Assembly (NCBI GenBank): GCA_030280995.1
Contig: JASXTE010000004.1
Span: forward strand, 38,868,797-38,932,796
DNA from: Hemileia vastatrix
Lineage: Eukaryota; Basidiomycota; Pucciniomycetes; Pucciniales; Zaghouaniaceae
DNA: 64,000 bases
Direction: 5' to 3'
Part shown: piece by piece, positions 1 to 64,000 of the stretch
How the letters are laid out: the number at the start of each line of letters is the position of its first letter
Position numbering within the stretch: the first letter of the stretch is position 1
The notes under the pieces: model-generated
Told to the model about the DNA's origin: nothing
The model's input: only the letters and a program-made list of their open reading frames with translations
Database searches by the model: none
Made by a program: the position numbers and the translations under genes

Positions 1-1555
1 AAAAAAAGGTTAATTATACCATTGAAATCCAAAATAACCACTTACAAAAAAAATTTAGATAAAAAAAATAAAATAAACAGAAAAAAACAAAAAAATTATA
101 ATTAGTAATCAAAAAATCAAAAAAAAGAATAAAGTGACTTACCTGGAGAGATGAGATGACAAAATGAATGAAACCAAATTTTTTAAGGGATGTTGGAGGA
201 GAATAGGAAAAGGATATGAGGGATGAATGAAAAAAAAATCACTGACAAAATATGCGATTTCAGAAAATATGCGATTTCATGTTGAGCTGGTGAAAGAAAA
301 CCAATGAGCCATCCAAAAAAAAAAATTTTCACTGTAAATTCCAAAAAAAAATGAATATGCAACAAGCCAAAATACCAACCCAAGTGAATGAAGTACACAA
401 AGAGGACATTTGGAGAGTACAAAATGGTATGGGAAAGAAAGGGATGATGTGGCCAACATGTGGTTTTGAAAAAAAAATCACAAAAAAAGTGCTGATTTGA
501 GGTCAGAACTGACACCCATAGAAAAAAGATTAAGAAGTAGAAGAAATAAGTAAAAAAGAATGTAAATATGCCTGGTCAAAATATTGAAAATGTCAGGAAG
601 GGGTGTGTGCTGAGGATTGATGGGTAGGTAGCAAGGAAGGTCAGTGTGTCACATGTGACAGGGATGGGGTAAGAAAGGAAGGGATGTTTTGTGGCCAAAA
701 TGTGGTTGTGAAAAAAAATGGGAAAAAAGTGCTGATTTGAGGTCATAACTGACACCCTTTTTTGAAATAAGTGACTTTTTTGCAAAATTTAAGTGCTGAT
801 TTGTAAGTGCTGATTTGGTTTGAAATCCGCACTTAAGTTAAGTGCTGATTTGGTTTGAAATCCGCACTTAAGTTAAGTGCAGATTTGCCAGAACTGACAC
901 CCCCAGGGATGTTGGAGGAGAATAGGAAAAGGATATGAGGGATGAATGAAAAAAAAAATCACTGACAAAATATGCGATTTCATGTTGAGCTGGTGAAAGA
1001 AAACCAATGAGCCATCCAAAAAAAAAATTTCACTGTAAATTCCAAAAAAAAATGAATATGCAACAAACCAAAATACCAACCCAAGTGAATGAAGTACACA
1101 AAGAGGACATTTGGAGAGTACAAAATGGTATGGGAAAGAAAGGGATGATGTGGCCAACATGTGGGTTTGAAAAAAAAATCACAAAAAAAGTGCTGATTTG
1201 AGGTCAGAACTGACACCCATAGAAAAAAGATTAAGAAGTAGAAGAAATAAGTAAAAAAGAATGTAAACATGCCTGGTCAAAATATTGAAAATTTCAGGAA
1301 GGGGTGTGTGCCGAGGATTGATGGGTAGGTAGCAAGGAAGGTCAGTGTGTCACATGTGACAGGGATGGGGTAAGAAAGGAAGGGATGTTTTGTGGCCAAA
1401 ATGTGGTTGTGAAAAAAAATGGGAAAAAAGTGCTGATTTGAGGTCATAACTGACACCCTTTTTTGAAATAAGTGACTTTTTTGCAAAATTTAAGTGCTGA
1501 TTTGGTTTGAAATCCGCAATTAAGTTAAGTGCCGATTTGCCAGAACTGACACACC
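1..1555 (-). mobile_element. PIF/Harbinger-related noncoding fragment, right end
   Basis: The stretch matches, in the same orientation, the noncoding segment of PIF copy B at about 18260-18720 and the reverse complement of copy C at about 52795-53240. Shared landmarks are the CTCCAG/GTAAGT splice-donor-like site (reverse strand, near 140), the segment with GAAAATATGCGATTTC, and A-rich linkers. No transposase or accessory coding sequence is present. The right end near 1530-1555 reads, on the reverse strand, AGGGTGTGTCAGTTCTGGC. This resembles the G-rich ends of the other PIF-like elements here and suggests a sister family. The left end lies outside the window. It appears to sit inside Gypsy internal sequence that resumes at 1556. 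Confidence 0.6.
186..1555. repeat. Two tandem copies of a ~0.7 kb unit (186-904 and 905-1555)
   Basis: The block starting AGGGATGTTGGAGGAG at 186 recurs at 905 and the two copies run in parallel to the end with few differences. The first copy carries an extra short duplication of the ATATGCGATTTC segment near 250-280. It also carries two units of the AAGTGCTGATTTGGTTTGAA hairpin near 790-880, where the second copy has one. Each copy ends in GTGC(A/C)GATTTGCCAGAACTGACAC. High similarity suggests a recent duplication. Confidence 0.8.
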
Positions 1556-1636
1556 CTATTATTTACATGTATCTTCTTTGTGAATTTTTACTTACTGGAT
1601 TATAACCAACAGAATTCTTGAGGAAAGGTCCCCAAT
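1556..1636 (-). other. Gypsy internal sequence next to a 5' LTR (primer-binding region)
   Basis: The sequence ending GAGGAAAGGTCCCCAATT directly before the LTR at 1637 is nearly identical to 11790-11843, which directly precedes the LTR at 11844. Read on the reverse strand both are the first internal bases after the 5' LTR, beginning AATTGGGGACCTTTCC. A primer-binding site would include TGGGGACC. The rest of this second Gypsy copy is missing, replaced by the PIF-like fragment on its left. Confidence 0.55.
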
Positions 1637-3138
1637 TGTCAGGCTAAGATCAACTAAAAGGACCTGAAATAGCTTGAAAATTCTGTTTCTAGAAGATTTA
1701 TATGGTCCTATATGAATACTGTAGTATAAATCCAACAAATAATAAAATATAATTCAAAATAAAGGTTTCAGTAATATAATTCTCACTAGTTTTATATATG
1801 GCTCACAATCTTTTTAGTTGGTAGAAAAATAGATTTTAATAATTCAGATACTATTCAAAATACTTCTAAAAGTACTAATTGATTTGTATTGTAATTTATT
1901 TGGTTATATGGTTTAAATTGTAATGATAAAGAATGTAGAAAACAAGACCCAAAACCTCTTCCTTTTATACACAATGAGCTCCCCAATGAATCCCTTGATT
2001 TACCACTCCAATACACAGTAAATGACTCCTCAATCCAACTAATAGACATGTCCATTAACATCCCCAGTAACCTATAACATAATTAGAAGAGTAACAACCG
2101 CCAAAATCCTGTAATAATAGGGGAAATCTATCAAAATTAAAGAATAAGTTAAAAAGAGAGTATATGCGTATTAAACAACAATATAAAAGACTAAAGAGGG
2201 AATTTTTAAGGTCAATAATAGCTTAATAATAAAGTGGATTCACTTTAGAAATGATGGGGCTAATCCAGACATTATACTACGTGAATTTCCCATTCAAAAA
2301 TGACCAAAATTGACTGAGAAACCACCTAGAAACCCAAAAAAGAGCGTGAGATGTGGGGTAACTACATGCAGTCCTTGGCAGGCACTTGCATGGGTAAATC
2401 CTTGACTAAATTTTGGCGAATTTAAGCGTGGTGATGAAATAAGATGCCAAAAGTGAGGTTATTAATGAAATTAGTGCTTATAAAGAGGGTCAATGCATTA
2501 TTAATTAAGCTAGGACACTAAATAAGCACCTCTTGCCTATTTTAGTGTGTTTCCCCACATAGGGCGTAGAATGTGGGGTAATTATAGTTTGAAAAAGCTA
2601 AATTTACTAAAAATGAAGCTATTCACATGGGAAAAAAGCAGGCAGTATGTGGCCAGTACACAGAAGCCATTTCTGGCATAAAAAACACCAAATTTGAAAA
2701 GTGTTATTTTTATGCATTTAAGTAGCCAAATCAATAGTCCTAAATGAGACAAATTGGAATGTCTAAGCGCAATTTTAATATTCTCAAATTTATAGTGCAT
2801 ATAATCAACTTTTAAGTGAAATAAAGCACATTTCTTATTTTTTGCATAAAACAATGAAAATAACAGCTTTAAGTGTACTTAAAAATTATGTAGCCTTATA
2901 ATTAAGGTTCTTAAGGTTACCCTAACATATTCCAATTTAATATTAAGTACATAAGACTTATAAAAGGTGGATATATGCGTGTATATAAGGTGTTATAATG
3001 GCATTTTTTGTGTATTATTATAATTTTACTTATGTATACTGTTTGTGTACTCTCATTTATTGTTCCCATGTATAGTTCATGTGTTTAACATAACTTATAA
3101 GTACTTTTTACTCAGTACTGGGGATATACAGGCTGACA
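1637..3138 (-). repeat. LTR, family A (5' LTR of a truncated Gypsy copy)
   Basis: Begins TGTCAGGC and ends GGCTGACA, the family A boundaries shared with 11844-13332, 27253-28750 and 45232-46722. It carries the family stem region TTAGTGCTTATAA...CAATGCATTA. Orientation follows the neighbouring internal sequence, which is minus strand. No target duplication is visible: the right flank runs straight into an older LTR of the same family and the left into internal sequence. Confidence 0.75.
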
Positions 3139-3971
3139 AATATAGCCTGAGTAGCCATTAGGAAACCAAAAAATAAGGTGTGAAATGTGGGGTTGCTGAA
3201 TGAAGACTCTAGGCAGCTGCTTGAACAGGTAAATCCTTGAGTAAATAGGTGATTTTAAACATAGTAGTGAGATTTGGGCACCAATCTTGAGTTTATTAAT
3301 GAAATTAGTGCATATAAAGAGGTTAATGCACTAATAATGAAATTAGGACACTAAATAAGCACCTGTTGCTTATTTTAGTGTGTTTCCCCAAAGTGGGCGT
3401 AGAATGTGGGGTAATTATAGTGTGAAAAAGCAAACTTTTCTAAAAATGAAGCTATACACACAGGAAAAATTCAGGCAGTTTGTGGCCAGTACACAGAAGC
3501 CATTTCTGGCATAAAAAACATCAAATTTAAAAAGTGTTAATTTTATGCATTTGAATAGCCAAATCAATAGTTCTAATTAAGACAAATTGATTTTTCAAGT
3601 CACATTTTTGATATTATTAAATTAAAAATGCATATATTCAACCTTAAACTGATTTAAAGTGCATTTCTTATTTTTTCCATAAAACATTGAAAATAACAGC
3701 TTTAAGTCTAATAAAAATTTTGTAACCTTATATTTAAGATTCTTGAGATTACCATAACATATTTAGACTTAATACTAAGTACATAAGACCTATAAAAGGT
3801 GGATATATGCATGTACATAAGGTATTATAATAGCATACATTATATAAAATTATTAATTTCACTTATGTATACATCTTTTATACCATTACATATCTTCCCC
3901 ATGTGTAATAGATGTGTTTAAAATAAATTATGAGAAAGTTTTACTCAGTCCTTGGAATATCCAGGCTGATA
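3139..3971 (-). repeat. 3' LTR of the minus-strand Gypsy, truncated
   Basis: Corresponds to about the last 830 bases (plus-strand sense) of family A. It starts at AATATAGCCTGAG, where other copies have the same motif internally (compare about 12506). It ends GGCTGATA instead of GGCTGACA. The break coincides with the end of the LTR at 3138. The simplest reading is that another family A element inserted here, with AATAT as the likely target duplication whose other copy is outside the window. Confidence 0.7.
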
Positions 3972-3990
3972 CTCCCCCACCCAAAAAAGA
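3972..3990 (-). other. Polypurine tract before the 3' LTR
   Basis: On the reverse strand the bases just before the 3' LTR read TTTTTTGGGTGGGGGAG. A G-rich run in this place serves as plus-strand primer in LTR retroelements. The element at 29714-38453 has a comparable run, AGAGTGAGGGAT, before its right LTR. Confidence 0.55.
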
Positions 3991-4111
3991 ATAAAAAAAA
4001 TGATAAATTATACACTTTTATTTTATTTTATAGGTATTCAGAAAAATCTGTAGAATTAAAGAGTAATTCTTTAAATAAATCAAAACAAATAACATATTAT
4101 GAATACTGGCT

Positions 4112-5560
4112 TTAATGACTCAACCAGTTGAAAAGAATATTATTTCTGTTTAAATTTTTAAGAAGGGAGGATAGATTTGAATTTTCATTTTCAGGTATCC
4201 ACTTATCAAATTCATTTGATTTTCCCTTATATCTTAATAAATACTCAGTTCCTTTCTCTCTAGTAAGAATTTTTTTCTTGAGTATTTCTTCAATCTCAGA
4301 TTTTTCCACAAGTTCTTCAGGATTTTTCTTAGGCCTTCCTCTTCTTTTTGGAAATAAATAAGGATCATTTGCATGGTAAGGTTTTAATAATCAGATAGGG
4401 AAGACTGGTTGTTTCCTATCATATGGGGAATATAGTATGACTTCCACAGAATGATTACCAGCCATTTTTTTTACTAAAATAGGTACCACAAAACAATTTT
4501 TCAATTTCACATTAAATTTTAATTTCAAATGTAGTGCTGAAATAATGAATTCATCTCCTTTTTTAAATTCAAATTCTTTATGGGATTTATCCTATCTTTT
4601 CTTTTCATATTCAAATGTTTTTTTAATACATTCTTCTGCATGCTTTCTAAAAATTTGTTGCATATGAATAAAGGATTTAGTACCAGGGTGTATGTCTAAC
4701 CTTGGTAATTTTTTTAAATGATTTACTGGTGTATTTGAAACATATCCCAGCCAGAGTTCAAATGGCTTTTTCTCTGTTACATAATGAGTTGTGCTATTAT
4801 AAGAAAATTCAAGGCCAGGAATTAATTTTTCCCAGTCATGTGTGAATTTCTCATTGTCTTTTTATTTTAATCCAAAGACACAATTATTTCTGATCATATC
4901 ATCTGGAGTCTGTATCATTCTCTCAGCCAGCCTTTCAGTTGGTGGATGGTGTGCAGTAGAAAATTTCAATTGACAACCTGATACATCCATCAAAGATTCC
5001 CAGAATTCTGAAGTAAATTTTGGATCTCTATCAGAGATTATGCCTTTGGGGAAGCCAGAAGTATTTATCATTTGAGTCGGCCATATCAATGCCAAGTATT
5101 TTGCAGATACCTCTTTATTGGTAGGAATAAACTTACACATTTTTGTTAGGCTGTCTGAAATTTTCCCAGCAAGAGTTGAAGCTTTTTTTCATGCCAATGG
5201 TAAGCCAGTTACAAAGTCCATGTTTATAAGTTCCCATGGGGTTTTTGGTTTCTCTATTTGTTGTAATAACCCAGCTCTCTTTGCAGTTAATCTTTTAGAT
5301 TTTTGGCAAGAGTCACATTTGTATATGTATTTTTGTACATCTTCTTTCATGTTTATCTACCAAGCTGTGTTTTTAACTCTAGTTAATGTTTTGTTAAAAT
5401 CAGAATGGCCAGCTAAGATGTCATCACGGTAAGTGCTTAACATTAACTCTTTTAAAGATGGGGGTATAAATATTAAATTACTTAGATTTTTTCTGTAATA
5501 TATGTATCCATCTTCAGTTGGCAATTTACCTTTTTCCAAACATTTTTAAACTTTGGAGGT
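4112..5560 (-). pseudogene. Gypsy integrase with C-terminal chromodomain, broken
   Basis: Reading from 5560 down: an HHCC zinc-binding segment (AGHSDFNKTL, then CDSCQKSK near 5310). Next comes the catalytic core at 5140-4862 with IISDRDPKFTSEFW (second catalytic Asp) and LAERMIQT (catalytic Glu). The chromodomain lies near 4300-4150 with GTEYLLRYKGKS and a DKWIPE motif. The zinc cysteines lost in the plus-strand sister element are kept here. Frameshifts and stops divide the frame, for example between the core and the chromodomain. The chromodomain would have directed integration to heterochromatin, as known for chromoviruses. Confidence 0.85.
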
Positions 5561-5569
5561 AAAGTTTTA

Positions 5570-6825
5570 ATTAATGCACTCATTGAGGCATTTGTTGGAT
5601 CATTTAATATGATTGGTAATTTAGACAAATCTTTATCAAATGAATAGTTTTCTAATATTTTTTGCTAAATTCTTCCTCCTATATAAATACCAAATATATG
5701 CATCACCACATTTTCAGGCACATAAGCTGGGTTCTCAGTATCATATGGCAAATGGCTTCTGGATAATAAATCCACTTTAGAATGCAATGATCCTTCTCTA
5801 TGAGTGATTGTCATTCTTACTCTGTATTCTTATACAGCTAGTATCCATCTAAACATTTTTCTTTTTGGTATTTACATTTTTAGTATTGATTTTACTGCAC
5901 TAAAATCTGTAATTAATTCAAACTTCTGGTCTACCAGATATTAATGAAGTTTCTCCATGGCCCACAAAATGGCTAAAAATTCTAGTTAGGTAGAACCATA
6001 CCTTAATTCAGTTTTTCTTATAGTTCTGGATATATAACAGATAACTAATTCAGATAATATACCATTTATTATCTGTTTCTGCTGTAAAGTAACACCTTAA
6101 TCTGTAAAGCTTGCATCAGTGTACAAAATAAAAGGGAGGTTAAAATCATGCAGTCCCCATTTTATTGACATTAAACATTCCTTTAATTTATCAAAGGAAT
6201 TTTTTCTTTCATTATTCCAAATGAAAGACTTATTTTTACTAATTGATTTTAAAGGGGCTAAAATGTATTAGTAGTTTTTTATATACTGCCTATAATATCC
6301 TCACATTCATAGAAAGCTTTGAACATCTTTCACATTTTTAGGTATATCAATATTTTTATTGCTGCCACTTTATTCTGGTCAACACAAATTTTTAAGCCAC
6401 ATACAACATTTCCAAGTACTTTCAAGGATTAAAACCCAAACTTACATTTTTTCAATGCTATTTTCATGTTTATTTCATCCATTTTTTTAAATTCTCTTCT
6501 CAGGTGATTTAAATGTTCATCATATGTTTTTGAAATCACAATGATGTCATCATAATATATTAAGAGCCATCCTTCAATCATTTCCTGATGAAGAACACTA
6601 TCCATCAATTTTCGGAAGACTTAAAGTTCATTCTTTGGGCCAAAAGACATTCTCACATATTTATATATTCCCATGTGTGTGGTTATGAGTAAGTTATTCT
6701 GAGAATTCTTTTCCACAGGAATATGATGGTAACCTTTGTTTCCATCCAGACAGGAAATATGTATTGCTCCTTGTAAGGTAGCATGGATAGAAGCTATCCT
6801 TGGGAGAGGGTAAATTTCATCCACA
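5570..6825 (-). pseudogene. Gypsy reverse transcriptase (C-terminal part) and RNase H, broken
   Basis: The segment 6824-6621 encodes DEIYPLPRIASIHAT, CLDGNKGYHHIPVEKNSQ and RMSFGPKN, the RT fingers/palm region. Downstream on the minus strand, near 6560-6530, the frame reads LIYYDDIIV, which holds the YxDD catalytic motif, here YYDD. RNase H follows to about 5800, recognisable only as pieces. The N-terminal part of RT continues at 8066-8456 beyond the nested solo LTR. Multiple stops show it is inactive. Confidence 0.8.
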
Positions 6826-6830
6826 GTAAA

Positions 6831-8065
6831 TGTCAGTCAGTAGTCTAGAAGAAGGTAAGAAAAAGGAAACAGGAACAGAGGAGGAAAGGGTAAAAGGAAA
6901 TAAAGGTTTATAGGGAATAAAAGAAATAAAGATTTAATTTATTTAAAGTGAGACAATGATGAGTTTACTTGAGATATGACACAATAATGAGGATTTATTT
7001 AATAACAATATTATTTGATGTAAGGGTTCTGCGCGGATCACACTTATAACTACTATCAGACTTAAGGCAACCTTTGAATAGTTATATAGAATTTTCAAAT
7101 TAGAATTTTGATACTAATAAAAAATAATATAAACGTAATACAAAAGTATATTCAAGTTGTTGAGTGTATAATAAGTGATTATGCTACAGGGGATTATCCA
7201 AGGCCTTTTTATAGGCAATGGGTCCTCTGAAGCGCTACAACTGACTATATACAAAATAGTAATGAAGTAAAACAAGAAGATTAAAGAAGATATTTGTAAC
7301 ATAGTAATTGAGAGAAAAATATACGAAAATAATAAGAATCCCAATTAAGAAAATAAATTTCCCATCCCAAATTCCCAAATCAGTTAATATAAAATAATGA
7401 GTAACTAAACAACCCTGTGACATAAGAACTATGGGAAAAACAATTCAAAACAAGTATTACAATATGTTTTCAGCATTTTTAAGTGAAACAAATAACATGT
7501 TTTGACGTAACAAGGTATGTAATCAATTTAATTCAGTGTAAATTAAAATGATTTAATTGTTTTCATTATGTAATTAAATAACTAATTTAAATGAAACAAT
7601 TAATTAATTCAAATTGAGAATTTATAATACTATTTTATAAAATAAGTACTATAATTTATTTAATTTTTTCCTGACACAATTAAGGGTCAAAAGAAGCGCC
7701 CAATTTGATTGTTTAATAACATATGAAGTTTTATTTAATATATAAATTTAAATAATTAATGTAATTACATTATATGTCAATTTTACATATATAATTATAA
7801 TATATTTTAGTAATTAATTAATTATAAATTTATAATTATTAAATACATAAAAATGCGCCATTATTTGTAGAATATAAAATATATTATGCTTAATTTAAAT
7901 GTATAAATAATTAATATAACACTTATATTTAATAAGATACTTATATAATTTTATTATGCAATAAAATATTAATTTATATACATCAAATGCAATCATTTAT
8001 GCCCTCTTTCAGATCCAATAAGTTAACATATCATTTACTGGGCTCCTGGTATAGCCTGGCTGACA
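6831..8065. repeat. Solo LTR nested in the Gypsy RT, TSD GTAAA
   Basis: The 1235-bp insert starts TGTCAGTCAG, ends GCCTGGCTGACA, and is flanked on both sides by GTAAA (6826-6830 and 8066-8070), the 5-bp duplication typical of LTR element integration. Removing it and one GTAAA restores continuity of the RT around the YTVDDIYP motif. It has no internal coding region, so it is the product of LTR-LTR recombination. Apart from the TGTCAG/CTGACA ends it does not match families A or B. Confidence 0.9.
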
Positions 8066-8900
8066 GTAAATGTATTTAGAGCTCTGTAATTTCCACATAA
8101 TCCTGCATTATCTTTTTCATAAGAAATTAAAACTGGTGAAATAAAAAATACTTAGGTTCTGTGTCTACTTTTTCACCAGTACCCATTTCCAAAAATATTT
8201 GAATATTGTCTTCAATGTCTTTTCTCTTTGAAGGAGAATCTGGATAAGGTTTCTTTTTTAAGCTTCTAGGAATGTTATCCAAATCACAACTTAAGTATAT
8301 TTTCATCTCATGGTCTTTGACCAATCCTAGCTCATTTAAACCATGAGAAAATGCCATAGGATAAGATTTCATCAATCTCAAAATATTGTCTTCTTCAATT
8401 TTTGAGAGTTGAGGACTGAAAGAGGATTTTTGAATTTCATTTTTGAATTCAACCACTTCAAAGGTGGGTCTTTGACCTTAAAGTTGTTCTTCTTTAGTTA
8501 AAATGGAATAAATTCAATTTTTGGAACAAATCTTGAATTTCCTTTTTTCTTTTACTCCAATTGTGAAGAAACTATTTGCAGGATCTAGTTTGATTCCAAA
8601 TTTTCTCAATAAGTTATTGTAATAATAAATGAATCACTACATTTATTGTAATCCATTACTAAAAATTCAAATACTGCTCTTACATATCCATTATTATATT
8701 TAAAGAATAAAGCAGTCTTACATTTTCTAATTTGACTTAATACTGAACTAAAAACTCTCCATCTCTTTGTCTGTACAGGTTTAGTTTTTCATTGTACTTA
8801 CTCTCAAGTTTCATTAATGTGTTAACAGAAACTACCCTACCTGAAGCCCCAGTGTCAAGAATGGCATTCTCTTCTTTTCTACATATTATAACAGGTGCTC
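8066..8900 (-). pseudogene. Gypsy aspartic protease and N-terminal reverse transcriptase, broken
   Basis: Near 8890-8810 the minus strand encodes AILDTGASGRVVSVNTL, the retropepsin active-site motif D-T-G-A intact. At 8456-8127 it encodes KSYPMAFSHGLNELGLVKDHE and KKKPYPDSPSKRKDIEDNI, the region leading into the RT fingers. The corresponding stretch in the plus-strand element is about 34160-34960. The frame is interrupted by stops and then by the nested solo LTR. Confidence 0.78.
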
Positions 8901-9119
8901 TAATAGGTGTGATTTTGTAAGTATCATGATTTAAATATTTTATTATTTAAGCTTCCTCAATATAATTTAAAGATTCCTCTGTGGGAGTTATTGCATCATT
9001 CAGGAACATAATATCCTGTTCTAATACAAATACCTCATTTTCATCATCACTGTAAGAAGTTTTACTTTTAAAATCTTCACTAGAATCATCCTTTTTATCT
9101 TCATGATTACTGCGTTCAG

Positions 9120-11010
9120 AATCATGTGAGTTCTAAATAAAATTTATTCTCTTCTTACAAGTATAACCTTTTAACCAAGGTTCATTAAATTTGTAGCAAG
9201 TGTTACTTTCTTGTTTCTTAGGGACAAGAGGAGCAGTAGGTATTTTATTCTCAATTCATAACTTACTTGTAGTAGGTCATACTACCTCAATATTTTGCTT
9301 ATAATGATTATATCTTGCTTCATATTTGTGGTTCAATAATATTTTATTGCATATATTAACAAATCCAGAAGTATCTCTGATGATTTCAGTTCTAGCTACA
9401 ATAATGTCTCTAACTGATATAGGCTATTTATATATATATATATTCCAATCATCATAATCTATTGTTGGATCAATGGTTTTCATGATTTTTATTAAATTCA
9501 TTAAAAATACCATTGGTTTATCCCCAGTACTTGGATTATATCTAGTTTTCTCTTACAATATTTATTGAGAGATTCTAAATTTTGGGCCACCAAATTGTCA
9601 TTTTATTATTGCCTTCCATTCACCCAGGAGTAATTAGTTCCCTCACTCAATACAGATTCAAACCATGATAAGGTTACATCTTTAAATAAAGATATTAATT
9701 TTGATGTAATTTCTTCATCAAGTAATTTTTATGAAAATTTTAAGTTATCAATTCTTTGTATGAATTGTTGCCAATCAGATTTTGAATCTCTATCAAAAGA
9801 AGGGTACAGATCTAACTTAGGCCTTTTTTTTGGTTAGTTCTGAATTCCTTAACCTGAAGAAACTCTATTTATTCACTTACTTTGGATAAATGATCATTTA
9901 TTTCATTTCTTACTGATTATTTACTCTCAGAGTCCATGACACTATTTTTCTTTTTCAATCATTGGTTTTTCATATGAATGTTTCAAATGAAGTGGTATAT
10001 TTTACACATAAGAGATTTTTTCATTTATTTTGTCAGTTTTTTTCAAAATATTAGATAATTCTGATTCTAATTTCTATAATTGATATTTTATTACAGGTAC
10101 ATGTGATAAAGTATCATTTATATTTGAAAAAGAAAAATTTACCCATCCCTCAATTTTAGCCATTATATTCTGAGAATTTTCTAATTTACTGTATAAATTC
10201 TTAATCTCAGAGTTTAATTATTCATTTTCATTGGTCAATTCATTTTTTGAATCATTTTTGACCTTAAATTTATTGGAAGTAGTACTCAATGATTTTGTAA
10301 GGTTTAATAATACACTTTCTGTATTATTGTTGGACTCTCTACAGAATTCTTCCAATATTTCAATTCTTAATAATAATTTACTTATGACTTTTGATTCCAT
10401 TAAATATTCTTTCATAAAATATTCAATTTTATCTGTGTCTAACTCAGAAGACTCATCATTATTGTTGGACTCAAAAATTCAACACATTTGGTTCAATTTT
10501 AATGTTCCTAGTATTATCCTTGTTTTCAATAAAACTATGTACATTGTAATCATGTAAAGATAAATATAAAATACTATGTTCAAATGAATAATCTTTGCTA
10601 TCCTTATCAATTATATTCAATAAATCCTTTTGAATTTCATTATGTATGATTAATTCATTATTAGTATTATATAATTGATTTTTAGAAGATGGATTACTTA
10701 CCAAGGTCTTATTCCACTTCCTCATCCTCTCTTTACCTTTCCCTGGTAAGAGTGATTTCTGGAGCTCTGATGAGGAGGATAGTTGTAGTTCTGAGAGTAC
10801 CAGTCCCATTTTTCATTTTCTTTCTGTAATATTTTGGTCATCAACTTGATTTGGAGCTAAAGGTAATTCTGGAAGAACCATGGAAGTGTTGCTGACTACT
10901 GTGGTAGGTTGATCCTTGAGTCTTACCAGTGATTGATATACTTCTATGAGTCCTTGAGCTGCACTCTTCTCCAGATTGTTCATCTGGTCCAACATGTTGT
11001 TTACCTTCAC
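9120..11010 (-). pseudogene. Gypsy gag-like region, broken
   Basis: The stretch covers the gag position between 5' LTR and protease. Pieces at 11010-10813 and 10809-10471 are Ser/Asn/Lys-rich and probably coiled. The 9780-9600 stretch corresponds to the capsid-like segment of the plus-strand sister (33129-33422). Near 9230-9150 a degraded zinc-knuckle-like segment (CYKFNEPWLKGYTCKK) has lost one Cys relative to the sister. Many stops. Identification rests on position and similarity to the sister element. Confidence 0.6.
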
Positions 11011-11843
11011 TTTAAGGTTGTTTAGAAGTGATGATAGGGAATTAATTTGCTCTTTTAAAGTGTTTCTTGACTTCTTTATTGTGATTTGGTTTAATAGCCT
11101 TTATTTTCCCATATAGACATTTGAGGAGTGTTGCTTTTTTGGGAGATTCTTTTTCCTCCATTTGAATGTCCTGTAACAGTTTTATCAGCTATAGGTCTTG
11201 AATTTTAAGGCTTTACCTCATTACTCACAATTTCAGAATTTTCACACATGTTGCAAGTGGACATTAATCAAAAATTCATATATAAGTATTAAAAACCTCA
11301 AAAAGAGTTTTATCAGTATTTTTATAGCACTGCTTAAGTAAATTTATTTCTTACTTTTAGGTTTTATAGTGAATTTATAAGTGCCAAAAGTTAAATATGC
11401 TATTACGTGGTCACTTAATGCAAGAGGTCAACAAATTTAGCCATGTTTTATATTTAAAAAAAATGTTGTCAGTAATTTTCTTATTAAATATTTAATGAGT
11501 TTTACAAACCAAGAAAAAAGGAATAAAATTTCTTTTAAAAAGAATAAATTAATCATTTTTTATCATTTGGTTTTTTATCTGCAAGGATTACAAATTTAAT
11601 TGGTCTATTGACAGATCATTACTAAGAAAAATTTATATTCAATTAGTAGTAAAAATTTTGATTTAATATGACAAATTTTATTATATAACTGGATTTCTTT
11701 TACTGAAATAACTATATTTAGTGACCCAAACCTTTTTTAATTAATCCAAATATTTTTATAAGTATTTTACATACTTGTAGCATCTTTTGAATTTTTACTT
11801 ACTGGAAGATAACTAATAGAATTCTTGAGGAAAGGTCCCCAAT

Positions 11844-13332
11844 TTTCAGGCTATTTTCAAGTACAGAGACATGAATAGCTTAACTATTCAGTACTCTAGA
11901 AGATTTTAATGCTCAAATATGAATAATTTATCACAAATCTAATAAGTAGTAAAATATAATTCAATATAACAGTCTCAGTAATTTAATCTCACTTATGATA
12001 AATGGTTTACAGATTACAATTGGTAGAAAAATAGAGATAATAACTTGAACACTATTCAAAGACTTTAAATAGTACTAGCAGAACTTATTGTAATTTTATT
12101 GGTTAATTTTTTTGATTGTAATGATAAAGTGTAGAATATAAGCCCAAAAACGTCCTCCTTTTATACCCATGAGTTCCCCAATATTTCCGCTTGATTTACC
12201 AATCTCCTATACACAGGCAATGAGGCCCCAAACTAAAATTTACACATGTCTATCAACCTAAGGACTAACCAATAACAAAATAAGAATCATATCACATACC
12301 AAAATACACAAATAACAAGTGTTAATCCATCAAAAATAGAGTAATAACCAAAATGAGATTATATGCTTGTAATTCTTAAAATAAAAGAATAAATAAGGAA
12401 GAAAAGGACTTAAATATAGTGTCTAATTAAGAAGGATTAACAGTCGAAATTAAGGTTTTAATTTTTACAAATATATATGTGAAATTCCCATTTAAATGTA
12501 ACCAATATAGCCTGAGAAACCATTGAGAAACCCAAAATAAGACACAAAATGTGGGTTAGCTGAATGCAGACTCTTGGAAGGTGCTTTCACAGGTAAATCC
12601 TTGACTAAATAGGCTATTTTAAGTGTGGTAGTGAATTCTGGGTGCCAATCTAGAGCTTATTAATAAAATTAGTGCATATAAAGATGTCAATGCACTAATA
12701 ATGAAATTAGGACACTAAATAAGCGCCTGTTGCTTATTTTAGCATGTTTTACCATATTGGGCATATAATGTGGGGTACTTATAGTTTGAAAAAGCTAAAT
12801 TTGCTAAAAATGAAGCTATTCACACAGGAAAAATGCAGGCAGTGTGTGGCCAGTACACAGAAGCCATTTCTGGCATAAAAAACACCAAATTTGAAAATTG
12901 TTTTTATGCATTTGAGTACCCAAAAAAAAGTCCTATTTAAGAAAATTTGATCTGTAAAGGTGTATTTTTAATATTATTAAATTTATAGTGCATATATTCA
13001 ACTTTTAAGTGATTTAAAGTGCATTCCATATTTTTTCCATAAAACAATGAAAAAAATAGGTTGAAGTCAACTTAAAAATTATGTAGCCTTATGTTCAAGG
13101 TTCTGAAGATTACCCTGAAATATTTCAACTTAATATTAAGTACAGAAGACTTATAAAAGGTGGATATATGCATGTAAATAAGGTATTATAATAGCATATA
13201 ATGTATTAAATCATTAATTTCACTTATATATACATCTTTTATACCTTTACCTATTGTCCCCATGTGTAAAAAATGTGTTTAAAATAATTTATAAGCATTT
13301 TTTACTCAGTCCTGGGAATATCCAGGCTGACA
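11844..13332 (-). repeat. 5' LTR of the minus-strand Gypsy (family A)
   Basis: Starts TTTCAGGC (TG mutated to TT) and ends GGCTGACA. Full-length member of family A, about 1.49 kb. It carries the TTAGTGCAT...ATGCACTAA stem near 12668-12698. The adjoining internal sequence at 11790-11843 holds the putative primer-binding region. No target duplication can be tested because the partner 3' LTR is truncated. Confidence 0.8.
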
Positions 13333-13838
13333 GAAGCTGTCACAGACTTTGTCAAAAGTGTCCACTTGAAGGATATTCTGTTGCTTAGAAAGAAAATTTT
13401 ATCTTGCTTAGAAGATACAATTTTATACATATAATAGAGGGTATCAATGTTCAGGGATCCGCAATTAAATTAATTGTGGATAAAAATACTTATACCCCAA
13501 TTATCATCTGCAATTATTTTTGCTAATAATTGGGTTATTAGACACTTTATGTGTCAATGTTCACCTCTTATCCAACATTTTTCTACTCAATTTTTCATAA
13601 CCACATCTTGGAAAACTTTTTGTCATAACCACATGTTGCACAACTTTCTGCCATAAACACATCTTGGACTACTCTCTGGATATGCCTTCTACCTTGCTGC
13701 GCACTCCCATTTTCATCCCATCCTGTTCATTCTATCTGCTCAGAATTTCTCCCCATTTCATCTATTTGATTCTGCTCCTTTTCATCTCACTCTCTCATCT
13801 GCTTGTTTCTGCTCCTTTTCATCTTTAAATTTTTTAAC

Positions 13839-15171
13839 ATGCCTTGTTATCATAGATCTTCTCAAAGGAAGACATCACCCAGTTGTTCTTCAAATTCCAC
13901 TACTCCCTCTTTCCCCAGCTCTGCTGAAAAATCTAAAACCATTAAACTAAAAAAAGATGATCATCTCATTCTTATCAACTGGCTAAAAACTAAATCTAAC
14001 TATGATTCTTGTTTTGGTACTGAGTATGCAACTAAAGTAGGATAGCCCCCTGCATCAAAAGTTAATGGTTATCTTCTCATGGCTAACAAATTATGGAATA
14101 AGACTAAGAGAAGGATAGATCCTTTAATGAAACAGATGTCTGAACACTTCAAGAATTATTGAGCCAAGTACAAGAAGGCAAAGACTCTTTCATCTTCTAC
14201 TGGTTTTGGTATTACTGACCTAGATATCAGAAAGGGCATCAAATCCATAGACAATAAACTTGATTCTTTATGTACTAACTTTAAAGAGATGAATTCTATT
14301 TTTGGAGAGTGAGCCGATGTTAATCCTGCAAACATGTTGGATTGAGAAGATCTTATCTCCAAACATGATGTCAAAACAAATCTTTTCCCATCCTCTTCCT
14401 CCACTCAAGCCTCCCCTGTTTTAAATTCAACAAATCTAGATATCCTTTCCATAGATCCTTATGGTGATATAAACCAACCCAATCTAACTCAATTATGTTT
14501 TTTTTCTTCTATCTTACCAATTATTTTTATTTATTTACTTATCTTTTCTTATTTCTAAAAAGTATGACAAACAAACCCAGGACCCACCATCATCTGAGTC
14601 TGAAGCTAGCAACAATGATGAGGAGGACATTAATGTACCAACTACATCCAACAAAAAGCAAAGGGCTTCAACTAGTCAAAATTTCCACTCCCAAAGAAGA
14701 CAAAAAAGTGATACTTCATTACAAACCCCTTTTTCTTCTATGGAAGAATTTTTGGAGAAACATGATGCTGGTAAGTGATACCATACCTCTTAATACTTTA
14801 CTCTGCTTTTCCTCTACTTTATGTTAATATTTCTTATCACTCTAGAACAAGTTGAAATTGCTAAAGAGACTCTAAACTTTGAAAAGAAAAAATACAAGCT
14901 CTCTTTAAGGAGGGATGACAGAGCACATGATTTGGAAGAGAGGAAGTGCAAGCTCTCTTTACGGAAGAATGATCAGGCCCAAGACTTGGAGGAGAAGAAG
15001 TTCGAGTTAACTCTAAGTATTGAAAAATCAAAAAAAGTGGAAAAAACACTTGAGCATCAAAACTTAATGGAACAGATGAAGTATAAGCATCATCTCATAG
15101 AAAATTCTAAAAAGAATGATTTCTTGATAGAATGTGTTAAAGCCAATGAAACTGTTGATGAAATTTTTTGA
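13839..15171 (+). pseudogene. Myb/SANT plus coiled-coil accessory gene of PIF copy B, decayed
   Basis: Homologous to the intact gene at 55509-56906. Exon 1 starts at the ATG at 13839 and encodes LKKDDHLILINWLKTKSNYD, a SANT/Myb-like helix region. It hits TAG at 14043 where copy C has GRPP, and another stop near 14160. Exon 2 matches about 14560-14773 and ends at a GTAAGT donor. Exon 3 (about 14846-15171) carries three repeats of the 18-residue coiled-coil unit where copy C has four, and ends early at TGA after VDEIF. In PIF/Harbinger systems the Myb-like protein binds the element ends and helps the transposase. This copy cannot make the full product. Confidence 0.85.
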
Positions 15172-15329
15172 TGACTAGTTTGTTTTAGCTCCTTCAAACT
15201 TCAACTGTTCATATATATTTGTACATAAAGTTTTACAAAAATTTCCTGTATTTCTGTACTCAATCCATCTTTAGTTGAATTTTTGTATTTTAATGTTAAA
15301 AATTCTTTTTTAAATAAAATTTTCAAGTC

Positions 15330-15750
15330 TCATTTAAAAATTTGCAAATCCCCCCCCCCAGTTTTTTTTTTGAAGTAAGGGTTGGTTATCACCAAAATTC
15401 TTTCAAGTTAAGAATTTTGAATGTCTTATGAAAATTTGGCAAATCTCCCCCCTGCTTGTAGTTAGGGATGGGTATCACCAAAATTTCAAGACAAATTTTT
15501 CAATACCCCCCCTGAATTTTATTGAAGTAATGGTTGGATATAACCAAAATATTTACAAGTCAAAAATTTTTCATGTTACATTTGAAAATTTGGAAATACA
15601 CCCCCTACATTTTATTGAAGCAAGGGGTTAGTATCAACTAAATTTTTACAAGTCTTCAATTTTTAATGTCAGATTTGAAAATTTGGCAATACCCCCCCCC
15701 CTGCATTTTATTTAAGTAAGGGATGGGAGTCATCAAAATTTAATATAATT
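15330..15750. repeat. ~90-bp minisatellite between convergent genes of PIF copy B
   Basis: About five imperfect units, each with a C-run (CCCCCC), a segment like TTTATTGAAGTAAGGG, and TTACAAGTC...AAATTTGGCAA. It lies between the 3' ends of the Myb/coiled-coil gene and the dioxygenase. The same repeat sits in the same place in copy C (54957-55385), and two units occur at about 39450-39660. Confidence 0.8.
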
Positions 15751-16027
15751 ACATAAATTAATATATAAACAACTAATATATATCAATTCCCCTAGTTTTA
15801 AAGTAATGACAATTCCTCTAGCCAAAATGCAGATCAAATCTAGAGAAAAAAGTTTGGGACTTTCCACAGGTATAGGCTAGAGTAACCCCATGAAACAAAA
15901 AAATGTTGTCATGATTACAGTTTATACAACACAAGGTTGTTGGCCCATTACTTTAGTTGAGGAAATTGAAATATAAGAGATATTTATTAAAAATTTATGA
16001 AAAAATATTAAACTTTTGATGACACCA

Positions 16028-17060
16028 CTAATCCCCATACTTTTTGGATCTAGATAAAGTTTTTTTAAATCTATTTACTTTACCTTCTTTTTTTACCTTG
16101 TTTACGCTTTGAATAAACTTTTGACTAATTTGGAAAGAACATGAAAAATGAGGAAACTCTTGACAAGATTCCAAACCAGGTGGAGCTTTGGTTGTTTGGT
16201 GATGATCCTGAGAAGAGTTCCAAATTGTTTCAATCATGCCATTTCCCAAACCAAAATCAATGATGCACTTGTGGTCTGGAAAATATATGCCATGTCCTTT
16301 GATTTCAGCTGGAGATGGTATTGGTTGGCCAGTTATCAGATTGATATATGAGAATATTCCAAAAGTAAGAAAATTGGCATCACTCCTATCAATATGAATC
16401 TTATTGTGGAATCCTGATTGAGTAATAATAACATTTGAAAATAAAAGATATTTGTTTCTAATTTCTTCCCATTTGGCATCACACAAATTTGGTATTCCAA
16501 CTTTTGTAGCAACTTCATGATTATTTTCAAATGCTTTATTGCAGATTTTTTTAAGATGAAGAGCAAGAAAAGTATTAAAAGATGGTAAGGTGTCCCATAA
16601 GCAAAAAACCTTCATCTTTTTTGGCTTTAGATAAATTTTTAAGTAAAGAATAGATGCCTATGGAAATAAAATGAGTGACATAGTTTTAAGAATGAAAATG
16701 TATTATTAGACATACCAAGAGAATAGCCTTTAACAAATCCTGGTCTCCAACCAAATCCAATCATAATACCACCCAACAAATTTGTATTCCTTATTGGTAA
16801 GCAAACCAAAGCCATTTGATATTTAGTTATGATAAGATCAGATAGTTTATTAAAATATTCTTCTTTTGAACAATTAAAAGAATGATTTTCATAAATAAAT
16901 TGAGTTTTAATAGAATTACTGATAACAGCTTTGATTTCATTGTCTCCTGATTCAGTTAAGTATTTTAAATCTTTGGGTAACTCTTTTGGATAAGATTTTT
17001 TTCAATCCACTCTAGTTCTATAGTACTTGATATTTGATATATTGCCAAATAAGCAATTCA
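16028..17060 (-). pseudogene. Tet/JBP-like 2OG-Fe(II) dioxygenase in PIF copy B, frameshifted
   Basis: Two exons are visible on the minus strand. The 5' exon (about 17060-16716) encodes a conserved N-terminal region with LLGGIMIGFGWRPGFVKGYS and contains one in-frame TGA near 17000. A 58-nt GT-AG intron (16715-16658) follows. The 3' exon (16657-16028) encodes the catalytic core: IHIDRSDANFLTFGIFSYI supplies the H-x-D iron-binding pair, and DHHQTTKAPP the distal His. One extra T near 16600 shifts the frame. The pattern matches the Tet-like oxygenases numerous in rust genomes. Members of the wider TET/JBP superfamily oxidise the methyl group of 5-methylcytosine or thymine using Fe(II) and 2-oxoglutarate; the substrate here is not known. 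Confidence 0.8.
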
Positions 17061-17334
17061 AATGAATTCTCTTTTTTTAATTTTCTTTTATTCTGCTGAC
17101 TTCAATCATTATTATTATTATTATTGATATTTTGGATGATGATTGAAATGAAGTTGAATTTGAAAATGATGATAAAGATGATAAAGAGGATGATGATAGA
17201 GAAGTAAGAGGTGATTCTGATGAAATAGACATTTTTTTCTCTAAACAAAAAAAATTTGTTTCAAAAACCAAAAAAATAAATTGGAAAAAAATAAAACTCA
17301 CAAAATTTAGTTTGTTTATTTAACCTTAAAGTAT

Positions 17335-17860
17335 CTTCAGCTAAAAGGACAGTTGATTCATATAAACCTAACCCTAATTCTGACTCTACTTTTCAAGTTT
17401 GCACATAAACTTGATCAGTGATGATGAAAATTCCAAAAAGAGGGAGATAAAAGCCTAGATAATAATCAGATAAGAGTGTCAGAATCCTTATCTTCTAATT
17501 ATGCAATATAAAAATGTGAAATAAGATAAGTGAAATTTGGAAAAAAAGGCTCAACTTCAAAGCTCAAAATCTCAGCAACCAATGAACCTAATTCAAACCT
17601 GTTTGTGGGAAATGAGATTTAGGCTTTATTAGAATCTTCAATTAAAGGACATGTGATTTAAATAAACCTAACCCTAATTCTTTACATAAAAAAATGAAAT
17701 AAAAATTTAAATTGGGAAAAAAAGGCTCAACTTTAATGGTCAATATCTCAGCAACCACTGAACCAAATTCAAATCTGTTTGTGGGAAATGAAAGGTAGCC
17801 TTCAGGAGAATCTTCAGTAAAATGAAAAATTGGATTTGAATAAACCTAACCCTAATTCCA
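17335..17860. repeat. Three direct repeats upstream of the dioxygenase, copy B
   Basis: Three diverged units each contain, on the minus strand, ATTAGGGTTAGGTTTAT, then CTGAAGATTCT, then GGTTTGAATT...GTGGTTGCTGAGAT and TTGAGCCTTTTTT. Copy C keeps two of them (about 53600-53930). Their place 5' of the dioxygenase exons fits a promoter or leader repeat, but no function can be read from the sequence. Confidence 0.65.
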
Positions 17861-18775
17861 AGTCTAGTTTTCAAAATTTTGCAAAAACTTGAAAAGTGGT
17901 AATGGAGATGAGAACAAAGGAGTTTAATAAGTTCACTGTTATCCAGATAAGAGTCATACATATATTTAAGTATGAAATTTTCATAAAAGGAATGAGATAT
18001 CATATAGTCATGAAAAAAAGGAGATGAAACTTACCTTGATTGAAAAGTGGGAAAAATAGAGTGAGAAAGATTGATTTTGGAATTGTGGGGAAATTGAATA
18101 TGGAGTAGGTAAAATGCATAAAGAATGTGCAATGTATGTGTTTTAATGACATGGAGCCAAAAAAAAGTGAAATAGGGGAAAGGGGGGATAATGGCCATGC
18201 CAAGGAGGGATGAAGAGTAGAGTGATGGAGCTAAAAAAGAAAGTAAAGAGGGAGAGAAAAAAAAGGTAAATTTTACCATTGAAATCAAAAATAACCACTT
18301 AGAAAAAAAATTTAGATACAAAAAAATAAAAAAAAAACAGAAAAAAAACAAAAAAAATTATAATTAGTAATCAAAAAATCAAAAAAACAATAAAATGACT
18401 TACCTGGAGAGATGAGATGAGAAAATAAATGAAACCAAATTGTTTGAGGGATGTTGGAGGAGAAGAAGAAAAGGATATGAGGGATGAATGAAAAAAGAAA
18501 CAGTGAAAAATTATGCAATGTCAGAAAATATGCAATGTCATGTTGAGCTGGTGAAAGAAAACCAATGAGCCATCCAAAAAAGAGATATTCACTGTAAATT
18601 CCAAAAAAAAAAATTGAATATGCAACAAAAAAAATACCAAGCCAAGTGTATAAAGTATACAAAGTGGACATTTGGAGAGTATGAAAACAAAAAATTAAAA
18701 GGGTTGTGTGCCAAAATGGTAGAGGGTGATTGGTATAATGACAGAGTGTATTCCAGTTGAATGAATTTTTTGTGA

Positions 18776-19941
18776 TTAAAGGGACGGGAGAGCCTGTGCT
18801 GGTTCAGGATCCTCTTCTTTATAAAGATCATTCCATACATCCTTTAAATCAGCTAGGATATTGTGGAGTATAACACAAGTCATTATCCAATGATTTGCAG
18901 TTTTGATCTCCAATTTTTTTTAAATTGGATTCTGAGCTCCCAAAAACTAGAAAATTGTCCCTTTAAAATACCTAAAGCATGTTCAATCAGTACTCTTGAT
19001 TGGGCAAGGTGATAATTAAATTTAGTTTTGGGGTCATTTTCTAAACTTGCATCATGGAAAGCAGGTATAATGTACTTCCCACTTGCATATGCTGAGTCTG
19101 CAAGGAGGTACTGAGATTCATCAAAGTATGAGTCTGGGGTTTGAGAAATACTCATTCTTTCGAAGACAGAAGAGTCATGACATGATCCAGGGCAGCCACT
19201 GTGAAAAGCAATAAATTTTTTATTGACATCACATATAAGTTGAACAGCAATAGAGTATCTAGAAGGAAGATAAAAAGTTAGTTCATGAATGATGAGAAAT
19301 TGGAGAAGATTTTGAATAAACCTTTTTTTTCAATCAAAATAATGGTTCCCATCATGAGCAGGCTTTTGACTAAAAGGTATAGTTGTGCCATCAACAAAAC
19401 CTACACATCCAGGGAAACCTTTGGCTTGCATTACTTGAGAGGATTCAAGTCACTGTTCTGGAGTTGGCCAAGCAAGTGTTTAAGACTTGAGGGAAAGGAT
19501 AGCAATTATACAGCGCTTGGTGTATAATATCACCATACCATATCCTATGTTAAATAGATTATCCAAACGTCTTACAGCAGCACCATTTCCATTTGAGCCA
19601 AAGCAACATAGTGCGACAGCAAGTTGAATGACAGGATTATGCTGTTTGTTATGGGAATTGTTATGAAAGATAGGATGTTCAGAGATGAGTTGATAAAGTT
19701 TGAAGAAAGAATTGGGAGAAGTTCTAAATAGTTGAGGAATGTTGAGAATGGAGTGGAGATCATATCAGGGATCATGATAAAGATTTGGCCCCCTGGCAAT
19801 GAGGTAACTCTTTTTGCAAAGAAAAAACAAATAGGCTAAAGCATCTTCCAAATCAGAGTCAGATTTATAGTAGAGAACTAAAAGTAAAGTGATAGCATTC
19901 ATAGTGGAGTGAAGTAGCTGTCTAGTAGAGAGGTGCTTCAT
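18776..19941 (-). pseudogene. PIF/Harbinger DDE transposase, copy B, full-length but with stops
   Basis: The start ATG at 19941 (MKH, as in copy C) is followed by the N-terminal region. The full DDE nuclease is visible: first Asp in FVDGTTIPF (about 19390), second Asp in LLADSAYASG (about 19090), and Glu in VLIEHALGILKGQF (about 18975). The usual Harbinger tail WIMTCVILHNILADL ends at TAA 18776. A 63-nt GT-AG intron (19321-19259) joins the YFD-KKR exon to YSIAVQL. Defects are a small deletion near 19745, a TAA near 19480 and a TGA just before KKR. The enzyme would cut and paste the element at its inverted repeats. Confidence 0.88.
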
Positions 19942-20580
19942 TGTTGTTGGTAGTATAGGTTGTTGGTAGAAGGTTTAGGTGATGAGTGGGAAGTGGGAAT
20001 TCACCACCAAATGTGCAGTTGGGGTGTGTAGATAGAAAAAAACTTAAGTGTTTGCCACCAAAATTAAGTAGCATAGAGTGAGGAGAGACTTAAGGATGGC
20101 ATCAGCAATTATAAGTCATGTGACTTTCTTAAAAATCCATCATGGATGTGATGAGTTTGGGATCAGGAATTAGGAATGGAAATTGGGGTATAAGAGGTGG
20201 GATAATGCATTATCATGGATAAGAATCTTCTGCAATTAATAATGTCTGATCCCAAGAAAAAAAAATCCTGATCCCTAATTGTGGATCCCTGAACATTGAT
20301 ACCCCCTAATCTATATGGGTACATTCTTTATAGAACAACTTTAATTATTTGAAATGTCTAATTGTGGAGTTGTTCTTTCTCTGATACTCATGTATATAGA
20401 ATTTTGATTCCGTAGTTTCTCTCCTTTGTTGCCTATATAAGACCTCTCAATCTGGCTGTTTTCATTCACTCCATTCTTACTTTACAATTTTATTATATAC
20501 ACACTAATCACATATATTACTACTGTTACTACCTCAGTATTTACATTTATGTACTTCTATGCTTTTAAAGTAATAATAAT

Positions 20581-21040
20581 AGGGGGTATCAATGTTCAGG
20601 GATCCACAATTAGGGATCATAATTTTTTTTTCCTGGGATCAGACATTATTAATTGCAGAAGATTCTTATCCACTAGCCCCAGGGCTAGTGGATAAGGAAT
20701 CCAAGATAATGCATTATCCTGCCTCCTATACCCCAATTTCCATTCCTAATTCCTGATCTCAAACTCATCACATCCATGATTGATTTGTATGCAAGTCACA
20801 TGACATATAATTGTAGATGTTATGAATGAATGTAGGTCAAGATGTGGTTATGACAGAAAGTTGTCCAATATGTGGTTATGAAAAATTGAGTAGAAAAATG
20901 TTGGATAAGAGGTGAACATTGACACGTAAAGTGTCTAGTAACCCAATTATTAGCAAAAATAATTGCGGAAGATAATTGGGGTATAAGAATTTTTATCTGC
21001 AATTAATTTAATTGCAGATCCCTGAACATTGATACCCCCT
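20581..21040. mobile_element. 460-bp PIF/Harbinger deletion derivative (MITE-like)
   Basis: Both ends match PIF copies B and C: AGGGGGTATCAATGTTCAGG on the left and the inverted copy ending GATACCCCCT. AAT flanks both sides (20578-20580, 21041-21043). The left 240 bases follow copy C from its left end, including a perfect palindrome (20665-20696). The right 200 bases follow the other end. All coding sequence is deleted. It could be mobilised only by a transposase supplied elsewhere. Confidence 0.9.
20665..20696. repeat. Perfect subterminal palindrome in the PIF derivative
   Basis: CTTATCCACTAGCCC pairs perfectly with GGGCTAGTGGATAAG across a CA loop. The same 32 bases occur in copy C at 51857-51888 and are absent at the equivalent place in copy B. 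Confidence 0.85.
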
Positions 21041-21330
21041 AATAATAACTCTTTACCTTTTTATTGAGTATTAAATTATAAAGATAAAAAATACATACCT
21101 CTTTTGAAATCTTGAGTTTTCCCCACCTTTCATCACCGTTGGACTGCCGTAAAATCTTCTAGACCAAAAGCACCCCTTGACCACTTGGTTAATCATTGGC
21201 TGGCTGGGAGGATTCACAGCTAATGACAGTTAATGGCCCAAACCAAGTCAGAAATGTTTTAGAAAATCCTGACATTGAACAAACCATTATCAATATATCT
21301 CTATAGTATTTAGTCATTGAAATGAAAGGT

Positions 21331-21334
21331 TCTT

Positions 21335-21362
<28 letters not shown>
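21331..21362. repeat. TA dinucleotide microsatellite
   Basis: About fifteen TA units directly precede a small CACCAG-type MITE; further TA/AT units follow it at 21480. Confidence 0.9.
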
Positions 21363-21365
<3 letters not shown>

Positions 21366-21479
21366 AAAAGATAAGCAAACCTGGCACCTGCTAGCAGGTT
21401 CCCATCTCTGACTGAGCTATGGCAGTTCTATTGGAGGAAGGCATTTGTTAACAGGTGCCAATATTTTTTTTTCTGGTGA
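21361..21479. repeat. Small MITE-like element, CTGGTGA-ended family
   Basis: Reads TCAGAAAAAGATAAG...CTGGCACCTGCTAGCAGG and finishes TTAACAGGTGCCAATATTTTTTTTTCTGGTGA, so its halves form an imperfect inverted repeat. Relatives occur at 41890-41946, 48933-49045 and 49415-49456. It sits within a TA microsatellite, in line with TA-type insertion. Confidence 0.65.
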
Positions 21480-22006
21480 AATATATATATATATTTTTAC
21501 CATTATATTTTAAATTTTTTATTTTTTTCATTATTCCCTCCAACTCTTAGATTTCTTATTTATAGGTTAGGGAAGGAGAAAAGTTCAATTGAACTCTAGA
21601 TTGAGTAAAGCAACAAAAAAAATTTTTTTTTTCTTTTTTTAATTGGTTCATGACTATCTTTGAATATTTGTATGTATGTATAGGTTTTCATATGAAGGAA
21701 GGTTTTACGGTTATGTATTTGCTAAAACTGTTTCACTTGTTCATGTCTCTTTATTTTCTTCACACTAAAAAAATCAGGAAGAACAATCAAAAACCAAGGA
21801 AAATTTGGTATGTTAACACGCTCATAAACAAAAAAAAAACAAAAAAAATAAAAAATAAAATTTTCATTTTCAATTTTTTTTTTTTGTATTCCTTAACCAA
21901 AAGCCGGTGTATTTTTTCTTTTCATTATATGTATATAATATAGGTATTTATAAAAAATTTGACAGTGGTAATTTATCACCTCTACCACCATTACCACTAT
22001 TACAAC

Positions 22007-25000
22007 TTAAGGATCTTCGTTATCTTCAAATAGTTCCATTACTCCACCATCAATTAAATTTCGTTTAGTTTTACTCAGTTTTCTAAATTTTTTACTAGCA
22101 TCTTTGTGTCTTCGTTTCATTTGTTCGGTTAATTCACCTTTAATTGAATCATGATGCTGAGTAATCTCATTACTGATGCAGAAAGTTTTTGATTAAGATT
22201 TTGTAACAAATCAACCCATCATTGCAATCAAAATGGATCCCAAAAAAGTAGAAACATGATGTGTTAACTTTAAATATCTTTTCCAATCTATATAAATTTG
22301 ACTGAAACAGCTAAGAGATTTACCTAGATTCTGTCCTCAAGAAGGTTCTCCAGCTTTCAGTAGGGAATGATAAGAAAGTTGTTGAATGGAATGGACACTT
22401 TCGACTCAACTCCTGTTTTGTAGATTCCGTTAAGTGTTTGAGACTTTCTTGTGATTCCGGGTCTTTGTTGTTGGGAAATGGAAAAAAAAGAAAAGAGCTT
22501 GAATGCTGAACAGTTTTTTCAGGTTCAATAAATGAGAGACTATGTCGATCCAAACGAGAGGGATGTATCGCAAAGTTGGATTCTAATTTATGTTTTGGTC
22601 TGATTTCTTGGTCTGTTTGAGCGGGAGTAGATGACAAGGAAAGGTATGAAGGTGATACACCAGCAGTATTTTCTTCAAGTTCAATCCCATCTAACGAATC
22701 AAACAGTTTAAACCTAGATGAAGGATCTTCATGTTTTGTTCGAAAGATATCAGTCAGACTAGCAAGCTGGACAACTGATCTTGGAACGCTATTGCTTCCT
22801 TGAGTTTGAAGGAGATCGTGTGATGTTTTTGATGGGTACTCCATTTCACTTAAAACGTCTAGACTTCCATTTTCATTTAGAGAATCATTCAAACAAAAAT
22901 CTTCTTTCTTATGCTGATCTTGATTGTTGCGCAAGGAATTACTATTATCAACCGAGATTTTAACATCAATTTCATTTTCCGTAGGATGCTGGCTAACTTC
23001 ATTGGTACTAGTTGAAAGTCTGTCTTGTTTTAAACATTCCAAATCCTGACATGCAACTTTTTTATCCCCATTCATAGAATCATTAACAGATTTTTTCATT
23101 TTGGTTTTTCTTCTTTTTTTCATTTTAGGAAGCTCTACAGGTTCGCAAGAATTAAAAGAGTGGTCGAGTTGTGTGCTCGTTTCATACTTTTGCTTCACAA
23201 ATTCAATAGTGTCTTCTTCCCTCTGACTTGAAAACGCTTTTTCCTTTATTTTCTGCCGCTGAACAGCTGCCATAGAACCGGCTCCAATATCTTCCAAAGT
23301 TTCTTCCTTTCCAATAGGATTTGAGATAACTTTGCTCAGAATTGAAAGATTGATTTCACGCTCCTTTATTAATTGTTTCTCCGCATCTTCTATCATATCG
23401 ATATTATCGATATTACCAGGGGATGTGCCATCCAAATCTTGAGCTACATCCTGGGACTCTGGAAATTTTCTTTTTTTCTCTTTCTTGAATAAACTTCCAC
23501 CACGTAATCTGAGGGGTGATGAATGTAAGCTGCATTCTCGATTGACAGAATCCATGCCTTCCCCTTCCAAAGTGGAGGTCTGTTCAATCAGCAGATCGCT
23601 GATTGAATGAAATGAGCTATAGGCAGAGTCAGACTTTACGCTGGGTTCTAATTCATGAGACTGGCCATCACATTTATCATAAAGTGAAAGCGAAGGAAAG
23701 AGGTCAGCATGGTATGCTTTGGATGAAGGAGAAAGCCCTCGGCATCTGCCTTTTCATCATTGTGGGGGAAGGTGTTGAAATGATTTTTTGTCTAAGATAG
23801 GGGTGGACAAGATAGAGCACTAACCAAAGGTGAACTCTCTGATGATTTTTCAGGAAGAGATAATGGATGATGGTTATCAGAGCTAGATTCGCGATTAAAA
23901 GAGGATAGTTCGCTGGAGGAACATAAATTTGAATTGAAGGAGTCTTCCAAATCGGATGATTTTGAAGAGATCCGTCTTAATTGAAATTTTTCTTCCTTAA
24001 CTGTGAGACCATCTCTGAGAGTCCAAAGAATCAGAGTGGGATCCTCGGATTCCTCACACATCCACATAGGATCAGATATCTGTCTTTTAGGGCCTCTTGA
24101 GATACCTTGTCCTAAATGATAAGATGCAGTGACCATTTGCCGAGCACCGAGGATATGATATTTTTTGCTGGGCTTTCCATTAGGACCTACGTGATACTGA
24201 ATCGGATCAATTTTGGTACGTCGTGCTCGATAGAGTGGACGGATGGTTGAAGTTTTGGGTTTTTGGTCACAATGAGGTCTATGATTTTTATAAGTTGGGA
24301 TAGGCAGTGGTCTAGAAGGACGAGTAATCAAAGGAAAGATAGGCAAAGAAGTCAAAGGGTCTTTTTTCCAACCCTTTGCGTGTTTTACGATGTCTGCCGT
24401 TAGTTTTTTATTTCAACAACAAACTAACTGACTTACATTACAGCAAGGGCCTCCCTGGGCTAACCTTTGGGCAGTCATGAGCTCCATCTTGTCACTTTCA
24501 ACACCCTCCAGCCCTCTTTTTCTAAGTTTTCTGAGCTCAATCCAGGCTTGTTTTCTCATTCTCATCTTTGCTTTTTTTGAGGCGGGCTCGCTAGATTCTG
24601 TCATTTGCTTGTGATGGTTATTTTTCGTGTTTTCCTCTTCTTTTTCCGCCTTTAATCGGGCCATGTAGTCAGGTTTGGCAAACGCGATTCGAATGGTTTC
24701 TCCTCTGTAAGTTGTTCCAGATAGTAGATTCATGCCTGTCCACCAAAATCAAAAATAAAATAAAAATTAATTAAAATAAAATAGCAGTAATCATGAGTAT
24801 GAGAGTAAATGATTTAAAAACCATAAATAAGTAGCTTACATTTCCTAACAGAAGCTTCAACTGTCTCTAGTTCGACGAATCCATAGTTAAAAGGAACACC
24901 TATACAAGATATGAGTCAGAAACTAATGTGGTAAATGTGATCTATCTCTGAGATAATTTTACTGGGTTTCTTTTTTTATCCCATACCATTGTCATTTAAT

Positions 25001-25119
25001 TTTCCAATTCCATCAACCGTAAGGACCTTTCCAAAAGAACTAAATCTCTTTTCCAAATCTTGGGCTGTGATTGAGGGTGCTAATCCCCCGACATAAAGAC
25101 GAAAACGTTGGGTCGCCAT
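22007..25119 (-). CDS. NOP8: RRM protein, probable NOP8/NOL8 60S ribosome-biogenesis factor (about 7 exons)
   Basis: Proposed exons: 25119-24987, 24899-24840, 24735-24437, 24373-23825, 23660-22324, 22301-22269, 22172-22007, giving about 858 residues. An N-terminal RRM has LYVGGL (RNP2, residue 8) and YGFVEL (RNP1, exon 2). A GWKKD...RPSRPLP block follows near residue 165, then a long Ser/Asp-rich low-complexity middle. EREINLSILSKVI lies in exon 5, and the C-terminus is basic (EQMKRRHKDASKKFRKLSKT). This architecture matches Nop8/NOL8, nucleolar factors acting in pre-60S maturation. All introns obey GT-AG; the 24436-24374 intron has a GTAAGT donor and ACTAAC branch site. The junctions at 23824/23661 and of the last small exon are the least certain, and an in-frame TAG at 23792 must be spliced out. 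It is the only long conserved host gene in the window. Confidence 0.7.
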
Positions 25120-26280
25120 TTTGGACTGCCAAACTTGCACTTGATGATATCAAATTTTGTTTAACAAAAATTTAGAAATGATTTTTGGTTTGGCTTTTGC
25201 TTTGGATGCAGCGCATAAAATTTAGGAAATTGTCATGTTTGAACGAATTTGATTTCTGTAACAAAGCCCATTGAATGTTGGTATTGCATAACATCAATAG
25301 GGGGTGCTAACGTTGCAAAATCAGCCATTACAAATCAGCACTTCATTAATTTGTGTTTAGGAAACACACAAGCTCCAAAAGTGGGGTGTTTACAAATTTA
25401 AAAAAAAACCTGCTTATTTTTCTTTAATCAAAAATTTTCAACAAAAATAGTTGGTTTAATTGTCTTTCAACAGTTCATTTATGTCAAACGGTTGCCATTT
25501 CTTTCATTTTTCACCATGAGGCATCTCAAACAACTTTTGATTTTATTCAGAAAGGTCAAGTGTCTTTGGCCTACAAGTTTATCTTCTTGACCCCAATTTT
25601 TCATCATTTTATCTCTTATGAAGATAACATTACCCCTCTCCCACCCTATCGCAAAATACAAACTCTGACCATCTGTAACTTATAAAGATAAATTGTTATT
25701 TTTGGTAGTCCCTTGTTTTTGAATTTCTCATATTGTTTTTTGTTTGAATTTACTTGCATCTTCCACCATGAGGCTAATTTTAGCCAGAACTCACATCAAT
25801 GATTTTTGATTTTACTGTAATTAGTGAATACTGAAAAACATTGATAGATTTTAGAAAGTGTTGGTGAATCAAAGAAAAAAAAATTGCAACACAAGTGCCC
25901 TATTGCAGTAAACTTCACACAATTTTTTTTTCCAAAATTTTTTTGAATGATAGATATGAGTGAAACTTTGAGTCTGAATAAAATATGCTGTAATTGAAAA
26001 CAATAAATTGACAAAGAATAAAAATACTATGGTGTTGTGGATGAGATGGTGATAAAAATAAATGAATAGATTATTCACCACAAAATATTTGCAGAAAAAC
26101 TTGTTGAAACACCCTCTTTTTAAACTTCAGGGTTCCCCTTCTTTATTGAAGAACTATCCACACCCTATAAACATCTGGAAAACCATATGTTTAACGATTT
26201 GGTCTCAGATTAGTCTTAGATTGAATCCCACTTGAACCCACATTGAGCACAAGTTTGTTATTCATCCATATTGCATACTA
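25120..26280. other. Intergenic, upstream of the NOP8-like gene
   Basis: No supported coding sequence. The first few hundred bases should hold the NOP8-like promoter. At 25298 a stretch AGGGGGTGCTAACGTTGCAAAATCAGCC resembles the ends of the PIF-like sequences (compare the reverse strand of 860-905), so a further degraded element may begin here; its other end was not identified. Confidence 0.5.
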
Positions 26281-26480
26281 GGGGGTATCAAAGTTAGAAA
26301 TTTGTAATTATTTAAAAGGTATTTCACAACACACAAAGAAAGCCACAAACTTGACATTGTTTCTCAGTAAAAAGGTGTTTTTGGGGCACAATATGGCATA
26401 TTTTAAGTAATAATAATGGTTGATTGGGTGGAAAAAAGAGGTATTTTGAAATTGAAGATTCCCAACTTTGATACTCCTTA
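26281..26480. repeat. ~200-bp PIF-like MITE with GGGGGTATCAAAGTT ends
   Basis: Begins GGGGGTATCAAAGTTAG and ends with the inverted match CCAACTTTGATACTCC. TACTA stands on both sides (26276-26280 and about 26481-26485). The terminal motif GGGGGTATCAA is shared with the large PIF elements, so the same transposase type may recognise it. No coding sequence. Confidence 0.65.
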
Positions 26481-26483
26481 CTA

Positions 26484-26560
26484 GGGGGTCTCAAACCTTA
26501 CCAAATATGCCACATAAACACACCACAAAAAGGTACCAAACCTACCATTAAAAATGAATT
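26484..26560. repeat. Fragment with GGGGGTCTCAAACCTTACC end
   Basis: Directly abuts the preceding MITE. On the reverse strand it matches 41740-41822 (GGCATGTTTGGTAAGGTTTGAGACACCC), so this is a second small repeat family with similar G-rich ends. Confidence 0.55.
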
Positions 26561-27252
26561 ACACCAGCCCTAGACAAGTGTATTTCAGCAGTGTATTTGT
26601 CCCCAAAAACATCTTCTTTCGTGTCAGAAAAGTCATCAAAACACTTCCCTTCTTCATCATGTTTAGTCAGCACTAGGTACAGAGACACCAGCACTAGGTA
26701 CAAAAGTGCCAACACCTAGATTTGTTTCACCAAATCCTTAAGGGCTTATTCATACAAATAAGATATGTGACTTACCAGCATTTAATCAATACCTTAATCA
26801 TACACTTAACCTTAATCTTCATCACTGTTCACTAACATAAGATGCCACTTTCAGTCTGACATCAACTTGAGATCACTGCTACAGCTCCTTGATCCAATGG
26901 TTGATTCTGATACTAATTCCAATGCGCTGAACTAACCCCACCAATAGAATATAGCAGTAATTCATCATCTCAAACCAGTTCTATGAATGCTAAAGCACTA
27001 CCAATCACCCTTTCTCATTTTGAATGCCTAGCTTAACTAATTTACAATTTTGTGCAATGAAATTCCCCAGTTTCCCAGTTTCATTTGTTTTGGTTCAGCT
27101 CCCAGACTTGAAACTGCATATCATTTTCAATCTCATAACATTTCTAAGATTCAGTCTCACTAAAATATCTCATATTCTCTTCATCTCTCATTTCTATCAC
27201 TCATTGTTGGTTCTAACACTTCTCACTTCACAGCTCTCAAGGTAAGTCACTT
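26561..27252. other. Intergenic, no supported gene
   Basis: Contains a short direct repeat of CAGCACTAGGTACA near 26670-26705 and a pyrimidine-rich tract before a GTAAGT at 27242. No protein family recognised. Confidence 0.4.
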
Positions 27253-28750
27253 TGTCAGGCTGAGATCAAGTACAGAGACATGAATAGCTTGATTAGTCAT
27301 TTTTATAGAAGATTTTAATATATCAGTATGAATTGAGTTGTCCAAATCCAATTAATTATTAAAGTATAATTCAATATTATGGCCTCAGTAATTTAATCTC
27401 TCTTATTATAAATGGTATACAGTTTATAAATGGTAGAAAAATAAATATAGTGATTTAAAAGAATATTTAAAAGACTTTAGAAGTACTAATGAATATGTAT
27501 TGTAATTGATATGTTATATGTTTAAAAGGTGAAGTAAAAGAATGTAAAATAAAAGCCCAAAAACCTCCTCCTTATATATCCAAAAATTCCCCCAGTGTTC
27601 CCCCTTGTCTTTCCAGTCCTTTCCATGGCCAATGATGCCTCATAATAGAAATTCCACATTCCCAACAAACTAAGGACTATCCCATACCAAAATAAGAATC
27701 ATATCACATGCCAAAATACAAGAATAACATGGGTTAGTCCATAAAAATTACATAATAATCCAAAAAGAGTGTATCTATAGTAAAATCCTTAAATTAAAAG
27801 ACTAAATAAGGGAATAAAAGGACCTATAAGTAACTTCTAATTAAGGGAGATAAACAGTAATAATTAATAAATTAATTATAACAATTTTAACCATGAAATT
27901 CCCATTAAAAATAACTAATATAGCATAAGAACCCATTGAGAAACCCAAAAGAAGATGTGAAATGTGGGGTGACTGAATGCAGACTCTTGGAAGGCGCTTT
28001 CATGGGTAAGTCCTCAACCAAATAGGCAAATTTAAGTGTGTTTGTCAAATCTGGGTGCTAATCTTGAGTTTATTGATGAAATTAGTGCATATAATGAGGT
28101 TAATGCACTAATAATGAAATTAGGACACTTAATAAGTCCCTCTCACTTATTTTAGTGTGTTTATACATATAGAGCATACACTGAGGGGTAATTTTAGTTT
28201 GAAATTACTAAACTTCTTAATAATGAAGCTATGCATGTGGGATAGATGCACGCAGAATAAGGCCAGTACATATAAGCCAATTCTAGCATAAAAACCATCA
28301 ATTTTTAGAAGTTGTATTATTGGACATTTAAGCAGCCAAATAAATTGTGCTAAACGAGGCAAATTGATCTGTCAAAGAGCAATTTTAATATTATTAAATT
28401 TATAGCCCATATATTCAGCTTTTAATTGATTTAAGGCGCATTTATTAATTATTTCACTATAATAATGAAAATAACAGCTTTAATACCACTTATGAATTAT
28501 TTAACCTTATTTATAAGGTACTTAAGATTAACACAACATATTCCAAATTGATAATCAGTATGTAAGACCTATAAAAGGTGTATATATGCATGTATTTAAG
28601 GTATTCTAATGTCATATATTGTATTAAATGACTTATTTCACTTATGAATTTATATTGTATGCCCTTACTTAGTGTTACCATAAGTAATAAATGTATTTAG
28701 CATACTCTATATGCTTATTTTACTCAATCCTGGGAATATCCAGGCTGACA
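27253..28750. repeat. Solo LTR, family A, TSD CACTT
   Basis: The 1498-bp unit runs TGTCAGGCTGAG to CCAGGCTGACA, flanked by CACTT on both sides (27248-27252, 28751-28755). No internal region, so LTR recombination removed the element body. Aligns along its length with 11844-13332 and 45232-46722. Confidence 0.92.
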
Positions 28751-29713
28751 CACTTTCTCATTTTTTTTTAATTTAATTGCTGATTGAAATGTCTTTTTTT
28801 GTCTTTTTTTTTCTTTCTTTTATCATTTTTTTTTAATAACTGATTGATCTGTTCTTTTTTCTTTAATCCCCTTTTTCTAGGTTCTTCACCTTTTTTATTC
28901 TTGATTTACTGACTTTTTGGTTATTTTTAGGTTTTTTCCCTTTTTTTGGAATTTTTATTTTTGCTAAACTGCTTTGGAATAATTCAGAAACCATTTGGAA
29001 ATATTTTCCAATTATTTAACACTTTTTGATAGGTTTTTTTGGGAAATATTTGGTTTTTTCTTCTGCTTAAACAATTTTGGAAATGTTTCCAAGCATTTCC
29101 AAGTGACTTTCAGGTGTTTTTTTTTTAGCTGTTTTGGGTCCTTTTTTTTACTAAAACCATTTGGAACCATCACTTTTTTGGGGACTTTTGGGGAATGTTA
29201 GGGACACTTTTATAAGAACTTTTGGGACACCTTTTTGCGAACCTTTGGGGAACTTTTTTTGGACCTTTTTGGCATGTTTCTGGGAATTTTTGGGGACTTT
29301 TTTTTGGAGAATTTTGGAAGCTTTTTTTAAAATTTTATGTGACTTCTTGAACTATTTCAGGTATTTTTTATCCATTTTTATTAATTTTTATTTTTATTGA
29401 TTTTCTTTACATTTTTTAAACAAAAATGACTGAAAATCTACAGTTGGTCAACCAGATTCATAAGGTAAGAAACAAAGGTAATGTGAAAAATAAAAAATTA
29501 GGTAGCCAAAAAATAATGGAATAAATATAGGTTGTAAAGTTTTATTTTTATTTCATGAATTAAAAGTTAACAAGTCATATATGATACTCTACTTACTTGA
29601 ATTAATGAGCCATCAGTCCATGTGTCATATTACGGTGTGGTGTTCCAAAGCTTGGTAGGCCTTTGGAATGCATATTTGGAGGTATTTGGTGTGTAGGGTA
29701 TATTTGGGGTTAT
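28751..29713. other. T- and G-rich, strongly strand-asymmetric noncoding stretch
   Basis: Roughly 28756-29400 is built of T runs broken by GGGG or GGAA, for example GGGGACTTTTGGGGAATG. Open frames here are low-complexity Phe/Trp-rich artefacts. At 29425 an ATGACTGAAAATC... frame of 13 codons ends at a GTAAG donor-like site; its identity is unknown. Confidence 0.5.
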
Positions 29714-30444
29714 TGTCAGCCAGGCTACTAAACTTACACAGGAAATAATAAATTATTTACTAGAGTAGAGATATGCCTTTACCTCTCATTTAATGAGTTA
29801 TACTTACTTTATAAATTCCTTATACAATTTTAAATAATTAATAGGTAAAAATAAGTGAAGAAATAATTCTATTGTTTCCTCATATTTTTTTATTCTGTGA
29901 CAGCATCCTCATGAAATCTTAAGAGAAAACTAAAAATACTAAATATTAAATCAAATATTTTTATTTTTATTTTTACTTTGAAATTTGAAGAAAATTAAAA
30001 TAAATCAAATAAAATGGACATATACAGATAAATACTGTATATGGGTACATTCTTTATAGAAAAACTTTAAATATTTAAAATTTCTAATTGTGGAATTGTT
30101 CTTTCTCTGATACTCATGTATATATAATCTTGATTGTGTAGTTTCTCTCCTTTTTGCCTATATAAGGCCTCTAAATCTGGCTGTTTTCATTCATTACATT
30201 CTTACTTTACAATTTTATTATATGCACACTAATCACATATATTACTACTGTTACTACCTTAGTATTTACATTTTCATACTTCTAAGCTTTTAAAGTAATA
30301 ATAATCATAACTCTTTACCTTTTTATTGAGTATTTAATTATAAAGATAAAAAATATGTACCTCTTTTGAAATCTTGAGTTTTCCCCACCTTTCATTGCCA
30401 TTGGACTGCCATAAAATCTTCTAGACCAAAAGCACCCCTTGACA
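29714..30444 (+). repeat. Left LTR of the plus-strand Gypsy (family B)
   Basis: 731 bp. Contains TATATAAGGCCTC near 30160, a plausible TATA box, about 25 bases before the likely transcript start. A partial copy lies at 20308-21183. Confidence 0.92.
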
Positions 30445-30869
30445 ACTCAGGGCCTTTCCAAATAGTTTTCAAACCATTTTTATCTTGATTCTGGAGACCA
30501 AGGGACCATTGACTCCAACACCTATAGCAATTTTTGGAAGAATGACAAATTTCAAAGGCACATGACTAACATTTTTTTCCCCGACTGGGATTCGAGCCTC
30601 ACCCCAAATTTAAGGTTTATATAAGCGTAATTGTCCTATATATTTGTAGTTACTATAGTGGTTATTATCTGTAGGTCTCAATCTGCACATTTCATTATAT
30701 ATGTATATCTTTTTACTCATCACTCTGTAGTTGGAATTAAATTGCTCAAATTACAGGGGGAGTTTTCACGTATATAATATTTGTTTTCCTAGTTGACCAA
30801 GATAGAGCAACATTTTTCTTATTCCTAGAAGTAATATAATTTAATTTATTTAAGTAAAAAAATTATATT

Positions 30870-31560
30870 ATTTATTTATTTCAGTTGAAAAACTGTCCTG
30901 ATAATTATAATATTATTTTATTATTTCAGTTGACAATTAGTCCTGGTAATTAAAATAAGAACAATATATAAATTAATTATTTAATTAAAAATTATATTAA
31001 TAAATTATTTCAGTTTAAATCTAGCCTTGGTAATTATGAAATATACAATGTATAAATTGGTTATTTGGTTAAGAAATGTTATTAATTGTTTCAGTTGATT
31101 TTCTTCCTGATAATTAATATATTAATTTTTTATTTAAGTTGATTTTCTCCTGGTAATAAATAATATCAATATCTCAGTAAAAAATTTATTAAAAATTGTA
31201 TTAATTAATTACTTCAGTTGATTTTAATTCTGATAAATAGATATATTTTCATTGTTTCAGTTGTTAAGTAGTCCTTGAAATTGATAATAAATTAATTATT
31301 TCAGTTGATTTCAGTCCTTATAATTGATACATTTTCATTATTTCAGTTGATTAGTAATCCTGGAAATTGATAATAAATTAATTATTTCAGTTGATTTTAG
31401 TCCTGATAAATGATGCATTTTCATTATTTCAGTTGATTAGTAATCCTGGCAATTGATAATAAATTAATTATTTCAGTTGATTTTTGGTCATGATAATTGA
31501 TATATTCTCATTATTTCAGTTGATTAGTAGTCCTGGTAATTTATAATAAACTTTAAATAT
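30870..31560 (+). repeat. TTTCAGTTGA tandem repeats in the Gypsy leader
   Basis: About twelve copies of a TTTCAGTTGA-like core occur between the LTR and gag. The last four to six form an ~84-bp higher-order unit (ATTTCAGTTGATTAG... ATTTCAGTTGATTTT...). Each unit carries a T-rich tract followed by CAG, which looks like a 3' splice site. Another CCTTTCCTCAG lies just before the gag ATG at 31654. Confidence 0.8.
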
Positions 31561-31653
31561 TTTTATTTTATCTCTTATTTTTTTTAAAAAAAAGAATAAT
31601 AACTGACAAAATATTAATATATTTTCCTTTCCTCAGCTCAAGTTATACAAAAA

Positions 31654-33911
31654 ATGGCTGAATTAAATATTTCTACCACCCATGATGATGAATTGGATCT
31701 TATTGATTATGATGCAAGTTCTGTAAGCTCTTCTTTTACTAAAAATTTTTCTCAAATTAATAAATTATTAAACCCAACAGGATGTAGAAATGCAGGAGGT
31801 GGAAATCAAGAAGGAACATCCTCCCCTAGACTCCAAGTCCCAGGTACCCCCCCAAGAAGAGCTTCCAAAAGGCTTCAAAATAAAAAGGATGCCAGTTCAG
31901 CAACAAGTAAACAACCTGTCAACTCACATCAAGGATTTGAAGTCAGAGAACCTCAAAATAAAGGCAAAGTAGAGTTCTTAGAAGAAAAAATAAGAAGCAT
32001 GGAAAATTTTTTTCAAGAGAAGAAGAAACATCTACAGGGAGCAAAACCCTTTCCACAGTTGGCTCCTCAACAACAAGAAAAAGTGGAAGTGTCAAAATCG
32101 CAATAAAAATGGCTGAAAACCCAATGGGACTCTCTCCAGGCTCAGAAAATGTGGCAGGCTCCTCAAGAAGGACCCTCCAGGCCCTAAAATTTCAATCACA
32201 CCCCTCCTCACCCTTACTAAGGAGGCAGAAGAAAGAAAAACAATCATCTTCAAATTTTTCCAAAACCATGGTAAGGCCTTCCATTGAGTCTCAAGTTCCT
32301 TTCCTTGTTACTGATTCAGTTCCTTCAGGTAACTCTGGGATGTTAGATAACACTTTCAGACCAGGAGAAGCTGGTTCTAGCAGAAAAAGTAATCAATTTT
32401 CTAGTCTTGTAAATACTCCTTTAGTGTTAATTGCTAATTCAATGATAAATCCAGAGATTTCTATTATAGATGAATCAATTGGTCCTGAAGTTTATGAGAC
32501 TCTTAAAAATTAATCTATCTCTCTCCTGAAAAATGCTCCTGATGTAGCAAATATTAATGATTAATATTTGAGAGATGTCATCACAAAACAAAATCAGATA
32601 ATGAATAACTTAAAATTGACCCAGAAATTTAATAGCTTGTTAACTGAACAAGGTTACCAAGCATCAAAAGGTGAGTTTAATAGGGTATCTGATGAATTGT
32701 TTAGGTAAAAAGTAAATTATGAAAAGAAATTTGCTTTGTGGTAAAATATTAGAAATGATCTATAAAAAGTACAAGAGACTATTTCTATCAGTTGCCAAGA
32801 ACTAGAAGGTCAGAAATTAAATTTGAAAAAATTAAATGACCATTATTCATCTCTGCAAAATAAGAATCAATTATCATCTTTAACCATCAATGAAACATTA
32901 ACCAGTATTCCAAGGGTTAAAACTAGGTTAAAAAATATTGAGGAAAAATTGAATTCATTGTTATTTGACCAAAAATACTCTGTCTCTTCTGAGAATGAAA
33001 CTGTTTCACAGTCTACTCCACATGTACCTGAGCCAAGCTCCTCTAGAGAATAATTAGTTAAAGAGAAACCTGTAGATAGCTCTGAGTTTCCATCAAAAAT
33101 TGATGATGCACCCTTTTCATCTGTAAATGTGTTAAATAATGATATTAAAGCACAATTTGAGAAATTTCAACTTCTGCTTACACAGAAACAAGTAAACCAG
33201 AAGGAAATTACCTCAAATCAGAAAAATTGGCCCAAAATTGACCAATATCCAACATTTGATGGTGATTATTCCTCTGAATGGCGGCAATTCATCTGTAGGA
33301 TTGATAATCTTAAGAATTCTTATAAACTATCAGATGAAGAAATTGTGTCTAAATTTATTTCTTTGTTTTCCAATTTTTCCCTCTTGTGGTATGAATCTGT
33401 CCTCTTGGATATTAATTATTAGTCTTAGGAGGATGGGAAAAAATTAATTAAAGCACAATTTGGTGGTTCAAAATTTAGGTTAGCACAGAAAAGGAGTATG
33501 AAGAGTCTAGACATAGCTCATCCTCTACCAAAAAACCTATTGAGCTCCTGATGAAACTATTAAAAATCTTTAGAGCAATGGATCCAAAGATGGATTATGA
33601 ACTCTGGAAGGACAGCATCCTTTATAAATTGCCAATGTCTTTGAGAGACTTAATTGTTGCAAGAACTGAATTATCAAGGGAACCTTCTTCCTCTATTAAT
33701 ACTTTTAATGAAGTTCTTTTCAATAACAGGTATGAAACTAGGAAGTTCTTCCCATGACCTTCAGTGGAGGAACCCTCCAACTACCAACAAAAACTTCCTG
33801 AAAAAGTTGGTAAACCCTCTGCCCCTGTTGCACCTAAAAAATATGCAACAAACACTTGCTTTAAATGCAGCAAACCTTGGAAGAAATGCCGTGTTTGTGA
33901 CAAGAAAATAA
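31654..33911 (+). pseudogene. Gypsy gag, broken
   Basis: ORF pieces at 31654-32106 (MAELNISTTHDDE), 32109-32513 (MAENPMGLS), 32823-33053, 33129-33422, 33551-33757 and 33764-33911. The capsid-like part (about 33220-33760) has WPKIDQYPTFDGDYSSEW and a following helical region as in fungal Gypsy gag. At about 33857-33898 CFKCSKPWKKCRVC is a Cys-rich knuckle that differs from the usual CX2CX4HX4C. Between pieces there are single stops (for example TAA at 32104) and small frameshifts. Gag would form the particle that packages the RNA. Confidence 0.8.
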
Positions 33912-34644
33912 AGCTTTTTGAACAAACAGAGGAGCCTAGTGATGACACAGTTGTACTAGATGATACTTCAAGTGATTTTGCCAGCAACATTTCTTATGAG
34001 TCTAACCAGGAAATCTTGATGCTGGAGGAAGATATTCAATATTTAAATAATATTGACATTGATAAAAATGATTTTTCCACAGTTGAAGATGCTGAAATCA
34101 TAAGAATATTGAGGACACTTCAATTATTATTGACCCTCTCAAGGCACCTGTCTTGATTAATGGAAATAACATTGAGGTTGTTTTGGACTCTGGTGCTTGA
34201 GGAAGTGTTGTATCTAAAAAAGCACTGGCTTCAGTTTATCAGGATTATAAATCAAAACTTATGCCTATCATTTCTGAAAATTGGAGAGGTAATGGCTCTG
34301 TTTTGTCCCCAATTGGTAAATACAAAGCTACAGTATTTTTCAAATATAAACATGGCTTTGTAAGAGCTATGTGTGACTTTTTAGTTATGAAAAATGATAA
34401 CTTAAGCAATTTTTTCATTGCGGGAAATGATATATTAACCAAATATGGCATTAAACTTGATCTCGCAAACCAATGCTTCACAATGGGGTTGAATGCAAAG
34501 AGCAAATTTAAAATTTCCTCCCCCAAAGTATTATTAACACCAGGATTGAACACATGTCATTCTCTATTTCAATATAAAGGAAGATATACAAAAGAAATGC
34601 CTGCCCTTCTGTCTGAAATTGACACAGCTTCTTTTGGAGAATAA
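33912..34644 (+). pseudogene. Gypsy aspartic protease region, stop at the active site
   Basis: The frame encodes EVVLDSGA, then TGA, then GSVVSKKALASVYQDY; the D-S-G-A is the retropepsin active site and the stop (34198-34200) falls right after it. Downstream NFFIAGNDILTKYGIKLDL is the conserved C-terminal part. The sister element (about 8850) has DTGASG without a stop. The domain would process the polyprotein. Confidence 0.8.
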
Positions 34645-34677
34645 CTTTCTGGTGAGGAAATAGATTCCATCATTCAG

Positions 34678-35973
34678 TTGATAAAATCTTTTCCTATGGC
34701 ATTTTCTCATGGGTCACATGAATTAGGATTGGTAAAAGAAGAAATAAAGCTTTCATTTTCTTTCCCATTAACTGAAATACCACCTAGTGTAAAGAAGAAG
34801 CCTTATCCTGCTTCCCCCACAAAGAGAAAAGATATTCAATACAATATCTCTACCCTTTTAAAAACAAATATTATTGAAAAGGTATTTGAAACACCTAAAC
34901 ATTGTGTTATCTCACCTGTCCTAATTTCTAATGAGAAAGATAAAGCCAGGCTATGTGGTGATTCTGAAGCATTAAATTCTTATACTGTAGATGATATCTA
35001 TCCTTTACCCAGAATTAGCTCTATCTATGCTACCTTTCAAGGTGCTAAATATATTAGCTGTTTAGATGGTAATAAGGGATATCACCAGGTACCTGTTGAG
35101 AAGAATTCACAGAATTTTCTAATAATTGCTACTCATATGGGTATATATAAGCATATTAGGATGCCATTTGGCCCCAAAAATGCCCCTTCAGTTTTTCAGA
35201 AAGTTATGGATAACACATTCCATCAAGAAATAATTGAAGGATGGATAATGGTTCATATTGATGATATTATCATATTCTCTAATTAATTTGAGGACCACCT
35301 TAACCACCTGTGTAAAGTGTTCCATAAGATGGATGAGATAAATATGACACTTGATTTGAAAAAATTCGAATTTGATTTTTATTCTTTGAAAGTGCTTGGT
35401 CATGTTGTCTCAGAGTTACAGATATGTGTTGACCAGAAAAAAGTGGCAGCCATACAACAGGTAAAAGCTCATACTTCAGTCAGAGAGCTCCAAAGTTTTT
35501 TGGGAATGTGTGGATACTATAGACAATATATTAAAAATTAGCAAGTTATAGCATTGCCCCTCAACCAATTAACTAGGAAAGATGTTGCTTTTGTCTGGAA
35601 AAGTGAGAGACAAAGAGATTTTGACACTATGAAACATTATTTGATTTCAGCACCAATTCTTTCCTTGCCTGACTTTACTCAACCATTTGTTTTGTACACT
35701 GATTCCAGTTTCATTGGCCTATGTGCTTCTATCCATCAAAAACAATTTATGAATGACAAAGTATCAGAAGTAGTAATTTGTTATATTTCAAGGACCTTGA
35801 TAAATAGTGAATTGAAATATGATGCCACTCAACTTGAGTGTTTGGAAGTGGTGTGGGCTCTGGAGAAACTACATTATTATCTGGATGACCAGAAATTTGA
35901 ACTTGTCACTGACTGCAGTGCAGTAAAGTCCCTCTTTAACTTAAAAACACCTAACAGAAACATTTTCAGATAG
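34678..35973 (+). pseudogene. Gypsy reverse transcriptase and RNase H, three frame pieces
   Basis: RT at 34678-35286: KKKPYPASPTKRKDIQ, YPLPRISSIYATFQGAKY, CLDGNKGYHQVPVEKNSQ, MPFGPKNAPSVFQKVMD, and catalytic HIDDIIIFSN instead of the usual Y-x-D-D. The thumb continues at 35317-35541 (LGMCGYYRQYI). RNase H at 35554-35973 has FVLYTDSSF, ATQLECLEVVWALEK and LVTDCSAVKSL, giving the D-E-D residues. Single stops at 35284, 35539 and 35971 separate the pieces, each in-frame or nearly so. It is decayed but close to intact. Confidence 0.9.
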
Positions 35974-36003
35974 CAGCTGGCTATTCAGGAATACAGAGGA
36001 AGG

Positions 36004-37694
36004 ATGAAAATAATTCATAGGGTTTGTATTTTTCACACAAATGTGGATATGTTATCAAGGTTACCTTTTCCAAATGATGACTCTAATCCTGCATATGATC
36101 CTGAGGATGAAATAGTTCAAATTCATGGGATATATGTGGTTGACATGGAGGAAGATCTATTACAGCTTATTCTGGATTCATATGATAAAGACACTGACTT
36201 TAAAAATATGTGTACTATATTAAATGATCCAAAGAATGCTTCAATAGCAGCATTAATTAAAATCCTTCCACCAAAGTCCCAAATAGCTTTGGAGAAAGGT
36301 AAATTTTCAATTGCTGAAGGCTATCTCTATTATAGAAGAAAGTTGAGTAATTTTATTGTTATTTCTCCTTCTATGAAAGAAATCATCTTGAAAATTTGTC
36401 ATGATGACATATTGGCAGGACATTCTGATCTTGAAAAAACAATGATTAGAATTAAGAACACTGCTCAATGGGCTAATATATCTGAAGATACCAAACTATA
36501 TGCTGGATCCTGTGATTCTTTCTAGAAATCAAAAATATTAACTGGAAAAAGAGCTGGATTGATGCAACATATTGTATCTTCTGATGCACTATGGGAGATT
36601 ATAAACATAGAATTTGTAACAGGATTGCCCACTTCTGGGAAAGACAGTTATAACTCTTGCTGGGTTATTGTGGACAGATTTACAAAAATGTGTAAATTCA
36701 TACCTACTCACAAGGATGTTTACACTAATGAATTTGCCTTCTTGTGGTGGTATCATATGTTTAATACTGCTGGTTTTACAAAGGCCATAATCTCTGAAAG
36801 AGACCCTAAATTTACTTCTGAATTTTGGATGTCTCTGATGGATGTTTGAGGTTGTGATCTGAAGCTTTCTACTGCCCATCACCCCCAGACTGATGGATTA
36901 GCTGAAAGAATGATTCAGACTTTAGAGGACATGATAAGAAGGTATTGTGCCTTGGCCTTGAGTAAAAAGACAATGACAGGTTCACTCATGATTGGGTCAC
37001 CTTACTTCCTGGTTTGGAATTCGCTTATAATAGCACTGTTCATTCTGTTACTCAGAGAAAGCCTTTTGAGCTCTATATTGGATATTTTCCAAATACCCCT
37101 GCTCAAATTCTCAATAATAATATACCTAAATTGGATTTAAATCATGGTGTAAAATATTTTCTTCAAATGCAAAAACTTTTCATAAGTCATGCTCAAAAAT
37201 GTATTGAAAAATCTATTGAATATGAGAAGAAGAGGTGGGACAAATACCATAAAGAATACACTTTTAAGAAGGGTGATGAAGTACTGATTTCTAAATTCCA
37301 CTTCAATTTACAAGGTAATAACAAATTAATAGACCCATTTGTAAGTCCATTTTTTTTCAGAAGAATGGTTGGTGATAATGCAGTTGAAGTTATCCTTTAT
37401 TCTTCATGCGACAGGAAACATCCAGTTTTTCCAATATCTCTTTTGAAACCTTACACATCCAATAGTGATTTATTTCCCAAAAGGAGGGGAAGAACAAAAA
37501 AAACCCCTAATAAAGTCACTGATACAGCAGAAATTGATAAAATTATAAATTACAGAATTGTAACTTCTGAAAAAGGTACTGAATACTTATTGAGATTCAA
37601 GAAAAAATCTCCTGAATATTATTGTTGGATTCCTGGGAAAGAGATATCTAACCTTCCTGCTCTACTGAATAAATATAGAAAGAAAAAATCATAG
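36004..37694 (+). pseudogene. Gypsy integrase with GPY/F and chromodomain, broken
   Basis: The HHCC zinc segment spans CHDDILAGHSDLEK to GSCDSF, then TAG; the second Cys is Phe and the next codon a stop. Core: IINIEFVTGLPTSGKDSY has Glu in place of the usual first catalytic Asp. ISERDPKFTSEFW keeps the second Asp, and LAERMIQTLEDMI the Glu, with a stop at 36847 between them. From 37014 the frame holds the GPY/F-like segment (HPVFPISLLKPY). A chromodomain near the end (GTEYLLRFKKKS, CWIPGKEI) finishes at 37694, 29 bp before the right LTR. Confidence 0.9.
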
Positions 37695-37723
37695 CATTTT
37701 TTTATTTTTTTAGAGTGAGGGAT

Positions 37724-38453
37724 TGTCAGCCAGGTTACTAAACTTACACAGTAAATAATTAATTATTTAATAGAGTAGAGATATGCCTTTAACTCTAATT
37801 TAATGAGTTATACTTACTTTATAAATTACTTATACAATTTTAACTAATTAATATGTAAAAATAAGTAAAGATATAATTCTATTGTTTCCTCATATTTTTT
37901 ATTCTGTGACAGCATCCTCATGACAGCTGAAGAGAAAACTAAAAATATTAAATATTAAATCAAATATTTTTATTTTTATTTTTACTTTGAAATTTGCAGA
38001 AAATTAAAATAAATAAAATAAAATGGAAATATACATATAAATACTGTATATGGGTACATTATTTATAGAACAACTTTAATGATTTGAAATGTCTAATTGT
38101 GGAATTGTTCTTTCTCTGATACTCATGTATATAGAATTTTGATTCTGTAGTTTCTTCCCTTTTTGCCTATATAAGGCCTCTTAATCTGGCTGTTTTCATT
38201 CATTCCATTCTTACTTTACAATTTTATTATATACACACTAATCACATATATTACTACTGTTACTACCTTAGTATTTACATTTGCATACTTCTAAGCTTTT
38301 AAAGTAATAATACTCATAATTCTTTACCTTTTTATTGAGTATTAAATTATAAATATAAAAAATATATACCTCTTTTGTAATCTTGAGTTTTCCCCACCTT
38401 TCATTGCCATTGGACTGCCATAAAATCTTCTATACCAAAAGCACCCCTAGACA
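37724..38453 (+). repeat. Right LTR of the plus-strand Gypsy (family B)
   Basis: 730 bp, closely similar to the left LTR; preceded by the purine tract TAGAGTGAGGGAT. Confidence 0.92.
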
Positions 38454-39440
38454 GTTATGATTTTTTTACTGGTTTTTTTTTAGGTTTTAGATGTTTAGTT
38501 GTGTTTTTGTAGGCTTAAGCTAGCATCTCTTATTATGTCTCAGCTTAATTTCCTTTCTTTTCTCATCATTTTGGTATTTGTTATGTGTGATTAGCTTGTT
38601 TCTACATGTATTTACTGTTGTTTTGTTGTTTTAGAGGGTATTTTGGGTGTTTAAGGGCCTAAAAGCGGCTTCCCACCTGCTTCTATGCAGCCTGCCCTCC
38701 TGCACACGTGGAAGCCTCTAGAGGAACTTTTTTGCATGTAGAAAGGTGGAAGAGTTGGATTTTGCTGGGAAAAGGCCAGTGTGGTGTGTGTGTGAGATAG
38801 TTAAGCAAGTTTAAGGATATTCTAGTTTATCATCAACCATCTGTTATACCTGGAATCTCTGTGCTTCCCTCTTTTGTGTGTTTGTGGAATCTTTTGGCTG
38901 GGTTGCAAAAAGGTTAGATCATACTTCACCTCAACTCTTTTCACTGTTTTCTCTTGTATAGTCTTGCAAGCTATATCAAGTATTATTGCTGTCTCTGGTG
39001 TGGCTTTGCAGCCTACATCAAGTATCATTGCTTTCTCTGGTGTGTAAATCAGTCTACATTTCAGTTCTTTGGTCTGGTAATCTGTCTTGTCACTACTTTC
39101 TTTGCTGATCAAGCAGTCAAGTGTCTTGGAAAGCAGTTTTAGCAAACAAGACTCAATTTACTTTAGCAGTTAAATTTAACTTTCTTTTTCTAAAGGGACA
39201 GGGGATTTTCTCTCTAGTGTTTCTAAAACTCCCTTTGTCATGGCCTATAGCTAGAACTATAGTATTGTCTACAACGGCAATCATGGGGACATTATTTTTC
39301 CTCATGAGGTTCATTTATGCACTTGTGTTTTATTTCATTGACATTGGTCACAGATGATTTTCACTCACATTTTAAATTGAAATGCCATTAATTATTGTTT
39401 TTTAATTATCTTATATGACTTTTTTACATTTTAGTTTATG
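38454..39440. other. Noncoding; contains a repeat shared with 47440-47750
   Basis: No supported gene. From about 38950 to 39290 it is a diverged relative of 47440-47750. Shared segments include GTCAAG near a GCTG/GTC stretch and CCTATAGCTAG(A/T)ACTATAG(T/G)ATTGTCTACAA. The family is not recognised. Within the first part, two short direct repeats (GTCTCTGGTGTG near 38990 and TTCTCTGGTGTG near 39030) are seen. Confidence 0.5.
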
Positions 39441-40520
39441 GAATGAGCTTAAAATTTGGCAATCTAGGCCCCTACTTCAATAAAACACAGGAAGGGTATT
39501 GCCATTTTTTTTTCCAAATATTTTTTGACTTGTAAGAATTGGTGATCCTCAACCCCTGTTATAGTGAATAGCATAGGAGGGTATTCCAAAAAAAAAATTT
39601 GGCATAAATTTATTTTGACTGTGAAAAAATTTGGTGATGTGCCTAAAAAAAAAATTGACAATGAAGATAGTATTTGAGAAAAAATATAAGAAATTTATAA
39701 ATCAAAGACAAAAGAGAAATTCATAAACTTAATTTATAGAAAGATTGAAAGTATGGTTAAGGGAGTAGGATCTAGATTATTAGATATCAGTATTTTAGTT
39801 AGACAAAAAAAAGATGAGCAGTTTTATTTTGAAATTTTTCAATGTCCTCCCTTTGAATTCTAACCTTATCCCTTTCTAAATCTAAGCAATATATCTCAAT
39901 TTATGAAAATTTTTCATCCTTCAACTTTAAATAAAGCCACAACCTAGCAGAAACCCTTTGCTTGTGTTTTTTTCTAGGAGGGGTTGATTCTTTATCATCT
40001 AACCTTTTATCATTAGTTACTTCCTTGAAAATTTCTCAATTTGATGATCCTTGGTGCTGGTTAATACATTGGAAGTAAAGAAGCAATACAAAAGATAAAA
40101 TAATAACAAAATTAGTTTAACCTTACTATTGTGGGCTTATCAAGCTCAATGTCAGAATATTCAATTTTTTTCTTCAAATTTAGGAGAGTCAAGCAAAGGA
40201 TCTAAAGGAAATTCTTGATTATTTGTATGAGATTCAGCGGGTTTTGGACTTTGATTATATTTATTATTCCTTAGATAAAACTAAGAATTTTCAAGGATAA
40301 AAATTTGAGCAGTAAAATTTGATAAAGAAAGGAATAAAAAGTAATAGACTTAATGTGATGTGGTGGAGAAAAATCAGATTTGGAAAAAACTGGGAGAGAA
40401 GAAATTTGAGGTGGAGTATATCTGTTAGGATGGAAGGTAGGACATGCATAGTTGATTGGGAGGATGTAGTTTTTGGTGGGATTGATTTTGGTTGAAAAAA
40501 CTGTACAAAAGTAGGACATA
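39440..40520 (-). pseudogene. Remnant of a PIF coiled-coil accessory gene plus minisatellite
   Basis: 39450-39660 holds two units of the ~90-bp minisatellite found at the 3' end of the accessory genes in PIF copies B and C. Next, on the minus strand from 40260 to 39790, lie decayed reading-frame pieces. They include NNQEFPLDPLLDSPKF, an acidic stretch (EYSDIELDKPTIV), ESTPPRKKHKQRVSA, and a charged coiled-coil-like segment (LDLERDKVRIQREDIEKF). The order minisatellite then coiled-coil gene is the same as in copy C, so this is likely a piece of a more diverged PIF family member. Confidence 0.5.
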
Positions 40521-40523
40521 TTT

Positions 40524-41699
40524 TGTCAGTGTATCTAGTGTTTAAGTATGATATAATAGTATTTATTTATGGTCCTACTACTTATTGATGAATGATTTAG
40601 TGATTAAACCTGAGGGGAAGACTAATAAAATAGTTATACTCAAATAAAACTCACAATACTTGGATTTAAATGTGTTCTAGTGGTGGAAAATAGATGAATA
40701 TAATATAGTTATAGCTTATATAAAGATAATATCAATTTATAATGGCTTTATAATATATTTCTGAATGCTAATAATTGTATTGTAGTGTTTTTTTGAATTG
40801 TAGTAAGTGAATGATGATAAATAACTGTCAAAATCCCTCCTTACTTATACCCAAATCCCCTGGAGTGCACAGACCTTCAATCCAGATGATGTCACTGCTA
40901 TCCCCAGCAATTACAGCACTGTGAGGGCCCATCACCTCCCCATGGTGTCCACTTCAAGCAGATTCAACACCCAGACCTCCAGTAAGGACCCACCATCACA
41001 ATTAATGATAACACAGACCCAAAACATAATTAGAAAATCCAGATAAAAGCAGATACCATAAAGAAACAGGCAAAATAAGTAATCCAAAAGAGATTTAATG
41101 AAACCCAAAGCATATAAAAGAAACAAATGAAGCTTCCAAGCCCCCAATAACATCCCCAAGCATCCACATTAACCCAGCAATGACCTCCCAACCCATTAAT
41201 CCGTGAATATCCATCTAAGGAAGCAGATTAAGTTGTCCAAACTGAGTGTATGCGCCTGATATAGATGTCTATGCTTCTGTAGGCGTTGTGAATCCACTGA
41301 TTTTGTCCATATGACCTAAAATAAGCAGAAAAACAAAGGTTATAGGCTATTAAGAGGCTAAAACCCACTTATAGACCTAAATATACATAATATACTGCAT
41401 ATTTCACTGAATATGAGCTTTATGTATACATTTAAGCTTATGTATGTCAATAATTACTTAATATCACTTAGGATAAGTATATTATGACTCCATTAACACC
41501 TTAATAAGTATTATTAGGCTATGGATAAGCTATTAAAACTATTATAAATTATATAATAGTGTAATTATTATATATATATGTATAATAATCATATATATAA
41601 TTGGTTTAACCTTAATTTTAAGATATAAGCTTAAGGTACATAAGGTTATCTTATTTTAAGCATAATAAATACTCAGTCCTAGGGATATCTAGGCTGACA
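40524..41699. repeat. Solo LTR, diverged family A relative, TSD TATTT
   Basis: 1176 bp, starting TGTCAGTGTATC and ending GGGATATCTAGGCTGACA. TATTT flanks both sides (40519-40523, 41700-41704). The tail (ACTCAGTCCTAGGGATATC) and the CCCTCCTTACTTATACCC segment match family A; the middle is different and shorter. Confidence 0.88.
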
Positions 41700-41825
41700 T
41701 ATTTGACCCCATGTTTGAGACCCCAAGTACCAAATCAGCCATGTCTAATGGCATGTTTGTGTGGTACTTTTTATATGAAATACTCTAGGCATGTTTGGTA
41801 AGGTTTGAGACACCCTATTGAGTAT
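41700..41825. repeat. Small repeat with GGTTTGAGACACCC end
   Basis: Related on the opposite strand to 26484-26560. It contains two direct (CATGTTTGAGACCCC, GGTTTGAGACACCC) end-like motifs. Confidence 0.5.
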
Positions 41826-41889
41826 TTATATTGAATATTGAATATGTGTAATCAATCCATTATAAAAATTGGTCTACATCTCATCTATA

Positions 41890-41946
41890 CACCAGAAAAA
41901 AAAATCTGGCACCTTCTAGCAGGACTGAAATTTTTCTTACTAGTGA
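41890..41946. repeat. Small MITE-like element, CACCAG family
   Basis: CACCAGAAAAAAAAATCTGGCACC followed by TTCTAGCAGG and ending TTACTAGTGA; shortened relative of 21361-21479. Confidence 0.6.
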
Positions 41947-42249
41947 TATATACAGCTCCAAGTTGTGAGTCTTCATAATTTTTTGGCTATATATAATCCA
42001 TATAATCTATTTTTTTAACTGAAAAATCTTATATATTGACTCCTCTCTGTCTTTAAATAATGCTAGTGATGATAATAATTGCATCACTTGAGTCATTTGT
42101 TAAAAAATTACTTTTTTGAAAAAATACTTGAAAAAAATTACAAATAAGATACTTGAAAAGGATTATACTACCATAGTGTGGAATCTAGAGAAAATTAATA
42201 ATTATCAGAATGCATAAAATTATAAAAATAAATATACAAAAAAGGTAGT

Positions 42250-44720
42250 AAAGTGGTTTTTTATTTCAGGTGCCAGTAGGAAGAAGGCATGTTTGGGTCC
42301 AGATTTCTGACAATGGTTTTTGGAGTGAAGTGGTGAGCTTGAAGATGATAATTTTAGAGAAATCAGCCTTCATTTGTGTGTGTGTATCCATTTTTCATGG
42401 AAATTTGAAACAAAAGGTGAGGTTTGACATCAAATCAAGTGAATTTTGTGAAATAGCCTTTAGGGTAAGGGATTAGGAAAATTGGGATTGGCTAGTTGAA
42501 ATTTGATTTTGAGGAGGAGAAGGATATCATAAACCATATGAATGTTTACTTTGATGAAAAAAAGTTGGACACCTTTCCTTGCAATTCATACCAAAATAAA
42601 AACAAAGAAGGGCAAACCTAGTCAGTATCTCCATCAAAAGTATGAAAGGGAAACAAAAAAATAAATTCACCAAGTAATTCAGGAAAAATATAAAATAAAA
42701 AAATGAAATATTGGTGTAATCAAGATAGTGATGAACAAGAAAAATTTGGATGTGGAGATATTTAGTGGAAGGCCTCATGCATAAGAATTTTTAATGAGCA
42801 CCTTATAGGAACTGTACATGTGCATTTTAGACACTTTACAGGAATACTAAAATACATATACCATATATTTCTTTATTTGAATAATATAACACTAGAAAGA
42901 TATGTTTTTCAATGAGTTTCTTATATTTTAGTATTAAAATACCTTACTTTTCCTACTAGTTTTCAATACTAAAAGAAATTCTTTTATTTCTCTAACACTT
43001 TGTTTCTAGTAATAGTAAAGATCAAATCATTTATGTATTAATTAATCAATAGATTGGCTACCAAGGAAAAAAATGTTTTAAATTCTTGTATGAAATAATT
43101 TTGATAATGTAAAAAGTTGAAAATGTGATTTCATAAAACCAATTTGGGCCCAGTTTGGAAAAAATTGAAAAGTGGTTGGAAGGTTTTTGGAAATAATTTT
43201 TGGAAAGTGTGCAGCTTACTCCATAAAAAAGATTAAACTATATTCAATAATTGTATCAATAGGCACTTGAATAAGTGAATAGAAAGATGAACTTCTTGAA
43301 TTCCCACTTCAATTTTCTGTGGTGAATATATTTTTAAATATTTATAAGAATATTGATGTATTTACTAAAAAAAGGGTAGTTACTAGAAGCCCCCCCCAAA
43401 TTACCTGTGATGATGACTTTTCTATAGTCTTTTGGACTTTCCTTTATCAATTTATTATCAATTTAAAATAAAATATGATAGTTATACAGAATTGGTACAG
43501 GATAATGTTTTCTTTTCATTATAAAAATTTAATGAATAACTTCTTACTATTATATTTTTAGTTTTTGATGGATAACAAAGTCAACTAATTTCTAAATGTG
43601 TACAGGGTGATAGAATGATGGATACAGAATAAAATTGCATGAGAATATTGCATATGGATATTTAATAATGAATATTGCATATTTTCAACATGGGTTCAAC
43701 TGAGGTTCAAAGAAATTTTCAATCTCTGATCCAGAAAGGTTCATCTTGGCTTCATACTATGAAAAATACCATTCTCAATATATTTTCAAAAAACTTAAAA
43801 ATGTTATGATTATGAGTTTTTGATGAGTTCCTAGCCTTCTCAAACAGTAGAGATTACCAGCAGCTCTACTGAAAGCTTCTCATAGTAATTGATGATAAAA
43901 ATGATAGTGAAAATATGATGAACAGTAAAAAAAGGTAATAACTATTATAAAGGAGATGACGCTTAAGAATAGATGCAAATGATATTGAAAGTGGATTTTC
44001 TTAAGGATAATCACTACAAAGTAAAACTTCTAGATCAATTAAACATGAAGAGTCAGATAATGAAGCTTTAGGGTGACCATCAAAGATGAGAATTCCAAAA
44101 TTCAAAATTAGCAACACAAAAAAATGTTCAATAGATCTCAAAACTGATGAAAAATTAAGTAAAATTATTAATTAAGCCATTTATAATTGCAGGACAAAGC
44201 TATAAACAGTGTAATGTAAAATTTTACTTTCTGATGGAAAATTGAAACCACAAGTTGGACAATAGAAGCAAAAATTATATTTTTTTTGTAGTCTAAAATT
44301 TTCTGAAGAAATAGTTTAATAGAGACCAGGTTTGAGAAATTCAATATCTAGATACATCTAAGTTAGTTCTGTACATAAAAGTGACATAATAAAATAAAAA
44401 ATAAAGCATTGAAAGCCATAATAATACTGTAAAAAAGGGTTATTTAAATTACTGATGTGCTCCACTACTCATTTACATTCATGAATTTTAAAAGATCAAA
44501 ATATCTAATAGTTTCAATATGCAATAATATTGAGGTATGAAGATATTTTATCAAAATTTCCTCTATTAATCTAAGCTCAGCATAAAAACCTGGAGAGTCA
44601 TTATTAAAAAAGATGCCAAAAAACTTTACAATACTGCTTTCCAAATGACAGTGTGGCATGTCAACATAGTTAGTTCCTTTGTTTTTCATGTTTGGTGTTG
44701 TTTTTGTAGTTGTGTCATTT
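42250..44720. other. AT-rich stretch without supported genes
   Basis: Open frames are short and match nothing recognisable. The frame at 42270-42476 begins next to a T-rich TTTCAG site and lacks a family signature. A C-run sits at 43390. No LTR ends, inverted repeats or RNA genes were recognised. Confidence 0.4.
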
Positions 44721-44723
44721 GGA

Positions 44724-45018
44724 TTTTTATTGGTAATTTTTGGAATTTTTAGGTGTTCAAAAATGTTTCAGGATTGGGTTCTATTAGGGTCTGTTGGATA
44801 TACCTACTTTCTTTCATGAATTTTGGAAAAAAAATTCATATTTATATTTCATGTATTAGTGGTTTTATTAGAGTTTTATTGGCATTTTTAAAATTTTTGA
44901 AGGCTCAAAAATATTTCAGAACTGGGTTCTAATATTCTCTATCTGATAAACCTAACTTTTTCATGAATTTTGGTATTTTTTATATTTTAGTTCCACATAT
45001 TAGTGGTTTTTTTAGAGG
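44724..45018. repeat. Two-unit tandem repeat, ~145 bp each
   Basis: Units at about 44724-44872 and 44875-45018 share TTTTATTGG, CAAAAAT(G/A)TTTCAG, TGGGTTCTA, TTCATGAATTTTGG and TATTAGTGGTTTT in the same order. Ends next to a family A LTR. Confidence 0.7.
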
Positions 45019-45231
45019 TTTTCTGGTGTTTTTATGGGTTTCTATGCATTGTAGAGTGCTGGAATGCATTCTGAGGTTTCTTCTAAGGCATGAAAGCCAC
45101 TCACCTTATTCCTATAAAAATATGGATTTTATTTTCAAGGTTTATTATTCATTTTCTATGCATAATAGCTGTTTAAGGGTGTGGAGTTTAGATCTGTATG
45201 TACATATGTGTGGAGACATAGAGGTACAGTT

Positions 45232-46722
45232 TGTCAGGATGAGTTCAAGTACAGAGAAGAAAATAGCTTAGTTAGTCAGTTGTGTAGAAGATTTTAATGG
45301 TCCAATATGAATAATGTAGTAAAAATCCAATTAGTAGTAAAATATAATTCAATATAAGGGTCTCAGTAATTTAATCTCACTTATGATAAATGGTAAACAG
45401 TTTACAGTTGGTAGAAAAGTAGATATAATAATTCACACACTATTCAAAGACTTTTAATAGTACTAATGAAATGTATTGTAATTTCATTGGCTGTATGTGT
45501 TTATTGGAATGATAAAGAATGTAGAAAATAAGACCAGAAACCCCCTACTTTTATACCCAATTATTCCCCAATGTTTTCCCCTGGCTTTACCAATCCTATA
45601 CACAGCCAATTATGCCTCAATCTAGCAAGTACCCATATTCATCAACCTAATTAGCAACCAATAGCACAAATAGAATAATATCACATGCTAAAATCCTGAA
45701 ATAATAGGGATAATCTATCAATATAAAAGAATAATCCAAAAAGAGGTTATATGCATGTAATACCTTACAAAAAAAGCCTAAAAAAGGAAAGAATATTACT
45801 AAATATAACACATAATTAAGGGGGATTAACAGTAGAAATGAAAGGACTAATTACTCTGAATCAATTTGTGAAATCCCCATCTGAATATGACCAATATTTC
45901 CTGAGAAACCATTTAGAAACCCAAAATAAGATGTGAAATGTGGGGTAGCTGAATAAAGACTCTTGGAAGGTGCTTGAATGGGTGAATACTTGACTAAATA
46001 GGATATTTTAAGCATGGTAGTGAATTTTAGGTGCCAGTCTTGTGGTTATTAATGAAGTTAGTGCATATAATGAGGTCAATGCACTAATAATGAAATTAGG
46101 ACATTAAATAAGCACCTGTTTCTTATTTTAGTGTTTCCCCATAGTGGGTGTAAAATGTGGGTTAATTATAGTGTGAAATTTCTAACTTTGCTAAAAATGA
46201 AGCTATTCATGTGGGAAAAATGCAGGCATTATGTGGCAAGTACACAGAATCCAATTCTGGCATAAAAAACAACAATTTTAAAAGTATTATTTTTATGAAT
46301 TTTAGTAGTCAAATAAATAGTTCTAATTAAGAAAACTTGATCTGTCAAGGTGAATTTTCAATATTATTAAATTTATAGCACATATATTCAACTTTTAAGT
46401 GATTTAAAGTGCATTTCTTATTTTTTCCTTAAAACAATGAAAACAACAGCTTTAAATATACTTAAAAGCTATGTAGCCTTATTTTTAAGGCTCTTAAGAT
46501 TACCCTAGCATATTTTAACTTAATATTAAGTACATAATACCCATAAAAGGATGATATATGCATGTATATAAGGTATTATAATGGCATATTTTGTATTTAA
46601 TCATTAATTTCACTTATGTATACATCTTGTATACCTTTATTTATTGTTCCCATGTGTACTAAATGTGTTTAAAACAATTTATGAGAAAGTTTTACTCAGT
46701 CCTGGGAATATCCAGGCTGACA
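45232..46722. repeat. Solo LTR, family A, no clear TSD
   Basis: Starts TGTCAGGATGAG and ends CCAGGCTGACA. Flanks CAGTT and AAGTG do not match well, so the duplication has decayed or the LTR is left from a rearrangement. Confidence 0.85.
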
Positions 46723-46744
46723 AAGTGCTTGGAAATAAGTTCTC

Positions 46745-47307
46745 ATAGCTGTTTATTCATACAACTACCTCACTTTTTTTCTTACAACCAACATTATCTT
46801 GATACCACCCATTTTCATCCAAATAACACCACTGATTGAAAGAGATGCGATTCCATAATAATTAAAATATGCAAAGAATGTTTATATAATCAACTCACCT
46901 ATTTGTGGCATAAAATTTCATCTTATGAGACAAGTCAGAATGCTGCTAAACTGGCACAATGAAGTTGCATATGGTGACCCCTTTCCATTTAACTTGAACT
47001 TTTTTTTATTTTTTCTTCACCAATGTTTTTAATTTCCCTCTTTTTCTTTTTTTAATTGACTTTTAGATTTTTCTGGATATTTTTTAATATTAATCTTACA
47101 TTTTTATGATCCTTACTTCTCCATACAGAAACTGGAGGTCTGAGAATATTTTAAACTGTGAAAAAAATACTGAATTTTATTTTTATTTTACTGTATGAAT
47201 TTTAAGTTCTCTATTGACCATTTAGCAGAATTTGAATTAAATCAAATTGGTTTTGCAAGAGTAGTTAAAAAAAAGGTGACAATGACATATTTCAAGCTAC
47301 TGTACAT
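46745..47307 (-). pseudogene. Duplicated unknown locus, AT-rich copy
   Basis: Reverse-strand match over more than 500 bases to 61013-61700. A 3' stretch encodes WCYLDENGWYQDNVGCKKK after a GT-AG intron beginning at 46898 (GTGAGT). The preceding exon-like stretch reads SHKMKFYATN. Stops occur upstream in the possible frames. Product unknown. This copy keeps the empty TA site (47223-47224) where the other copy carries a MITE. Confidence 0.55.
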
Positions 47308-47439
47308 AGAGGGGTAACTTTAGCCACCATTAAATCAGCTGGTATCTTTACTCATTTTTTTCTTTATTAAATATTTGTGGCCCAATTGGCCAATTTTTTA
47401 GTTTATGGTTAGCTCTTTAGTTATATCAACCCTTGTAGC

Positions 47440-47750
47440 TGTTTTTTCTAGTGGAGCTTTACAACTTGGATCTAGTATCATTTCTGTTTTAGCACAATCA
47501 AGGCACCATTAGGTGTGTTTTTTCTCTGTTGTGTATTTTTTCTCAGTTTCAGGGATTTTTGATTTTCAGTAGTCTGTGAAATGGATACTGTCTTAAATTG
47601 TTTGTCAGTCAAGAAGCTGGTTAGGAGGGGTAGTGTAACAGACTTCAGTTTAATTTAGCAAATTAATCTCACCTGGTTTTTCTCCAAATACCTTGGTTAA
47701 GTCCTATAGCTAGTACTATAGGATTGTCTACAATTTCCTTTCAAAATATG
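47440..47750. repeat. Repeat shared with 38950-39290
   Basis: Diverged second copy, with the near-palindrome CCTATAGCTAGTACTATAGG at about 47702. No coding capacity seen; it may be part of an unrecognised retroelement. Confidence 0.45.
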
Positions 47751-47759
47751 CTTATTATC

Positions 47760-48930
47760 CTTTCTTGATGTGAGAATCTCATGGATGAGAATTATTTTAT
47801 TAGATTGAATGAGAAATATAGCTGTAGGTAACAGAAAGTGATAAGTTAATCTTAAGTTTAAGTATAGATTTCTGATAACTAAGAGATAACTAAGTTGTAC
47901 TGATGGGCTAGTAACATTATAAACTAGGATATATATATCACCACACAATATGGGGAGAAGACTTTATAGAAAGTCAACAAACTTTGACCTAAATTCACCA
48001 CAGATTTAACACACATTGAGCTATTGAAAAAGGAACCATACAATCAGAGATGAACACCACTCAGCAGAAAAGTTTTAGGTGGGTGTTCAAGTAGAGTTCA
48101 GTATGAGTTCAGTATGAGTTCCATCTGAGTTCTATTTGAGTTCAGGTTGGGAACTTGCTAGAAATTACACCTCCTATGTTGCATAGTGTATATATTTAAG
48201 TATCAGCCATCACAAAAACTCTAGTGTAACAAAAAAAACCAATTTAACATTGTTTCAGACACAACAAAAGTGGTAATATTGAAACATGTTTGTGCCATAA
48301 CAGAATTAGCTATGTATGAAACATTCTTCTGACACAATTCAGCCACAAAATCAAAATAACTGAAAGTTAATCAGTAAAATGGATTTGGAAGTTTCTACTC
48401 ACATGATATGTCTAGATTCTCTACTTGTCTTAGTATATAAATATCTAATGTCATTGGTTTTTTATTCTTACTTTTAATAAATTTCTCAGTTTATTTTCTT
48501 TTCTAAAATTTTAATGTTTTTCTTCCTTCTTCCTTCCTTTAAATGTATTGATTTTATTCTTTGTTTTGAAAACTTTATTTTAGGTACTCACTCTTTGAAC
48601 ATACTAACTTCATTTAATCTGTAGAATTTGAGTATGAGAGGAGTATGGAGGTATTTTTCTGGCATTATCGTTTTTATTTCAACTTTCCAATCCATCATAT
48701 TTTTATTTAACTATTTAAGAAATTTAAGGAATACATAACTCTTAAATCCTTCATTACTGGTTTCTCTTAATTTTTGAGATTCACTCTCTTAATCTAAAAA
48801 CTTTATAGCTGCAATAAAAACTTTATTCATTTCCTTTATCTTCATAAATTATAGAGCTTGACATAGTTTGTTTCTCCCTTTTTTTTCTAGACTAATTCTG
48901 CTAATTACAGGTCTTTTAGAGTCAAGTTAT
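47760..48930. other. AT-rich, no supported feature
   Basis: A short run of GAGTTC-containing direct repeats lies at 48080-48150 (AGTTCAGTATGAGTTCAGTA). Otherwise no gene, repeat boundary or RNA recognised. Confidence 0.4.
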
Positions 48931-48932
48931 AA

Positions 48933-49045
48933 TCACCATGAAATAATCTTTGGCACCTGTTAACTGGTGACTTCCCTTAATTGAACTACCATATTTCAGT
49001 CACGAATGGAAACCTTCTAGCAGTTGTCATATTTTTTTCTGGTGA
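48933..49045. repeat. Small MITE-like element, CACCAG family
   Basis: Begins TCACCATGAAATAATCTTTGG with CACCTGTTAACTGGTG and ends CTTCTAGCAG...TTTTTTTCTGGTGA. Same layout as 21361-21479. Confidence 0.65.
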
Positions 49046-49414
49046 ATTTCTATTTTTTCAGAGCTTGGATACAAGACATGACCAGTGTTTTCATTTTTAT
49101 AATGTTTTTATGATAATAGGAACAAAAATCAGGAGGCTTAATGGAGTTTGAAGAAGTTTCTAAGATTATTTTTTTTAGTTTCCCACTCATTTTTGCATTG
49201 GGATGAAAAAATTTAAAATAAAGGGAAACAGGAAAAAGATATAATTAAGGTAGTAAGTTTTTTTGTTTTAGAATTTTATTCAGTAAGGTGCTTTTTAAAA
49301 AGGTACGTACATTTATAGAACATGCTGAAATTTTGAATACCTATAAAATCAAGTGTTAGTAATTAACTAGAAAAAACTGGAACCTGTCTGAATAAAATAT
49401 AGTATTATAATTTG

Positions 49415-49456
49415 GGGAGGTACCTGCTAGCAGGTGAAAGTTTTTTTTCCTGGTGA
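49415..49456. repeat. CACCAG-family fragment
   Basis: GTACCTGCTAGCAGGTGAAAG followed by TTTTTTTTCCTGGTGA; only one half of the element. Confidence 0.55.
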
Positions 49457-50049
49457 CTTGGTATTGTGTTTTAAAATTAAACAATATGCAGTCACAACTA
49501 TTTATTTTTTACTAGAAGAAGTAAAAAAGTACTAAAAATACACTAGCTCACAGATTTTAAGTGAAGAATGTAAATATTCATCTTCAGATAGAAAGTTTGC
49601 CTTAATAAAACTATTAAAGTTATTGAAATAAATTTTTCAAAATAAGATTTATAATTTATGAATGAAGAAATTTCTGTCCAAAATATGTGAGATATCTGTT
49701 AAATGAAATAACTAAAAGTGTGAAGAAATGTTTTACCTTTCATTTCTAGATGTAATAAAATATTGACCAATAACAATTTTGAGCCCAGAGCTTATCCCTC
49801 AAATAATTTTAAACCACCCAAGTCTTCTGGAAATGGACATTAATTTCCACCAGGCTACCACCAAATTATAGTTGAAAGTAATTCACAAACATTTTTGTTG
49901 ATTTAAACTTATTTGGATATATATAAATATATTAGTATTCTTTTTAGTCCTAATAATTTCCCTTATTTTATTCAAAAAGTGATATATAACAGATTCAGAC
50001 AGGAAATAATGGATGAAAAGATTATTGTGTATATTTATTACATTATTAT

Positions 50050-51200
50050 TATCTTGATATGTATACCCCTACAGTTTTTCTTATTTGCTTCAGTACCCTA
50101 GTTGAACTATGCACACAAATTAACTATCAAGTCAAGCATGTGAAATTGAAGGGTGTCTTTTTATGTGGAACCCTTTCTGGAGAAGTATATATGGAAAGTT
50201 CTTGTGGAATCACTGCCAGCCTTGATGATAAAAATTATTTTATGAAGTTTTAAAAATCAATCCATGAGACTAGAAAGTTTACTTTTTTTAGTTACAAGAT
50301 ATTAATTCATTCTTTTTTTTATTAATCTCTTCCCTTCTCAAGATTATAAATATCTATTTATATCTCAAGATGAGAAGAATTTTATTTATGTGTATTTGCA
50401 TATAGAGTACCTCACTGTTTTTTTTTAAATCTATCCAATTTTAAAGCTCAAATTTTAAAATTTAAAATGTTATCCTTCCTAGAAACCTCAACTATCTTTT
50501 AGGAATGAAGCTAGGTTTAGAACTCACATTTACAAATTTAGAATGTCTTGAACAGCATAAATTTCCAACCACTTAAAACATATGAACTGTTAAATTTAAA
50601 ACCAGCATCCACTTTAATGCTCCCTAATTATTTTCTTGTCTAACAAAAAGCAAATGAAAAAGAAGAGTTTTCTAAAATTATATTTAATTACCAATGAGCT
50701 ATTGACTCAATCATCAACCTTGTTTGATGCACTAGGTCAAACCAGTCCTTCTTTTTTATCCAGCTCTCACAAAATTTAGAGCTACCAGGTATTAACAACA
50801 GAATTTACTTAAACACATCCTTTGAAACTTAACTGATTTTCTAGATTTTACCCTTCACTTCTCATAGAACCAAAATTTGTCTTTTGGTTCTCCAGATGGT
50901 TACTACTCAAGGTCACATCCCACTGGGCTCTCTGATGAAGACTGGGCAGAATTTCCTTAAATCTGAGACTCAACTTTGGGGTTTGAACTCCTTTTCAAGA
51001 ATGGTGATATCTTCTGGCAATCAAAAAAGCAGCATACAGTTTCTAATTCTACTACAAAATCTGAATCTTGCTTTTGAACCTCTGCTAGACAGGCAACTAT
51101 CTGATTGGAATACTTTTTCACATCTCTATCCATTACAATTAACTCTAGAAGCACTCCATATGGAGATAACTAGGGCAAGAATTCTTTCTCAATAAATCCA
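50050..51200 (+). pseudogene. Ty1/copia polyprotein remnant (RT and RNase H)
   Basis: At 50059-50250 the frame encodes VKHVKLKGVFLCGTLSGEVYM, which matches the copia RT palm motif (usually VKGAFLNG.L.EEVYM); the catalytic Asp of that motif is replaced by Lys-Leu. At 50920-51200 a frame with stops reads LSDEDWAEF, FKNGDIFWQSKKQHTVSNST and TKSES, the typical copia RNase H sequence (DADWA...SWKSKKQ..VA.S..E). The region between is too decayed to read. No LTRs identified. Confidence 0.75.
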
Positions 51201-51856
51201 GTCTTCTTACCTTGAACCAAAAATAATGAGTTTGAGTATTATTGGACCGGAAAGTAAGTTCTTCCTGGAGCTATAAGTAAATTGCTTTTTGCAGATACCA
51301 CATTACTCCTACCTGGTAGAAAGGCAGATTTTTTAAACTGATGTTTTTTAGAAAGCCCATTATTTTTAGCAGGTAATGTATTTTTCTTATTCTCTAGTGT
51401 TTGATTTTTTATTGAAATCAAACATATTAATTTTAGATATAACATGGAATGTTCCTCTCCTTATGTTTTATCATGCACTCATTTTGGAGTTTTTTATCGT
51501 ACCTAAAATATTTTCCTTTTTGTACTAACTTTATTATTAATAATATACTAAGCAAGTCCAACCTATTCTGGAGTTAAAACTTGGCTTTCTCCTCTCTTTA
51601 ATATTTTTTTTGTACTTACTCAGTCTTTTATCATACCTAAAAGCTACCAAAAAAAACTTCCCACAACAATTTGAATCCACCTTTCCTCCTCAAAGTCAAA
51701 CTTCAAAGACTATAATCAAAATGTCTACCCTGAAAATCTGTTCCCCTTGAAAAAATTACTTATTGACATAATAGGGGGTATCAATGTTCAGGGATCCGCA
51801 ATTAGGGATCAGGAATTTTTTTTCCCGGGATCAGACATTATTAATTGCGGAAGATT

Positions 51857-51888
51857 CTTATCCACTAGCCCCAGGGCTAGTGGATAAG
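51857..51888. repeat. Perfect subterminal palindrome in PIF copy C
   Basis: 15-bp arms, 2-base loop, identical to 20665-20696. In copy B the surrounding sequence is continuous without it, pointing to a small foldback insertion or a precise loss. Confidence 0.85.
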
Positions 51889-52152
51889 AAATCCACAATA
51901 ATGCATTATCCCGCCTCTTATACCCCAATTTCCATTCCTAATTCCTGATCCCAAACTCATCTCATCCATGATGGATTTTTAAGAAAGTCACATGACTTAT
52001 AATTGCTGATGCCATCCTTAAGTATTTCCTCACTCTATGCTACTTAATTTTGGTGGCGAAAACTTAAGTTTTTTTTCTATCTACACACCCCAACTGCACA
52101 TTTGGCAGTGAATTCCCACTTCCCTCATCAAATAACCCTTCCACCGGCAACA

Positions 52153-52785
52153 ATGAAACACCTCTCTACTAGGAAGCTACTTCACTCAACAATGAATGCT
52201 ATTACTTTTCTTTTAGTTCTTTACTATAAATCTGACTCTGATTTGGAAGATGCTTTAGCTTATATGTGTTTTCTTTCCAAAAAGCGTTACATCATCACCA
52301 GGGGGCCAAATCTTTATCATGATCCCCAATATGATCTGGCCTCCATTCTCAACATTCCTCATTTAAACTTCACACAACTTTTTAGAACTTCTCCCGATTC
52401 TTTCTTCAAACTTTATCAACTCATCTCCGATCATCCTATCTTCCATAACAATTCTCATAACAAACAGTGTAATCCTGCCATCCAACTTGCTGTTGCTCTA
52501 TGTCGCTTTGGCTCAAATGGAAATGGTGCTGCCGTAAGACGTTTGGATAATCTCTTTAACATAGGATATGGTACCGTGATATTATACACCAAGCGCTGTA
52601 TGATTGCTATCCTTTCCCTCAAGTCTCAAACTCTTGCTTGGCCAACTCCAGAACAGCGACTTGAATCCTCTCAAGTAATGCAAGCTGAAGGTTTCCCTGG
52701 CTGTGTAGGTTTTGTTGATGGCACAACCATCCCTTTGAGTCAAAAGCCTGCAATTACTCTCCAACATTTCTCTTCACCCTTTTAA
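52153..52785 (+). pseudogene. PIF/Harbinger transposase, N-terminal half only
   Basis: Starts MKHLSTRKLL (the same Met as copy B; an upstream in-frame Met at 52102 is possible). The frame stays open through CRFGSNGNGAAVRRLDNLFN and FPGCVGFVDGTTIPLSQKPA, which carries the first catalytic Asp. Directly after QKPA the sequence jumps to the noncoding segment downstream of the transposase, so the second Asp and the Glu are gone. The protein ends at TAA 52783-52785 after a short unrelated tail. No catalysis is possible. A product of about 210 residues would keep the N-terminal DNA-binding part and could act as a repressor; that is speculation. Confidence 0.88.
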
Positions 52786-52794
52786 TTTTTTATT

Positions 52795-54031
52795 TTTATG
52801 TTTTCATACTTTCCAAATGTCCTCTTTGTGTACTTTAATCACTTGGTTTTGTATTTTGGTTTGTTGCATATTCATTTTTTTTTTTGAATTTATGGTGAAT
52901 ATCTTTTTTTTGGATGGCTCATTGGTTTTCTTTCACCAGCTCAACATGAAATCGCATATTTTCTGAAATTGCATATTTTGTCAGTGATTTTTTTTTTCAT
53001 TCATCCCTCATATCCTTTTCCTATTCTCCTCCAACATCCCTCAAACAATTTGGTTTCATTCATTTTGTCATCTCATCTCTCCAGGTAAGTCATTTTATTC
53101 TTTTTTTTTGATTTTTTGATTACTAATTATAATTTTTTTTGTTTTTTTCTGTTTATTTTATTTTTTTTATCTAAATTTTTTTTGTAAGTGGTTATTTTGG
53201 ATTTCAATGGTATAATTAACCTTTTTTTTCTCTCCCTCTTTACTTTATTTTTTAGCTCTATCACCCTACTCTTCATCCCTCCTTGGCATTGTCATTATCC
53301 CCCCTTTCCCTTATTTCACTTTTTTTTGGCTCCATTTCATTGAAACACATACATTGCACATTCTTTATGCATTTCACTTACTCCATATTCAATTTCCCCA
53401 CAATTCCAACATCAATCTTTCTCACTCAATTTTTCCTACTTTTCAATCAAGGTAAGTTTCATCTCCTTTTTTTCATGCCTATATGATATCTCATTCCTTT
53501 TATGAAAACTTCATACTTAAATATATGTATGACTGAACTTATAAAACTCCTTTTGATCTCATCTTCATTACCACTTTTCAAGTTTTTGTAAAATTTTGAA
53601 AATCAGACTCGGAATTAGGGTTAGGTTTATTCAAATCTAATGTTCTTTTTACTGAAGATTCTCCTGAAGGCTACCTTTCATTTCCTGCAAACAGATTTGA
53701 ATTTGATTCAGTGGTTGCTGAGATATTGACCGTTAAAGTTGAGCCTTTTTTTTCCCGATTTAAATTTTTATTTCATTTTTTTATGTAACAAATTAGGGTT
53801 AGGTTTATTTAAATCGCATGTCCTTTAACTGAAGATTCTACTAAAGCATATCTTTCATTTTCCACAAACAGGTTTGAATTAGGTTCAGTGGTTGCTGAGA
53901 TTTTGACCTTTGAAGTTGAGCCTTTTTTCCAAATTTCACTTGTCTTATTTCACATTTTTATATTGCATATTTAGAGGATAAGGATTCTGAAACTCTTATA
54001 TGATTATTATTTAGGCATTTTAATTATATAG
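52795..54031 (+). other. Noncoding leader of the dioxygenase gene in PIF copy C
   Basis: No supported ORF. Two strong donor-like sites, CTCTCCAG/GTAAGT at about 53083-53096 and AATCAAG/GTAAGT near 53451, are conserved in copy B; the first also occurs in 1-1555. They suggest noncoding 5' exons of the dioxygenase transcript. The open frame at 53283-53486 is similar in both copies but has no ATG and ends across the second donor, so it is not called as a gene. Confidence 0.5.
53600..53930. repeat. Two direct repeats upstream of the dioxygenase, copy C
   Basis: Two units of the ATTAGGGTTAGGTTTAT...GTGGTTGCTGAGAT repeat, equivalent to 17335-17860 in copy B, which has three. TTAGGG here is part of this repeat and not a telomere. 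Confidence 0.65.
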
Positions 54032-54660
54032 GCATCTATTTGTTGGTCAAGAATATCACTAAAGCTCAAAAAGATGAAGATTTTCGCTTATGGGACACTC
54101 TACCTTCCTTTGACTCTTTTCTTGCTTTTCAACTCAACAAGCTCTGTAATAAAGCATTTGAAAAAAATCATGAACTTGCAACCAAAGTTGGAATACTGAA
54201 TTGGTGTGACTCCGAATTGGAAGATATCAGCCACGAATATCTTTTATTTTCTAATGTTATTATCACTCATTCTGGATTCCACAATAGGATTCATATCGAT
54301 AGGAATGATGCCAATTTTCTTACTTTTGGAATATTCTCATATATCAATCCAATAACTGGCCACCCAATACCATCTCCAGCTAAAATCAAAGGACATGGTT
54401 TATATTTTCCAGACCACTGGTGCATCATTGATTTTGGTTTGGGAAATGGTATCATCAAAACTATTTGGAATTCTTCTAAGGATAATCATCAAACGACCAA
54501 AGCTCCTCCTGGTTTGGAATCCTGTCAAGATTTCACTCATTTCGGTTGCTCATTTCAAATCAGTAATAAGTTGATACAAAGAATCAATAAGGTAAAGAAA
54601 GAAGGTAAAGTTATTCGATTTAAAAAAACTTTATCTAGATCCAAAAAGTATGGGGATTAG
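54032..54660 (+). pseudogene. Tet/JBP-like 2OG-Fe(II) dioxygenase, catalytic exon of PIF copy C (5' exon missing)
   Basis: A clean open frame of about 209 codons starts at the AG acceptor at 54030-54031 and ends TAG at 54660. HID at 54292-54300 within NRIHIDRNDANFLTFGIFS provides the H-x-D iron ligands. DNHQTTKAPP (His at 54487) is the likely distal ligand, and HFGCSFQISNKLIQ is the closing strand. The catalytic half lacks stops, unlike copy B. No ATG begins the frame and the upstream coding exon present in copy B (17060-16716) is deleted, so a complete protein is not expected. It lies between the transposase and the Myb gene. Confidence 0.8.
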
Positions 54661-54956
54661 AGTTGTCATCGAAAATTTTATATTTTTTCATAAATTTTTA
54701 ATAAATATTTTTTATATATCAATTTTCTCAAATAATGTGATGAGCCATCGACCTTGTGTTGTATAACAGGTAATCATGATAACATTTATTTTTTTCATGG
54801 GGTTCCTCTTTCCTATACCTGTAGAAAGTCCCAAACTTATGTTTCTCGACTTGGTCTGCATTTTGGCTTGAGGGATTGTCATTACTTTAAACTAGGGAAA
54901 TTGATATATATTAGATATTTATTTAATAATTTATGTAATTATATTAAATTTAGATG

Positions 54957-55385
54957 ACTTCCACCCCTTACTTCAATAAAATGCAGGGGGGGGTATTGCC
55001 AAATTTTCAAATCTGACATGTGAAATTGATGACTTAGAAAAATTTTGGTGATACCCACCCCTTGCTTCAATAAAATGCAGGGGAGAGTATTGCCAATTTT
55101 TTTAAACAGATATAGAATTTTTTTGACTTGTAAATATTTTTGTGATACCCGTCCCTTACTTCAATAAAATCCATGGGGGGTTGTGCCAAAATTTTTTATA
55201 AGACTTGTGAAATTCTTGACATGTAAGAATTTTTAGGATTCCGGTAAAATGCAGGGGGTAGTAAAGCCAAATTTTCATATAAAACTTTCAAGATTCATGA
55301 CATGAAAGAATTTTCGTGATACCCACCCCTTACTTCAAAAAAATCCAGGGGTGGGGGATTGTCAAATTTTCAAAGGAGACTTGAA
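54957..55385. repeat. ~90-bp minisatellite between convergent genes of PIF copy C
   Basis: Four to five units, each with GATACCCACCCCTTACTTC, AATAAAATGCAGGGG and GCCAAATTTTC...GACTTGT. AATAAA in each unit may act as a polyadenylation signal for either gene. Confidence 0.85.
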
Positions 55386-55508
55386 AATTTTATTTAAAAA
55401 AAGAATATTTAACATTAAAATACGATATTTCAAGAAATACAGAAAATAATTGTAAAATTTATGTACAAATAAATATGAACACATGAAGTGTGAAAGAAAT
55501 AAAAGAAA

Positions 55509-56906
55509 CTAGTCAACAAAAAATTTCATTAAACGTTCTATTTCTTCAACAGATTTGTTTGCTTTAATGCATTCGATCAAGAAATCTTTCTTTTTAGAAC
55601 TTTCTTGGAGATCATGCTTATACTTCATCTGTTCCATTAAGTTTTGATGCTCGAGTGTTTTTTCCTTATTTTTGGATTTTTCAATACTAAGAGTTAACTC
55701 AAACTTCTTCTCCTCCAAATCTTGGGCCCTACCATCCTTCTGTAAAGAGAGCTCAAACTTCTTCTCCTCCAAATCTTGGATCCGATCATCCTTCCGTAAG
55801 GAGAGCTCATACTTCCTCTCTTCCAAATCTTGTACTCTGTCATCCCTCCTTAAAGAGAGCTCGTATTTCTTCTTTTCAAAGCTCAGTGTCTCTTTAGCAA
55901 TTTCCACTTGTTCTAGAGTGAGAATAAAAATTAACATAAAGTAGAAGAAAAGCAGAGTAAAGTAATAAGAGGTATGATATCACTTACCAGCATCACGTTT
56001 CTCTAAAAACTGTTCCATCAAAGAAAAAGGTGTTTGTGATGAAGTATCACTTTTTCGTCTTCTTTGGGAGAGGAAATTTAGACTAGTTGAAGCCCTTCTC
56101 TTTTTGTTCAACGTAGCATTTTCCTCCTCATCATTGTCACTAGCTTCAGACTCAGTTGATTGAGGATCCTGGGTTTGTTCATCAGCCTTTTAAGAAATAA
56201 GAAAAAGATAAGTAAATAAAAAAATAGAATTGATAAGATAAAAGAAACAGACCTGAGTTAGATTTGGTTGGGTTAAATCACCTATAGGATCTACAGAAAA
56301 GCTATTTAGATATGTCTCATTCAAATGAGGGGAGGCTTGAGTGGAGGAAGAGGATGGGAAAAGATTTGCTTCGACATCATGTTCAGAGATAGGATCTTCT
56401 CCATCCAACATGTTTACAGGATTAACATCGGCTCGCTCTCCAAAAATTGCATCCATCTCTTTAAAGTAAGGACATAAAGAGTCAAGTTTATTGTCTATGG
56501 ATTTTATACCCTTAGTTATATCAGTGTCAGTAACCCCAAAACCAGTGGAAGATGAAAGAGCCTTTGCCTTCTTGTATTTTGCTCGATAATGCTTGAAGCG
56601 TTCAGACATCTGTTTAGGCAAAAGATCAATCCTTCCCTTGGTCTTATTGCGTAATTCATTTGCCATTAGAAGATAGCCATTAACTTTTGATGTGGGGGGC
56701 CGTCCTACTTTAGTGGCATACTCAGTACCAAAACAAGAATCATAGTTAGATTTGGTTTTCAGCCAGTTGATAAGAATGAGATGTTCATCTTTTTTTAATT
56801 GAACAGTCTTTGATTTCTTGGCTGAGCGGGGGAAAGAGGAAGTAGTGGGAATTGAAGAACAACTGGGTGATGGCTGCCTTTGAGAAGATCTAGGATGACA
56901 AGGCAT
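55509..56906 (-). CDS. Myb/SANT and coiled-coil accessory protein of PIF copy C, intact (3 exons, 418 aa)
   Basis: Exons 56906-56253, 56186-55988 and 55912-55509 join in frame through two GT-AG introns of 66 and 75 nt. The start is the ATG giving MPCHPRSSQ, aligned with copy B. Residues about 35-110 form a Myb/SANT-like domain (LKKDEHLILINWLKTKSN, MSERFKHYRAKYKKAK). The middle is acidic and Ser-rich, and exon 2 has basic clusters (NKKRRAS, SQRRRKSD) that look like nuclear localisation signals. Exon 3 is a coiled coil with four tandem 18-residue units of the form KKYELSLRRDDRVQDLEE; copy B has three. Myb-like partners in PIF/Harbinger bind transposon ends and bring the transposase into the nucleus. 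This is the only intact element gene in the window. Confidence 0.88.
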
Positions 56907-57257
56907 GTTATTATAAATGAAGATGAAAAGGAGCAGAAACAAGCAGATGAGATAGCGAGATGAAAAGGAGAAGAATCAAATAGATGAAATGGGGAGAAAT
57001 TCTGAACGGATAGAATGAACAGGATGGGATGAGAATGGAAGTGCGCAGCAAGGTAGAAGGCTGGGATATCCAGAAAGTTGTCAAAGATGTGGTTATCAAA
57101 TATTGAGGATAAAAATGTCAGATAAGAGGTGAACATTGACACGTAAAGTGTCTAATAACCCAATTATTAGCAAAAATAATTGCGGAAGATAATTGGGGTA
57201 TGCAGATTATTTTCCGCAATTAATTTAATTGTGGATCGGTCAACATTGATACCCCCT

Positions 57258-57790
57258 AATATTATCCTCATGGAGATAATGCTCCAATTGATATCTCAAA
57301 ATTGTTTTCAAAATTTTACAAACTTTTCAACCTTCATAAGATAGAGGACTTGCTTGCCACATTACCAGGCTTTAATTCCATTAAGAGTTTGTGGAAGATC
57401 TATAAGTGCATGTTCCAAGAATTTTAATAACCAAAAACAAAATATGACATGCACAAATTATCATTGAATGCTTGGAATGATCTTCCATATTATACCCTTG
57501 AAGGCTTGCTTTTGTCAATGCACAGATGAACTTGGGCTGTTGTGGATGCTGCTTGGGGTCATAGCTGTTTGCAGATGAAAAAGATGATTTTTTTTAAATT
57601 GCACTATTTTTTATGCTCTTTAGGCTATCAAATGGTGGTTTTGTCACCATTCACTAATTATTGGTTCTTTAGTTGGAAAAGAGGGTCTGGGAAAAGTTAA
57701 AATGAAAAAATAAATATTTGTCCTATAGTTTTACTTAGTGTAAGTTGTAACATTTGATAGTTCCACATGGTTGCAATGAGAAACAGTAAA
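57258..57790 (+). pseudogene. Decayed coding stretch, unknown family, interrupted by PIF copy C
   Basis: Just right of the element the frame reads PHGDNAPIDISKLFSKFYKL, then LHKIEDLLATLPGFNSIKSL, then stops TAA TAA near 57423. It resumes as KYDMHKLSLNAWNDLPYY and TLEGLLLSMH with further stops. Amino-acid composition looks like real protein, not AT-rich noise. The left flank of the element (before 51773) could be its 5' part. I do not recognise the family. Confidence 0.45.
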
Positions 57791-58619
57791 TTTTTTGATC
57801 ACATAATGAAAAGCTTCGGGGGTGACAAGGATACACTTCTGGGAGTGATACATACATGCTCTTATAACATTTTTTTTATTTAGTGATGTAAGATGTAGTT
57901 TGGGCAGACACAGAGTATAGATTCTTCAAATTTGAAAATTATTTTGTTTTGAGGGCAAGCATATGATAGTTATAATATTGGAAAAGCTAATGAATAACTT
58001 TTTTTTTATTCTGAAAATGGAATTTACATCAAATCTAAATGTACATCAGTTCCAAATTAACAACTAAGTAGAAATTTTATTGAGATTGCTGAAAACGAGT
58101 TGCTTCTTTACATCCATAGCTTCACCCAGTCGCAGAGTAATAGAATAACAAGAAACGACATAAACTTACTGAAATTCACGGTTAAGTATATAATAAGTCA
58201 TACTTTATCATTCTCTAGGTTTGCCTCAAAAAATATCATACTATGAGATTGGGATGAAGAAAAGCAAAATGGTAATAAAATAAAATAAAATAAAAATTTT
58301 ATGACAAAAATCTCGTTTTATCTAGTAGAGATATCATCAATATGAAGTCTTGTTTTGTTGATTATTCTTTTATGAGATAGTTTTTTTCATAAAGATATAT
58401 TATTTTTAAAATTTCGGATATTCATTTTAGTTTTGAAAAAAATTTCGAAAAGGATTTGCAATCAAATTTTTAGGAACATGGGAGGACATTTGAACAAGCA
58501 TAAATCCTCGAGAATCTTAAATTGCCGGAACATTGGATAATGTTAGTCTATAAACCGGTAAACTTTTTTAACTGACCAAAATTCTTACTTTGTGTACAAT
58601 CTTTTAAACCTTGATTTAT
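57791..58619. other. Intergenic, no supported feature
   Basis: No gene recognised. This stretch includes the 3' flank of the secreted-protein gene. Confidence 0.4.
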
Positions 58620-59039
58620 TTACCACCCACGTAAATATACATGTGTAGGAGCTTCAGGACTCTTGATTGGCGGAGGATGGGATTCCCTAGTACCTTCACC
58701 AGCCACATTGAAAGGCTCCGCCCTCTTATGGAGCAATACCAATTTTTCTTGACGCCGTGCAACTTGACCCTTTTTAGGAACCTTGACCATGTCCATAGAT
58801 CGCCTCTCTAACAACCTGGGCAAAGACGATAAATAACGTCTGTGAAACGTTATCATGGATTCAGGCCCATTTGCTTGGGCTGGAGAATTGCTAGATAATG
58901 GAATCGACCCTAGAGCACGTTTGTGAACCGTTGTCTGCGCATTATCCACCGTTTGTAAGTTTTGTTTATAGGGTAAGACAGAACTTAAGATGGTGAGGCA
59001 CATGAGCAACAAAGAAAATAATAATGTAGTCGAGGCCAT
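58620..59039 (-). CDS. Small secreted protein with several dibasic (Kex2-type) sites, 139 aa
   Basis: Single open frame beginning MASTTLLFSLLLMCLTILSS, a typical signal peptide, with a likely cut around residues 20-26. The mature part has no Cys. Dibasic sites occur at KR40-41, RR67-68, RR79-80, KK89-90, RR95-96 and KR105-106; three are preceded by His (HKR, HRR, HKR). The spacing would release peptides of about 10-26 residues if a Kex2-type protease cuts in the Golgi. The C-terminus is Pro-rich, ending YLRGW. No family is recognised. It could be a candidate effector or a processed signalling peptide. A T-run of about 23 bases lies just upstream (59048 onward). It is a single-exon prediction with no homology support, so a chance ORF cannot be excluded. 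Confidence 0.6.
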   Translation of the reverse strand: MASTTLLFSLLLMCLTILSSVLPYKQNLQTVDNAQTTVHKRALGSIPLSSNSPAQANGPESMITFHRRYLSSLPRLLERRSMDMVKVPKKGQVARRQEKLVLLHKRAEPFNVAGEGTRESHPPPIKSPEAPTHVYLRGW

Positions 59040-61012
59040 TATGATGATTTTTTTTTTTTTTTTTTTTTTGGATTGTCAATTTACAGATTAAATAATAAGA
59101 ACTGAGTTAGGTGTGTATATATGGCACTTTAATACTGCTTGACCAGTAAAACTATGGAAGAGAGCCCATCATTTTATGTGCTGACAAAAACAGGTGGACA
59201 TGGTTTAAGGTTAACTGGATTGAATGCAAAGCCTAGCGCATGTTTCAGGTTCATTCAACCCGCACAGAATATTTGCTTGAAATGTGCAGAGCGTTTCTAG
59301 TCGCTTGATTGAAATTCATTTTTCTCAATTTTATTATGTATGAACCAATTTATTAAAAAATTTTTAAAATTGATGCGAATCCTTGGTCGTAAAGAAAATC
59401 TGGTTATATACATTAACTTATTGCCTAATGAAGAATTTGTCCGGATACCAGTTCTATGTGGTTCATATGAAGTGGGGAAGGCTAGGAAGGAATGTCACAA
59501 GGACGAGCTGTAACTAATATTATTAGACAATAACTGGCAGACTTGGTTTGTTTTCTTCAATAGATTTTATCCTTTCGCAGTTTTAAATTAGTGTGTTCTG
59601 TCACAAGAAGCTGACTTACAACTTGAAACTTGCCCTGGATTTCACCGCCAACATTTTATGTGCCGCAGTTGACATTAAACTTCTTGGAAGCTTGGCCATC
59701 GTCAATCATGTAAACTTGCATCTTACACATTTGTTGTACACATGCACATACAGCTAATTCTGGAAAGCTTGCAGTTGTCTTGCCTCTAATCCCCCGCCAA
59801 CGACATAGATCAGCTGATCTAAACTCATGATTTTGGCGGGGGATGGGATGCAAGACAGCCGCAAGCTTTCTTCCAGGATTAGCTGTATACATCTGACCCG
59901 TTCACTAAAATCTTTGTGGAAAGTTTCATGGCACGTTACCAATTTTTATTGATCGGCACCTTTAGCCGTGTCCGATCAGGGGTTTTATTTTATTATTCTT
60001 TCAAACACTTCATTCTTTTATGTATGCACGTACAAAAGGTCACTTGGCTTAATTGTAATGGTGAGCCGCCTCATTCTATTACATACCAAGGAAATATAGG
60101 GCGCATTCAACTTAGTGTCGGTCCAAGTAAAATCTAGGAGCTATCTTTATGAGTGTGTAGCATGAGCAGGCGATGACTTTGCTATAGCTTACTAAGTGGG
60201 ATGTCCTTCCTCTGAAGCATGTTATAACGAAGCCTGTACCACATCGGTCAATCTCTCTTTTTCCCAGAAAAAGGACGTATCATAAAAATCGGTAATGTGA
60301 GCAGATGTAATGACATCCCGTCTGAGAAAGATCGGAAATAAGCATTGTACTACTTGCTACCTCATACAATTATGTCTAGTGTTGAATTTCAACTAGCCAA
60401 GGGACAGCCTTATTTTTTTATGTTCATCTAACAGAGAGAAGGATTGAAATTAACGTGAAAACTGATTAGATGGTGACTTAGTCCATCATTTTCCTGCCTT
60501 ATACCCGGCGTCCAATGTCACCCTGATGGTCTGGCGAGAGAAATTCAAAACATCACACCTCCCCTGTCGACTGCATATCGTCTGACGAAACCTTAAACTT
60601 CCCAATCTCTTTTTTTTTCTCTTATGGACTAGCCAAAGGCAATTCTCATAATTCTCAGATCATGTAGCTCATTGCGCTTGCATTATCATATTTCTTGTTT
60701 CCGATCCGCTATTTTTTCACTCTTTTTTTCTCCACCCCTACGCTTCAATATCAAATAATATAACCAGAAAAAATTAATCATAACTCCGATTATATGCACC
60801 CACATATTTAATTTGAATCATTTTTCTTTTATAATTTCATGTAATCTCATCCTAAGAGGGCAGAAGAAAGACTACAAAAAAAACTAGGTAGACCCGAATT
60901 CCAAGTAATAGACAGACAAGTGTAAAATTGAAAAGTTAGCAATAAGTTTTGAGCCTAATAGAGATGAGGAATAAAGGACAATACATCGAGGAGTCAGTTT
61001 GACTCTATCAAA
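59040..61012. other. Intergenic; contains one TA-flanked MITE
   Basis: Base composition is less AT-rich than in the transposon blocks. Short frames at 59656-59942 lie across the MITE and are not genes. No family recognised elsewhere. Confidence 0.4.
59751..59885. repeat. 135-bp TA-flanked MITE, copy 1
   Basis: Long inverted repeat: left CAGCTAATTCTGGAAAGCTT, right (inverted) CAGCTAATCCTGGAAGAAAG, with GCTTGC, TGTCTTGC and CCCCCGCCAA in both arms. TA on both sides. Nearly the whole element can fold into a hairpin. Confidence 0.85.
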
Positions 61013-61700
61013 TGTACAGTGCCCTGAAATATGTCATCGTCACCCTCTTTTTTTGCACTACTCTCACAAAACTGATTTGATTTTATTCAAATTTTGTTAC
61101 AGCTATTTGGGAAAAGCTTGCTGTGTTTTTGCCTTCTACTTCCCGCCAAAAACATGAGTTTAAACCGCTTTTTGGGGGGGGATGAGGGGCAAAAAAAGAG
61201 CAAGGTTTTCCCAATTAGCTGTACATGGTCAAGAGAGACCTTGAGATTCATAATATAAAATATATAAAAAATGTTCAGTAGTTTTTTCACATTTGAAAAA
61301 TTTGTCAGACCTCCAGTCTCTGGATGAAGAAGTAAGGATAAGAGAGATATAGGATTAGTACCAGTAAATAGCCAGAGAAAACCAGAAGGCAATCACGAAA
61401 AGAAAAAGAGGAAAATCACAAAAATTGATGAAGAAAAAAGGAAAAAAAAGTTTGAGTTAAATGGCAGGGGGTCTCCATAGGCAACTTCATTGTGCGGGTT
61501 TAGCAGAGTTTTGGTATATCTCGTAAGATAAAATTTGATGCCACAGATAGGTGAGTTGATTAGATAAACGTTCTATGTGTATTTTGATAGTTATTGAGGT
61601 GCTTCTTTTGCAGTCGGTGGTGTTATTTGGACGAAAATGGATGGTATCGAGACGATGGTGGTTGTAAGAAGGAAAAGTGAGCTAGCTGTATGCATATTGT
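61013..61700 (+). pseudogene. Duplicated unknown locus, less AT-rich copy with MITE inserted
   Basis: Counterpart of 46745-47307. It contains a GT-AG intron (61551-61613, 63 nt) followed by an exon encoding RWCYLDENGWYRDDGGCKKEK then TGA. The exon before reads SRKIKFDATD up to GTGAGT. The 122-bp MITE at 61100-61221 interrupts it. Upstream frames are not open over a useful length, so either several small exons exist or the gene is dead. Product unknown. Confidence 0.5.
61100..61221. repeat. 122-bp TA-flanked MITE, copy 2, with empty site in window
   Basis: CAGCTATTTGGGAAAAGCTT on the left pairs with the inverted right end CAGCTAATTGGGAAAACC. TA on both sides. The homologous locus at 47223-47224 has a single TA here, showing the precise insertion. 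Confidence 0.9.
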
Positions 61701-61904
61701 GGTTGTTTGTCGGCAATAAAAATTTTAAGTGGTGACGAGAATATGTTGCCGGGCGCTATACATATTATGGTAAAATAATTATGTGAGAACGAGGGATGGG
61801 GAGAAAGTATGAAAAGGAGAGAGATAAGTGGTTCCTAGTTCAACCAATACTGCTGATGTTTTTTTTTTCCTTCAGAATCACCCAACAAGGGGCACGAAGG
61901 AGAT

Positions 61905-62774
61905 TTAACAAATAAGTAAACTAAGTGCATTTATAAGGAGAAGTGCAAACGGGAGAACTGCCTTGAACCAAAACAGATAATAGTTGAGAGGGCAGTGGCC
62001 AGAGTGGCATTGCGTGGAAGCGGTGGTATGGGCTCGGGGGAGAGTGGTGAGTTGCTTAAACATCAACAGGGGATTGAATTTACATATGAGTTTTTTGAGG
62101 GTATTCTTGCTGGGGTAAGAGAGCAGTTGAGATCTTGCATGAGACTTGAGGAAGGAGTTAAGGGCAGCAATCGATGGAGGAGGGGAAAAAGTGAGAGTGG
62201 AGGAAGCAGTCAGGGGCAAACAATAGGAACCATTAGCCAAACTGTCAACCAGCTCGTTCCCTAGGATGCCAGAATGATCTTCACACCACTGGAGGACGAG
62301 CTGAATTGAGGGGTTGACTGTTTGAATAAGGGATATGGTTCACAGGGGGGAAAAAGTGTGCACTAGACGTCTAGTGCTTTTATTGGCTTCATGTGGCAAT
62401 TTTGTGCGTGATTCTGGCAGTGACTCTGTCTGAGTCTGGTGCATCCCCTTCATGAGACAAAGGGAGGGGTTGGGTTCAGCCAGAGTTACACCACAGTTTA
62501 GGCAAGAATTACGGACTGAGTTTGACTGGGAACCAAAAAAACTACTAGATGTCTGGTCCACTGGTTTTTCCCCCTGTGGTTGGGGTAATAAGAGTATAGA
62601 AGACAAAAATTGGAAGTGGAAGGTGGGGTAGCTGAGAGTGATTTGATTGCCGCTTGATTGTCCACAAACAAGGTAAGTGTGTTTGACGTATGGATGAAGT
62701 GGGTTGGTAAGAAAGAGATGGAGACCTAAAAGAATACCCGTCAACTCAGTTTCAAACACTGGCCCCACATGCAA
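61905..62774 (-). pseudogene. LINE-type RNase H domain, decayed
   Basis: The minus-strand frame has VFETELTGILLGLHLF. A second frame holds LFVDNQAAIKSL with the catalytic Asp, so one frameshift lies near 62670. A long insert-like Ser-rich segment follows, then IQLVLQWCEDHSGILGNELVDSLANGSY, the W-x-x-x-H-x-G-I-x-G-N-E-x-x-D motif of retroelement RNase H. An in-frame TGA lies near 62340. No reverse transcriptase was recognised upstream. Such RNase H domains occur at the C-terminus of fungal non-LTR retrotransposons. Confidence 0.7.
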
Positions 62775-62796
62775 TTTTACATTTAATATTCCATGT

Positions 62797-62897
62797 CACC
62801 CAAACGTTTCACATGTCGGTTGCGATTTCCTTCATTTGTCACCAAAGAGGATGAAAAATGACCAAAATTGCAACCGACAGATGAAACGTTGGGGTGG
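62797..62897. repeat. 101-bp imperfect hairpin
   Basis: CACCCAAACGTTTCACATGT and CGGTTGCGATTT pair with the right arm (inverted CACCCCAACGTTTCATCTGT, CGGTTGCAATTT). Possibly a tiny MITE; different from the CAGCTAA family. Confidence 0.75.
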
Positions 62898-64000
62898 CGT
62901 AGAGCATAAAACATCGTTGAATTTCTTCTGGTGTGAGTAAAGAAGGGGGTCTCCTAAACGGGCAAAAAAGGGAAGTGGAAGACTCTGGTGAAGCGCTGTT
63001 CCTGGTGTGCCGTCTTGTGATCTAAATCCACCAGCAAAAATGAAGTGTGGGTTGTTAAAGGCTAAAGAGGGGAGATTTTCACAGAGGGACAGCATAAATT
63101 TTTATCTTGCCTTCCAACGTGGAATTATCGAGGACAGGAAAAGTTTCTTCGAAAGAGAAAGCTGGAAGAAAATCATGTGTAAGAATAGAATGTGAAATAT
63201 AAATTATGATATTTTGGCGGTGCTAGGACAAGGTAGAAATAATATGCAGAATAATTTTGAATATTCATTTGTTTTGTTGCATCACTTTGGTGCATATCAG
63301 GCTGAATGCAAAAAGTAAATATGCAATATAAACTGGCATATTGCATGAATACCAGTCACAAGCAACAAATTTCTATTTCACTCATTCATTTTTACTTTTG
63401 GTATATAACGTGGGCATGAAATACAGCTAATCCTGGAAAGCTTGCGGTTGTCTCGCATCTCATTCCCCGCCAAAATTATGAGTTCAGTTCAGAGGAGTTA
63501 TGCTTTTGGAAGGAGATAATAGGCAAGACAACCTCTAGCTGTGCCAGGGTCTTTTACTAATATTGTTAGTATCACTTACTTTTATGCAGTGATTTTCATT
63601 AGATTGGCATATCAATTTGATGGCAAGTAATTCTATGGCTAATTTATATAGAAAAAAAAAAGCACTTATACACTTGACTGAAAGTAATACTTGTAAAGGA
63701 GTTATTGCAAGTATATTTTGGAATTCAATCAGTTATACCCACTATTACTCAAAAATAATACTTTACAATAAAGTCTAAGAGCATCCATGTACAGTGGCCG
63801 GACAGAAATTTTCACCCGGTGCATGCATAATCCAGGTTATCGGCCTTTTTTTTTTCTTCCTAACACCACCACCATCGCTATTCACGTTTAAAAATCATAC
63901 TAATTTTATGATTTACCTTTCACATTTTGGTAATTTGTCCTTTCTTTCTCTTTTCTTGCCAAACTGACTCATTAATCTCTTATCCAATATTTACCTTTTT
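62898..64000. other. Mostly noncoding; one MITE at 63424-63541
   Basis: A minus-strand open frame at 62832-63095 reads NPHFIFAGGFRSQDGTPG and could belong to the decayed retroelement just downstream, but I do not recognise it. Right of 63550 nothing is seen. Confidence 0.4.
63424..63541. repeat. 118-bp TA-flanked MITE, copy 3
   Basis: Left CAGCTAATCCTGGAAAGCTT, right end inverted CAGCTAGAGGTTGTCTTGCC. Left flank TA, right flank TG (decayed). Confidence 0.8.

Follow-up and report, generated by a model that had tools for sequence, protein, structure and literature searches.

A Tet/JBP-like dioxygenase gene in an abundant PIF/Harbinger family of Hemileia vastatrix, and the multiplication of derivatives that lack its first exon

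Why fungal DNA transposons repeatedly acquire demethylase genes is an open question, and it is raised again by a window of 64,000 nucleotides from the rust Hemileia vastatrix (GCA_030280995.1, contig JASXTE010000004.1, positions 38,868,797 to 38,932,796). In this stretch of DNA, two elements, B and C, had been predicted to carry the same three genes, encoding a DDE transposase, a Tet-like 2OG-Fe(II) oxygenase and a Myb/coiled-coil protein. Is the oxygenase a true gene of the element, and what has become of it as the family multiplied?

Two deleted copies of one family

Element C occupies exactly the predicted limits, 51773..57257 (5,485 bp; A/GGGGGTATC...GATACCCCC/T, with inverted ends A/GGGGGTATCAATGTTCAGGGATC ... 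GATCGGTCAACATTGATACCCCC/T), and lies between two AAT target-site duplications at 51770..51772 and 57258..57260. It belongs to the 5.5-kb class of its family and has lost internal sequence. Element B (13436..20307; 6,872 bp) is older, lies on the opposite strand to C and had also been delimited correctly, with AAT at 13433-13435 and 20308-20310; beside it, a miniature element of 460 bp (20581..21040) has the same ends and AAT duplications. The duplication itself is real, as identical 3-bp sequences were found at both ends of 21/21 complete copies (12 AAT, 9 ATT), the variable base W agreeing at the two ends in every case, and it can be written AWT. Furthermore, a self-nested insertion in copy L012 has an empty site (GCATATTTAGAGG, read in C) in which ATT alone was duplicated. 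A 2-bp TA duplication was considered for this family and rejected, because W matches in all 21 copies and the empty site is without the extra 3 bp. B and C thus have the terminal inverted repeats and 3-bp duplication of PIF/Harbinger (PHIS) elements, and the transposase of the family, best seen in a 454-codon frame of copy L059 (PF13359 1-158/158, E 6.5e-24), belongs to the DDE_Tnp_4 type and has the D, D and E, these catalytic residues being assigned by eye. A sequence search of the transposase against solved structures gave no match. B and C are genuine PIF/Harbinger elements.

The order of DDE gene, Tet gene and, on the opposite strand, third gene is the same in B and C, as had been claimed, but the genes are not complete in either, both copies holding remnants only. 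In C, the 5' part of the DDE gene (52153..52751, plus strand) holds the first D, in FVDGTT, whose catalytic role is probable by comparison with the family; the remainder is deleted at about 52751, with the loss of ~627 bp including the second D and the E, and the open counterpart of this partial gene is the L059 frame. C has likewise lost Tet exon 1 together with most of the intron, just upstream of 54030, and retains a putative 3' splice site AG (54030..54031, plus strand) and exon 2 (54032..54660, plus strand; PF20515 profile positions 46-211 of 211), whose frame of 218 codons is open and contains no Met codon. The third gene, on the minus strand, has a first exon (56253..56906) with a Myb/SANT-like (sub-threshold) N-terminal part and a probable end at a GT donor, a probable middle coding segment (55983..56189) in open frame, presumably spliced, and a 3' exon (55509..55919; TLEQVEIAKETL...) judged by eye to encode a coiled coil. 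Intact DDE and Tet genes in C are rejected, as the second DDE half and Tet exon 1 are missing, and C, judged by its sequence, is a non-autonomous element with two deletions, derived from a very abundant rust PIF/Harbinger (PHIS) family.

Element B retains what C has lost, in heavily decayed form (stops within its frames, a frameshifted Tet exon 2 and a CpG o/e of 0.06). Its DDE catalytic core (18883..19329, minus strand; PF13359, E 8.5e-19) has the sequence FIAFHSGCPG and lacks an additional T that is common to six 6.1-kb copies and is absent also from L059. Its Tet exon 1 (about 16716..17232, minus strand) has in-frame stops, with the last 95 codons open, and ends in GWRPGFVKGYSL-G; it is followed by a probable intron of 58 bp (GTATGT...CATAG; 16658..16715, minus strand) and by exon 2 (16028..16657, minus strand; PF20515, E 1.7e-27), which has one +1 frameshift near its start.

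Identity of the Tet-like and third genes

The profile search proposed for 54032-54660 bore out the Tet assignment, the frame 54004-54660, which includes it, matching PF20515 with E 1.8e-27. When the two exons of B are joined, the match extends over positions 8-211 of 211 (125 bits), compared with 97 bits for exon 2 alone from C or B; approximately one fifth of the profile is absent from the Tet frame without exon 1. The HxD motif (here HID) and the distal His, both noted in the original prediction, are invariant in an alignment of seven sequences. Only one relative, P0001 (40%), was found in a database of 5.8 billion proteins, sequence searches against solved structures found no chain, and the structure predicted from seven sequences (pLDDT 37.7) is too low in confidence for the fold to be read.

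The 'Myb' label for the third gene is tentative, its match to PF13837 being weak and below the Pfam cut-off (18.7 bits vs 27; E 0.0023). Its one relative in the same database, P0002 (40%, 316 aa), has its parts in the same order as in the third gene of C, and a profile search with P0002 gave no Myb match. An AlphaFold model from three sequences (pLDDT 47.6) is too poor to assign a fold, and a profile search of solved structures with the third protein found no Myb, only weak unrelated chains.

Selection on the Tet gene and the spread of copies without exon 1

Comparison of B with C gave dN/dS values of 0.21 for Tet exon 2, 0.35 for the third gene and 0.23 for the coiled coil, and for the transposase, with L059 as partner, values of 0.22 for DDE part 1 and 0.40 for DDE part 2. 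Neutral simulations (300 per gene) covered Tet, the third gene and both DDE parts, and had minima of 0.38 for Tet, 0.52 for the third gene and 0.46 for DDE part 1; DDE part 2, at 0.395, is not under its simulated minimum of 0.39 (1% point 0.42). As the Tet value is below all 300 of its simulations, it is shown statistically that Tet exon 2 was under purifying selection between B and C. This selection, together with the recurrence of Tet behind the transposase in several copies, means that the Tet/JBP-like dioxygenase is an old resident gene of the family. The claim that Tet is a gene of the element is therefore sustained for the family, but the copy in C that prompted it is a double-deletion derivative with a 5'-truncated Tet. 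Among young copies, pN/pS was 0.47 for Tet, which is no sign of present selection because the sampled copies were picked by likeness to the Tet protein of C and are biased to open Tet frames; it was 0.46 for the third gene (stops in 3/18 copies) and 1.54 for DDE part 1.

How common, then, are the copies with and without exon 1? Across the whole genome (747.6 Mb; reversed-pattern controls 0 for each mark) we found 3,334 DDE marks, at least 1,485 Tet exon-1 marks, some of which may sit in other elements, at least 1,023 exon-1-less Tet junctions and 143 deleted-DDE junctions. The exon-1-less derivatives kept multiplying and, as they reached at least 1,023 copies, Tet is dispensable in cis for amplification. 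L059, for example, is a 6.1-kb copy that combines the open transposase frame with a Tet gene without exon 1. Non-CpG divergence is 0.56% over the 55 pairs formed by 11 5.5-kb copies and 1.19% over the 21 pairs formed by seven 6.1-kb copies, and the 5.5-kb deletion class thus looks younger. Tet marks recur 1.9-3.4 kb behind a DDE mark. On three contigs, a listed Tet mark lay 1-6 kb downstream of an exact DDE mark in at least 11 of 67 cases, and an exact DDE mark lay upstream of at least 8 of 41 listed exon-1 marks and at least 3 of 53 listed exon-1-less marks. When 30 DDE loci were taken with 1.5-kb flanks, five (B included) stayed alike into the Tet-proximal region, whereas in 25 the likeness gave way to different sequence near positions 1,740-2,140 in the L059 element. 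Many DDE copies may be without Tet, and some Tet marks may come from other elements.

The exon-1-less copies have also been heavily mutated. In 18 aligned copies, C>T changes per site and copy were 0.117 at TCG, 0.0705 at other CpG and 0.0041 elsewhere, CpG cytosines having turned to T 17 to 29 times as often as other cytosines. Given this heavy CpG/TCG-to-TpG decay, these 18 copies had no long-run protection. The third gene argues against a decay driven by CpG alone, as a single one of its five stop codons, in four copies, is a CpG change.

Our overall reading, to which we assign a probability of roughly 0.6, is that Tet was a selected gene of an abundant PIF/Harbinger family and yet is dispensable in cis, derivatives without it presumably being helped in trans. 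Besides a DDE transposase, the ancestral element encoded a Tet/JBP-like dioxygenase in two exons (joined as predicted above) and, from the opposite strand, a Myb-like/coiled-coil protein. It integrates with a 3-bp AWT duplication and most likely moves by cut-and-paste through the transposase and third protein together, by analogy with Harbinger biology. Its Tet most likely oxidised 5-methylcytosine on the DNA of the element and so slowed methylation-based silencing; such self-demethylation to escape silencing is a putative role that fits the data. Nothing observed here speaks for the other role that had been proposed, the preparation of excision. Tet was retained by the purifying selection seen between B and C, after which exon 1 was lost, and half of the transposase later, in lineages that still multiplied. 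Other copies presumably supplied these exon-1-less lineages in trans, a putative enzyme source being suggested by the exon-1 matches whose matched stretch is free of stops (36 of the best 62, B, the query source, included).

A possible, if somewhat unlikely, alternative is that Tet was useful only formerly and that the family later ceased to depend on it, for instance under a weaker methylation defence, C and its kin retaining a passenger fragment. None of the best 150 C-like exon-2 matches has one of the best 150 exon-1 matches upstream, no Tet exon 1 was found in L001-L028 or L059, the remaining frame of C is without Met, and amplification came after the loss of exon 1; all of these would be expected if Tet were useful only in the past. 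However, the strong CpG/TCG decay in exon-1-less copies implies that a host mechanism was recently active, and exon 2 is open in 114 of the best 150 matches, a sample that favours open frames. It is slightly more doubtful that Tet is a trans-acting common good, made by full three-gene copies, with derivatives that lost first Tet and then the transposase using both products, which implies two layers of non-autonomy, one for moving and one for escaping silencing. The coexistence of at least 1,023 exon-1-less with at least 1,485 exon-1 marks (the latter perhaps including other elements), the open transposase frame of exon-1-less L059, the constraint on Tet seen in the B-C comparison and the same 0 of the best 150 matches are all in its favour, but the activity of exon-1 copies and their action on other copies are putative, and the decay in the 18 aligned copies means that any help was not lasting. 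Chance capture of a Tet gene with no function in the element is very unlikely: copies without exon 1 do thrive and a miniature copy shares the ends, but a B-C dN/dS lower than in any of the 300 neutral simulations rejects a Tet functionless throughout, and the recurrent spacing of Tet behind DDE marks also argues against capture. Most improbable is reuse of exon 2 as a short protein of changed role, from a new ATG start or a new upstream exon, given that, despite the many open frames and 24 ATG first codons among the 100 matches listed (72 ATA, 4 ATC), 18 of 20 distinct C-like copies (repeats sharing the first 200 bases dropped) start with ATA and one with ATC, the lone ATG copy, which is the older, nested host in L012, contains two stops, and about one fifth of the PF20515 profile is gone.

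Relation to known transposons with Tet genes

Tet-bearing KDZ transposons (Kyakuja/Dileera/Zisupton) reportedly occur in basidiomycetes. They resemble the family of B and C in having a TET/JBP gene borne on a transposon, but belong to another transposase superfamily, and an 8-bp duplication has been reported for a Dileera element. Within PIF/Harbinger, the duplication consensus is usually TWA, compared with AWT in the family of B and C. The family of B and C is like Nuwa and canonical PIF/Harbinger, as set out in the main text of Kojima 2025 (PMC12730594), in its 3-bp duplication, DDE_Tnp_4 transposase and possible Myb-like partner; unlike them, it carries Tet. CcTET of Coprinopsis cinerea is, in the accounts consulted (PMC12730594, PMC13297926), likewise a TET-family dioxygenase from a fungus with a link to DNA transposons. 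It is described as oxidising 5mC and is of the AG type; the Tet of B and C matched no solved-structure chain. A June 2026 review (PMC13297926) describes such Tet enzymes as yet to be functionally characterised.

The thousands of marks described here in a single genome, some with Tet exon 1 and some with a truncated Tet, together with CpG decay that records past methylation, constitute a natural experiment: does Tet protect the element that encodes it, every copy of the family, or no copy at all? They also carry a warning, as Tet frames in such elements, that of C included, may be truncated genes.

Finally, Tet on a Harbinger element is not in itself new, because the main text of Kojima 2025 (PMC12730594) already reports 15 Tet-bearing Harbinger families ('PHISTA') in six rust species. 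TET+ PHISTA (PU type) and the family of B and C share the Harbinger DDE transposase, the Tet/JBP gene and a third protein, a host in the Pucciniales and the occurrence of several families. As described there, PHISTA has a 2-bp TA duplication and no third protein with a Myb/SANT domain, whereas our family has 3-bp AWT, with TA within the flank, which makes one reading easy to take for the other, and a third protein with a weak Myb/SANT-like match; the duplication length in the PHISTA-like clade deserves an empty-site check. A joint reading, in which Tet is a common good in trans, its droppers are 'silencing-escape cheaters' that outgrow the makers as a second layer of non-autonomy, host TCG hypermutation destroys both, and the PHISTA TA is perhaps a misread AWT, is tentative and, taken whole, rather unlikely. 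Hemileia has no occurrence in that main text, and the family of B and C is probably a further PHISTA member, or a close sister, from a genus absent there. In this family, the Tet gene was kept by selection and its exon 1 was then lost in lineages that kept multiplying.

Element ends, target duplication and neighbouring repeats

The element C (51773-57257) and B, an older copy on the opposite strand (13436-20307), both run exactly from A|GGGGGTATC to GATACCCCC|T, with one end of B reading GAGGGTATC; a miniature copy of the family lies at 20581-21040. The 3 bp outside the ends are identical on both sides in all 21 complete copies, that is, those with both ends found (18 genomic loci, B, C and the miniature copy), reading AAT in 12 and ATT in 9. 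The inverted ends and AAT duplications proposed for B and C in the original prediction are confirmed. At locus L012, one family copy is nested inside another; the uninterrupted counterpart in C is GCATATTTAGAGG, and ATT alone is doubled. Therefore, from this site and the agreement of the 21 copies, the target duplication is the 3-bp AWT. It can be read as a 2-bp TA duplication, because the sites read ..WTA/GGGGG...CCCCC/TAW...

A third large copy, partial and on the minus strand, is cut by the window edge (1-424 against 52802-53228, inverted matches of 89-100%). The window also holds a dispersed repeat family (~90-94% identical) at 20307-20427, adjoining B, 30033-30153 and 38042-38162, and at 29886-30447 and 37895-38456. 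There are also five copies of a longer repeat with 60-86% identity (2337-3973, 12205-13334, 27617-28752 and 45594-46724), including a close tandem pair at 2337 and 3170, 833 bp apart, and an 86-bp unit stands four times in tandem at 31236-31580 (66-100% alike).

Tet and transposase genes

The region 54032-54660 had been read as a Tet-like oxygenase, and the sole Pfam match (E up to 1) of the frame 54004-54660(+) is indeed PF20515 (Tet-like 2OG-Fe(II) oxygenase; E 1.8e-27), which the counterpart frame in B also matches (E 1.7e-27). However, ~775 bp present in B directly upstream of exon 2 are missing in C. This stretch includes Tet exon 1, ending GWRPGFVKGYSL-G and followed by a 58-bp GT-AG intron; B's joined exons, with X placed at B's frameshift, cover PF20515 profile positions 8-211 (125 bits), whereas C's exon 2 by itself covers 46-211 (97 bits). 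By sequence comparison, exon 1 is absent from all of the loci L001-L028 and L059, the flanks of the transposase (DDE) loci L029-L058 being too short to judge it, and none of the 150 best C-like exon-2 matches is preceded within 2 kb by any of the 150 best exon-1 matches. C's Tet frame, of 218 codons, contains no Met, and among 20 distinct C-like copies the codon directly behind the splice acceptor, which is kept, is ATA in 18, with ATC and ATG in one copy each. Thus, C's Tet is a 5'-truncated gene, and a working Tet frame in C itself is not supported. Part of another, only distantly similar Tet-like gene, with 46% identity, adjoins a family copy at L010:7798-8001, and probably comes from another Tet-bearing element.

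B's DDE core matches DDE_Tnp_4 in a Pfam profile search (E 8.5e-19). Among 20 8-kb loci, chosen from the best matches to C's Tet protein and compared with C, ten carry copies of 5.5-5.8 kb and six carry copies of 6.1 kb; of the remaining four, L022 has an additional deletion and the rest (L017, L018 and L025) are incomplete. The 6.1-kb copies retain ~627 bp absent from C, including the second catalytic D and E, and all six share a one-base insertion within this stretch. In a seventh 6.1-kb copy, L059, the transposase frame is open (454 codons) and matches PF13359 over its full length (E 6.5e-24), so the transposase gene of C is the 5' part only. The three genes predicted for both copies are present only as remnants: C keeps the 5' part of DDE and the truncated Tet, and B has in-frame stops and a frameshift in Tet exon 2. 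At the DDE loci, the transposase is kept and the spacer soon after it switches to other sequence in 25 of 30 (L030-L058); most of the 13 inspected for frames gave repeated proline-rich translations, and internal parts seem to have been exchanged among several sub-lineages.

Abundance, past selection and decay

Diagnostic sequence patterns (up to three mismatches; reversed-pattern controls 0 for each) gave whole-genome counts of 3,334 for the DDE core, 143 for the DDE deletion typical of the 5.5-kb class, 1,485 for the Tet exon-1 core, some of which may sit in other Tet-bearing elements, and 1,023 for the exon-1-less Tet junction, an undercount because the pattern came from C, unlike most listed copies. 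On contigs C2, C18 and C19, at least eight of 67 exact DDE matches have a same-strand exon-1 match 2.8-3.4 kb downstream, against 0 in both the upstream and the opposite-strand control, and at least three have an exon-1-less match 1.9 kb downstream, for which these controls gave 2 and 0. Conversely, an exact DDE match lies 1-6 kb upstream of at least eight of 41 listed exon-1 matches and at least three of 53 listed exon-1-less matches on these contigs. Six of the 150 best DDE matches have one of the 150 best exon-1 matches 2.2-2.9 kb downstream; three of these pairs are stop-free in both matched stretches, and B, from which both queries were taken, is one of the three.

For Tet exon 2, the comparison of B with C gives a dS of 0.49 and a dN of 0.10 (ratio 0.21), and for the third gene, on the opposite strand, a dN/dS of 0.35, with 0.23 for the coiled coil; when B is compared with L059, the ratio is 0.22 for DDE part 1 and 0.40 for part 2. 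In 300 neutral simulations per gene, using the mutation spectrum measured in these copies, the lowest ratios were 0.38 for Tet, 0.46 for DDE part 1 and 0.52 for the third gene. For DDE part 2 the minimum was 0.39 (1% point 0.42), so that the observed 0.395 is no more than borderline. Past selection kept Tet about as strongly as the transposase. B-C identity is uneven (94% in the DDE-Tet spacer, 85% in Tet exon 2 and 87% behind it), which suggests that the two are mosaics with different ancestry.

In an alignment of 18 copies, from which B, L017, L018, L022 and L025 were omitted, the C>T frequency per site per copy is 97/828 at TCG, 109/1547 at the remaining CpG sites and 130/31650 at non-CpG C, which puts TCG 29-fold and the remaining CpG sites 17-fold above non-CpG C. 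In-frame stops occur in 36 of the 150 best Tet matches, and are TGA only in 32 of these (manual count); the two examined, in L006 and L007, are CGA to TGA changes in TCG context. Of the five stops in the third gene, by contrast, a single one falls at a CpG. Copies of this family are hit by TCG hypermutation, which Kojima (2025; PMC12730594) cites for Pucciniomycotina. CpG o/e is 0.06 in B versus 0.33-0.40 in C and five other copies, and with this near-total loss and the hypermutation, the copies now in the genome are unprotected. At non-CpG sites, 11 copies of the 5.5-kb class diverge from one another by 0.56% and seven of the 6.1-kb class by 1.19%, by which the transposase-deleted class seems to have been the last to spread. 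Within the window, CpG o/e is 0.55 at 57300-64000 versus 0.12 and 0.15 at 1-13400 and 21100-51700, which suggests that the former is less methylated and perhaps genic.

Proposed mechanism and relation to known elements

This work demonstrates the element's structure and its duplication. It also shows that Tet exon 2 was formerly under selection, that Tet exon 1 was lost, that derivatives spread and that CpG sites decayed. In the proposed mechanism, the Tet exons would be joined by splicing and the full-length enzyme would oxidise 5mC, the element would move by cut-and-paste, in which the third protein would act as the DNA-binding partner, and Tet-less copies may have been served in trans. The earlier suggestion that Tet prepares excision is not supported. 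The third protein is a possible but unproven Myb-like partner, its profile match of 18.7 bits lying below the cut-off of 27.

Kojima (2025; PMC12730594) described rust DNA transposons from seven lineages that carry Tet, including 15 Tet-bearing Harbinger families (PHISTA) in six species, and proposed that Tet lets transposons escape methylation-based silencing. Hemileia is unmentioned in the main text of that paper, and of the 15 papers from a literature search on Hemileia, Harbinger, transposon and TET, none of the ten listed contains Hemileia; among the titles listed by other searches, none concerned such an element in Hemileia. PHISTA elements are given a 2-bp TA duplication there, whereas the Hemileia family has the 3-bp AWT; compared by description only, we suggest that the TA is possibly AWT misread. 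As Tet-bearing Harbingers are already published, the Hemileia element is thus, by that description, a new member or close sister of this known kind, differing in its duplication and in its possible Myb-like partner.
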